Positions 1 to 35,854 of a stretch of DNA of 35,854 nt are shown here, piece by piece; the stretch's first letter is position 1, and the number at the start of each line of letters is the position of its first letter. This stretch comes from Desulfuromonadaceae bacterium (GTDB taxonomy: Bacteria > Desulfobacterota > Desulfuromonadia > Geobacterales > Pseudopelobacteraceae). The notes beneath the pieces are model-generated. The model did not search any database. It saw only the letters and a list, made by a program, of their open reading frames with translations, and was not told the DNA's origin. Location of the stretch: positions 1-35,854 of the forward strand of contig JAQTXD010000031.1 of the NCBI GenBank assembly GCA_028688955.1. The letters run 5' to 3'. The position numbers and the translations under genes are program-made.

Positions 1-1
1 A

Positions 2-502
2 GTAGTTCTGCTTACCGGGGGCATATTTGCCTACAAATCCTACGTTTCTGCTCAAATGTATGCAGAAAACTATATCAAAGCACTGTATTGTATCAAAACT
101 GGTGCTGACGCAAACCTAAAAAAAGGTATGTCAAACAAGGCCCAATGGGAGTCTGCTATTGCCGCCGGACGGAGTTTTTCTCCAGTCAGCAACACAGTCG
201 AAGAGACTAAGGCGGTAAAATTGAGAACTGAAGTTGAAAAATATATGCAGCTGATTAATGAACCATCTAGCAAGTTTACTAAAGCACATAGTAATCTGAA
301 AGAATTTTATAAAGTTTATGTGGATACTGAAACCCTGCCACAGTCAAAACCTGGCTCTGTTCTGGAATTGAGTCGTTTGATTGATAATCTTAACAAGAAA
401 ATGAGCCAGACATCGCAAGATCTTAAATCAAGTCTTCCTGAGTCGTTGAAACAGGAATTAGAGAAAGCCAGATTGAAATATAGAGGGATGAATGATTTTT
501 AA
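2..502 (+). CDS. Membrane-anchored protein of unknown function, 5' end outside window
   Basis: The reading frame is open from the first bases of the window, so this is the 3' part of a gene; the first ATG at 56 is probably internal. The visible N-terminal part is hydrophobic (VVLLTGGIFAY) and looks like the end of a signal anchor or transmembrane helix. About 145 mostly hydrophilic residues follow, rich in Lys, Glu, Ser and Leu, with helical, coiled-coil-like stretches in the second half. This suggests a single-pass protein with its bulk outside the membrane. The gene ends 41 bases before a strong terminator, so it closes its own transcription unit. I do not recognise the family. A pilin-like or accessory envelope protein is possible but cannot be tested without the missing N-terminus. 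Confidence 0.6.
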   Translation, partial: VVLLTGGIFAYKSYVSAQMYAENYIKALYCIKTGADANLKKGMSNKAQWESAIAAGRSFSPVSNTVEETKAVKLRTEVEKYMQLINEPSSKFTKAHSNLKEFYKVYVDTETLPQSKPGSVLELSRLIDNLNKKMSQTSQDLKSSLPESLKQELEKARLKYRGMNDF

Positions 503-543
503 TGGCTGGCTCTCAGTACTTTTTTGTAATGGATGCTGACGTT

Positions 544-587
544 GGACAACCCCGTGGCTTACTGCTACGGGGTTGTCCGTTTTATTT
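544..587 (+). terminator. Strong rho-independent terminator
   Basis: A perfect 12-bp stem (GGACAACCCCGT at 544-555 pairing with 567-578) encloses an 11-base loop and is followed by a T-rich tail (GTTTTATTT). It lies between the partial first gene and the ABC-2 permease gene and should end the upstream transcript. The permease operon would then need its own promoter or read-through; I see no clear promoter in the 20 bases left before its start. Confidence 0.88.
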
Positions 588-607
588 GCACACGGTGAGG
601 GTAAACA

Positions 608-1399
608 ATGAAATCTATACTGTTAATAACACTGAAAGGCATTTTCCGGGATCGGGTGTTTCAGGGGATTATGGTAACTGCATGCGCCTTTCTGCTGATT
701 CCGGTAATTGCTTCTCTTTCCATGCGACAGGTCACCGAACTATCCCTGACCCTGTCTCTTTCACTTATTTCTTTTATCCTGCTGCTGCTATCAGTATTTT
801 TAGGCGGTACGTCTCTCTGGAAGGACATTGAACGTCGCTATACTTTCAGCGTGCTGGGATTGCCGCTTTCACGCCAGAGTTACCTGCTTGGGCGGTTCTG
901 CGGTACCGCCCTGTTTGTGCTCCTGACATCAGCTGTTCTCGGGTCTGCCGCATTTGCCGTTGTTAACTATTCATCTGCAATATATCCACCTGACCGGTCG
1001 ATTGACTGGTCTGTCATGGCGGTTTGTATACTGTTTGACGCGCTGAAATATATTCTACTGATCGCTGTCGCATTTTTGCTTTCTACGGTGAGTACCTCGT
1101 TCTTTCTGCCGGTCTTTGGATCGATTGCTGCTTTTCTGGCGGGTGGAATCACGCAGCAGGTCTATGAGTTTGTTAATTCACCGGCATCAAAAACACTGTC
1201 GCCACTTGTTAAAAAGCTGGCTACTATCCTCTATTTTGTTCTGCCCAACTTTGGCGCATTTGATCTGAAGGTGAATGCTATCTATAGCCTACCGCTTTTA
1301 ACAGAAGGTCTCCTGCTGACTGCAGCCTATTTTATTGTGTATACCGGGGCACTACTGGCAGCTGCAGCGGCAGTATTTGCCCGTCGTGAAATGAGGTGA
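608..1399 (+). CDS. ABC-2 type transporter permease
   Basis: This 263-residue protein is an integral inner-membrane protein with about six hydrophobic segments, near residues 20-40, 45-68, 98-120, 135-160, 163-182 and 232-257. The length and layout, with a cytoplasmic charged segment after the second helix (WKDIERRYTFSVLG), fit ABC-2 family permeases that work with a separate ATPase. The ATG at 608 follows a GTGAGGG ribosome site by a good spacing. The stop overlaps the next start (GTGA at 1396-1399), and the ATPase gene is two genes down at 2279, so the three probably form one complex. The substrate cannot be read from the sequence. Polysaccharide, lipid or pilus-related transport are the options suggested by the neighbours. 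Confidence 0.8.
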   Translation: MKSILLITLKGIFRDRVFQGIMVTACAFLLIPVIASLSMRQVTELSLTLSLSLISFILLLLSVFLGGTSLWKDIERRYTFSVLGLPLSRQSYLLGRFCGTALFVLLTSAVLGSAAFAVVNYSSAIYPPDRSIDWSVMAVCILFDALKYILLIAVAFLLSTVSTSFFLPVFGSIAAFLAGGITQQVYEFVNSPASKTLSPLVKKLATILYFVLPNFGAFDLKVNAIYSLPLLTEGLLLTAAYFIVYTGALLAAAAAVFARREMR

Positions 1400-2292
1400 C
1401 TGTGATTCGGACCATCTCAACCGGAATTGTTTGTCTGCTGTTGTACGGCATACTCATAATTCCCTTCACCGAGTATCTTAAAAAAAAGCCGTTTGTGGAA
1501 AAACTTGGCTATGTCCCATCGGTGACTGCACTCAAGTCTATTGCCGCCGACCAAAAAGAGCTGGTGGCCGCCTCGCTGGTTTTGAAAGTATTAATGTATT
1601 TTGGTGGTTTATTTGATAAAACCGACAACCAGCTGACGATCCCGCCGGATTACATGTCCATGTCACGATTGCTGCACGGTGCAGTAAAACTTGATCCCTA
1701 TAATATGGATGCCTACTATTTTGCCCAGGGTTTTCTTTCATGGGACGTTAAGCAATTCAAACTGGCCAACGATCTGCTGGATTATGGTATGAAATATCGA
1801 ACGTGGGACTGGTATTTACCCTTTTTTGCCGGATTTAACAGTGCCTATTTTCTGCATGATTATAAAAAAGCGGCTGATTATTATAAACTCGCAGGTGACT
1901 TGAGCGGCTATGACTTGCATAAAAGCCTTGCCAGTCGCTATCTGCAAGAATCTGGGCAGACAGATCTGGCCATTGTATATCTTTCAACCATGGCAAAAGG
2001 TGAGCGGAATCCGGCAATGAAGAAAGCCTATCAGTTGCGACTGAACGCATTCAAAGAAGTCCGACGGATTGAACTGGCGCGGGATCGGTTTAAGGAACTG
2101 CGTGGTACCGCCCCCAAATCAGTTGAACAGTTGCTGATTACTGGTCTGCTCGTCCCCCCCCCCAGGGATCCATACGGAGGTCAATTTTATTTTAGTCCGG
2201 ACGGTAGAGTTGCAACTACCAGTAAATTTGCCCTTGGCGGTGTGAGGAACACTACAATGAAGAAATCAGGAGAACCCGATGAACGCCATTGA
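1396..2292 (+). CDS. Membrane-anchored TPR-like protein between permease and ATPase genes
   Basis: The protein has 298 residues if the GTG at 1396 is used; a second in-frame GTG at 1402 is better spaced from GAGG at 1394 and is equally possible. The N-terminus holds one transmembrane helix (residues about 5-25). Helical repeats of TPR character follow at residues 90-225, for instance around DPYNMDAYYFAQGF and the YKKAADYYKLAGDLSG region. The C-terminal 50 residues include DPYGGQFYFSPDGRV, which recalls the DPWG-type segment of pseudopilins. A run of ten C (2154-2163) lies just before it. The gene overlaps the ATPase gene by 14 bases. Its likely role is a periplasmic or membrane accessory subunit of the ABC transporter; this is inference from position. 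Confidence 0.65.
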   Translation: MTVIRTISTGIVCLLLYGILIIPFTEYLKKKPFVEKLGYVPSVTALKSIAADQKELVAASLVLKVLMYFGGLFDKTDNQLTIPPDYMSMSRLLHGAVKLDPYNMDAYYFAQGFLSWDVKQFKLANDLLDYGMKYRTWDWYLPFFAGFNSAYFLHDYKKAADYYKLAGDLSGYDLHKSLASRYLQESGQTDLAIVYLSTMAKGERNPAMKKAYQLRLNAFKEVRRIELARDRFKELRGTAPKSVEQLLITGLLVPPPRDPYGGQFYFSPDGRVATTSKFALGGVRNTTMKKSGEPDERH

Positions 2293-3199
2293 GATAGCCG
2301 GATTGTATAAGCAGTTTTCTGGCAAGCGCATGACAAAAGTTGAAGCGCTCAAAGGGATTGATCTCACAATTACAGCCGGTGAAGTGTTTGGTTTTCTGGG
2401 GCCGAATGGTGCAGGAAAGAGTACTACCATCAAACTTGTCATGGGGTTACTGCGGCCAACCGCCGGTACAGCTCAAATTATGGGTATGGATGTCTCTCAA
2501 GCGGAATCCCGTCGTCATGTCGGCTATCTACCTGAAAATCCAGCCTTCTACGATTATCTGAGCGCTGAGGAGTATATTGCGTTCGTAGGATCACAATTCA
2601 AGATCGAAAGCAGATTACTTGCACAGCGCTCAGAAGAAGTTCTGAAACGGCTTGATCTGTGGGAAGCACGGAAACGCCCAATGCGCGGCTACAGTAAGGG
2701 GATGGTGCAACGGGTCGGATTGGCACAAACGCTTGTTCATGATCCTGCCATATATATTCTTGATGAGCCAATGAGCGGTTTGGATCCGATTGGCAGGGCT
2801 CTGGTAAAAGACATTATCCTCGATCTCAAGGCACGCGGGAAATGTGTTTTTTTCAGTACCCACATTACCGATGATGTGGAGAAGGTGTGTGACCGGGTAG
2901 GGGTCATTGTTAAAGGAAGTCTTGTGGCACTTGATCTGGTGGAAAATATTTTGCGGAGTGGTGTGGAAGGGTATGTTATCCATCTACAGTTGCCTGATAC
3001 GGATACACGCTCGTTTGCCGGGATTAACCTGTTGCGTCAGACGAATTCTGTCTCTGAGTTTTATGTGCCGTGCAGCTCTTTCAATGCTTTTATGGGTGAA
3101 GTCAACAGAAACGGAATCGATGTGATTCTGGTAGAAACAAAGCGTAGAGATCTTGAAGATTTCTTCCTTTCACTGGTACATACAAACCGGGAATCGTGA
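2279..3199 (+). CDS. ABC transporter ATP-binding protein
   Basis: This 306-residue cytoplasmic ATPase has the full set of ABC motifs: Walker A GPNGAGKST at residues 41-49, a signature region YSKGMVQRVGLAQ, Walker B IYILDEPMSGLD, and the switch His in FSTHITDDVEKV. The signature lacks the usual LSGGQ and reads YSKGM, as in many CcmA/NatA-type exporters of the ABC-2 class. About 70 residues follow the ATPase domain, as is usual for that class. The ATG at 2279 is preceded by AGGAG and lies inside the end of the TPR gene. It should energise the permease encoded at 608-1399. The family is certain; the transported molecule is not. Confidence 0.9.
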   Translation: MNAIEIAGLYKQFSGKRMTKVEALKGIDLTITAGEVFGFLGPNGAGKSTTIKLVMGLLRPTAGTAQIMGMDVSQAESRRHVGYLPENPAFYDYLSAEEYIAFVGSQFKIESRLLAQRSEEVLKRLDLWEARKRPMRGYSKGMVQRVGLAQTLVHDPAIYILDEPMSGLDPIGRALVKDIILDLKARGKCVFFSTHITDDVEKVCDRVGVIVKGSLVALDLVENILRSGVEGYVIHLQLPDTDTRSFAGINLLRQTNSVSEFYVPCSSFNAFMGEVNRNGIDVILVETKRRDLEDFFLSLVHTNRES

Positions 3200-3205
3200 T
3201 TGTTG

Positions 3206-4057
3206 ATGCTGTTTAATCTCATTACACTTCTGCGGGTTCGTCAGTGGCTCAAAAACCTGATGCTGTTCTTTGCACCATTCCTGGGTGGTACTCTCCTCAC
3301 CAGTGTTTCTGTTTCTCAGTTGTTTCCTCCTTTTTGCGCTTTTTGCCTGGTTTCAAGTTTCACTTATATCTGCAATGATATTTTGGATAAGAAGAATGAC
3401 CTCCATCATCCGGATAAGTGTACCAGAGTGATTGCTTCCGGCAAGATATCCATATCGATGGCACTGGTCTTTGCGGCTGTTCTGCTCATCATCAGTTTGT
3501 TGATAGCATGGAACATATCCTACACGTTTCTCGTTATTATTATGGCATATGTTACACTGTCGTTCGCATATAGTGCAAAGCTGAAAGATATCATTCTGCT
3601 CGATATATTTTGCATCTCTACCGGATTTCTGCTGCGTCTTCAAGCGGGCGGTGAAGCATTCAGCGTGCCTATTTCGGAATGGCTGTTTACGAGTGTATTC
3701 CTTCTTTCGGTCTTTCTAAGCGCGGGTAAGCGTCTAGCGGAAAAACTGCATCTTGGTGAAGATGCTCACTATCATCGTAAGGCATTGACAGCTTATCCAA
3801 TGAAATTTTTGGAATGGACCATGTATATGACCGGCAGTTCGGTTCTGGTAACCTATGCCTTGTATGCCATTTCCCGACATTCATTACTTTTACTCTGGTC
3901 TGTGCCGCTTTGCTGTTTTGGTCTATTGCGTTACCTGTTTAGAATCCGGTCCGGTAAAAGCGGGGACCCTACAGAATCTCTGGTCAGGGATATGCCGCTT
4001 ATGGTCATTGGCGTAATGTGGATTAGCCTTGTCGGGTGGGGAATTTATGGAAGGTAG
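3206..4057 (+). CDS. UbiA-family polyprenyl-phosphate phosphoribosyltransferase-like protein
   Basis: This is a polytopic membrane protein of 283 residues with about eight hydrophobic segments. The first UbiA Asp motif reads NDILDKKNDLHHPDK and is followed by TRVIASGKIS. That NDxxDxxxDxxHPxKxxRxIASG pattern is characteristic of decaprenyl-phosphate phosphoribosyltransferases (the Rv3806c type) rather than of quinone or haem prenyltransferases. The expected reaction is transfer of phosphoribose from PRPP to a polyprenyl phosphate, giving a lipid-linked pentose precursor. I chose the ATG at 3206; a TTG at 3200 directly after the previous stop is in frame. Its place between an ABC transporter and glycosyltransferases supports a glycan role. 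No DprE-type epimerase is seen nearby, so the final sugar may be ribose. Confidence 0.75.
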   Translation: MLFNLITLLRVRQWLKNLMLFFAPFLGGTLLTSVSVSQLFPPFCAFCLVSSFTYICNDILDKKNDLHHPDKCTRVIASGKISISMALVFAAVLLIISLLIAWNISYTFLVIIMAYVTLSFAYSAKLKDIILLDIFCISTGFLLRLQAGGEAFSVPISEWLFTSVFLLSVFLSAGKRLAEKLHLGEDAHYHRKALTAYPMKFLEWTMYMTGSSVLVTYALYAISRHSLLLLWSVPLCCFGLLRYLFRIRSGKSGDPTESLVRDMPLMVIGVMWISLVGWGIYGR

Positions 4058-4074
4058 GCAGGGGGCGCCGATAC

Positions 4075-4977
4075 GTGCGTGAACATATTCTAAAGACATG
4101 TTATCGCATGACTCCGTTTGATCTGCGTGGCGATTGCAATGTTCCTGACGCCGCAGGCAAGATCACGCTTTCGTGCATCATTAATTTCTATGGGAGGATC
4201 AATCTCCTGGAAGGAATACTCTATTCTCTGCAGGAACAAAATTTACCTAACCACCAGTTTGAAGTTATTCTTGTTGAGGATAGGGGGGGGACGGAAGCCG
4301 GTCTGGCTGCGGCGGAGCGTTTTTCCGCAAAACTCCCGATTCGCTATCTGCCACTGGATAAAAACTACGGCCACATGGGATATTCACGAAACGTTGGACT
4401 CCAGCATTCCCTCGGCGAATATATCCTCTTCCTTGATGATGACACCGTGCTGCTGCAGGCTGATTTCCTCTCAAAACTGATTACAAATTTTGAGATGCAT
4501 CCGGAAACTGATGCACTGGTCCCGCGCGGGAACGCCTCATTTTCACTGATTGCCGGTCATTACAATTTTCACGACCCGTACTTTATGACCAGCCGCTGTA
4601 CAGCGTATAGACGAGCGGTGCTGACACGTCTGAGTGGTTTTATGAGTAATTTTATCGGTCAGGAAGATGTGGAGTTTGTGGTCAGATTTACCATAGCAGG
4701 GGGGAAAAGCCGGATTGTCTCTGAACTGAACTATTTTCATCCACCATTACTCGTACAAAATTTCCGTAAACCGATGGCGGTCGGATATTCATTCGCGAAG
4801 CTGAAATCGAAGTATTCGACTATACTATGGCTGCTGGTCGTTCTTAATTGTGCCCGTCATGCGCCGTTGTATCTGCTTCCAACCAGAAGATACAGGGAAA
4901 TGGGCAGATTCGGGATCGGATTTCTGGCGGGAGTTATCGTTTCTCTATTCAAAAAAAGCGGGTTCAGGTATTCCTGA
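4075..4977 (+). CDS. Family 2 glycosyltransferase
   Basis: The N-terminal two-thirds is a GT-A fold: an opening strand SCIINFYGRINLLEGIL, a nucleotide-binding acidic turn VEDRGG, a conserved GYSRNVGL helix, and the metal-binding LDDDT. The likely acceptor or base region QEDVEF follows. A hydrophobic C-terminal part (WLLVVLNCARHAPLYLL and FGIGFLAGVIVSLF) suggests membrane association. The frame is open back to a GTG at 4036, but the GTG at 4075 is preceded by a purine-rich AGGCAGGGGG site at good distance, so I place the start there, 17 bases after the UbiA gene. A run of eight G at 4283-4290 lies in the coding region. The sugar donor and acceptor cannot be told. Confidence 0.8.
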   Translation: MREHILKTCYRMTPFDLRGDCNVPDAAGKITLSCIINFYGRINLLEGILYSLQEQNLPNHQFEVILVEDRGGTEAGLAAAERFSAKLPIRYLPLDKNYGHMGYSRNVGLQHSLGEYILFLDDDTVLLQADFLSKLITNFEMHPETDALVPRGNASFSLIAGHYNFHDPYFMTSRCTAYRRAVLTRLSGFMSNFIGQEDVEFVVRFTIAGGKSRIVSELNYFHPPLLVQNFRKPMAVGYSFAKLKSKYSTILWLLVVLNCARHAPLYLLPTRRYREMGRFGIGFLAGVIVSLFKKSGFRYS

Positions 4978-5027
4978 CATGCACGAATTTGTGGCACTAC
5001 TGTGCACCGATTTGTGTGAGGAACGTT

Positions 5028-5801
5028 ATGTTTAATCGTCTTTATGCTTACAAAGATTTATTACTTGTGTTTATTTGGCGTGAATTCCTGATTCGCTACA
5101 AGCAGACATTCATTGGTGTTTTATGGGCAGTTCTTCAACCCGTAAGTCTCATGCTCCTTTTTACCTTTATTTTCGGCGTAGTTCTTAATACCACACAAAA
5201 AAATTACCCTTACACTCTCTTTTACTTCGCCGGAGTCTTGCCCTGGACCTTCTTTTCAGGTGCTACTAATTTTGCAGTTACCAGTCTTTCCGGAAACTTT
5301 AACCTGATAACAAAAATTTATTTCCCTCGTGAAATTATTCCTCTTTCCGGAGTTGCCATTAATTTCATTGATTATCTGATTGGCCTCGCTGTCTATTTTC
5401 TGTTACTGCTCATGTATCAAGTGCCACTAACGTGGAATTTTCTCTGGTTGATCCCGCTGCTGATTATGCTGCTGTTATATACCACTTCGGTTTCCCTGTT
5501 ACTTGCTGCACTAAATGTCTATTATCGAGATGTCAAATTGGCATCCACGTTTCTGCTGCAGTTTCTGTTCTTCGCAACGCCGGTTATTTATTCAATTGAT
5601 GCTGTAGATAATCGGTGGAAGCTACTGTTGTTTTTAAATCCCCTCACTTATATCGTAGAGAACATGCGTCGGGTAACGATTGAAGGGCGCGGGGTTATTC
5701 TCTGGCAAGTGGGAGTGGAACTGGCTGGTATCCTGATTTTATATTTTATAATTTATCGTATTTTTATCCGGATTGAGAGGGCCTTTGCCGATGTCATATG
5801 A
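5028..5801 (+). CDS. Polysaccharide ABC export permease (Wzm/RfbA/TagG type)
   Basis: The protein is 257 residues, the usual size for Wzm-type permeases. It begins MFNRLYAYKDLLLVFIWREF followed by a short RYKQTFIGVLWAVLQP segment, a hallmark of the family. Six hydrophobic segments follow, with the typical loop LNVYYRDVKLA and an ITKIYFPREIIPL segment. The ATG at 5028 has a GAGGA site six bases upstream; the frame is open further upstream but those 60 residues do not resemble the family. It overlaps the ATPase gene by 11 bases. The pair should flip and export an undecaprenyl-linked O-antigen or similar glycan chain across the inner membrane. Confidence 0.88.
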   Translation: MFNRLYAYKDLLLVFIWREFLIRYKQTFIGVLWAVLQPVSLMLLFTFIFGVVLNTTQKNYPYTLFYFAGVLPWTFFSGATNFAVTSLSGNFNLITKIYFPREIIPLSGVAINFIDYLIGLAVYFLLLLMYQVPLTWNFLWLIPLLIMLLLYTTSVSLLLAALNVYYRDVKLASTFLLQFLFFATPVIYSIDAVDNRWKLLLFLNPLTYIVENMRRVTIEGRGVILWQVGVELAGILILYFIIYRIFIRIERAFADVI

Positions 5802-6510
5802 TCCGGTAATAAGTTTCACGGATATCTGGAAAAAGTATTCCATGCAGCAGGTGTTGAACAACTCGTTACGTGATGAACTGGTGTCTGTGATTACCGGAAA
5901 AAAATGTCGTGATGAATTGGCTGCTGGAGAGTTCTGGGCGTTGAAGGATGTCACTTTTAACGTCAAGAAAGGCGAGTGTGTTGGGTTGTACGGCCCCAAT
6001 GGGTCCGGGAAGAGTACGATTTTGAAGCTCATTTCAAACGTAACCTATCCTACCAAAGGTTCAATTAATGTGCTGGGTAGAGTTGCTCCACTCATCGAGC
6101 TCGGTGCGGGGATGCACCCGGATTTGACCGGCATCGAGAATATTTATATGAATGGGACAATTCTTGGTTTGAAAATTCGGGAACTGAAACGGCTGATTCC
6201 TGACATTATTGAATTCTCAGGCCTTGATGATTTTATTAATGCCCCGGTGAAGAAATATTCATCAGGAATGTATCTACGGCTGGCTTTTTCTATAGCAGTT
6301 CATAGCCCTGCAAATATATTTCTTTTTGATGAGGTCCTTGCGGTGGGGGATGAAGATTTTCAGTTGAAATGCTATGACCGATTAGCAACTATCCGCTCAA
6401 ATAACGGCACCATAGTTGTTGTCAGCCACGACCTTGCCACACTTCGTCGAATATGTGATAAAACCGTGAATCTGCAGCACGGCGTGATTGTGTCTGGTGA
6501 GGCTCTATGA
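5791..6510 (+). CDS. Polysaccharide ABC export ATPase (Wzt/TagH type, no C-terminal domain)
   Basis: The 239-residue protein carries Walker A GPNGSGKST, the signature YSSGMYLRLAFS, Walker B IFLFDEVLAVGD and the switch histidine in VVSHDLATL. The early insert with VISFTDIWKKYSM and the LKDVTFNVKKGECVGLYG strand are typical of polysaccharide exporters. I place the start at the ATG at 5791, behind GAGAGGG, rather than at the upstream TTG at 5773. The protein stops right after the ATPase domain. It therefore lacks the carbohydrate-binding C-terminal domain of longer Wzt proteins that recognise a capped chain end. Export here is likely coupled to synthesis rather than to recognition of a terminal modification. 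Confidence 0.88.
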   Translation: MSYDPVISFTDIWKKYSMQQVLNNSLRDELVSVITGKKCRDELAAGEFWALKDVTFNVKKGECVGLYGPNGSGKSTILKLISNVTYPTKGSINVLGRVAPLIELGAGMHPDLTGIENIYMNGTILGLKIRELKRLIPDIIEFSGLDDFINAPVKKYSSGMYLRLAFSIAVHSPANIFLFDEVLAVGDEDFQLKCYDRLATIRSNNGTIVVVSHDLATLRRICDKTVNLQHGVIVSGEAL

Positions 6511-6514
6511 AAGC

Positions 6515-6535
6515 ATGACCACCAGTGGTGGTCAT
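6515..6535 (+). repeat. Perfect 9-bp inverted repeat after the export ATPase gene
   Basis: ATGACCACC at 6515-6523 pairs perfectly with 6527-6535 across a three-base AGT spacer. It starts five bases after the wzt-like stop and is followed by TAAAA rather than a T tract, so it is not a standard intrinsic terminator. It could be a transcript-end stabilising hairpin, or an operator when read as DNA. Confidence 0.5.
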
Positions 6536-6622
6536 TAAAAAGCAGCTTCAAAAAGTTCACTACATTCATCCACCTATTGGTGGGTAATGCACTACTGGCT
6601 ACTATTTCAGAAGGCGGATATA

Positions 6623-7669
6623 ATGGTTTCTTCAATTTTATGGAACAACGAACTTCTTGAACCGGTGATAATAACTTATAACAGGTCCCAATGCCTAGAG
6701 CGCACTATACAGGCATTTCAGGATGCCGGTCTGGGGTCGATGAAGCTGCATGTCCTTGATAATGCTTCAACCGATTCAACTAGATCCGTTGTTGAAAAGT
6801 TCCAGAAAAACTGGCCGCTACTTACCTATCATCGCAATACTTTCAACATCGGCGGCAATGCCAACATTCTACGGGCTGTAGAACTATCGCAGTCTGAATA
6901 TTTCTGGGTAATCGGTGACGATGATTTGTGGCTGTTTGGAGGAATTGCCGAGTTGCAGGAAAAGCTGGTGCAACGGGAAGCGGATATAATACGGCTTGGT
7001 TGGTTGGTCGATGACAAGAGCCGAGGTAAGATCGTTGAGTCTCTTGAATTGGCATGGTCAGAAAAATTTTTTTTTGCCAGTCTGAGTATGATATCGTCCG
7101 TTATCGTTAGACGCGAAATATTTGTTCGTAACCTCCCGTATTGCTATATGAACATTGCCGACTCTTATCCGCAGATGGTACCCTTCTACAAGACTATTAC
7201 CAGCAGTTCCCTGAAATGCTATACCTTAATTAATGATGTTGTAACACATACCCCAGACCCACAACCTGGTTATTTCATGGGTGATTTGGAGTGGCATTCT
7301 GCATATATACGCGGGACTCGCTTTCTGGATAATAGTGATCTCAGAAGCAAAGCTGTTCGTGAGCTGATGGATTATACCGAAAAGGTTAATAACCGTCGTT
7401 TCAATATGTTTAGCCATTTTAAAAACTTCTTTTATCTTGCCATGAAGTCGAAGGCGTATGGTTTTGATCAGATGCCGTACCTGCTGAACATGCTTTGTTA
7501 TGCTCAAGGGTATAGGGGTATTATCGGCTTACTGGTAATTGTATACCTGAGTATGCCGACTTGGCTTGTAAGGTTTCTAGTAATGGGACTGCGCAGATAT
7601 TGTAAGCTCACTACAGATGTAGAGGAGGTAAGAAGATTTTTTCTAGAAGGTCGCAGTCGTCGTCTATAG
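6623..7669 (+). CDS. Family 2 glycosyltransferase, first of three related copies
   Basis: This 348-residue protein starts with the GT-A strand EPVIITYNRSQCLERTI, followed by LHVLDNASTDST, a FNIGGNANILRAVE helix (residues 74-87) and the metal-binding GDDD at 98-101. The second half is poorly conserved, with a hydrophobic helix near the C-terminus (GIIGLLVIVYLSMPTWLVRFLV) that may bind the membrane. The ATG at 6623 lies six bases after AAGGCGG; an ATG at 6587 is in frame but has no ribosome site. The shared NIGGNAN motif and layout link it to the two genes downstream. It probably adds one sugar to the glycan exported by the adjacent ABC transporter. Confidence 0.8.
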   Translation: MVSSILWNNELLEPVIITYNRSQCLERTIQAFQDAGLGSMKLHVLDNASTDSTRSVVEKFQKNWPLLTYHRNTFNIGGNANILRAVELSQSEYFWVIGDDDLWLFGGIAELQEKLVQREADIIRLGWLVDDKSRGKIVESLELAWSEKFFFASLSMISSVIVRREIFVRNLPYCYMNIADSYPQMVPFYKTITSSSLKCYTLINDVVTHTPDPQPGYFMGDLEWHSAYIRGTRFLDNSDLRSKAVRELMDYTEKVNNRRFNMFSHFKNFFYLAMKSKAYGFDQMPYLLNMLCYAQGYRGIIGLLVIVYLSMPTWLVRFLVMGLRRYCKLTTDVEEVRRFFLEGRSRRL

Positions 7670-7733
7670 TCTCTTCGGTGCCAGATTGAACTAATCCGAA
7701 TAACAGTTCACAACAACATGAAAGTTCTGGAAA

Positions 7734-8729
7734 ATGACAGTCACACTCGATATTTTCATAATAACATGGAATCGTGCCAGTTTCCTTTCACGAACCCTTG
7801 AAAAACTGGCATCCAGTCCTTTTGCACAGTGCCGACTGACAATTCTCGATAACTGCTCTTCTGATGATACTGCAAGTGTGTGTGCATGCTGGATGCAATC
7901 CTTCCCTGATTCCAGAGTGATACACAGGGCAAAGAATATTGGCGGGAATGCAAATTATCTTCGTGCGGTGGAAGAGGCAACTGCGGATTATACCTGGGTT
8001 CTCTGCGATGACGATGATCTCGATTTTACTGCAGCAGCTGAATGTCTTACTGCGCTTTCCAAGAGTGAGTATGACATTGTATGCGTAGGTTCTCCACATT
8101 TGTATGAGTGGGAATACGGCCTGTCCTGCAATGTTCACCAATTGATTGAACGTGGGGCACGATACTATAGGAATCTAGGATTTTTTCCGGCAACCATCTT
8201 TAGAACAGTTCTCTTTGACAGCAACTGCCTGTTAAAGGGGTATTCGAATATCAATAATTTTTATCCACAGATTGAATTTGTCAACAAGTCTGTGCGGGAA
8301 AATTTCCGAGTCTATACTTGTAGTATACCGATCGTGTTGCGAAACCGGGATAACTCGTCGGGGTTTTCAGGTTTAAACTGGTTTGCTTCATGGGTTAACA
8401 CCTGTCAGACCATAACTGACTCACGACTCCGTTTTCATGTTATCAATCAGGTTTTAGAGGAAGAGGGTGGGAGGGTGAAAATGATATTTATCTACCTTTG
8501 TGGTGAAAAACTGATGAGTGTCTACAGTTGGCAGACTTATAAACGATATTTGACTGATATTTTTTTGGGTATAGACACTCTCAATCGCTTGATATTCTGC
8601 TTGGCTCTTCCCTGTACTTTAATGCCGAGGTGGGCCCTTAAACTGCTGCGTCGGATAAGATGGTACCTGAGTGACGAAATTCCTCCCCTCATTGATTTTG
8701 ACCGCCGCGATCTTCATTCGAGTGAGTAA
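7734..8729 (+). CDS. Family 2 glycosyltransferase, second of three related copies
   Basis: The protein has 331 residues and a GT-A core: DIFIITWNRASFLSRTL, LTILDNCSSDDTASVC, KNIGGNANYLRAVE (67-80) and the acidic CDDDD at 91-95. It is clearly closest to the next gene, with which it shares long stretches including ITDSR/IQDPS after WV.(T/A)CQT, NSSGF, and matching lengths. The C-terminus has a hydrophobic and basic segment typical of peripheral membrane glycosyltransferases. No strong ribosome site precedes the ATG at 7734. It stops two bases before the next start, so the two are probably translated together. The likely role is successive or alternative addition of a sugar in a surface glycan; the specificity is unknown. 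Confidence 0.8.
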   Translation: MTVTLDIFIITWNRASFLSRTLEKLASSPFAQCRLTILDNCSSDDTASVCACWMQSFPDSRVIHRAKNIGGNANYLRAVEEATADYTWVLCDDDDLDFTAAAECLTALSKSEYDIVCVGSPHLYEWEYGLSCNVHQLIERGARYYRNLGFFPATIFRTVLFDSNCLLKGYSNINNFYPQIEFVNKSVRENFRVYTCSIPIVLRNRDNSSGFSGLNWFASWVNTCQTITDSRLRFHVINQVLEEEGGRVKMIFIYLCGEKLMSVYSWQTYKRYLTDIFLGIDTLNRLIFCLALPCTLMPRWALKLLRRIRWYLSDEIPPLIDFDRRDLHSSE

Positions 8730-8731
8730 CG

Positions 8732-9736
8732 ATGCCCAGAGAAATTCTTTCTATTTTTGTAATTACATACAACAGATGTAATTTTCTAGAAAATACTCTG
8801 AATCAATTGGCAAAATCTCCTTTCTCGGCGTGCTCAATAACTATTCTTGATAACTGCTCAACTGACAGCACTCCAGCGGTGTGTTCACTTTTCCGCGACC
8901 TGTTTCCGGTATATTCAGTTATCAGGCATGCAATAAACATCGGCGGGAATGCCAACTACCTCCGTGCTGTGGAGATGTCTCGTACTCCATATACATGGGT
9001 GGTCTGTGACGATGATGACTTTGACTTCTCGGATTGCACTGACGTTATGGAGGCTCTTGAATGTGGCAGTTTTGATTTTATATATCTTGGATCACCTTCT
9101 CAACAGGAATGGGAGAGGGGACTCGTCACCACGGCACATACCATTATCGCAAGGGGTTCGAAATACTACAGTGGCCTAACTTATATGCCCTCTTTAATTT
9201 TTCGTACATCATGCTTTGACTCGGATTGTATGGTAAAAGCCTATCGGCTGATCAATTGTCTTTATCCGCATTTTGAACTGCTTAACAGATCCATAAAAGA
9301 CGATTTTAGAATCTATGTCGCAAAACGGCTTATTTTTATCCGGAATGAGTTGAACTCATCGGGGTTTTATCCACTTTTTTGGTATGCTTCATGGGTTACT
9401 GCTTGCCAAACAATACAAGACCCCTCTATTCGCTATAGAACCATAGATCAGGCAACTGAACAAAAGGGATACTACAAATCACTGGGGTTCTGGATTGCAC
9501 TGGAAAAAAGTCAGCGGAACAGATTTTTTTATAAGCGGATCATCGATATTCTTAGTGGTTACAACTGGCGTCAGCGGATTGCCTTCTTGCCGATGCTGCC
9601 AGTAGTCATAATTCCACTGCCGAAATCGCTGCTTGGAGTGCTTAGGCGCATTGTATACCGTATGAGCGGCCATGCTGGCGAACTCCCTTCTATCGAGATT
9701 GAGGGACGTGACAAGGGTTATGATGATTACTTATGA
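8732..9736 (+). CDS. Family 2 glycosyltransferase, third of three related copies
   Basis: The protein has 334 residues and the same plan as its upstream neighbour: SIFVITYNRCNFLENTL, ITILDNCSTDSTPAVC, INIGGNANYLRAVE (68-81) and CDDDD at 92-96. The similarity continues through the second half (SSGFYPLFWYASWVTACQT), so the two arose by tandem duplication and then diverged. The ATG at 8732 comes two bases after the previous stop. A hydrophobic stretch near residues 285-305 (IAFLPMLPVVIIPL) suggests membrane contact. Its stop codon lies inside the left arm of an inverted repeat (9728-9740 with 9787-9799). The substrate is unknown. Confidence 0.8.
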   Translation: MPREILSIFVITYNRCNFLENTLNQLAKSPFSACSITILDNCSTDSTPAVCSLFRDLFPVYSVIRHAINIGGNANYLRAVEMSRTPYTWVVCDDDDFDFSDCTDVMEALECGSFDFIYLGSPSQQEWERGLVTTAHTIIARGSKYYSGLTYMPSLIFRTSCFDSDCMVKAYRLINCLYPHFELLNRSIKDDFRIYVAKRLIFIRNELNSSGFYPLFWYASWVTACQTIQDPSIRYRTIDQATEQKGYYKSLGFWIALEKSQRNRFFYKRIIDILSGYNWRQRIAFLPMLPVVIIPLPKSLLGVLRRIVYRMSGHAGELPSIEIEGRDKGYDDYL

Positions 9737-9799
9737 ATTCAGGTCTGAAATGTCTGCAACAGGTATTATTGTCTCCGTAGAATTATGAGTTCATAAGTA
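9728..9799 (+). repeat. Inverted repeat spanning the end of the third glycosyltransferase gene
   Basis: TACTTATGAATTC at 9728-9740 is complementary to GAGTTCATAAGTA at 9787-9799 except for one position that could form a G-T pair in RNA. The arms are 46 bases apart and the left one contains the stop codon. No T tract follows, so a terminator is unlikely; an operator or an RNA structure is possible. Confidence 0.4.
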
Positions 9800-9861
9800 T
9801 TCCTCATCGTATGATTAACTTGCTGCTGAATGTGACACGGAAATCAGAAAGGTTCGTCTTC

Positions 9862-11217
9862 TTGAAATTTCTCATCCTTGGTGCCGGCCCCTGTGGGCTG
9901 GGTGCCGCCTATCATCTCAATAAATTGGGACATGCGGACTGGCAGGTTTTTGAACGTAACGGCCATGTTGGTGGTCTGTCTGCATCGTTCAAGGATACAA
10001 AGGGTTTCACTTGGGACATTGGCGGTCACGTTCTCTTCTCCCACTATGATAGTTTTGACAAGGCAGTTGCTGAAGCTTTGGGAGATCAGTATTTCGAACA
10101 CCAGCGGGAAAGCTGGATCCGTATCCTGCAGCGTTGGGTTCCGTACCCGTTCCAGAATAATGTCAGGTATCTTCCAGATGAGGCGCTCCATGAATGTGTC
10201 ATCGGTCTGCGGGAACTTTCTGGTCCTTCTGGCGGATTGACCAATTTCAAAGAGTGGATGGATGCAATTTTTGGTTACGGTATTGTTAAATATTTTATGG
10301 AACCATATAACAGCAAGGTGTGGGGCGTTCCGTTAGAATCTATGAGCAAAGAGTGGATTGCCGAGCGGGTGAGCGTGATAGATCTTGCCCGTATTGAACG
10401 AAACATTGCAGAGGAGCGGGATGATCTAGGCTGGGGCCCCAATAACGTATTCAGATTCCCAAAATATGGTGGTACGGGTGCTATTTACGAAGGCATAGCT
10501 CAACCGCTTTGTGAAAAAATACACCTGCAGCATGAGATGATGGATATCGATCTGGATCAAAAGATGGTGACTTTTTCCAATGGCAGGGTTGAGCGCTATG
10601 ACGTGTTGATCAATACCTCGCCGCTTGACCTGTTGGTATCAAAATGCCAAAAAATTCCCGAGTCGGTATCTGGTGCTGCTAGAAATCTTGTCCATAACAG
10701 CGGTCTGATTGCCGGTTTTGGGTTTAAAGGAAAGCGTGATGACTCCAGGTGCTGGATGTATTTCCCGGAAAACAATGCTCCGTTCTACCGGGTGACCAAT
10801 TTTCATAATTACTCGCGCTTTAATGTGCCGGGCGGTGAGGTCGATCGATATTTCTCGCTGATGTGCGAGACGACTTATTCATCTCATAAGCCGCAAGACA
10901 AGGCGAAAATAATTGATTCATCACTTCAGGGATTGCTCTCCAGTAATATAGTTAATAAAGAAAATGTTGATTATATTGCCAGTCGTTACCTCATCGATGT
11001 TCCCTATTCCTATCCGGTGCCGACGCTGGGGCGCGATCAGGCGCTTGCGATTATTCAGCCGTACCTGGAATCAAAGTTCATCTTTTCCCGGGGACGCTTT
11101 GGTGCCTGGAAATACGAAGTCGGCAACATGGACCATTCCTTTATGCAGGGGGTGGAGGTTGTTGACCGCCTGCTGAATGGAACAGGAGAGTGTACTCTGA
11201 ACGGTGTGGCTGGATGA
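9862..11217 (+). CDS. FAD-dependent amine-oxidase-like oxidoreductase
   Basis: The protein begins with a Rossmann dinucleotide fold (FLILGAGPCGLGAAYHLN), followed by VFERNGHVGGLSASF and DIGGHVLFSHY. This is the FAD-binding pattern of the amine oxidase/protoporphyrinogen oxidase/UDP-galactopyranose mutase superfamily. The C-terminal GAWKYEVGNMDHSFMQGVEVVDRLL closes the FAD fold. I prefer the TTG at 9862, which is preceded by AGAAAGG and gives a typical start; an ATG at 9811 would add 17 residues before the fold. It is 451 residues from the TTG. The gene overlaps the next by four bases (ATGA). Its setting suggests action on a nucleotide sugar or lipid-linked sugar. The exact reaction is not evident, and it lacks close likeness to true UDP-galactopyranose mutases. 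Confidence 0.7.
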   Translation: MKFLILGAGPCGLGAAYHLNKLGHADWQVFERNGHVGGLSASFKDTKGFTWDIGGHVLFSHYDSFDKAVAEALGDQYFEHQRESWIRILQRWVPYPFQNNVRYLPDEALHECVIGLRELSGPSGGLTNFKEWMDAIFGYGIVKYFMEPYNSKVWGVPLESMSKEWIAERVSVIDLARIERNIAEERDDLGWGPNNVFRFPKYGGTGAIYEGIAQPLCEKIHLQHEMMDIDLDQKMVTFSNGRVERYDVLINTSPLDLLVSKCQKIPESVSGAARNLVHNSGLIAGFGFKGKRDDSRCWMYFPENNAPFYRVTNFHNYSRFNVPGGEVDRYFSLMCETTYSSHKPQDKAKIIDSSLQGLLSSNIVNKENVDYIASRYLIDVPYSYPVPTLGRDQALAIIQPYLESKFIFSRGRFGAWKYEVGNMDHSFMQGVEVVDRLLNGTGECTLNGVAG

Positions 11218-12371
11218 ATATTCAGTTGATGAAGCTGTTTGATGCCGTAATCGGCCGGATAGTAGCATCCGTTTTCCCCGCACCACTGCAGATAACACCT
11301 CCCTGCACAGTAACTTCGCTTCTCCTCATCCGTCCCGGTGGCATCGGTGATGCGGTGCTGCTTGCACCTGCAATTAATTCTCTAAAAAAGACTTTTCCGT
11401 CTGCTCGTGTCTCGATTCTTGCCGAGAAACGCAATGCCGGAATTTTTTGCCTGATTCCCGGAGTGGACAACCTGCTTTGTTACGATAGCCCGGGCGAGTT
11501 GTTTCAGGCATTGCTGGGCTCATATGATGTTGTGATCGATACCGAACAATGGCACCGCCTTTCGGCGGTCGTGGCGCGAATGGTATCGGCGCCGGTTAAG
11601 ATAGGTTTCTGTTCTAATGAACGTCGTCGGATGTTCACGCATACCGTTCCCTATTCACATGATGATTATGAAACGCTCAGTTTTGTCCGACTTCTGAAGC
11701 CGTTGGGCATTGAAGGAGCGAAGATGAATGGCGGAGTCCCCTTTCTATTTGTTCCGCATGCTGCAACCGACACGGTTGCCGGTCTGCTGGAGCCAATTCA
11801 GGGAGATCGTTTCGTGACCATTTTTCCCGGAGCAAGTATAAGGGAGCGTCGCTGGGGTGCTGAACGTTTTCGCAGGGTGGCTGAAATCCTTGCTGGATTC
11901 GGTATCAAAACGGTTGTTGTCGGTGGAAAAGTGGACCGTCGACAGGGAAAGGTGATAGCCGGAAACGGGGTGGGACTTGATCTTACTGGTGTACTTACGT
12001 TACCCGAGACTGCTGCGGTTATTCAAAAAAGCGCGTTGTTGTTGAGTGGCGATTCCGGTGTGCTGCATATTGCCACAGGATTGGGAATACCGACGGTATC
12101 TCTCTTCGGGTCGGGAAGAGCAAAGAAATGGGCTCCGAAGGGAGACGACCATCTTGTGATCAACAAAAATCTGCCCTGTTCGCCCTGTACAACTTATGGT
12201 TCGACACCATCATGTTCAACCGGTGTTCAGTGTATGCGGGATATTGACGTTGATGACGTTGTGAACGCAGTTACCATGCTGTTAACCACTGTGGGTACAA
12301 TGCCTTTTCGATGCTGCAACAGCGAATTGATCAAAACAGGAGGAATGTCAAATTCCACTCCTGCAGTATAA
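11214..12371 (+). CDS. Family 9 glycosyltransferase (heptosyltransferase-like)
   Basis: The 385-residue protein has the GT-B family 9 hallmarks: LLLIRPGGIGDAVLLAPAI at residues 36-54, a central VTIFPGASIRERRWGAERF donor-site motif, and SGDSGVLHIATGLGIPTVSLFG in the C-terminal domain. A Cys-rich end (PCSPCTTYGSTPSC) is common in heptosyltransferases. I place the start at the ATG at 11214, which overlaps the stop of the FAD gene (ATGA); the frame runs back to a GTG at 11190. Such enzymes add heptose or related sugars to the lipopolysaccharide core at the inner face of the inner membrane. This is the last gene of the polysaccharide block. Confidence 0.85.
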   Translation: MNIQLMKLFDAVIGRIVASVFPAPLQITPPCTVTSLLLIRPGGIGDAVLLAPAINSLKKTFPSARVSILAEKRNAGIFCLIPGVDNLLCYDSPGELFQALLGSYDVVIDTEQWHRLSAVVARMVSAPVKIGFCSNERRRMFTHTVPYSHDDYETLSFVRLLKPLGIEGAKMNGGVPFLFVPHAATDTVAGLLEPIQGDRFVTIFPGASIRERRWGAERFRRVAEILAGFGIKTVVVGGKVDRRQGKVIAGNGVGLDLTGVLTLPETAAVIQKSALLLSGDSGVLHIATGLGIPTVSLFGSGRAKKWAPKGDDHLVINKNLPCSPCTTYGSTPSCSTGVQCMRDIDVDDVVNAVTMLLTTVGTMPFRCCNSELIKTGGMSNSTPAV

Positions 12372-12470
12372 TTATGAAATGTTTGACAGTTCCAGAATTC
12401 CGTAGAATCCTACCTGTCGTGAACCACTTTAAATACACGAAAATGATGCTTCAATGGACAACGTACAAAA

Positions 12471-12485
12471 TATATGTCACATATA
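12471..12485 (+). promoter_or_regulatory. Palindrome in the AT-rich gap upstream of queD
   Basis: TATATGT at 12471-12477 and ACATATA at 12479-12485 form a perfect 7-1-7 palindrome. It sits in the gap between the heptosyltransferase-like gene and queD (12372-12598), which is very AT-rich: about 25 percent GC over 12481-12540. A regulator site is possible. I find no convincing promoter next to it and no recognisable preQ1 riboswitch in the gap. Confidence 0.35.
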
Positions 12486-12598
12486 AGGACACAAAAGTAG
12501 TAATAAACAACAAATTCTTATAGCTTTAAACACCAGTAATAGTATGTTCAGGCCGTAGTACTAACGAAAATATTAATTAATCAGGGGGAATTCCCATA

Positions 12599-12967
12599 AT
12601 GTTTAAGCTGACAATTCGTACCAGTTTTGCTGCTGCCCATAATCTGATGAACTATCAGGGTGATTGCGAAAATTTACATGGTCATAACTGGAAAGTAGAA
12701 GTTGCAGTCACCGCTCTGGAACTGGATAAAGCGGGTCTGGGCATCGATTTCAAGGTTTTAAAGCGTGAAGCCGGTTCGATAATAAATGAACTGGATCACA
12801 AATACCTTAACGATATCGCTGCATTTAAGGGTATATCGCCATCATCGGAACTTATTTCAAAGTATCTGTTTGAACGTATCTCAGAACGTCTGAATAACGA
12901 CAATATTAAAGTAGAATCAATCACGGTCTGGGAGTCTGATAACGCGTCTGCCTGCTACTATGAGTAA
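12599..12967 (+). CDS. queD: 6-carboxy-5,6,7,8-tetrahydropterin synthase
   Basis: The 122-residue protein belongs to the 6-pyruvoyl-tetrahydropterin synthase/QueD family. Zinc ligands are His14 (AAAHNL), His27 and His29 (LHGHNW); Cys23 in GDCENLHGH is the expected catalytic Cys. A mid-protein ELDHKYLND supplies the catalytic Asp-His pair, and the C-terminal VWESDNASACYYE carries the pterin-binding Glu. QueD converts 7,8-dihydroneopterin triphosphate to 6-carboxytetrahydropterin, the second step from GTP to queuosine. The ATG at 12599 follows AGGGGGA. It overlaps queE by eight bases, so the two are translationally coupled. queC, queF and tgt are not in this window. Confidence 0.92.
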   Translation: MFKLTIRTSFAAAHNLMNYQGDCENLHGHNWKVEVAVTALELDKAGLGIDFKVLKREAGSIINELDHKYLNDIAAFKGISPSSELISKYLFERISERLNNDNIKVESITVWESDNASACYYE

Positions 12968-13709
12968 ACCGGTATATATAAGCGAGATGTTTTCGTCTAT
13001 TCAGGGCGAAGGCATGTTGGCTGGGCGCAGGCAGATATTTGTGCGTTTGATGGAGTGCAACCTTGATTGTACGTATTGTGACACTGACTTTAAAAAGTCC
13101 GACGTTTTCAGGTTGGAATCCCGGCCTGGGTCAGGTTTGTTTTTAACGCTTCCATTGCCACTCTCCTGCCACGAAATTTCTGAGACTTTTGATGGCTGGT
13201 TATCTCAGTTACCGGGAGCCCACCATTCGGTGAGTATTACCGGAGGAGAACCCCTTCTGCATGCGGACATGCTTGCCGAGTGGCTGCCTGAAATCAGAAA
13301 AAAACTTCCGATTCACCTTGAAACAAATGGCACAAGGCATGACGCACTTCGACGTGTAAAGCAGTATGTCGATTACATCAGTATGGATATGAAACTTCCT
13401 TCTACCGCCGGATGCCCGGAGATGTTATGGGATGTACATGCACTTTTTCTCCGTGAAGCGTCTGGCAGTAATGTCTCGGTTAAAGTAGTTGTGGGTGATC
13501 ATACGACGTTGGATGAAATTCATCGGGTGTGCGATATTATTTTATCTGCTGACGCAGCGGTACCGCTCTTTCTACAGCCGTTGTCGTTGTCTGATGACCG
13601 GGTCGGAATAACAACTGCGCACCTCTTTCGTCTTCAGGAACGCGCCTCATCCCGCCTGGCGGATGTACGGGTAATACCACAAATGCATAAAATGCTTGGT
13701 GCGCTGTGA
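12960..13709 (+). CDS. queE: 7-carboxy-7-deazaguanine synthase (radical SAM)
   Basis: The 249-residue protein has the radical SAM cysteine set C33-x3-C37-x2-C40 in MECNLDCTYCDTDF. It opens with ISEMFSSIQGEGMLAGRRQIFVR, the QueE signature for substrate binding, and has SITGGEPLLH for SAM contact. It converts 6-carboxytetrahydropterin, the product of QueD, to 7-carboxy-7-deazaguanine using a [4Fe-4S] cluster and Mg. The length fits the longer QueE subgroup. The start at 12960 overlaps queD, and the stop overlaps the following GTG by four bases (GTGA), so three genes are coupled in a row. Confidence 0.93.
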   Translation: MSKPVYISEMFSSIQGEGMLAGRRQIFVRLMECNLDCTYCDTDFKKSDVFRLESRPGSGLFLTLPLPLSCHEISETFDGWLSQLPGAHHSVSITGGEPLLHADMLAEWLPEIRKKLPIHLETNGTRHDALRRVKQYVDYISMDMKLPSTAGCPEMLWDVHALFLREASGSNVSVKVVVGDHTTLDEIHRVCDIILSADAAVPLFLQPLSLSDDRVGITTAHLFRLQERASSRLADVRVIPQMHKMLGAL

Positions 13710-14086
13710 TAATTGAAACTATTACCCTGGATTCGGCTCTCTGTATCACACTTGTTGACCAGACTCAGCACTATTTTGGTGGATATTATCATGTGAAAGT
13801 GCTGGCTTATTGCGACATTCCTTTATTGCAGAGTTACTTTGAAAATGATGTCGAATTCAAGAAAGCTATGGAATTGATGGGGAAGGGCGTCAGATTTGAA
13901 CGGCTTCTTGATAAAATGGCCGTTCCTGAGTCCGACATAGAATCTGTTAGAAACGGCTTGACCCAATCCTTTCATGACACGACAAAAAAATATATGTCCG
14001 TACCTGATTTCGCTTCCCGTTTTGTCAGATGCGAATATGTAAAACAGGTTAAAAATAACTCTCGCGTTCGAATTCCAAGAGTATAA
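13706..14086 (+). CDS. Unrecognised 126-residue protein between queE and rlmD
   Basis: I do not recognise a named family. The protein has a beta-rich first third (IIETITLDSALCITLVDQ, then YFGGYYHVKVLAYCDI). A helical part follows around FKKAMELMGKGVRFERLL and SDIESVRNGLTQSFHDTTKKYM, and the tail is basic (KQVKNNSRVRIPRV). There is no signal peptide or membrane segment, so it is probably cytoplasmic. The GTG start at 13706 overlaps the queE stop, and rlmD begins one base after its stop. Tight coupling on both sides and reasonable codon use argue for a real gene. A role in tRNA or rRNA modification is a guess from position only. Confidence 0.7.
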   Translation: MIIETITLDSALCITLVDQTQHYFGGYYHVKVLAYCDIPLLQSYFENDVEFKKAMELMGKGVRFERLLDKMAVPESDIESVRNGLTQSFHDTTKKYMSVPDFASRFVRCEYVKQVKNNSRVRIPRV

Positions 14087-14087
14087 T

Positions 14088-15398
14088 GTGACACTGCCAA
14101 CCGCTACTATTGATAAACTTGCCTTCGGGGGCAATGGCGTCTGCCGGATTGATGGTAAGGTCTGTTTTGTACCGTTCAGTTGTCCCGGCGACGAAGTTTC
14201 TCTCTATGTTACAACCCAGAAAAAATCCTATAGCGTGGCTTCAATAGCTGATATTTCTACTCCGTCTCCTTCAAGAACAGCTGCTGAATGTTCGATATTC
14301 GGGCTCTGTGGGGGGTGCCATTGGCAGCACATTAATTATTCCACGCAGCTTGAGGGCAAACAGAAAATTGTTGAAGATACCCTCTGGAGAGGGGCACGTG
14401 TTCCGGCGGAGAGTATTTCTGAGATTGTGGCGTCACCATTGGAATTTGGCTATAGAAGTCGACTCCAATTCAAAACATCTGTTCAGAACGGCGAGCTGCG
14501 TATCGGTTTTTTTCGACAGGGGTCTCATGAGGTAGTTGATGCACCACATGGGTGTCTTGTCGCCGTTCCCGTTATAAATGAGGTGCTGACGCGATTTAGA
14601 CGTATTTTAATGTCATTTCCTGAAGTCAAGTCAATTGTTCAACTCAGCATAGATTCAGGTGACTGCGGAGTGATTGTTGTTTTGCATCACACCGGCATGT
14701 TGACTTTAGATGCGGTACGTTATCTTGCTGATAAATCAGATGAATTTGGCCCGTGTACGGGCCTTTTTCTGAAGTCTGATTCTCATTCGCGTTGTGAAAA
14801 AGTCTGGGGGAATTCTGAAATTTCATACCGGCTGAATCGGAAAGATGCAGGGGATGGGCCCGTTATCCTTACCTATCCCCCCGGCTCTTTTGCGCAGGTA
14901 AATCTGCTCCAAAACAGTTCAATGCTATCTGTTGTCCGGAGGTTGGGGGCGTTTGAAACTACAGAACATCTTCTTGATTTATACTGTGGAAATGGTAACT
15001 TCTCAATTCCCCTGGCTGTAGAGGTTGCATCAGTAGTCGGAGTTGAGGGAAATGCTGAATCGATCCGTGCAGCAGAAAGTAACAAGAGCGTCAACAAGGT
15101 TGCAAATGTTCTCTTTTTTTGTGATGATGTTGCCGCCGGTGTTCGCAGACTTGTTAGCCAAAAGCGATGGTTTGACACTATTCTGCTTGACCCGCCTCGC
15201 GCCGGTGCGGGAGATGCCATTGCGGGAATTATCTGTCTGAAGCCGAATAAAATTATCTATGTTTCCTGTGACCCGAATACGCTTGCGCGGGACTGCGGAT
15301 TATTGATCAATAATGGGTACAGAGTAGTTGAAACTGTACCTCTTGATATGTTCCCACAGACCTTTCATGTTGAAAGCGTAACATTACTTTGTCGATAA
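14088..15398 (+). CDS. rlmD: 23S rRNA (uracil-5-)-methyltransferase, RlmD/TrmA family
   Basis: This 436-residue protein has a short N-terminal TRAM-like RNA-binding domain (residues about 1-58). An iron-sulfur Cys set follows (C68, C74, C77 in CSIFGLCGGC, with a later Cys near residue 155 in HGCLVAV). The C-terminal Rossmann methyltransferase domain contains LDLYCGNGNFSIPLA, LDPPRAGAG and the catalytic Cys in IYVSCDPNTLARD. The enzyme makes 5-methyluridine in RNA with SAM; members of the family act on U1939 or U747 of 23S rRNA or U54 of tRNA. The iron-sulfur Cys set favours the RlmD/RlmC branch over TrmA, but the exact target is inferred. The start codon is GTG at 14088. Confidence 0.85.
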   Translation: MTLPTATIDKLAFGGNGVCRIDGKVCFVPFSCPGDEVSLYVTTQKKSYSVASIADISTPSPSRTAAECSIFGLCGGCHWQHINYSTQLEGKQKIVEDTLWRGARVPAESISEIVASPLEFGYRSRLQFKTSVQNGELRIGFFRQGSHEVVDAPHGCLVAVPVINEVLTRFRRILMSFPEVKSIVQLSIDSGDCGVIVVLHHTGMLTLDAVRYLADKSDEFGPCTGLFLKSDSHSRCEKVWGNSEISYRLNRKDAGDGPVILTYPPGSFAQVNLLQNSSMLSVVRRLGAFETTEHLLDLYCGNGNFSIPLAVEVASVVGVEGNAESIRAAESNKSVNKVANVLFFCDDVAAGVRRLVSQKRWFDTILLDPPRAGAGDAIAGIICLKPNKIIYVSCDPNTLARDCGLLINNGYRVVETVPLDMFPQTFHVESVTLLCR

Positions 15399-15408
15399 AG
15401 GTGCCGTC

Positions 15409-16431
15409 TTGAGTCTTCTCAGTCGTTTTTTTTCAAAGTCCCCATCGGATCTACTGCTGAAAGGGGATAAACATTTAGAAGCTGCCTGTTTTTTTGAAGC
15501 GCGAACCTGTTATGAAGATGGCTTGCAACTCTGTTCTGGCAACGATTCCGGTGACGAATTGAGGCCTGTTTTTCTTGATCGCATCAAGGGTGCAAATGAC
15601 AAACTTGCTGAGCGTAACTTTAGTGAAGCAGAATATGCTCATTCATGTGGTGATGATACTAAAGCGGTTGATCACCTTGAACTTGCAAAAACGCTAACCA
15701 ATGATCCTGTTTTACGGGAAAAGGCGGATACGCTGCTCCACCGCCTTTTGCAAACTGGCGATGAACAGCCTGCGCATGTTGCATCATCGTCATGTGGTTC
15801 CTGTGCGGGGTCGTCGTGCAGTGAGCCGGTTGATAGTGGTCACGTGGATCATGCACTGCCGTTAGGCGAATATTATGAGCTACTTATCCAGCAACTACCT
15901 TCTGATCAGTATCATCGCTATGCCGAGTTAGGAGAGGCTTTTGCGTATGCGTACGTTGCTGCCAGTCGTGACGACCATACAGCTGCATTGCACGGCATTG
16001 AAAGTTGCGCAGGAACCCTGCCGCAGGATATTTATCTGTACGAAAAGGGAAAGATTCTGCACCGTCTTGGAAACGATCGGGAGGCGGAACAGCTCCTTCG
16101 CAACACGGTTCAACTGAATAGATCTCATTCGCTTGCATGGATTGCCCTTGCTTATCTGTTACGGGAGAGTAATCGTATTGAAGAATGCCTTTCGGTCGTT
16201 GAAGTGATGATTACAGAACAGATACTGCCTGAGCAGGCATTGTTACTGCGTGCCGATATTTATGAGGTGACCGGGGACCATGAACGTGCTGTAAACCTGT
16301 ACGTTGAATTGCTGCAGACGCCGTTTGTACGTGCAGCAGCAGAGCGATTGTATGTCATTCTCATGGAGGTTGGTCGCGAGAGTGATGCCGCCGCTATTTT
16401 CAAAAAATATTTGAATAAATCCTGTCACTAA
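15409..16431 (+). CDS. TPR-repeat protein with a Cys cluster in its linker
   Basis: This 340-residue cytoplasmic protein begins at a TTG (15409) that follows AAAGG by about seven bases; no ATG or GTG gives a better start. Helical repeats of TPR type occupy residues 12-115 and 155-335 (for example around LYEKGKILHRLGNDREAEQLL and WIALAYLLRESNRIEECL). Between them is a flexible linker carrying Cys129, Cys132 and Cys137 (SSSCGSCAGSSCSEP), which could bind metal or form a disulfide. It starts ten bases after rlmD and probably shares its transcript. The function is unknown; TPR proteins usually act as scaffolds. Confidence 0.75.
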   Translation: MSLLSRFFSKSPSDLLLKGDKHLEAACFFEARTCYEDGLQLCSGNDSGDELRPVFLDRIKGANDKLAERNFSEAEYAHSCGDDTKAVDHLELAKTLTNDPVLREKADTLLHRLLQTGDEQPAHVASSSCGSCAGSSCSEPVDSGHVDHALPLGEYYELLIQQLPSDQYHRYAELGEAFAYAYVAASRDDHTAALHGIESCAGTLPQDIYLYEKGKILHRLGNDREAEQLLRNTVQLNRSHSLAWIALAYLLRESNRIEECLSVVEVMITEQILPEQALLLRADIYEVTGDHERAVNLYVELLQTPFVRAAAERLYVILMEVGRESDAAAIFKKYLNKSCH

Positions 16432-16480
16432 TATTGTCTATCATGTATTACCGGTATGGCTACTATTACGGAGGTGTCCA

Positions 16481-16756
16481 ATGAATAAATCAGAACTGAT
16501 CGAGCAATTAGCTGAGAGAAAGGATTTACCGATCAAGCGTGCTGAAGAGCTTGTGAATCTTATTTTTTCATCCATGGGTGAAGCAATGGTACAGGGCGAG
16601 CGTATTGAAATCCGTGGATTAGGTAGTTTTGTTATCAAAGAGTATGGTACGTACACCGGGCGAAATCCCAAAACAGGTGAGCCAATTAATGTGAGCCCCA
16701 AAAAACTGCCATTCTTCAAAGTTGGTAAAGAATTAAAAGAAATGGTGCTTGGATAG
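16481..16756 (+). CDS. ihfB: Integration host factor/HU-family DNA-binding protein, IHF beta type
   Basis: The 91-residue protein has the full HU/IHF fold. It has an N-terminal helix pair MNKSELIEQLAERKDL, the conserved RIEIRGLGSFVIKEY strands, and a DNA-inserting arm with the proline in GRNPKTGEPI, then VSPKKLPFFKVGKELKEMV. The IRG(L/F)GSF form and the short length fit IHF beta better than HU, but subunit assignment within such genomes is not certain. The dimer bends DNA at specific sites and commonly assists sigma-54 promoters, which is notable because an NtrC-type activator lies downstream. The ATG at 16481 follows an excellent GGAGGTG site. Confidence 0.85.
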   Translation: MNKSELIEQLAERKDLPIKRAEELVNLIFSSMGEAMVQGERIEIRGLGSFVIKEYGTYTGRNPKTGEPINVSPKKLPFFKVGKELKEMVLG

Positions 16757-16847
16757 TTTGTCCCTACTGCGTGGATACCCGTTGATCTACAGCGTATAAC
16801 GGCTCTGTTCCAAAAGTTCGGTTGCCGTATTGGTGCATGAACCTTGA

Positions 16848-16890
16848 TGCACTTCTCTCCTTGTTGGTCTTACGCAGGGGAAGAAGTGCA
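16848..16890 (+). repeat. Hairpin-forming inverted repeat before the Ppx/GppA gene
   Basis: TGCACTTCT at 16848-16856 pairs perfectly with AGAAGTGCA at 16882-16890. Pairing can extend imperfectly inward (CTCCTTG against CAGGGGA). A T/G-rich TTGTTGTG follows and the translation start is close behind. It could act as a weak terminator for ihfB or as a leader structure for the phosphatase gene. Confidence 0.4.
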
Positions 16891-16913
16891 TTGTTGTGCC
16901 TAAGGAAGAACGT

Positions 16914-17840
16914 GTGAATAATTATTGTGCTGCGATTGATTTTGGAACCAATACCGCCCGATTACTCATCGCCGAATGTTCGAATCTAGGAGTTGTCCCT
17001 GTTCGGGTCGAGCGGGAGATTATTCGACTTGGCGGCGGATTTACCGATGAATTCGGGCTCTCTGTTGAAGCCCAGACGCGTGGTTTGGCGTGCCTGCAGA
17101 GGTTTTCAACGATCATTTCTGAATACGGTGTGACCCGGATACAGGCCTCAGCTACCAGTGCGGTTCGAGATGCAGCCAATGGAAGTGCTTTTGTCGATAC
17201 TGCATTCCATAAAACGGGTATTAAGCTGGTTGTCATTGACGGTGATCTGGAAGCACGCTTGACGCTGAAGGGAGTACTGTCCAGTCTAATATCCGGTACT
17301 GACACACTTGTCGTTCTTGATATTGGGGGGGGGAGTACCGAATTTACCGTGTCACATCACGGTTCTCTTCTCTTTAGTAAAAGTATGCCGATCGGTGTTG
17401 TGAGGCTGACGGAAGGATTCCGTACAAACGATGAAATGACGCATCGTGTTACGTCCGTCATTGCAGAGCTGAAGGACGATGTATTGAAATCAGGTATATC
17501 TCTATCGGGAGATTATGATCTGGTTGGAACAGCTGGTACTGCGACAACCATTGCCGCAATAAAAATGGAGATGGTTGAATACGACTACACCAGAGTTAAT
17601 AACTTTACAGTACTGAAGGATGATATTGTTGAAATGTTTCAGCGACTATTGCCGTTGTTGCCAGAAGAGCGTCTGGCGGTAAAAGGTCTTGAAAAAGGGC
17701 GGGAAGATCTTATTATCGCGGGACTTATAATCATTACATCAGTTATGAATACGTTTGGATTCAGTCGTTTGAAGATAAGTGATTTCGGGCTGCTGGAAGG
17801 TTTAGCGCTCTCCTGCGGTTCAGTTGACGACGAGTCCTGA
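16914..17840 (+). CDS. Ppx/GppA-family phosphatase (short form)
   Basis: The protein has the ASKHA-fold phosphate-binding motifs of exopolyphosphatase/guanosine pentaphosphatase: CAAIDFGTNTARLLIAE at the N-terminus, ATSAVRDAANG, and the second loop VVLDIGGGSTEF. At about 308 residues it holds only the two-lobed catalytic core and lacks the C-terminal HD-like domains of long Ppx. It hydrolyses terminal phosphates of polyphosphate or pppGpp. I prefer the GTG at 16914, seven bases after AAGGA; a GTG at 16896 would add six residues. Three glycine codons in the second loop are all GGG, giving a run of nine G at 17325-17333. Confidence 0.85.
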   Translation: MNNYCAAIDFGTNTARLLIAECSNLGVVPVRVEREIIRLGGGFTDEFGLSVEAQTRGLACLQRFSTIISEYGVTRIQASATSAVRDAANGSAFVDTAFHKTGIKLVVIDGDLEARLTLKGVLSSLISGTDTLVVLDIGGGSTEFTVSHHGSLLFSKSMPIGVVRLTEGFRTNDEMTHRVTSVIAELKDDVLKSGISLSGDYDLVGTAGTATTIAAIKMEMVEYDYTRVNNFTVLKDDIVEMFQRLLPLLPEERLAVKGLEKGREDLIIAGLIIITSVMNTFGFSRLKISDFGLLEGLALSCGSVDDES

Positions 17841-17910
17841 TGTCCTGCTGTTGATTTGTTTCTTTATTTTTCGATTATTTTAAACAGATTTACTCTGATA
17901 AGGGGGGGCA

Positions 17911-19395
17911 ATGCTTGATAAACGCGGTTGCGGTGTGCTGTTACATCCTACGTCTCTCCCGGGACCGGGTGGAATCGGCACCTTGGGTACGGATGCCCGT
18001 CGGTTTATTGATGTGCTGGCAGCAATGGGGATGACCTATTGGCAGGTTCTCCCACTTACTCCTCCGGCATGCGGTAACTCTCCCTATTCCGCTTTTTCGG
18101 CTTTTGCGGGAAACCCGCTTTTGATCGACCTTGATCAAATTTCTGCGGATGGCGATCTTCCTAGTGTTACATACAATGACAGTGCCAGTACAGCCAGTGT
18201 CAACTTTGAGGCAGTTTCCAGGCATAAGATAAAGCTGCTTAAAAAAGCAGGCACTGCATTTCTGGCGAACGATTCATCTCAGCGAAAACACGATTTCTGG
18301 GATTTTTGCAACACAACCCCATGGCTTCACAATTATGCACTTTTTATGGCGCTGAAACATCGTTACAGAGGGCGTCCATGGAATAAATGGCCGCTCGAAA
18401 CAGCTCTTTTGACGCCGGAAAAATATGAAAAATGGTCTGTTGAATTGGGAGCTGAAATTGGTATTCATAAGTATATACAATGGCAGTTTTTCAAGCAGTG
18501 GCGGGAGGTGCGCACGTACGCTGCCAGAAACGGGGTATCAATCATAGGTGATATCCCGATTTTTGTCGGTTATGATTCCGCCGATGTGTGGAGTCACCGT
18601 GATCTGTTTCTTCTCGACACGAAGGGTAATCCAACAGCTGTTGCCGGGGTGCCGCCTGATTATTTCAGTTCGACCGGGCAGCTCTGGGGTAACCCGCTCT
18701 ACGACTGGGAGGCAATGAAGACGCAGGGCTATGCTTGGTGGATAGAGCGGTTTCGGGCAATGTTCGAGACTTTTGATGTTGTGAGAATTGATCACTTCAG
18801 GGGATTTGAAGCTGCCTGGCACGTTCCGGCCGGAGAAACAACAGCCGTCAACGGAACATGGGTCACGGCCCCGGGGACATCTCTGTTCGATACATTGTAT
18901 GCTGCGCTTGGCACGTTGCCTGTAATCGCAGAAGATCTTGGTATTATTACTCCGGAGGTTATTGCTCTCCGTGATCGTTACAAATTTCCGGGGATGAAAA
19001 TAGTACAGTTTGCCTTTGACTCAGGGCCATCAAATGCGTACCTGCCGCATAATCACGAAAAAAATTCCGTTGTCTACACCGGAACCCATGATAATGACAC
19101 CACTGCAGGATGGTACGCTTCCTTGTCAAATGCACAACGCGCCCGGGTGAATTATTATGTGGGAAGTGGAAGTGCTGACGCGGTATCAGCAATTGTGCGC
19201 ACGGTGTTAATGTCTGTTGCAAATACAACAATTATTCCATTTCAGGATTTATTGCATGCGGGAAGCGAGGCCCGTATGAATATTCCCGGTACGGCATATG
19301 ATAACTGGGGATGGCGTTTTACCTGGGAGATGCTTGTGAATGATCTTGTTGGCAGTGTTCGTGACCAAGTAGAGTGCTATGGCAGGTGTGTTTAA
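17911..19395 (+). CDS. malQ: 4-alpha-glucanotransferase (amylomaltase)
   Basis: This 494-residue cytoplasmic enzyme is a GH77 amylomaltase of normal bacterial length. It opens with RGCGVLLHPTSLPGPGGIGTLG and QVLPLTPPACGNSPYSAFSAFA. Catalytic motifs are the nucleophile Asp in VRIDHFRGFEAAW, the acid/base Glu in VIAEDLGIITPEV, and the GTHDNDTTAGW stabilising Asp. It transfers maltooligosaccharide segments between alpha-1,4-glucans and serves glycogen or maltodextrin metabolism. The ATG at 17911 follows an AAGGGGGGG ribosome site. No other glycogen genes are in the window. The fatty-acid operon promoter begins 31 bases after its stop. Confidence 0.95.
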   Translation: MLDKRGCGVLLHPTSLPGPGGIGTLGTDARRFIDVLAAMGMTYWQVLPLTPPACGNSPYSAFSAFAGNPLLIDLDQISADGDLPSVTYNDSASTASVNFEAVSRHKIKLLKKAGTAFLANDSSQRKHDFWDFCNTTPWLHNYALFMALKHRYRGRPWNKWPLETALLTPEKYEKWSVELGAEIGIHKYIQWQFFKQWREVRTYAARNGVSIIGDIPIFVGYDSADVWSHRDLFLLDTKGNPTAVAGVPPDYFSSTGQLWGNPLYDWEAMKTQGYAWWIERFRAMFETFDVVRIDHFRGFEAAWHVPAGETTAVNGTWVTAPGTSLFDTLYAALGTLPVIAEDLGIITPEVIALRDRYKFPGMKIVQFAFDSGPSNAYLPHNHEKNSVVYTGTHDNDTTAGWYASLSNAQRARVNYYVGSGSADAVSAIVRTVLMSVANTTIIPFQDLLHAGSEARMNIPGTAYDNWGWRFTWEMLVNDLVGSVRDQVECYGRCV

Positions 19396-19425
19396 AGTGA
19401 GAGTAAATCTTTGCACGTAAATTTC

Positions 19426-19453
19426 TTGACAATTCAAGTATATTCTTTATACT
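19426..19453 (+). promoter_or_regulatory. Sigma-70 promoter of the DUF177-rpmF-fatty acid operon
   Basis: A consensus -35 TTGACA (19426-19431) and a -10 TATACT (19448-19453), one base off TATAAT, are separated by 16 bases. The start of transcription should fall near 19460, giving a leader of about 30 bases before the DUF177 gene. It is the clearest promoter in the window and sits exactly at the head of the ribosomal-protein and fatty-acid gene run. Confidence 0.8.
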
Positions 19454-19489
19454 GACTTGCTTTAAATTTATTGGTGCTTTTGTTCTCTG

Positions 19490-20041
19490 GTGGTGTTATT
19501 GAAGCTGCACGTTGATCACATAAAGGATGTACCTGTATCGGTTCATATCGATGAGCCTGTAAGTGTATTTCCACTTCTTGCTGATATGCAGCATGATGCG
19601 AATTGTCACATTACCGGGAACATCCTGGGGGACTTAACCGTCACCCGTGAATACGAAAACATTCGGGTAACCGGTAGGATATCGGCACCACTTGCTCTTT
19701 CATGCTCGCGCTGTCTAGCGGATTACACTTCTTTTATAGACACCAATTTCACAATCTTTTTCCGGAAAGAGAGCTCGATTTCAGCCGTATCAGATGATGA
19801 ACTAGAGCTTGGTGAAATGGATCTGTTATCATCTGCCTATTCCGGTGACGAGATAGATCTGACTCATGAAATTGAGGAGCAGGTTGCCATGGAAATTCCA
19901 TTAAAACCACTCTGTAATGATGATTGTAAGGGATTGTGTCATACATGCGGCATTGATTTAAACACTTCAACTTGTTCCTGTGGTGCTGAGTCCACAAGTC
20001 TCAAGTTCAGTGCGTTGAAGGATTTTAAAGTAATCCAATAA
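19490..20041 (+). CDS. DUF177 family protein (YceD-like)
   Basis: The 183-residue protein matches the YceD/DUF177 family, which is almost always found immediately upstream of rpmF. It has a central LSCSRCLADY motif (C72, C75), an acidic ELELGEMDLLSSAYSGDEIDLTHEIEEQ segment typical of the family, and a C-terminal CNDDCKGLCHTCG with the Cys pattern of a small metal site. The E. coli homologue is associated with 23S rRNA accumulation; a ribosome-assembly role here is inferred. The start is uncertain: GTG at 19490 or 19493, or TTG at 19499, the last best spaced from GGTGG. Confidence 0.85.
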   Translation: MVLLKLHVDHIKDVPVSVHIDEPVSVFPLLADMQHDANCHITGNILGDLTVTREYENIRVTGRISAPLALSCSRCLADYTSFIDTNFTIFFRKESSISAVSDDELELGEMDLLSSAYSGDEIDLTHEIEEQVAMEIPLKPLCNDDCKGLCHTCGIDLNTSTCSCGAESTSLKFSALKDFKVIQ

Positions 20042-20090
20042 ATAGAGCGGTGGCGCGAAAACGTGTACCACCAGAAAAAGGAGAAACACC

Positions 20091-20279
20091 ATGGCTGTAC
20101 CCAAGAAAAAAACGTCCAAATCACGCAAAAATATGAGAAGAGCCCACGATTTTCTGACTACTCCGTCGCTGTCTGTCTGTCCTCAGTGTAAAGCTGCAAA
20201 GTTACCACACCGGACATGTCTCGCCTGTGGAACATATAAGGGAAAAGAGGTCATTGATCTTTCTGCGGCACAAGCATAG
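20091..20279 (+). CDS. rpmF: 50S ribosomal protein L32
   Basis: This 62-residue protein has the standard [20 protein letters not shown] start. A zinc-ribbon set of four Cys follows: C30 and C33 in VCPQC, C43 and C46 in CLACG. The C+ zinc-binding form is complete. A strong AAAGGAG site precedes the ATG. It stops 12 bases before plsX, the usual pairing of rpmF with phospholipid synthesis. Confidence 0.97.
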
Positions 20280-20291
20280 AGAACTGACACT

Positions 20292-21347
20292 GTGTCACTT
20301 CCGAATCAGATGAGGGTTGCAGTTGACGCGATGGGTGGTGACAATGCGCCTCTTGTTGAAGTGGAGGGTGCCGTTGCGGCCTGTCGGGAATTCGGATTGG
20401 CGGTGACTCTTGTCGGTGACCGTGAGCGTCTGGAATCTGAGCTTGCCAAATATTCGATCAGCGGTCTTGATATTGATATTTTTCATGCGAGTGAAATCGT
20501 CGGTATGCATGATTCCGCATCTGATGCTGTGCGCAAAAAGCGTGACTCCTCAGTACGTCGTGCCTTTGAACTTGTTAAGGATGGCAATGCATGCGCTGCT
20601 GTAAGTGCCGGTAACTCCGGCGCGACCATGGCATCCGGCATGTTTGTCCTGAAGCGAATTAAAGGCATCGAACGGCCTGCCATTGCTCAGTTATTCCCCA
20701 CTCTTAAAGGGCAGACACTGGTTCTGGATGTAGGCGGCAATGTTGACTGCAAGCCGTTGCACCTTGTCCAGTTTGCCATTATGGGTGAGGTATATGCCCG
20801 CTACGCCATGGGTATCGTCTCGCCGCGAGTCGGTTTGCTTTCCAATGGTGAGGAAGATTCAAAAGGAAATGAACTGACACGGGAAACCAATGCAGTATTA
20901 CGAAAGACATCTCTTAACTATTGCGGCTACATAGAGGGGCGGGATATCTTCGCCGGCGCTGTTGATGTGGTCGTTTGCGATGGATTTGTCGGTAATATTG
21001 TCTTAAAGCTATCCGAAGGGCTCGCGGACGCTGCCGGGAGAATGCTAAAAAGAGAGATCATCAAGAGCTGGATCTCGAAAATTGGCTATCTGTTTGTGCG
21101 CGGTGCATTTGGACGCTTCAAAAAAATTGTCGACTATGCTGAATACGGCGGAGCACCTCTTTTGGGAATCAACGGTGTCGGTATGATCTGTCATGGTGGT
21201 TCAAACGTCAAGGCAATCAAAAATGCGATACGGTTTGCTCATGAGTATGCTAAAAACGGCGTTTCAGAGCATGTTGCCGAGAAACTGTCTGAAAATCAAT
21301 CGGTCTTGATACAAAGGGATTCCCTGCCTCCCGACCCTGCAGAGTAA
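20292..21347 (+). CDS. plsX: Phosphate acyltransferase PlsX
   Basis: The 351-residue enzyme carries the PlsX hallmarks [12 protein letters not shown] at the start, [44 protein letters not shown] and [17 protein letters not shown]. It makes acyl-phosphate from acyl-ACP for PlsY in phosphatidic acid synthesis, acting at the inner face of the membrane. The start codon is a GTG at 20292; an ATG at 20310 is in frame but would cut close to the first conserved strand. It lies in the usual rpmF-plsX-fabH order. Length is normal. Confidence 0.96.
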
Positions 21348-21360
21348 TGGAGAATCAATT

Positions 21361-22341
21361 GTGAATGTCAGGATTACTGGAACCGGCTCCGCTTTGCCCG
21401 GTAAAATTCTCACTAATGCAGAACTTGAACGGTTGGTTGATACCAGCGATGAGTGGATCACCACGAGAACGGGTATCAAAGAACGGCGTATTGCTATAGA
21501 AGGTGAATACACGTCCACATTTGCAGCTGAGGCCGGTCGTCGGGCCATGGCAATGGCTGGTGTTAACCCCGAAGAAATTGATTTGATCATACTTGGAACA
21601 GTCACACCAGATTTTCCTTTCCCCTCAACTGCCTGCATTGTGCAGGATATCCTTGGTGCAACAAATGCGACCGCATTTGATCTTTCTGCAGCCTGCTCCG
21701 GTTTTCTCTACGGTATGTCAATAGCGGAAAAATATATTTGCTCGGGTGCCGCACGAAAAGTTCTTGTTATCGGGGCTGAAGTATTGTCTCGAATCGTGGA
21801 CTGGCAGGATCGGAACACCTGCGTTCTTTTTGGCGATGGTGCTGGAGCAGTTGTTCTGGAAGGATCTGAAGGTGGCCATTCAATTCTATCCACCCATACT
21901 TTTACGAATGGTGCCTTTTGGAATCTTCTGTATCAACCGGGGTGCGGTAGCAGGAATCCTGCAACTGACAGTCGTACGATTGATGAGCGGCTTACATTCA
22001 TCAAGATGGAAGGAAATGATGTATTCAAGCACGCCGTGCGTGCCATGGAAGAAGCTGCACTTACGGCGTTGGATACAAATGGTCTCCTTCCGTCCGATAT
22101 TTCCCTTTTGATACCTCACCAGGCAAACCGCCGAATTATTGATGCGACTGCAAAACGCCTCGGACTCGGTACAGATCGGGTATTCACTAATCTGCATCGC
22201 TACGGAAATACGTCTTCAGCCTCAATTCCAATTTCACTGGATGAAGCACACCGTCAGGGCGTCTTGACTTCCGGGGACAAACTATTGCTGGTTGCTTTCG
22301 GGGGTGGATTTACATACGCCTCTGCACTTGTCAACTGGTAG
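21361..22341 (+). CDS. fabH: Beta-ketoacyl-ACP synthase III
   Basis: The 326-residue enzyme has the FabH catalytic triad: Cys112 in FDLSAACSGFLYG, His in LLIPHQANRRIID and Asn in HRYGNTSSASIP. The TRTGIKERRIA segment near residues 35-45 is the family's CoA-binding start. It condenses acetyl-CoA (or a branched acyl-CoA) with malonyl-ACP to begin fatty acid synthesis. It starts at a GTG (21361) after TGGAGA. It lies 13 bases after plsX, in the same operon. Confidence 0.96.
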   Translation: MNVRITGTGSALPGKILTNAELERLVDTSDEWITTRTGIKERRIAIEGEYTSTFAAEAGRRAMAMAGVNPEEIDLIILGTVTPDFPFPSTACIVQDILGATNATAFDLSAACSGFLYGMSIAEKYICSGAARKVLVIGAEVLSRIVDWQDRNTCVLFGDGAGAVVLEGSEGGHSILSTHTFTNGAFWNLLYQPGCGSRNPATDSRTIDERLTFIKMEGNDVFKHAVRAMEEAALTALDTNGLLPSDISLLIPHQANRRIIDATAKRLGLGTDRVFTNLHRYGNTSSASIPISLDEAHRQGVLTSGDKLLLVAFGGGFTYASALVNW

Positions 22342-22378
22342 CTGAAGCGCACTATTATCTCACACAAGGAATTAGTTT

Positions 22379-23311
22379 ATGTCGAAAACTGCATTTATAT
22401 TTCCTGGTCAAGGCTCACAATATCCCGGTATGGGAAAGGAGTTGGCAGATACGTTTGGTGTAGCACGTCATCTGTTTGAGGAAGCTGATGATGCTCTTGG
22501 TTTTAAACTGTCTGCGCTCTGTTTTGAGGGAAGTGAATCTGACCTTAAGCTGACGGCAAATACTCAGCCGGCTATATTGACCACGAGCATTGCTGTATTA
22601 AAGGTGCTTGAACAGGAAACTGATCAGAAAGCTGATTATGTTGCCGGCCATTCGCTCGGAGAATTTTCGGCATTGGTCTGTTCAGGTGCATTTTCATTTG
22701 CAGATGCGGTAAAAACGGTGCGTGCTCGTGGAACATTTATGCAGGAGGCTGTTCCGGTCGGTACCGGGACAATGGCTGCAATGCTTGGAATCGAGCGTGA
22801 CATTCTAGAAGAAATATGCCGTGAAGCTGCCGAGGGTGACGTCGTCTCGCCGGCGAACTTTAACTCTCCCGGACAGATAGTTATTGCCGGTTCAGTTGCT
22901 GCTGTCACCCGGGCAATTGAGATTGCAAAAAGTCGTGGATTCCGGAAAGCTATGATGCTGCCGGTTAGTGCCCCCTTCCATTGTGCATTGATGAAACCGG
23001 CTGCAGACCGTTTGGCAGGTGTCCTTGATACTGTTGCGATAGGCGATGTAACAACTCCTGTCATTGCAAATGCTGATGCTGCACCGAACAATGACAAGGA
23101 TCGGGTAAAGCCACTGCTTGTCACGCAGGTTTGCTCTCCTGTGCTGTGGGAACAGTCTGTGACCGCTATGTGTGCTTTGGGTGTGACAAAGTTTATAGAA
23201 CTCGGCCCGGGTAAAGTTTTAAGCGGATTGGTGAAGCGAATCAGTAAAGAGGCGATTCTGGCAAACATCGAAGATGTTGCGGGAATTAAAACGGCCGGGG
23301 AGAATGCATAA
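22379..23311 (+). CDS. fabD: Malonyl-CoA:ACP transacylase
   Basis: The 310-residue enzyme begins MSKTAFIFPGQGSQYPGMG. It has the nucleophile Ser92 in GHSLGEFSA, a downstream Arg in the TVRARGTFMQ motif, and the catalytic His in SAPFHCALM. It loads malonyl groups from malonyl-CoA onto ACP. The ATG at 22379 follows AAGGAATT. The stop overlaps the fabG start by one base (TAATG), showing coupled translation. Confidence 0.96.
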   Translation: MSKTAFIFPGQGSQYPGMGKELADTFGVARHLFEEADDALGFKLSALCFEGSESDLKLTANTQPAILTTSIAVLKVLEQETDQKADYVAGHSLGEFSALVCSGAFSFADAVKTVRARGTFMQEAVPVGTGTMAAMLGIERDILEEICREAAEGDVVSPANFNSPGQIVIAGSVAAVTRAIEIAKSRGFRKAMMLPVSAPFHCALMKPAADRLAGVLDTVAIGDVTTPVIANADAAPNNDKDRVKPLLVTQVCSPVLWEQSVTAMCALGVTKFIELGPGKVLSGLVKRISKEAILANIEDVAGIKTAGENA

Positions 23312-24045
23312 TGAAAGGTCAAGTCGCATTGATTACCGGAGCTTCACGAGGGATCGGTCAGGCCATTGCCTTGCGGCTTGCTGCTGAAGGGGTATATGTC
23401 GTAGCCACTGCAACCACAGATATTGGAGCCGAGGCAACGGTAGCTGCCATCATTGCCCAGGGAGGTGCCGGTAAAGCTGTTAAGCTTGATGTCACCAACT
23501 CTGCCGAGGTCGAAGCTCTTTTTAAAACGATTACTGCCGAACATGGTCGCCTTGATATTCTTGTAAATAATGCCGGAATAACAAAGGATGGCCTTATGAT
23601 GCGAATGAAAGATAGCGACTGGGATTCTGTAATCGACACGAATCTGAAGGGTTCTTTCATTTGTTTGCGGGAAGCATCCAAAATAATGACCAAGGCACGA
23701 TACGGCAGAGTTGTTAATATAAGCTCGGTTGTTGGTGAAATGGGGAATCCCGGTCAGGTAAACTATTGTGCAAGTAAAGCGGGAATTTTTGGTTTAACAA
23801 AATCAGCTGCACGCGAATTGGCCAAACGCAATATTACCGTGAATGCAGTTGCTCCAGGATTTATTGAAACTGACATGACAGCTGATCTTCCCGAAAAAGG
23901 CCGGGAAGCTCTTATGCAAAACGTTCCCATGGGTCGATTCGGATCAATTGAAGATATTGCCTATGCGGTACTTTTTTTGGTGTCTCCGCATGCAGGATAT
24001 ATCACAGGTCAGGTACTGTCCGTAAATGGCGGAATGTATATGTAG
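23311..24045 (+). CDS. fabG: 3-oxoacyl-ACP reductase
   Basis: This 244-residue short-chain dehydrogenase has the NADP motif TGASRGIGQ (residues 9-17), NNAG at 86-89, catalytic Asn111, Ser138/139, Tyr152 and Lys156 (YCASK), and the PGFIETDMT loop. It reduces 3-oxoacyl-ACP with NADPH in elongation. Its position between fabD and acpP and the family sequence make FabG certain over other SDRs. It overlaps fabD by one base. Confidence 0.96.
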   Translation: MKGQVALITGASRGIGQAIALRLAAEGVYVVATATTDIGAEATVAAIIAQGGAGKAVKLDVTNSAEVEALFKTITAEHGRLDILVNNAGITKDGLMMRMKDSDWDSVIDTNLKGSFICLREASKIMTKARYGRVVNISSVVGEMGNPGQVNYCASKAGIFGLTKSAARELAKRNITVNAVAPGFIETDMTADLPEKGREALMQNVPMGRFGSIEDIAYAVLFLVSPHAGYITGQVLSVNGGMYM

Positions 24046-24076
24046 CAGGTGCAATTATCGGTGTAGCAAATATCGA

Positions 24077-24109
24077 TTGACTTTTAAAGATTTCATGCTT
24101 AATTAAGCA
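24077..24109 (+). promoter_or_regulatory. Candidate acpP promoter with an overlapping 14-bp palindrome
   Basis: TTGACT (24077-24082) and TAATTA (24100-24105) are spaced by 17 bases, a plausible sigma-70 promoter in the 116-base gap before acpP. The -10 lies within a perfect palindrome, TGCTTAATTAAGCA (24096-24109), which would be well placed for a repressor. An internal promoter before acpP fits the high demand for ACP. The palindrome as an operator is inference. Confidence 0.5.
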
Positions 24110-24161
24110 CGCAGCATTACACACAAACCTGCAAAGGTTTAAAATCACATGGAGGTGAAAG

Positions 24162-24395
24162 ATGTCTGATATTGCAAAGAGGGTTAAAGAAATTGTAGCA
24201 GAACAGCTAGGAGTCGAAGAAGCTCAGGTGCTAACGGAATCTTCATTTATGGATGATTTGGGAGCCGATTCCCTTGATACAGTCGAGTTGGTTATGGCTC
24301 TTGAAGAAGAATTTGATATCGAAATTCCTGATGAGGATGCCGAAAAAATCCAGACAGTAAACGATGCCATTGAATACATTACTGAACACAGCTAG
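24162..24395 (+). CDS. acpP: Acyl carrier protein
   Basis: The 77-residue acidic protein has the 4'-phosphopantetheine site at Ser37 in [16 protein letters not shown] and the usual [16 protein letters not shown] helix. It carries growing acyl chains for the Fab enzymes encoded around it. A GGAGGTG site precedes the ATG with ideal spacing, and a dedicated terminator follows the stop. Together with the candidate promoter upstream, this could give an acpP-only transcript in high amounts. Confidence 0.97.
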
Positions 24396-24412
24396 GATCA
24401 CATAATTGAACC

Positions 24413-24440
24413 AGAGGGGCGTAAGCCCCTCTCTTTTATT
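24413..24440 (+). terminator. Rho-independent terminator after acpP
   Basis: AGAGGGGC (24413-24420) and GCCCCTCT (24425-24432) form a perfect 8-bp GC-rich stem with a GTAA tetraloop, followed by CTTTTATT. It lies 18 bases after the acpP stop and 39 bases before fabF. It probably reduces fabF expression relative to acpP rather than fully separating them. Confidence 0.85.
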
Positions 24441-24478
24441 CTGCCAGAGCAGAAGTACGCTATATGGAGCTATTAATC

Positions 24479-25711
24479 ATGAGAAGAGTTGTAATTACAG
24501 GTGTTGGAGCTGTTTCACCGCTTGGTTGTGGCAATACCAAAAACTGGGATGCGCTTACTTCCGGTAAGTCAGGGATAGGCTTGATTACCCGTTTCGACAC
24601 GAGCGATATGCCTGTCAAGATTGCCGGTGAAGTTCCTGATTTTAACGCTGAAGAGTTTATTGATAAAAAAGAGATCAAAAAAATGGATCTTTTTATTCAG
24701 TATGCTTTGGGTGCTGCCCATTACGCCATGGAAGACTCTGGACTGGTGATTAATGAAGAAAATGCCGAACGGGTAGGCGTGCTGGTTGGAGCCGGCCTTG
24801 GCGGTTTACCGACAATAGAAAAATATCATACATTGTTGAATGAGGGCGGACCCAAAAAAATCTCTCCATTCTTTATTCCAATGCTGATTATCAACCTTGC
24901 ACCCGGCCACATTTCAATCAGATACGGTGCCAAAGGTCCGAATTTATCTTCTGTTTCGGCATGTGCAACCAGCACCCATTCGATTGGTGACGCCTATCAT
25001 ATTATAAAGAGGGGCGACGCAGACGCCATGATCGCGGGTGGAACTGAGTCGGTTATCACTCCTCTCGGTATTGGTGGATTTGCCGCAATGAAGGCTCTTT
25101 CTGATAGAAATGACGATCCAACCGCTGCCTCCCGTCCGTTTGACAAGAATCGTGACGGCTTTGTTATGGGTGAAGGTGCCGGAATAGTTGTACTTGAAGA
25201 ATACGAATCTGCGAAGGCGCGTGGTGCGAAAATCTATGCTGAAGTTGTAGGGTATGGCATGTCTGGCGATGCGTATCACTTAACCGCTCCGGCTCCAGGT
25301 GGTGAGGGGGGTGCAAGAAGTATGAAAATGGCGCTTAAAAATGCCGGTGTTTCCCCTGAACAGGTTTCGTATATTAATGCTCATGGGACATCCACACCGA
25401 TTGGTGATATGTATGAAACAATGGCAATCAAGAGTATTTTTGGTGAACACGCCAGGAAAATGCTTGTCTCTTCAACCAAATCCATGACCGGTCACCTTCT
25501 TGGTGCAGCCGGCGGCATTGAGGCCGTTTACACGCTCATGGCGATGGATAAAGGTGTTGTTCCACCTACAATCAATTACACAGACCCAGATCCTGAATGT
25601 GATCTTGATTATGTTCCAAACACCGCACGTGAAGCAAAGCTTGAGTACGCCATGAGCAACAATTTTGGCTTTGGCGGTACGAATGCGACCCTTCTGTTTA
25701 AAAAAATATAG
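24479..25711 (+). CDS. fabF: Beta-ketoacyl-ACP synthase II
   Basis: The enzyme has 410 residues from the ATG at 24479 ([18 protein letters not shown]), which is spaced eight bases from TGGAGC; an ATG at 24464 would add five residues. The catalytic set is Cys162 in [11 protein letters not shown], His in [11 protein letters not shown] and His in [13 protein letters not shown], with the Gly-rich [12 protein letters not shown] near the end. It elongates acyl-ACP with malonyl-ACP. Length and motifs are standard for FabF rather than FabB. Confidence 0.96.
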
Positions 25712-25716
25712 GCGGA

Positions 25717-26175
25717 ATGACTAAAATGATCATAATTGGAAGTGACCATGGAGGGCTTGCCCTCAAAACAGCACTGAATAGTTATCTAAAACGGAGAAAC
25801 GTAATGGTGCACGATGCAGGGACCTGCAGCGATGCATCAGTTGATTATCCTGATTTTGGTCAAAAAGTTGCTGAATCAGTTATGAATGGTGATGCAGATC
25901 TTGGTATTCTGATCTGTGGAACCGGTATCGGTATGTCAATAGCTGCCAACAAGGTTCCCGGTATTCGTGCCGCTCTTGTAACGGATGTTTTTATGGCTCG
26001 AATGGCCAAAGAGCATAACAATGCCAATGTTCTTGTTCTGGGGGGGCGGGTTCTAGATGAACAGAAGGCCTGTGACCTTGTAGGTACATGGCTTGACAGT
26101 ACGTTTGAGGGGGGCCGTCATCAAGCGCGTCTGGACAAGATAACTGCACTTGAAAAGAAGTATTCCACGTTGTGA
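25717..26175 (+). CDS. rpiB: Ribose-5-phosphate isomerase B
   Basis: The 152-residue enzyme has the RpiB/LacAB fold: IIIGSDHGGLALK at the N-terminus, the catalytic Cys in GILICGTGIGMSIAANK, and the EHNNANVLVLGGR motif that holds a phosphate-binding Arg. It interconverts ribose-5-phosphate and ribulose-5-phosphate. It lies five bases after fabF and is likely cotranscribed. The start may be ATG 25717 or 25726. The fabF-rpiB-glyA order is one I associate with Geobacter-type genomes. Confidence 0.93.
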   Translation: MTKMIIIGSDHGGLALKTALNSYLKRRNVMVHDAGTCSDASVDYPDFGQKVAESVMNGDADLGILICGTGIGMSIAANKVPGIRAALVTDVFMARMAKEHNNANVLVLGGRVLDEQKACDLVGTWLDSTFEGGRHQARLDKITALEKKYSTL

Positions 26176-26203
26176 TATTTTAGAATATTTTCTATATTTA
26201 CAG

Positions 26204-26236
26204 GCGGGACCTGCTGCGGCATGTGTCCCGTTTGTT
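26204..26236 (+). terminator. Possible weak terminator after rpiB
   Basis: CGGGAC (26205-26210) pairs with GTCCCG (26225-26230), extended by a G-T pair, around a 14-base loop and followed by TTTGTTG. The stem is short and the tail is broken, so it may only partly stop transcription before glyA. Confidence 0.45.
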
Positions 26237-26261
26237 GTTTGCACCACTATCATTTTATACA
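26232..26261 (+). promoter_or_regulatory. Weak candidate glyA promoter
   Basis: TATACA (26256-26261) is a fair -10. The best -35 choices are TTGTTG at 26232 (18-base spacer) or TTGTTT at 26235 (15-base spacer). It overlaps the possible rpiB terminator and lies 23 bases before the glyA start. This is suggestive only. Confidence 0.35.
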
Positions 26262-26284
26262 ATAGCTGTATTTAAGGAGAACTC

Positions 26285-27532
26285 ATGTCCGTACTATCCC
26301 AATTTGATCCCCAAGTAGCCGAAGCCATCCGACACGAATCCGAGCGCCAGGAATGTAATCTGGAGTTGATTGCTTCGGAAAATTTTGTCTCTGAAGCTGT
26401 TCTGGAGGCACAAGGGTCCATAATGACCAACAAATATGCCGAGGGGTACCCTGGAAAGCGTTATTATGGTGGGTGCGAGCACATTGACGTTGTAGAGCAG
26501 TTGGCCATTGACAGGGCAAAGGAACTATTTGGTGCCGAACATGCGAATGTCCAACCTCACGCGGGTTCTCAGGCTAATATGGCGGTATATTTTGCTGCAT
26601 GCAAACCGGGAGACACTATTCTGGGGATGAATCTGGCCCATGGCGGGCATCTCACCCATGGAAGTCCGGTTAATTTTTCCGGAAAGCTGTTCACCATAGT
26701 TCCCTACGGAGTTTCACAGGAAAACGAAACTATTGATTATGAAGAGGTTGAGCGTTTGGCCGTACAGCATAAACCTGCCATGATAGTTGTTGGTGCCAGC
26801 GCATATCCGCGCACCATTGATTTTCCAGCTTTCCGTATGATTGCTGACAAAGTTGGTGCAAAGGTTATGGTCGACATGGCTCATATTGCCGGTTTGGTAG
26901 CTGCAGGTGTTCATCCCAGTCCGGTACCGTATGCCGAGTTCGTCACCACAACAACACATAAAACGTTGCGTGGCCCTCGAGGTGGTATGATTCTTTGTCG
27001 TGAAGAGTATGCCAAAACAATCAACTCACAAATTTTCCCTGGTATTCAGGGTGGACCGCTTATGCATATCATTGCTGCCAAGGCGGTGGCATTCAAGGAA
27101 GCGTTGCAGCCGGATTTCAAGGTGTATCAGCAGCAGATCGTTAATAATGCCAAGGCCCTTGCAGAAGCTCTTATGGCACGTGGGTTTAAACTTACCAGTG
27201 GTGGCACTGACAACCACCTCATGTTGATTAATTTCTCGGGTACGGAGATTACCGGAAAGGCTGCAGAGGAAGCTCTGGACAAGGCTGGAATAACGGTCAA
27301 CAAAAATACCGTACCATTTGAAACCCGTTCTCCGTTTGTTACGTCCGGCATCCGTGTAGGAACTCCGGCCTGTACGTCACACGGGCTGAAGGAAGCTGAA
27401 ATGGACCGTGTTGCCGGATTTATCGCCGACGCGGTTGCGAACATAGGAAATGATCAAAAACTTGAAGCAATCAAAGTTCAGGTAAACGCCATGATGAAAG
27501 CCTTTCCTCTTTATGCAGATCGGCGAGCCTAA
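26285..27532 (+). CDS. glyA: Serine hydroxymethyltransferase
   Basis: The 415-residue PLP enzyme has [15 protein letters not shown], the [15 protein letters not shown] loop, [13 protein letters not shown] and the PLP Lys226 in [14 protein letters not shown]. It converts serine and tetrahydrofolate to glycine and 5,10-methylene-tetrahydrofolate, feeding one-carbon metabolism. AAGGAGA precedes the ATG at 26285. A strong terminator follows the stop. Confidence 0.97.
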
Positions 27533-27555
27533 TAACGGATAGATTCTATCTAATG

Positions 27556-27589
27556 AGACCCTCTGGACGTGTTCCAGCGGGTCTTTTTT
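27556..27589 (+). terminator. Strong rho-independent terminator after glyA
   Basis: AGACCC (27556-27561) pairs with GGGTCT (27579-27584). Within it CTGGA (27563-27567) pairs with TCCAG (27573-27577) around a five-base loop, and six T follow from the end of the stem. It ends the glyA transcript and separates bioA. Confidence 0.88.
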
Positions 27590-27628
27590 AATGGTTTAAG
27601 GATGATTCTAACTCAAAGGAAGTAACTG

Positions 27629-28993
27629 ATGTCCGAAACAAGTGCTCCAACAACTGAACAGCTTCGTCAGTGGGACAAGCGACACGTATGGCACCCTTTT
27701 ACGCAGATGAGTGAGTGGGAACGCGATGAGCAGATAATTATCACAAGGGGAGAAGGGTGCTGGTTGATAGACACGGATGGAACGCGATACCTGGATGGTG
27801 TTGCCTCCATGTGGACAAATGTACATGGTCATTGCCAGCGTGAATTGAACGAAGCTCTCAAGCAGCAGGTCGATCGTCTTGAACACTCAACATTGCTCGG
27901 GCTGGCTAGTGAACAGAGTATTATTCTGGCTGCACGACTTGCCGAAATTACACCATCAGGGTTAGATCGATTTTTCTATTCGGATAACGGATCAACGGCA
28001 ATGGAAGTCGCGGTCAAGATGGCCTATCAATATCATGTACATGTTGGAAAACCGGAACGGAGCCGCTTTATAACGTTCAGGAACGCGTATCACGGAGACA
28101 CCATCGGTGCGGTAAGTGTCGGCGGAATAGGTATTTATCACTCGACCTTTAAACCACTCATGTTTGAAACGATACTTGCACCATCTCCCTACTGCTATCG
28201 GTGTGAACTTGGGTGCAGCAGACATTTATGCAGTATGGAGTGTATCGACGCACTTGAAACATTGATGAAGGAAAATGCCGGCAGCATAGCCGGACTTGTC
28301 ATAGAGCCTCTTGTGCAGGGTGCTGGTGGAATGATTGTGCAACCGGCAGGATTTTTGAGAATGGTTCGTGAATTGTGTGACCGTTATGAGATTTTGATGA
28401 TTGCCGATGAAGTTGCTACCGGTTTTGGCAGAACCGGAACAATGTTTGCCTGCCAGCATGAGGATGTCGTGCCTGATATCATGGCTATCTCAAAGGGGAT
28501 AGCTGCGGGATATCTTCCGTTAGCGGCGACAGTGACGGGAGACAAAGTTTATTCAGCGTTCCTGGGTAGTTATTCCGAGTTAAAGACCTTTTTCCATGGC
28601 CATACATTTACCGGAAACCCATTAGCATGCGCTGTAGCTCTTAAAAGCCTTGAGCTTTTTGATGAAAACAATCTTCTGGTAGAATTACAGTATAAAGTTG
28701 CCAAATTGAAACTACGGCTTGCAGATTTTGAATCAATGCCGCATGTTGGAGATGTACGTCAGTGTGGGCTTGCTGCCGGTATAGAATTGGTCGTTGACAC
28801 GGAAAGCGGAACCCCTTATCCGTGGGAAGACAAGGTTGGAATTAAGGTCTGCCTTGAAGCTCGCAGACGCGGCGTATTTTCGCGGCCGTTGGGGAATACT
28901 ATCGTGATTTTTCCTCCACTCGTAATATCAAACAGTGAAATGGATTTTCTTATGGATGTACTCTATGAATCAATCAAGACTGTTACAGAATGA
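27629..28993 (+). CDS. bioA: Adenosylmethionine-8-amino-7-oxononanoate aminotransferase
   Basis: This 454-residue class III aminotransferase has the BioA-specific N-terminal WHPFTQMSEWE and the YLDGVASMWTNVHGH segment. It also has NAYHGDTIGAVSVGG, IADEVATGFGRTGTMFACQ and PLP Lys289 in AISKGIAAGYLPL. It makes 7,8-diaminononanoate in biotin synthesis using SAM as amino donor. The WHPFTQ motif distinguishes it from other class III enzymes. No bioB, bioD or bioF is adjacent. The ATG follows AAAGGAAG. Confidence 0.93.
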   Translation: MSETSAPTTEQLRQWDKRHVWHPFTQMSEWERDEQIIITRGEGCWLIDTDGTRYLDGVASMWTNVHGHCQRELNEALKQQVDRLEHSTLLGLASEQSIILAARLAEITPSGLDRFFYSDNGSTAMEVAVKMAYQYHVHVGKPERSRFITFRNAYHGDTIGAVSVGGIGIYHSTFKPLMFETILAPSPYCYRCELGCSRHLCSMECIDALETLMKENAGSIAGLVIEPLVQGAGGMIVQPAGFLRMVRELCDRYEILMIADEVATGFGRTGTMFACQHEDVVPDIMAISKGIAAGYLPLAATVTGDKVYSAFLGSYSELKTFFHGHTFTGNPLACAVALKSLELFDENNLLVELQYKVAKLKLRLADFESMPHVGDVRQCGLAAGIELVVDTESGTPYPWEDKVGIKVCLEARRRGVFSRPLGNTIVIFPPLVISNSEMDFLMDVLYESIKTVTE

Positions 28994-29014
28994 TTACTGA
29001 TGTAAGGTCACGTT

Positions 29015-30400
29015 ATGAATGAAACGATAAAAGTTTTGGTGATTGATGATGATGATTCCGGTCGTGAGGCTTTGGCCCTGTTGTTACGCTCTGCAGGATA
29101 TGAAATCACATCTGCGGCAACAGGTTTGGATGCTATTGATCTGATTGATCATGATCAGTTTCAGGTCATTGTTTCCGATCTTTTTTTACCGGATAAAAGC
29201 GGTCTTGATATTTTGCAGCATGTTCAAAAAGTATCTCCCGCTACTGAAGTCATTGTTGTTACCGGTCATGGCTCGGCTCAATCGGCTGTAAGAGCAATGA
29301 AAGCAGGAGCTTACGATTATATTACCAAGCCGATTGATTTTGATGAACTTAAAATAGTTGTTTCAAAGGCTTTGGACAAACAAAAGTTGCTGTCAGAAAA
29401 TATATATCTTCGCAGACAGTTACAAGGACGATTTGAGTTCAATAATATCATTGGTAGTTCTCCGGCGATGAATCTCATGTTTGAGCGCATGAGCCGCATC
29501 GTTAAAACCGATTCCGCGGTTCTTGTCAGTGGTGAATCCGGGACCGGAAAAGAACTTGTCGCTCGGGCTTTGCACTACAATGGTCCCCGTAAAGATCGGC
29601 CCTTCATTGCAGTAAACTGTAGTGCGATTCCTGAAACACTGCTTGAAAGTGAACTCTTTGGCCACGTGCGAGGGGCATTTACCGGCGCTATCAAAGATAA
29701 ACCGGGGCGGTTTGAAGCCGCTAACCACGGAACAATATTTCTGGATGAAATTGGCACGCTTCCTCTTCATTTGCAGGCAAAATTGCTACGTGTTTTACAG
29801 GAACACGAAGTAGAACGAGTTGGTTCAAACAAAACGGTAAAACTGCATGTCAGGGTGATTTCTGCAACAAACGCTGATCTGGAAAACATGGTGAAACAGG
29901 GTGAATTTAGAGAAGATCTTTTCTACCGTTTAAACGTTATACCTATTCATCTCCCGCCTTTGCGAGATCGACAACAGGACATTATGCACCTGACATCATT
30001 TTTTTTAGAGAAACAGTGTCGCCTCATGGGGCGCCCGCCATGCTCGATCAGCAAGCAGGCGCTTGAAGCGCTGGAACAGTATTCCTGGCCGGGAAATGTA
30101 CGTGAATTGGAAAATTTGATTGAGAGAATGATCGTATTGACTGATACATCGATAATTTCATTGGACGATGTTCCGTCCAAAATAATTGGTGACAATAAAT
30201 CCGGCGCAGTGTTCAATATCAAAATGTCAAATGATGGTATCGATTTGGTTTCAGAAATCTCAAAAATAGAAACTTCCTTCATTGTAGAAGCTCTGAAATC
30301 GGCAAAAGGTGTTAAAGCAAGAGCTGCCGCGCTTTTAGGGATTAACCGGACTACTCTTGTTGAAAAAATTAAGCGGCTGAAAATAGATGCGGTTGGCTGA
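29015..30400 (+). CDS. NtrC-family sigma-54-dependent response regulator
   Basis: The 461-residue protein has a receiver domain (phospho-acceptor Asp55 in [10 protein letters not shown]; the acidic cluster IDDDD; switch Thr in VVTGHGSA; Lys in TKPIDF). A AAA+ domain follows with Walker A GESGTGKE (173-180) and the sigma-54-contacting GAFTGA (220-225). The protein ends in a Fis-type helix-turn-helix ([23 protein letters not shown]). It opens sigma-54 promoters when phosphorylated. No histidine kinase lies next to it, so its partner is elsewhere. It follows bioA by 21 bases and precedes the deoxysugar operon by 109 bases. I see no -24/-12 site in that gap, so a link to the operon is unproven. 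Confidence 0.92.
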
Positions 30401-30509
30401 CTTTAATTATTCATCTGTGCAATTACCTGATGCAAAACTATAGATCCGGAATTGTACTCAATAGAAAAATTCTGTCGTATGCATGAAGAACCATAGTCAA
30501 GGAGTCTAC

Positions 30510-31481
30510 ATGACGTCGGTTTCAATCGTTATTCCGGTCTACAATGCTGAAAAAACAATTGCCGATCTTTGCCGGACTCTCATGGATCTGCTTGCTGCCG
30601 ACTACCAGCTTGAAATTGTGCTGATAAACGACAGCAGCAATGATGGGTCTGATGCGGTCTGCAAATTTCTTCAGAGCGAATATCCTCAGACTATCGTTTA
30701 CGCCCGTCTGTCGCGTAATTTCAGTGAACACAATGCGGTTATGGCCGGATTGAACCAGGTGCGTGGCGACTATGTCGTCATCATGGATGATGACTTTCAG
30801 AACCCTCCCGAAGAAGTTTCGCGTTTGCTTACCGAAATACAGAAGGGGTTTGACGTAGTCTACTGCCAGTATCCGGTAAAAAATGACAGTTTTTTCCGTA
30901 ACCTGGGCAGCTATCTCAACGGCAGTATGGCACGGGTTGTCCTGAATAAACCGGCCAATCTCTATCTGTCCAGTTTCAAAGCGATAAACCGTTTTCTCGT
31001 CAACGAGATTATTACAGATAAGAATCCCCGTCCCTACATTGATGCCATTATCCTGCGCATAACCCGTTCAATCGGCACGGTTGAGGTTCGCCATGATCAG
31101 CGCCGGGCGGGTCGCTCCGGTTATACATTCAAAAAACTGACCGCACTGTGGGGTGACACGATTGTCAGCTATTCACTGATTCCGTTGCGCATAGTAGCGC
31201 TGCTCGGCCTGATTCTGACACTGATTGGCTTATATTCCGTTTCTATAGTTATATTTCAAAATTTACATCCGTACTTCAATGATCCGAGTGAACTGGAAGA
31301 GTTGACATCAGTAACAATTTTTTTCAGAGGATTTCAGCTGTTTGCGACCGGAATTGTCGGAGAATATGTCGGACGTATCTATCTGAAACTGAATCAGGAA
31401 CCGCAGTATATTATCAGGGAGATGCAATCAGCTCTCCCGAACAGAAGATCGGGGGGGGGTGATAGACGTGGGACTAAATGA
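30510..31481 (+). CDS. Polyprenyl-phosphate glycosyltransferase (GtrB/DPM1-like)
   Basis: This family 2 enzyme of 323 residues has SVSIVIPVYNAEKTI, VLINDSSNDGS, the metal-binding MDDDFQNPPEE (Asp93-95) and the RSGYTFKKLTALW segment. Two C-terminal transmembrane helices follow (IVALLGLILTLIGLYSVSIVIF and FFRGFQLFATGIVGEYVGRIYL). This is the GtrB/ArnC/DPM1 layout, in which a sugar is moved from a nucleotide onto undecaprenyl phosphate at the inner membrane. The ATG at 30510 has AAGGAG five bases upstream; an ATG at 30483 does not. The 3' end carries a run of nine G and overlaps the dehydratase gene. It probably puts the deoxysugar made by the next genes, or another sugar, onto the lipid carrier. 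Confidence 0.85.
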   Translation: MTSVSIVIPVYNAEKTIADLCRTLMDLLAADYQLEIVLINDSSNDGSDAVCKFLQSEYPQTIVYARLSRNFSEHNAVMAGLNQVRGDYVVIMDDDFQNPPEEVSRLLTEIQKGFDVVYCQYPVKNDSFFRNLGSYLNGSMARVVLNKPANLYLSSFKAINRFLVNEIITDKNPRPYIDAIILRITRSIGTVEVRHDQRRAGRSGYTFKKLTALWGDTIVSYSLIPLRIVALLGLILTLIGLYSVSIVIFQNLHPYFNDPSELEELTSVTIFFRGFQLFATGIVGEYVGRIYLKLNQEPQYIIREMQSALPNRRSGGGDRRGTK

Positions 31482-32883
31482 TGTGACACAGACTGGCAGT
31501 ATCGCCATTTCTCCTGATGATGCTGCCGCAGCGCTTGCTTCATACCACAGTGTAACCGCACTTCATAATGATGCTTTCGTAGATCAGTGGGTCTGTAATT
31601 CCCGGAAAAGAGCTTCGCTTCACAGTATGCTGGTTGCGCTTGACGAAATCGGAGGGTGGCTGCGCGATAGTGTGAATGGCAATATCAATCACGAAACGGG
31701 GCGGTTTTTCAGCATTATCGGAGTTCATGTCCGGCACCGGGTTGATCGGGATGAACTGGAGTGGGACCAACCGATTATTGAACAGCCTGAGACCGGCATT
31801 CTTGGGATTCTGGCCAGACAGATCAACGGAGTGCTGCATTTCTGCCTGCAGGCCAAGGAAGAGCCTGGCAATATCGGCAATATTCAGCTTTCTCCAACGG
31901 TTCAGGCGACGTACAGCAACTATACCGGTGCTCATGGCGGAGCCACGCCGCTGTTCCTTGATCTGTTCTGCGGATCTGAACGGTCACGGATATTGTTCGC
32001 CCGCCTGCAGACAGAAGATGGCGGGCGCTTCCTGTACAAATCCAACCGCAACATGATTGTCGTAGTAGAGGACGATTACCCGCAGGAGCTGCCGGAGGGG
32101 TTCATCTGGCTGACCATGCGGCAGATAATGCGACTGATGAATCAGGATAATCTGGTCAATGCCTGCACCCGCAGCATTCTTTCATGTCTGGCTTTTGCTG
32201 CCGAAAAACGGCAGGTGCAGAGTCCCTGTCATGAACTGGAACATGGTCTCCGCACCACACTGCAGTGGCTTGATGACCGCCGGGCTGCCAACCATATGCT
32301 GACGCGTCGGATCGGACTGAATGTGCTGCAGGAGTGGTGCATTGATGCCAAAGGCTTTTTTTCACATCGGGAAAAACGATTCTTCAGAATTGTCGGTTTG
32401 CAGGTCTCTGCCGGTACGAGGGAAGTCCGCTCCTGGGGGCAGCCGATTATCGAAAATCCGGCCGCCGGAATCATCGGGCTGCTCATAAAGAATGGAACAC
32501 ATGGCATTGAACTGCTGATGCAGGCCAAGGCGGAGGTAGGAAACCGAAGTACTGTGCAGCTTGGCCCAACGGTTCAGTTTACCCAGGGAAACTATGAGGG
32601 GAGCCGAAAACTCAAAAAGCCATTCCTGTATGACGAATTTCTGGAGCCGGAACGTTTTCAGCTGCTTCATGAAAGCCGTCAGACCGAGGAAGGAGCGCGT
32701 TTTTACCGTGAATATCATCAGCATCGCATCCTGATGCTTCCGGACGGGGCTTTTTTGGAACATCCCGAAGATTACGCCTGGCTGCCTCTGGAACAGGTCA
32801 TGTTTCTGGTCCATCTGGGTGAGCAGGTCAACTCCTGTGCCCGGAGTATACTGACCTGTCTGCTCTGCCGGGTAGGTTCATGA
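31459..32883 (+). CDS. NDP-hexose 2,3-dehydratase
   Basis: The 474-residue protein is two homologous halves in tandem. The first has DQPIIEQPETGILGIL, QAKEEPGN (near residue 130) and LSPTVQATYSNYTG. The second repeats it as GQPIIENPAAGIIGLL, QAKAEVGN (near 354) and LGPTVQFTQGNYEG. This duplicated Nudix-like plan is that of dTDP-4-keto-6-deoxyglucose 2,3-dehydratases (TylX3, EvaA, SpnO). They remove the C2 hydroxyl to give a 3,4-diketo-2,6-dideoxy sugar. Starts at GTG 31459 or 31468 are possible; the latter is better spaced from the G run. It overlaps the glycosyltransferase gene and the next gene (ATGA). The family is mostly known from antibiotic pathways, so it is unusual here. Confidence 0.85.
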   Translation: MIDVGLNDVTQTGSIAISPDDAAAALASYHSVTALHNDAFVDQWVCNSRKRASLHSMLVALDEIGGWLRDSVNGNINHETGRFFSIIGVHVRHRVDRDELEWDQPIIEQPETGILGILARQINGVLHFCLQAKEEPGNIGNIQLSPTVQATYSNYTGAHGGATPLFLDLFCGSERSRILFARLQTEDGGRFLYKSNRNMIVVVEDDYPQELPEGFIWLTMRQIMRLMNQDNLVNACTRSILSCLAFAAEKRQVQSPCHELEHGLRTTLQWLDDRRAANHMLTRRIGLNVLQEWCIDAKGFFSHREKRFFRIVGLQVSAGTREVRSWGQPIIENPAAGIIGLLIKNGTHGIELLMQAKAEVGNRSTVQLGPTVQFTQGNYEGSRKLKKPFLYDEFLEPERFQLLHESRQTEEGARFYREYHQHRILMLPDGAFLEHPEDYAWLPLEQVMFLVHLGEQVNSCARSILTCLLCRVGS

Positions 32884-33842
32884 TACGGGTCGGAATTCTG
32901 GGATGCTCCGACATTGCCCGGCGTAAATTCATTCCCGCACTACGCAACAGCAGGCAGGCCCGTCTTGTTGCCGTGGCAGGCAGACAGCGGGAGAGGGCAG
33001 CAGTGCTGGCAGCTGATCTGTCGGCTAATGCCATGACATACGAAGAACTTGTCAGCACCCCCGCGGTTGATCTGCTCTATATCTCACTTCCCAATCATCT
33101 TCACGAAGAGTGGAGTATTCGTGCTCTTGAGCAGGGCAAGCATGTCATCTGCGAAAAACCGCTCGGGCTCTGCCTGGCAGCGGTCATGCGCATGCTGGAA
33201 GTTGCTGACAGACATGGCCGGCTTCTGTTTGAGAACGTCATGTACCTGCAGCACCCGCAACACATGCTTGTGAAGGATCTGCTCTCGTCAGGGCGCATCG
33301 GACGTACGCTCTCCCTGCGGAGTGAATTTGCCTTTCCGGGACCGCCGCCGGGAGATTTTCGGCTCGATCCGGCCATGGGCGGCGGGGCTTACAATGACAT
33401 GAACCGTTACCCGCTCAGTGCGGCGCTCTATTTTCTTGATGGAAAGGAGCACCGCTTCTGCCACGGCAGTGAAGAGATACGGGATGGTCTCACCATATCG
33501 TTCCAGGCTGATTCCAGTACGGATTCCGGTGAGAGCTTCTCCTTTATGACGGCATTCGGTCTGCCGTACCGATCGTTTTACACGATCAGCGGAGAAGTCG
33601 GGGAGATAACCGTAGAGCGGGCCTTCACTACCCCGGCGGAGATGGAGAACAGAATTAGGGTAACAGCACATGGCAGGGATGAGTCATTCAACGCTCCAGC
33701 GAGCGATCATTTCCTGAATACCATTGAGCATGTCTGCGGTTTGATACAGTGCGGTGAGTGGAGAGCGGAACATCTGCAGGCACGAAGGCTGGCTGCACTG
33801 GCCGACTTGTTTCATGACAACTGCATGCGGAGGTACGAGTAA
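32880..33842 (+). CDS. Gfo/Idh/MocA oxidoreductase, likely NDP-sugar 3-ketoreductase
   Basis: The 320-residue protein has an N-terminal Rossmann fold (RVGILGCSDIARRKFIPAL) and the family's catalytic EKPLGL (Lys93) after a YISLPNHLHEEW strand. The C-terminal sheet domain contains GGGAYNDMNRYPLSAALYF. In deoxysugar pathways the 2,3-dehydratase product is unstable and is trapped by a partner 3-ketoreductase of this family (TylC1, SpnN). Direct adjacency with four-base overlap to the dehydratase gene supports that role. The stereochemistry at C3 cannot be predicted from sequence alone. The start ATG at 32880 overlaps the preceding stop. Confidence 0.83.
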   Translation: MIRVGILGCSDIARRKFIPALRNSRQARLVAVAGRQRERAAVLAADLSANAMTYEELVSTPAVDLLYISLPNHLHEEWSIRALEQGKHVICEKPLGLCLAAVMRMLEVADRHGRLLFENVMYLQHPQHMLVKDLLSSGRIGRTLSLRSEFAFPGPPPGDFRLDPAMGGGAYNDMNRYPLSAALYFLDGKEHRFCHGSEEIRDGLTISFQADSSTDSGESFSFMTAFGLPYRSFYTISGEVGEITVERAFTTPAEMENRIRVTAHGRDESFNAPASDHFLNTIEHVCGLIQCGEWRAEHLQARRLAALADLFHDNCMRRYE

Positions 33843-33843
33843 C

Positions 33844-34962
33844 ATGACGATCAGCATACCCAGGATCCGCTATTGGAGCTATCTGGAAGAGTATTCAGCA
33901 CATCGGGATGACTATCTGCGAGCTGTTGACAGCGTCTTCTCGTCCGGACGACTGATACTGGGGCAACAGGTTGCTACCTTTGAAGATCGTTTTGCAGCCT
34001 ATTGCGGCGTGCCCTGTGCCGTCGGGGTGAATTCCTGTACCGACGCTCTGTTTTTGGCCTTGAAAGCACTGGATATCGGCCCGGGTGACGAGGTCATTAC
34101 GGTTGCAAACACCGCAGTGCCGACCGTGGCCGCTATTCGTGCCACCGGTGCCAAACCTGCGTTCGTGGATGTGGAGGAAGATACGTTCCTGATGGATGTG
34201 ACACAGCTTGACAGAGCCGTAACGCGGCGTACGCGTTGCATCCTGCCGGTTCATCTGTTCGGCCAGATGGTAGATATGCTGCCGCTACGGGAGTATGCCA
34301 ACCGATACAGCCTCTCGGTGGTTGAGGATTGTGCCCAGGCCTGCGGCGCCACTTACAACGGCTGCCGCGCCGGCTCTCTCGGAGACGCCGGAGCGTTCTC
34401 ATTTTATCCTACAAAAGTGTTGGGGACGTTTGGCGATGGCGGTGCCGTGACAACCTCCCGGCCGGAGCTTGCCCTGCGGCTGAAACGGCTGCGCATGTAC
34501 GGCATGGAGAACGCCTATTATGCCGAGGAGGAAGGGTATAATACCCGTCTGGACGAAGTGCAGGCAGCTATTCTCAACGTGAAACTGCCCGGACTTGACC
34601 CGTCGGTTGAACGTCGCCGGCGCATAGCAGAAATTTATGATGACGGCCTGGCAGGGATTGACGGACTGTCCCTCCCGGCTGTCAGAGAGGGGCGCAGCCA
34701 TCAACGCTATCTCTATACAATCAGGACTGCGCGCCGTGATGAATTGCAGCGCTACCTGGCAGGAGAGGGGATTGAGACCAAGGTGAACTATCCAGATCCG
34801 ATCCATCTGATGCGCGGCTACCGTTTTCTGGGGTATGCACCCGGAAGTCTTCCGGTGACGGAGCGCCTGGCAGCAACAATCCTGTCGCTCCCCATGTATC
34901 CGGAATTGCCGAATGAGCAGGCAGCCGAAGTGGTAGCAGCCGTCAGACGGTTTTACGCATGA
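33844..34962 (+). CDS. DegT/DnrJ/EryC1 sugar aminotransferase
   Basis: The 372-residue PLP enzyme has the family pattern: SGRLILGQQVATFEDRFAAY, GVNSCTDALFLALKAL, VVEDCAQACGATYNG and the PLP Lys191 in FSFYPTKVLGTFGDGG. The RLDEVQAAILNVKL segment and a late His-rich region are also typical. I start at the ATG at 33844, which has GGAGG ten bases upstream and gives the usual N-terminus (IPRIRYWSYLEEY). An amino group would be placed at the C3 or C4 keto position of the deoxysugar. With a 3-ketoreductase next door, C4 amination giving a 4-amino-2,4,6-trideoxyhexose is the simplest reading. It overlaps the methyltransferase gene by four bases. Confidence 0.88.
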   Translation: MTISIPRIRYWSYLEEYSAHRDDYLRAVDSVFSSGRLILGQQVATFEDRFAAYCGVPCAVGVNSCTDALFLALKALDIGPGDEVITVANTAVPTVAAIRATGAKPAFVDVEEDTFLMDVTQLDRAVTRRTRCILPVHLFGQMVDMLPLREYANRYSLSVVEDCAQACGATYNGCRAGSLGDAGAFSFYPTKVLGTFGDGGAVTTSRPELALRLKRLRMYGMENAYYAEEEGYNTRLDEVQAAILNVKLPGLDPSVERRRRIAEIYDDGLAGIDGLSLPAVREGRSHQRYLYTIRTARRDELQRYLAGEGIETKVNYPDPIHLMRGYRFLGYAPGSLPVTERLAATILSLPMYPELPNEQAAEVVAAVRRFYA

Positions 34963-35738
34963 ATCTGGTTGAATACACCCGCATGTACGAAGCTGAAGAG
35001 CACCACTGGTGGTATGTGGGGCTTCACCGGTTGATTATGGCAGCTGTTCAGCGGGAGTCACACCGGCTGGGGCGATTGCTGACCATATTTGACGCCGGGT
35101 GCGGCACGGGGCGGCTCTGCCAGCTGCTAGCGGCAGAGGGGCACTGCGTAAGCGGCTGCGACGTCTCAGAGGAAGCGCTGCGCTTCTGCCGGCTACGCGG
35201 CATCAACACCACTTTCCCTGCAGACCTGAATTCCATCGAGCTCGAACCGGAATCATATGATGTTGTTACTTCGATTGACGTACTCTATCACCGGGGTGTT
35301 TCAGATGATGTCGACGTCATGCGGCGACTGCAGCAGGGTCTCAAACCGGGGGGCCTGTTGATCCTGAACCTGGTTGCCCACGAGTTTCTGCGCAGTACAC
35401 ATGACATCGCAGTGCATACACGAGAGCGCTATACACGGCAGATGCTCTGCGAACGACTGCAATCTGCCGGATTCGACGTCGAAATGACAACCTATCGTGT
35501 CAGCCTGCTGTTTCCTTTCATAGCAGCATACCGTCTGTTGTCTCGCCTTGCAGTGCCCCGAATGACTGATCCTGATAACGTTGATTCAGATGTCAGTGTG
35601 CCGAATCAGGTGATCAACTCCCTGCTGCTGAAGGTCGTTGAACTGGAAAATCTGTTTCTTGCAGTATCATCGCTTCCTTTTGGAAGCTCAGTATTTGTGG
35701 TGGCCCGAAAGAGCCGAAACAATCTGGTGATGGCGTGA
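34959..35738 (+). CDS. SAM-dependent methyltransferase
   Basis: The 259-residue class I methyltransferase has the SAM motif I FDAGCGTGRLCQLLA (residues 44-58), an acidic motif near VTSIDVLYHRGV, and LKPGGLLILNLVAHEF. The N-terminal MYEAEEHHWWYVGLHR (residues 9-24) is common in methyltransferases next to lipid-carrier glycosyltransferases. A hydrophobic segment (LLFPFIAAYRLLSRLAV) near residue 185 may contact the membrane. It may N- or O-methylate the amino-deoxysugar or a lipid-linked form. The start ATG overlaps the aminotransferase stop. GC content is high here, about 75 percent over 35101-35160. Confidence 0.8.
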   Translation: MNLVEYTRMYEAEEHHWWYVGLHRLIMAAVQRESHRLGRLLTIFDAGCGTGRLCQLLAAEGHCVSGCDVSEEALRFCRLRGINTTFPADLNSIELEPESYDVVTSIDVLYHRGVSDDVDVMRRLQQGLKPGGLLILNLVAHEFLRSTHDIAVHTRERYTRQMLCERLQSAGFDVEMTTYRVSLLFPFIAAYRLLSRLAVPRMTDPDNVDSDVSVPNQVINSLLLKVVELENLFLAVSSLPFGSSVFVVARKSRNNLVMA

Positions 35739-35761
35739 AGTTACCCAGGAAAAAGATTCAC

Positions 35762-35854
35762 ATGCCTGCTCGCTCCTCCAGTGTAAGTGACAGTGAACAA
35801 CTCCCACAAACTGCCCCCGTCGGTTCAAGTTTATGGCAGGACCCTTTTGTTCAT
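35762..35854 (+). CDS. Start of a gene of unknown function, cut by the window end
   Basis: A frame is open to the end of the window from an ATG at 35762, preceded by AGGAAAAAG at good spacing. A GTG at 35735 overlapping the methyltransferase stop (GTGA) is an alternative start. Only about 31 residues are visible; they are polar and rich in Ser, Pro and Gln, and contain no diagnostic motif. By position it may be a further glycosyltransferase or membrane protein of the same operon, but nothing in the visible part shows this. Confidence 0.5.
   Translation, partial: MPARSSSVSDSEQLPQTAPVGSSLWQDPFVH

Follow-up and report, generated by a model that had tools for sequence, protein, structure and literature searches.

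A gene cassette of relatives of Geobacter in which antibiotic-type aminodeoxysugar enzymes are linked to a putative lipid-phosphate glycosyltransferase

EvaA and EvaB act in the synthesis of 3-amino-2,3,6-trideoxysugars in the vancosamine/epivancosamine pathway, where EvaB aminates at C3 downstream of EvaA. The catalytic glutamate pair of EvaA consists of E139 and E190, and the 2,3-dehydratases named in the accessible part of one review stem from antibiotic pathways (PMC8987622). The cassette described here resembles EvaA-EvaB in that its dehydratase has the EvaA catalytic pair and its apparently C3-type aminotransferase lies near members of actinobacterial clusters, mostly with a 2,3-dehydratase, but it differs in having neither an epimerase nor an SDR 4-ketoreductase, in that 19 of the 28 cassettes include a MocA-type reductase, in adding a putative methyltransferase and in that the antibiotic glycosyltransferase is replaced by one of lipid-phosphate type. 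The ArnBCDT (Ara4N) system likewise includes an aminotransferase, a GT2 glycosyltransferase (the cassette GT2 is 32% identical to E. coli ArnC) and a membrane partner. However, ArnB is a C4 enzyme with signatures other than those of the cassette aminotransferase, none of the five cassette proteins matches an ArnA or ArnD model, and the cassette's multi-TM protein with tetratricopeptide repeats (TPR-type) did not match E. coli ArnT significantly.

Two proteins of the Streptococcus mutans PgfS-PgfM1-PgfE-PgfM2 system, PgfM1 and PgfM2, are membrane proteins. That system serves protein glycosylation, and among NCBIfam models the one for PgfS ranks second with the cassette GT2, but the match (149 bits) is far below the model's cut-off of 500 and no aminodeoxysugar genes are named in the accessible part of the report (PMC5856776). 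The GtrA/GtrB/Gtr and pentofuranose systems, as far as they are covered in the portion of the source available, also combine a lipid-phosphate sugar synthase with a GT-C-like membrane enzyme, whereas the cassette has its own aminosugar genes, no linked flippase and a TPR domain on its GT-C candidate (PMC11127046). Eukaryotic TMTC O-mannosyltransferases, according to the accessible part of their description (PMC7801869), have a multi-TM part followed by TPRs, as do the cassette-type proteins, and 7/7 of the cassette-type sequences share with them the DD pair that follows TM1 and the RP and KExxxT stretches; in contrast, none of eight TPR-type proteins matches a TMTC Pfam family and the others of the seven TMTC motifs are partial or absent. 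No published description of the cassette was found in the literature searched, a scope that took in few subscription papers.

The window, that is the whole stretch of DNA analysed (35854 bases), is the entire contig C84 of a genome bin. The preliminary description had proposed five overlapping or closely spaced genes, and all five families were confirmed by open reading frames and by Pfam profile matches far beyond chance, each gene overlapping or adjoining the next on the + strand (Table 1). A sixth gene, absent from that description, opens at a GTG (35735) that overlaps the methyltransferase stop and is truncated where the contig ends. The GT2 gene has AGGAG immediately 5' of the ATG at 30510, the earliest ATG given by the ORF tool being at 30483. 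The aminotransferase frame opens at a GTG at 33754, but homology to relatives begins near the ATG at 33844, one base past the reductase stop, which is probably the true start. The opposite end of the window holds an export cluster of the ABC-2 type that includes several GT2 genes.

Table 1. Genes of the cassette and the truncated gene that follows it.
Predicted product	Position	Strand	Profile match or remark
GT2 polyprenyl-phosphate glycosyltransferase, ArnC/GtrB/Dpm1 kind (putative activity)	30510..31481	+	PF00535 5.2e-29
NDP-hexose 2,3-dehydratase, tandem PF03559 like EvaA	31459..32883	+	PF03559 1.8e-137
Gfo/Idh/MocA sugar ketoreductase, KijD10-like	32880..33842	+	PF01408 1.2e-23
DegT/DnrJ/EryC1 sugar aminotransferase, C3 type by sequence	33844..34962	+	PF01041 4.7e-112
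Class I SAM methyltransferase	34959..35738	+	PF08241 1.4e-15
Multi-TM protein with C-terminal TPRs, first 40 codons (putative GT-C glycosyltransferase)	35735..35854	+	broken by contig end

PF03559 was present in 29 of the 98 genomes searched, the window's own genome counted, and 28 of these carry the cassette (the loci L034 and L051 belong to one genome and form a single entry in the genome counts). The 28 hosts represent three families of one order and include species of Geomonas and Citrifermentans. The GT2, the 2,3-dehydratase and the aminotransferase occur in all 28, the methyltransferase in 26 and the MocA-type reductase in 19, whilst the neighbours of the cassette vary from relative to relative.

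RmlA and RmlB, which the preliminary description had advised looking for elsewhere in the genome, are both encoded there at scores above the curated cut-offs. Of the three outcomes that the preliminary description had named as refuting it, two were checked in this analysis, and neither came true. The dehydratase matches PF03559 in two stretches of one protein (455.7 bits against a cut-off of 25). That it is a true NDP-hexose 2,3-dehydratase, as had been proposed, is borne out by EvaA (PDB 4j7g, 312 bits) being the only solved relative found and by the retention of glutamates matching E139 and E190 of EvaA in 30/30 dehydratase rows from 29 genomes, including that of a different cluster in G013, a genome of the same genus.

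An important consideration in deducing the product is whether the aminotransferase acts at C3 or at C4. Its top named sugar enzymes in the PDB were DesV (320 bits; entry 2oga, labelled Transaminase, which we take to be DesV) and QdtB (300 bits). The catalytic lysine is found, together with two sequence signatures (FSFYPxKxLGxxGD[GA]G and RLDE), in 20/20 aminotransferase rows, representing 19 of the 28 cassettes and one distant module, and both signatures also occur in 6/6 actinobacterial homologues. Both were present in 3/3 named C3 references (DesV, QdtB and WlaRG) and in 0/5 C4 references, but they were derived in this analysis from those same references, and the C4 set includes no forosamine-type enzyme (SpnR), so that the signatures may not be exclusive to C3 enzymes; it is here that the case for C3 is weakest. 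In an unrooted tree from which the rows WecE (long branch) and PseC_L090 (wrongly framed and also excluded from the signature comparison) had been removed, cassette, actinobacterial and C3 rows fell on one side and C4 rows on the other (95/94). The named C3 enzymes group by themselves beside the cassette rows in the unrooted trees, and a first tree, not settled and with the misframed PseC_L090 included, placed both sets of references, C3 as well as C4, to one side of the cassette rows, an arrangement compatible with the absence of a root. The nearest plasmid homologues of the aminotransferase that were inspected (52-57%) lie in regions of which 5/6 contain a 2,3-dehydratase, 4/6 having the dehydratase and no annotated Gfo/Idh/MocA reductase. 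Signature, tree and nearest homologues thus suggest that the cassette enzyme is of the C3 type. A DNA search of E. coli genomes for a named relative of the aminotransferase gave no match.

The best PDB match of the reductase is 3rbv, the C3 ketoreductase KijD10 (164 bits, the next different molecule reaching 107 bits), and a lysine and a tyrosine matching those of KijD10, presumably its catalytic pair, are kept in 20/20 reductase rows from 19 genomes, the L047 reductase having fallen below the bit threshold and been left out. In 5/5 distant loci of the phylum a reductase adjoins the dehydratase, and among the plasmid homologues nearest to the cassette reductase some also adjoin 2,3-dehydratases. 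By kinship it would be a C3 ketoreductase, though it may act at another carbon in this pathway; given that its closest solved relative acts at C3 and that dehydratases lie beside some of those plasmid homologues, it would vie with the aminotransferase for a single ketone, a point against the C3 reading. The preliminary description, by analogy with SpnO/SpnN, had put the reductase at C3 and the aminotransferase then at C4, giving a 4-amino-2,4,6-trideoxyhexose with undecaprenyl phosphate still as carrier. The resemblance of the reductase to a C3 ketoreductase leaves this product some probability; its nearness to KijD10, with the Lys/Tyr pair kept, is the main point in its favour, to which may be added the place of a reductase next to the dehydratase in the distant loci, its occurrence in 19/28 cassettes and the position of SpnR, a C4 enzyme, outside the signature comparison. 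Against it stand not only the aminotransferase itself, which is C3-like in its signatures and in its place in the tree, but also the nine of 28 cassettes without a reductase. No close match was found elsewhere in those nine genomes, where the best other match was 31% over 187 residues (E 1e-14), and no alignment column separates the aminotransferases of reductase-bearing from those of reductase-free cassettes (14 rows vs 6). Moreover, the C4-type, DesI-like aminotransferase of G013, accompanied by its own dehydratase and reductase, sits in a different cluster. Of the preliminary description, therefore, the gene families, the true 2,3-dehydratase, the RmlA/RmlB supply and the lipid-carrier glycosyltransferase link have stood, whilst the 4-amino product is not favoured and appears rather unlikely.

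The GT2 scored 177.2 bits with the NCBIfam ArnC model, far short of its cut-off of 529, and matched an ArnC-named PDB chain at 157 bits; the DDD..Q motif is kept in 29/29 aligned rows from 28 genomes. It may be expected, from its sequence, to charge a lipid phosphate with the sugar. The junction of the dehydratase set with a polyprenyl-phosphate type glycosyltransferase, pointed out at the outset, proved to extend to 28/28 cassette genomes. The best PDB matches of the methyltransferase are UbiG-like (40 bits). DesVI/TylM1 and TcaB9 are names of sugar N- or C-methyltransferases, and none of the 41 PDB matches (E 0.01) bears a recognised name of these kinds, other kinds being in existence; it is solely the family of the protein that suggests a methylated sugar.

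Another contig of the same genome, C82, opens inside a homologue of the missing remainder of the sixth gene; the stretch C82:1-1605 is 67% identical to the L034 homologue over residues 119-650 of the latter. A strongly scoring membrane partner accompanies 21 of the 28 cassettes, TPR-type in 15 and PMT_2-type in six and never both together; in the stretches fetched there was no membrane partner in L026, L058 and L063, it was cut in L050, and three further loci gave weak hits only. A simple hydropathy scan of three TPR-type homologues gave 9, 6 and 8 hydrophobic segments, and the Asp-Asp pair following TM1, together with the RP and KExxxT stretches, is invariant in 7/7 sequences. Eight of eight TPR-type sequences, the C82 piece included, had no GT-C, PMT or TMTC Pfam match at E values up to 10, the matches being almost only to TPR; the protein is put forward as a candidate GT-C-like transferase. 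PMT_2-type proteins hold the place of the membrane partner in six relatives, an indirect pointer to the GT-C class. There is no flippase among the cassette genes, and the genome has a single GtrA-family protein, encoded on contig C180.

The gene families, catalytic residues, linkage and conservation, and the presence of RmlA and RmlB, are observed; from them we infer each chemical step of the following scheme, with its aminated carbon, its carrier and flippase, and the GT-C activity and acceptor at its end. RmlA and RmlB would supply dTDP-4-keto-6-deoxyglucose, which the 2,3-dehydratase would convert to a 3,4-diketo-2,6-dideoxy sugar. The aminotransferase would add an amine at C3, as EvaB does following EvaA, to give an NDP-3-amino-2,3,6-trideoxyhexose; the reductase, where present, would act on the ketone that is left, and trimming of the sugar would fall to the methyltransferase. 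The GT2 would then put the sugar onto undecaprenyl phosphate and an unlinked flippase would turn the lipid-linked sugar over, after which the GT-C-like partner in the membrane, of either the TPR or the PMT_2 type, would pass it to an acceptor outside the cytoplasm, an exported one that may be a protein. A glycosylation module of this kind, using a 3-amino-2,3,6-trideoxyhexose, a lipid phosphate carrier and extracytoplasmic transfer by a GT-C-like enzyme, is the reading preferred here, with a probability only slightly better than even (about 0.52). The narrower proposal that Geobacterales O-glycosylate exported proteins outside the cytoplasm with a daunosamine- or vancosamine-like 3-amino-2,3,6-trideoxysugar, by means of a bacterial TMTC-like transferase, is doubtful.

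The nature of the acceptor is complicated by the existence of three-component systems of like logic that modify O antigens, according to the accessible part of the source (PMC11127046). Whichever its chemistry, the sugar might decorate LPS or a different envelope polysaccharide as a side-chain or cap, attached outside the cytoplasm in the manner of the Gtr or pentofuranose systems, and modify no protein; the chemistry of the preferred reading is compatible with this. The ABC-2 type export cluster and its GT2 genes in the window agree with such an acceptor, but the neighbours of the cassette change among relatives and the C-terminal TPRs recall protein-directed TMTC or PglL, an argument by analogy only; a polysaccharide acceptor is a serious possibility, if somewhat less than an even one. 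It is very improbable that the genes serve, as they do in actinobacteria, a natural product that is secreted, given that the lipid-phosphate type glycosyltransferase is found in 28/28 cassettes and that 0/22 of the upstream window proteins scanned match polyketide or peptide synthetase families, even though, in the plasmid records searched, the nearest relatives of both dehydratase and aminotransferase are actinobacterial genes, of which several have genes for polyketide or peptide synthetases next to them. An antibiotic cluster within the window was likewise rejected, none being found among the 22 upstream proteins scanned.

On the best reading the system adds a variant to known three-component glycosylation, in which the aminosugar donor is made by antibiotic-type enzymes. 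In the 28 genomes a lipid-phosphate type glycosyltransferase and a putative GT-C-like protein are tied to an EvaA-like dehydratase and an aminotransferase that appears to be EvaB-like, and, if the preferred module is correct, this would be a new kind of donor sugar for such glycosylation, joining antibiotic sugar chemistry to cell-surface sugar chemistry. Relatives of Geobacter are studied for extracellular electron transfer, and the cassette would represent an envelope modification so far unnoted in them.

A mobile origin was considered and rejected, as no phage record matches the dehydratase and no viral contig matches its exact patterns. The plasmid matches of the dehydratase are actinobacterial by genus name in 83/85 records, all at <60% identity. 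A promoter scan 5' of the GT2 gene gave a single weak site on the opposite strand, vs 0.8 expected. The GC content from dehydratase to methyltransferase is 0.53-0.58, that of the GT2 gene 0.47 and that of the four upstream genes measured 0.43-0.49.

Together with a membrane partner, the five genes collected in the table may form an aminosugar glycosylation module, in which a 3-amino-2,3,6-trideoxyhexose would be made, loaded onto a lipid phosphate and transferred outside the cytoplasm by a GT-C-like enzyme; we give this reading a probability of about 0.52. The general scheme of a lipid-phosphate sugar synthase, a flippase and a GT-C enzyme is outlined in part of PMC11127046, and the cassette would be a variant of this known three-component glycosylation with antibiotic-type aminosugar genes. 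The GT2 is ArnC-like, but it is not ArnC, and no linked flippase was found in the cassette. No description of the cassette was found in the open-access literature searched.

Genes of the aminosugar cassette in the window
Feature	Position	Strand	Evidence
GT2	30510-31481	+	strong profile match
2,3-dehydratase	31459-32883	+	strong profile match
MocA-type reductase	32880-33842	+	strong profile match
Aminotransferase	33844-34962	+	strong profile match
Methyltransferase	34959-35738	+	strong profile match
Start of sixth gene (GTG 35735)	last 120 bases of window	+	homologous to 670-residue ORF of L034 (closest relative's cassette)

All five genes reported in the preliminary description were confirmed, and its start for the GT2 gene is preferred over the mechanical call at 30483 because AGGAG precedes ATG 30510. 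In the closest relative the homologue of the sixth gene lies after the methyltransferase. Another contig of the same genome, C82, opens within a homologue of the sixth-gene protein (residue 119 of 652 to the end, 67% identity), from which we infer that the window, which is all of contig C84, and C82 adjoin; if so, about 80 residues of the protein lie unseen between them. On C82 the TPR protein is followed by another multi-TM protein (L094:1609-3123; about 504 residues, no Pfam match), which by similarity also lies near the TPR protein in two relatives, L034 (L034:17073-18590) and L045.

A PF03559 dehydratase occurred in 29 of the 98 genomes searched, own included, and examination of the neighbourhoods in all 29 (the window plus stretches of up to 20 kb) revealed the cassette in 28, the exception being G013. 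GT2, dehydratase and aminotransferase are present in all 28, one aminotransferase being truncated at a contig end; the methyltransferase is found in 26, being unmatched in G097 and beyond the contig end in G023, and the MocA-type reductase in 19. Downstream, 15 cassettes have a TPR-type membrane protein with a score >500 bits, the window counted via C82 and an FtsH-like gene intervening at L055, and 6 others have a PMT_2-type protein placed between their dehydratase and reductase (at L054 as two overlapping frames), counts that include, by construction, the 7 of 15 and 4 of 6 sequences from which the profiles were built. The two types occur together at no locus; 3 cassettes gave only weak membrane-partner hits (66-112 bits) and 4 had no membrane partner in the fetched stretch, one of them cut. 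The G097 cassette (L030) has neither reductase nor methyltransferase; what it retains, GT2, dehydratase, aminotransferase and TPR membrane protein, is perhaps the minimal set. A B12-binding radical SAM protein stands beside the cassette in six relatives (L027, L029, L044, L045, L046, L049) and was not recognised by eye on C82, the window's presumed continuation. G013, a member of the same genus, carries another kind of 2,3-dehydratase cluster (L047, G013:C92:3000-15377), which includes an aminotransferase of the C4 type resembling DesI, a Wzx-like flippase and a phosphonopyruvate decarboxylase.

In a sample of the class, a dehydratase of the cassette kind (E 1e-50) was present in 27 of 195 genomes, all 27 marked as same order, family or genus, the share of the 195 outside the order not being shown. 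In a phylum sample PF03559 was found in 7 of 297 genomes, two being the own genome and one of the same genus; in the remaining five the dehydratases are distant (33-36% identity), each adjoining a reductase. At one such locus, L097, the genes run dehydratase, reductase, aminotransferase, methyltransferase, and this methyltransferase shares 38% identity with that of the window.

Proteins of the TPR-type family have several TM segments in a hydrophobic part and carry C-terminal TPRs. An Asp-Asp after the first TM segment, an RP and a KExxxT stretch, all invariant in 7/7 sequences, resemble TMTC motifs M1, M2 and M4 as set out in a portion of PMC7801869, but the remaining TMTC motifs are matched partly or not at all. 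No GT-C, PMT or TMTC Pfam model matches the protein (8/8 sequences). The TPR-type protein is likely to be the GT-C of the cassette, the best independent argument being the PMT_2 protein within the cassettes of six relatives without the TPR type. Since this assignment is without Pfam support, confidence is lowered both in the glycosylation module and in a tentative, rather doubtful proposal, that the cassette serves dedicated extracytoplasmic O-glycosylation of exported proteins by a TMTC-like transferase using a daunosamine- or vancosamine-like sugar.

EvaA is the sole PDB match of the dehydratase at E 0.001 (312 bits), and both EvaA catalytic Glu residues, whose change abolishes activity according to part of PMC8987622, are kept in 30/30 dehydratase rows, in line with the identity first assigned. 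RmlA (441 bits vs a cut-off of 361) and RmlB (477 bits vs a cut-off of 365), suggested earlier as genes to look for, are both encoded on other contigs of the genome, and the expected dehydratase substrate can therefore be made.

The preliminary description had proposed a methylated 4-amino-2,4,6-trideoxyhexose or a similar sugar as a surface glycan decoration; its outline holds, but the comparisons make a 3-amino product more likely. In 20/20 rows (19 of the 28 cassettes plus L097) the aminotransferase has FSFYPTKxLGxxGD[GA]G around its catalytic Lys, together with N[ST]RLDE as a further motif. The C3 enzymes DesV, QdtB and WlaRG have FSFYP[GA]KNLGxxGD[GA]G and NSRLDE, whereas the C4 enzymes compared (two ArnB, perosamine synthetase, WecE, PseC) show EGG and no RLDE. 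PDB chains 7b0d and 7n63 share the C3-reference signatures, with PTK or PGK. QdtB aminates C3, as stated in part of PMC2943079. In an unrooted tree with long C4 branches, in which the C3 references form their own group, cassette and actinobacterial rows group together (98/98) and, with the C3 rows, split from the C4 rows (95/94), which argues for separation from C4 more than for C3 membership. The nearest plasmid homologues opened are actinobacterial (52-57%); among six regions chosen among the matches listed (25 of 969 records), with incomplete gene tables and two of them (S. akebiae, S. albidoflavus) the same kind of cluster, five contain a 2,3-dehydratase; four of the five have no MocA-type reductase annotated and also carry a 3,5-epimerase plus an NAD-dependent epimerase/dehydratase. 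The S. atratus region has both dehydratase and MocA-type reductase, and no dehydratase was seen within the stretch of the Pseudonocardia region examined.

Amination at C4 is favoured by the reductase, which is closest to the C3 ketoreductase KijD10, with its Lys and Tyr kept, and some of whose plasmid relatives adjoin 2,3-dehydratases; given this kinship, reductase and aminotransferase would compete for one ketone. For the nine genomes whose cassettes lack the reductase, the strongest match to it elsewhere has 31% identity over 187 residues (E 1e-14). Because no alignment column splits the aminotransferases by reductase presence (14 rows with, L097 among them, and 6 without), a single reaction throughout is suggested. 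Set against the signatures, the tree and the plasmid neighbourhoods, C4 seems a rather improbable site, and amination at C3 is probable.

The GC content rises from 0.43-0.49 in four upstream genes and 0.47 in the GT2 to 0.53-0.58 from dehydratase through methyltransferase; as the cassette is not distinct from its left flank in two close relatives, this is only a weak hint of import. The genome (3.95 Mb, 212 contigs, completeness about 99%, contamination 5.9%) holds twelve more ORFs like the multi-TM part of the TPR protein (49-507 bits with our own profile) on contigs C204, C121, C8, C108, C144 and C83 (L102-L107), some adjacent to each other and two, on C108, near an ORF resembling GT2 by eye; they are perhaps an expanded membrane glycosyltransferase family. 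Elsewhere in the window, an export cluster of ABC type occupies 2279-12371; among its genes are UbiA-family, amine-oxidase-like and heptosyltransferase-like members and several GT2 genes.
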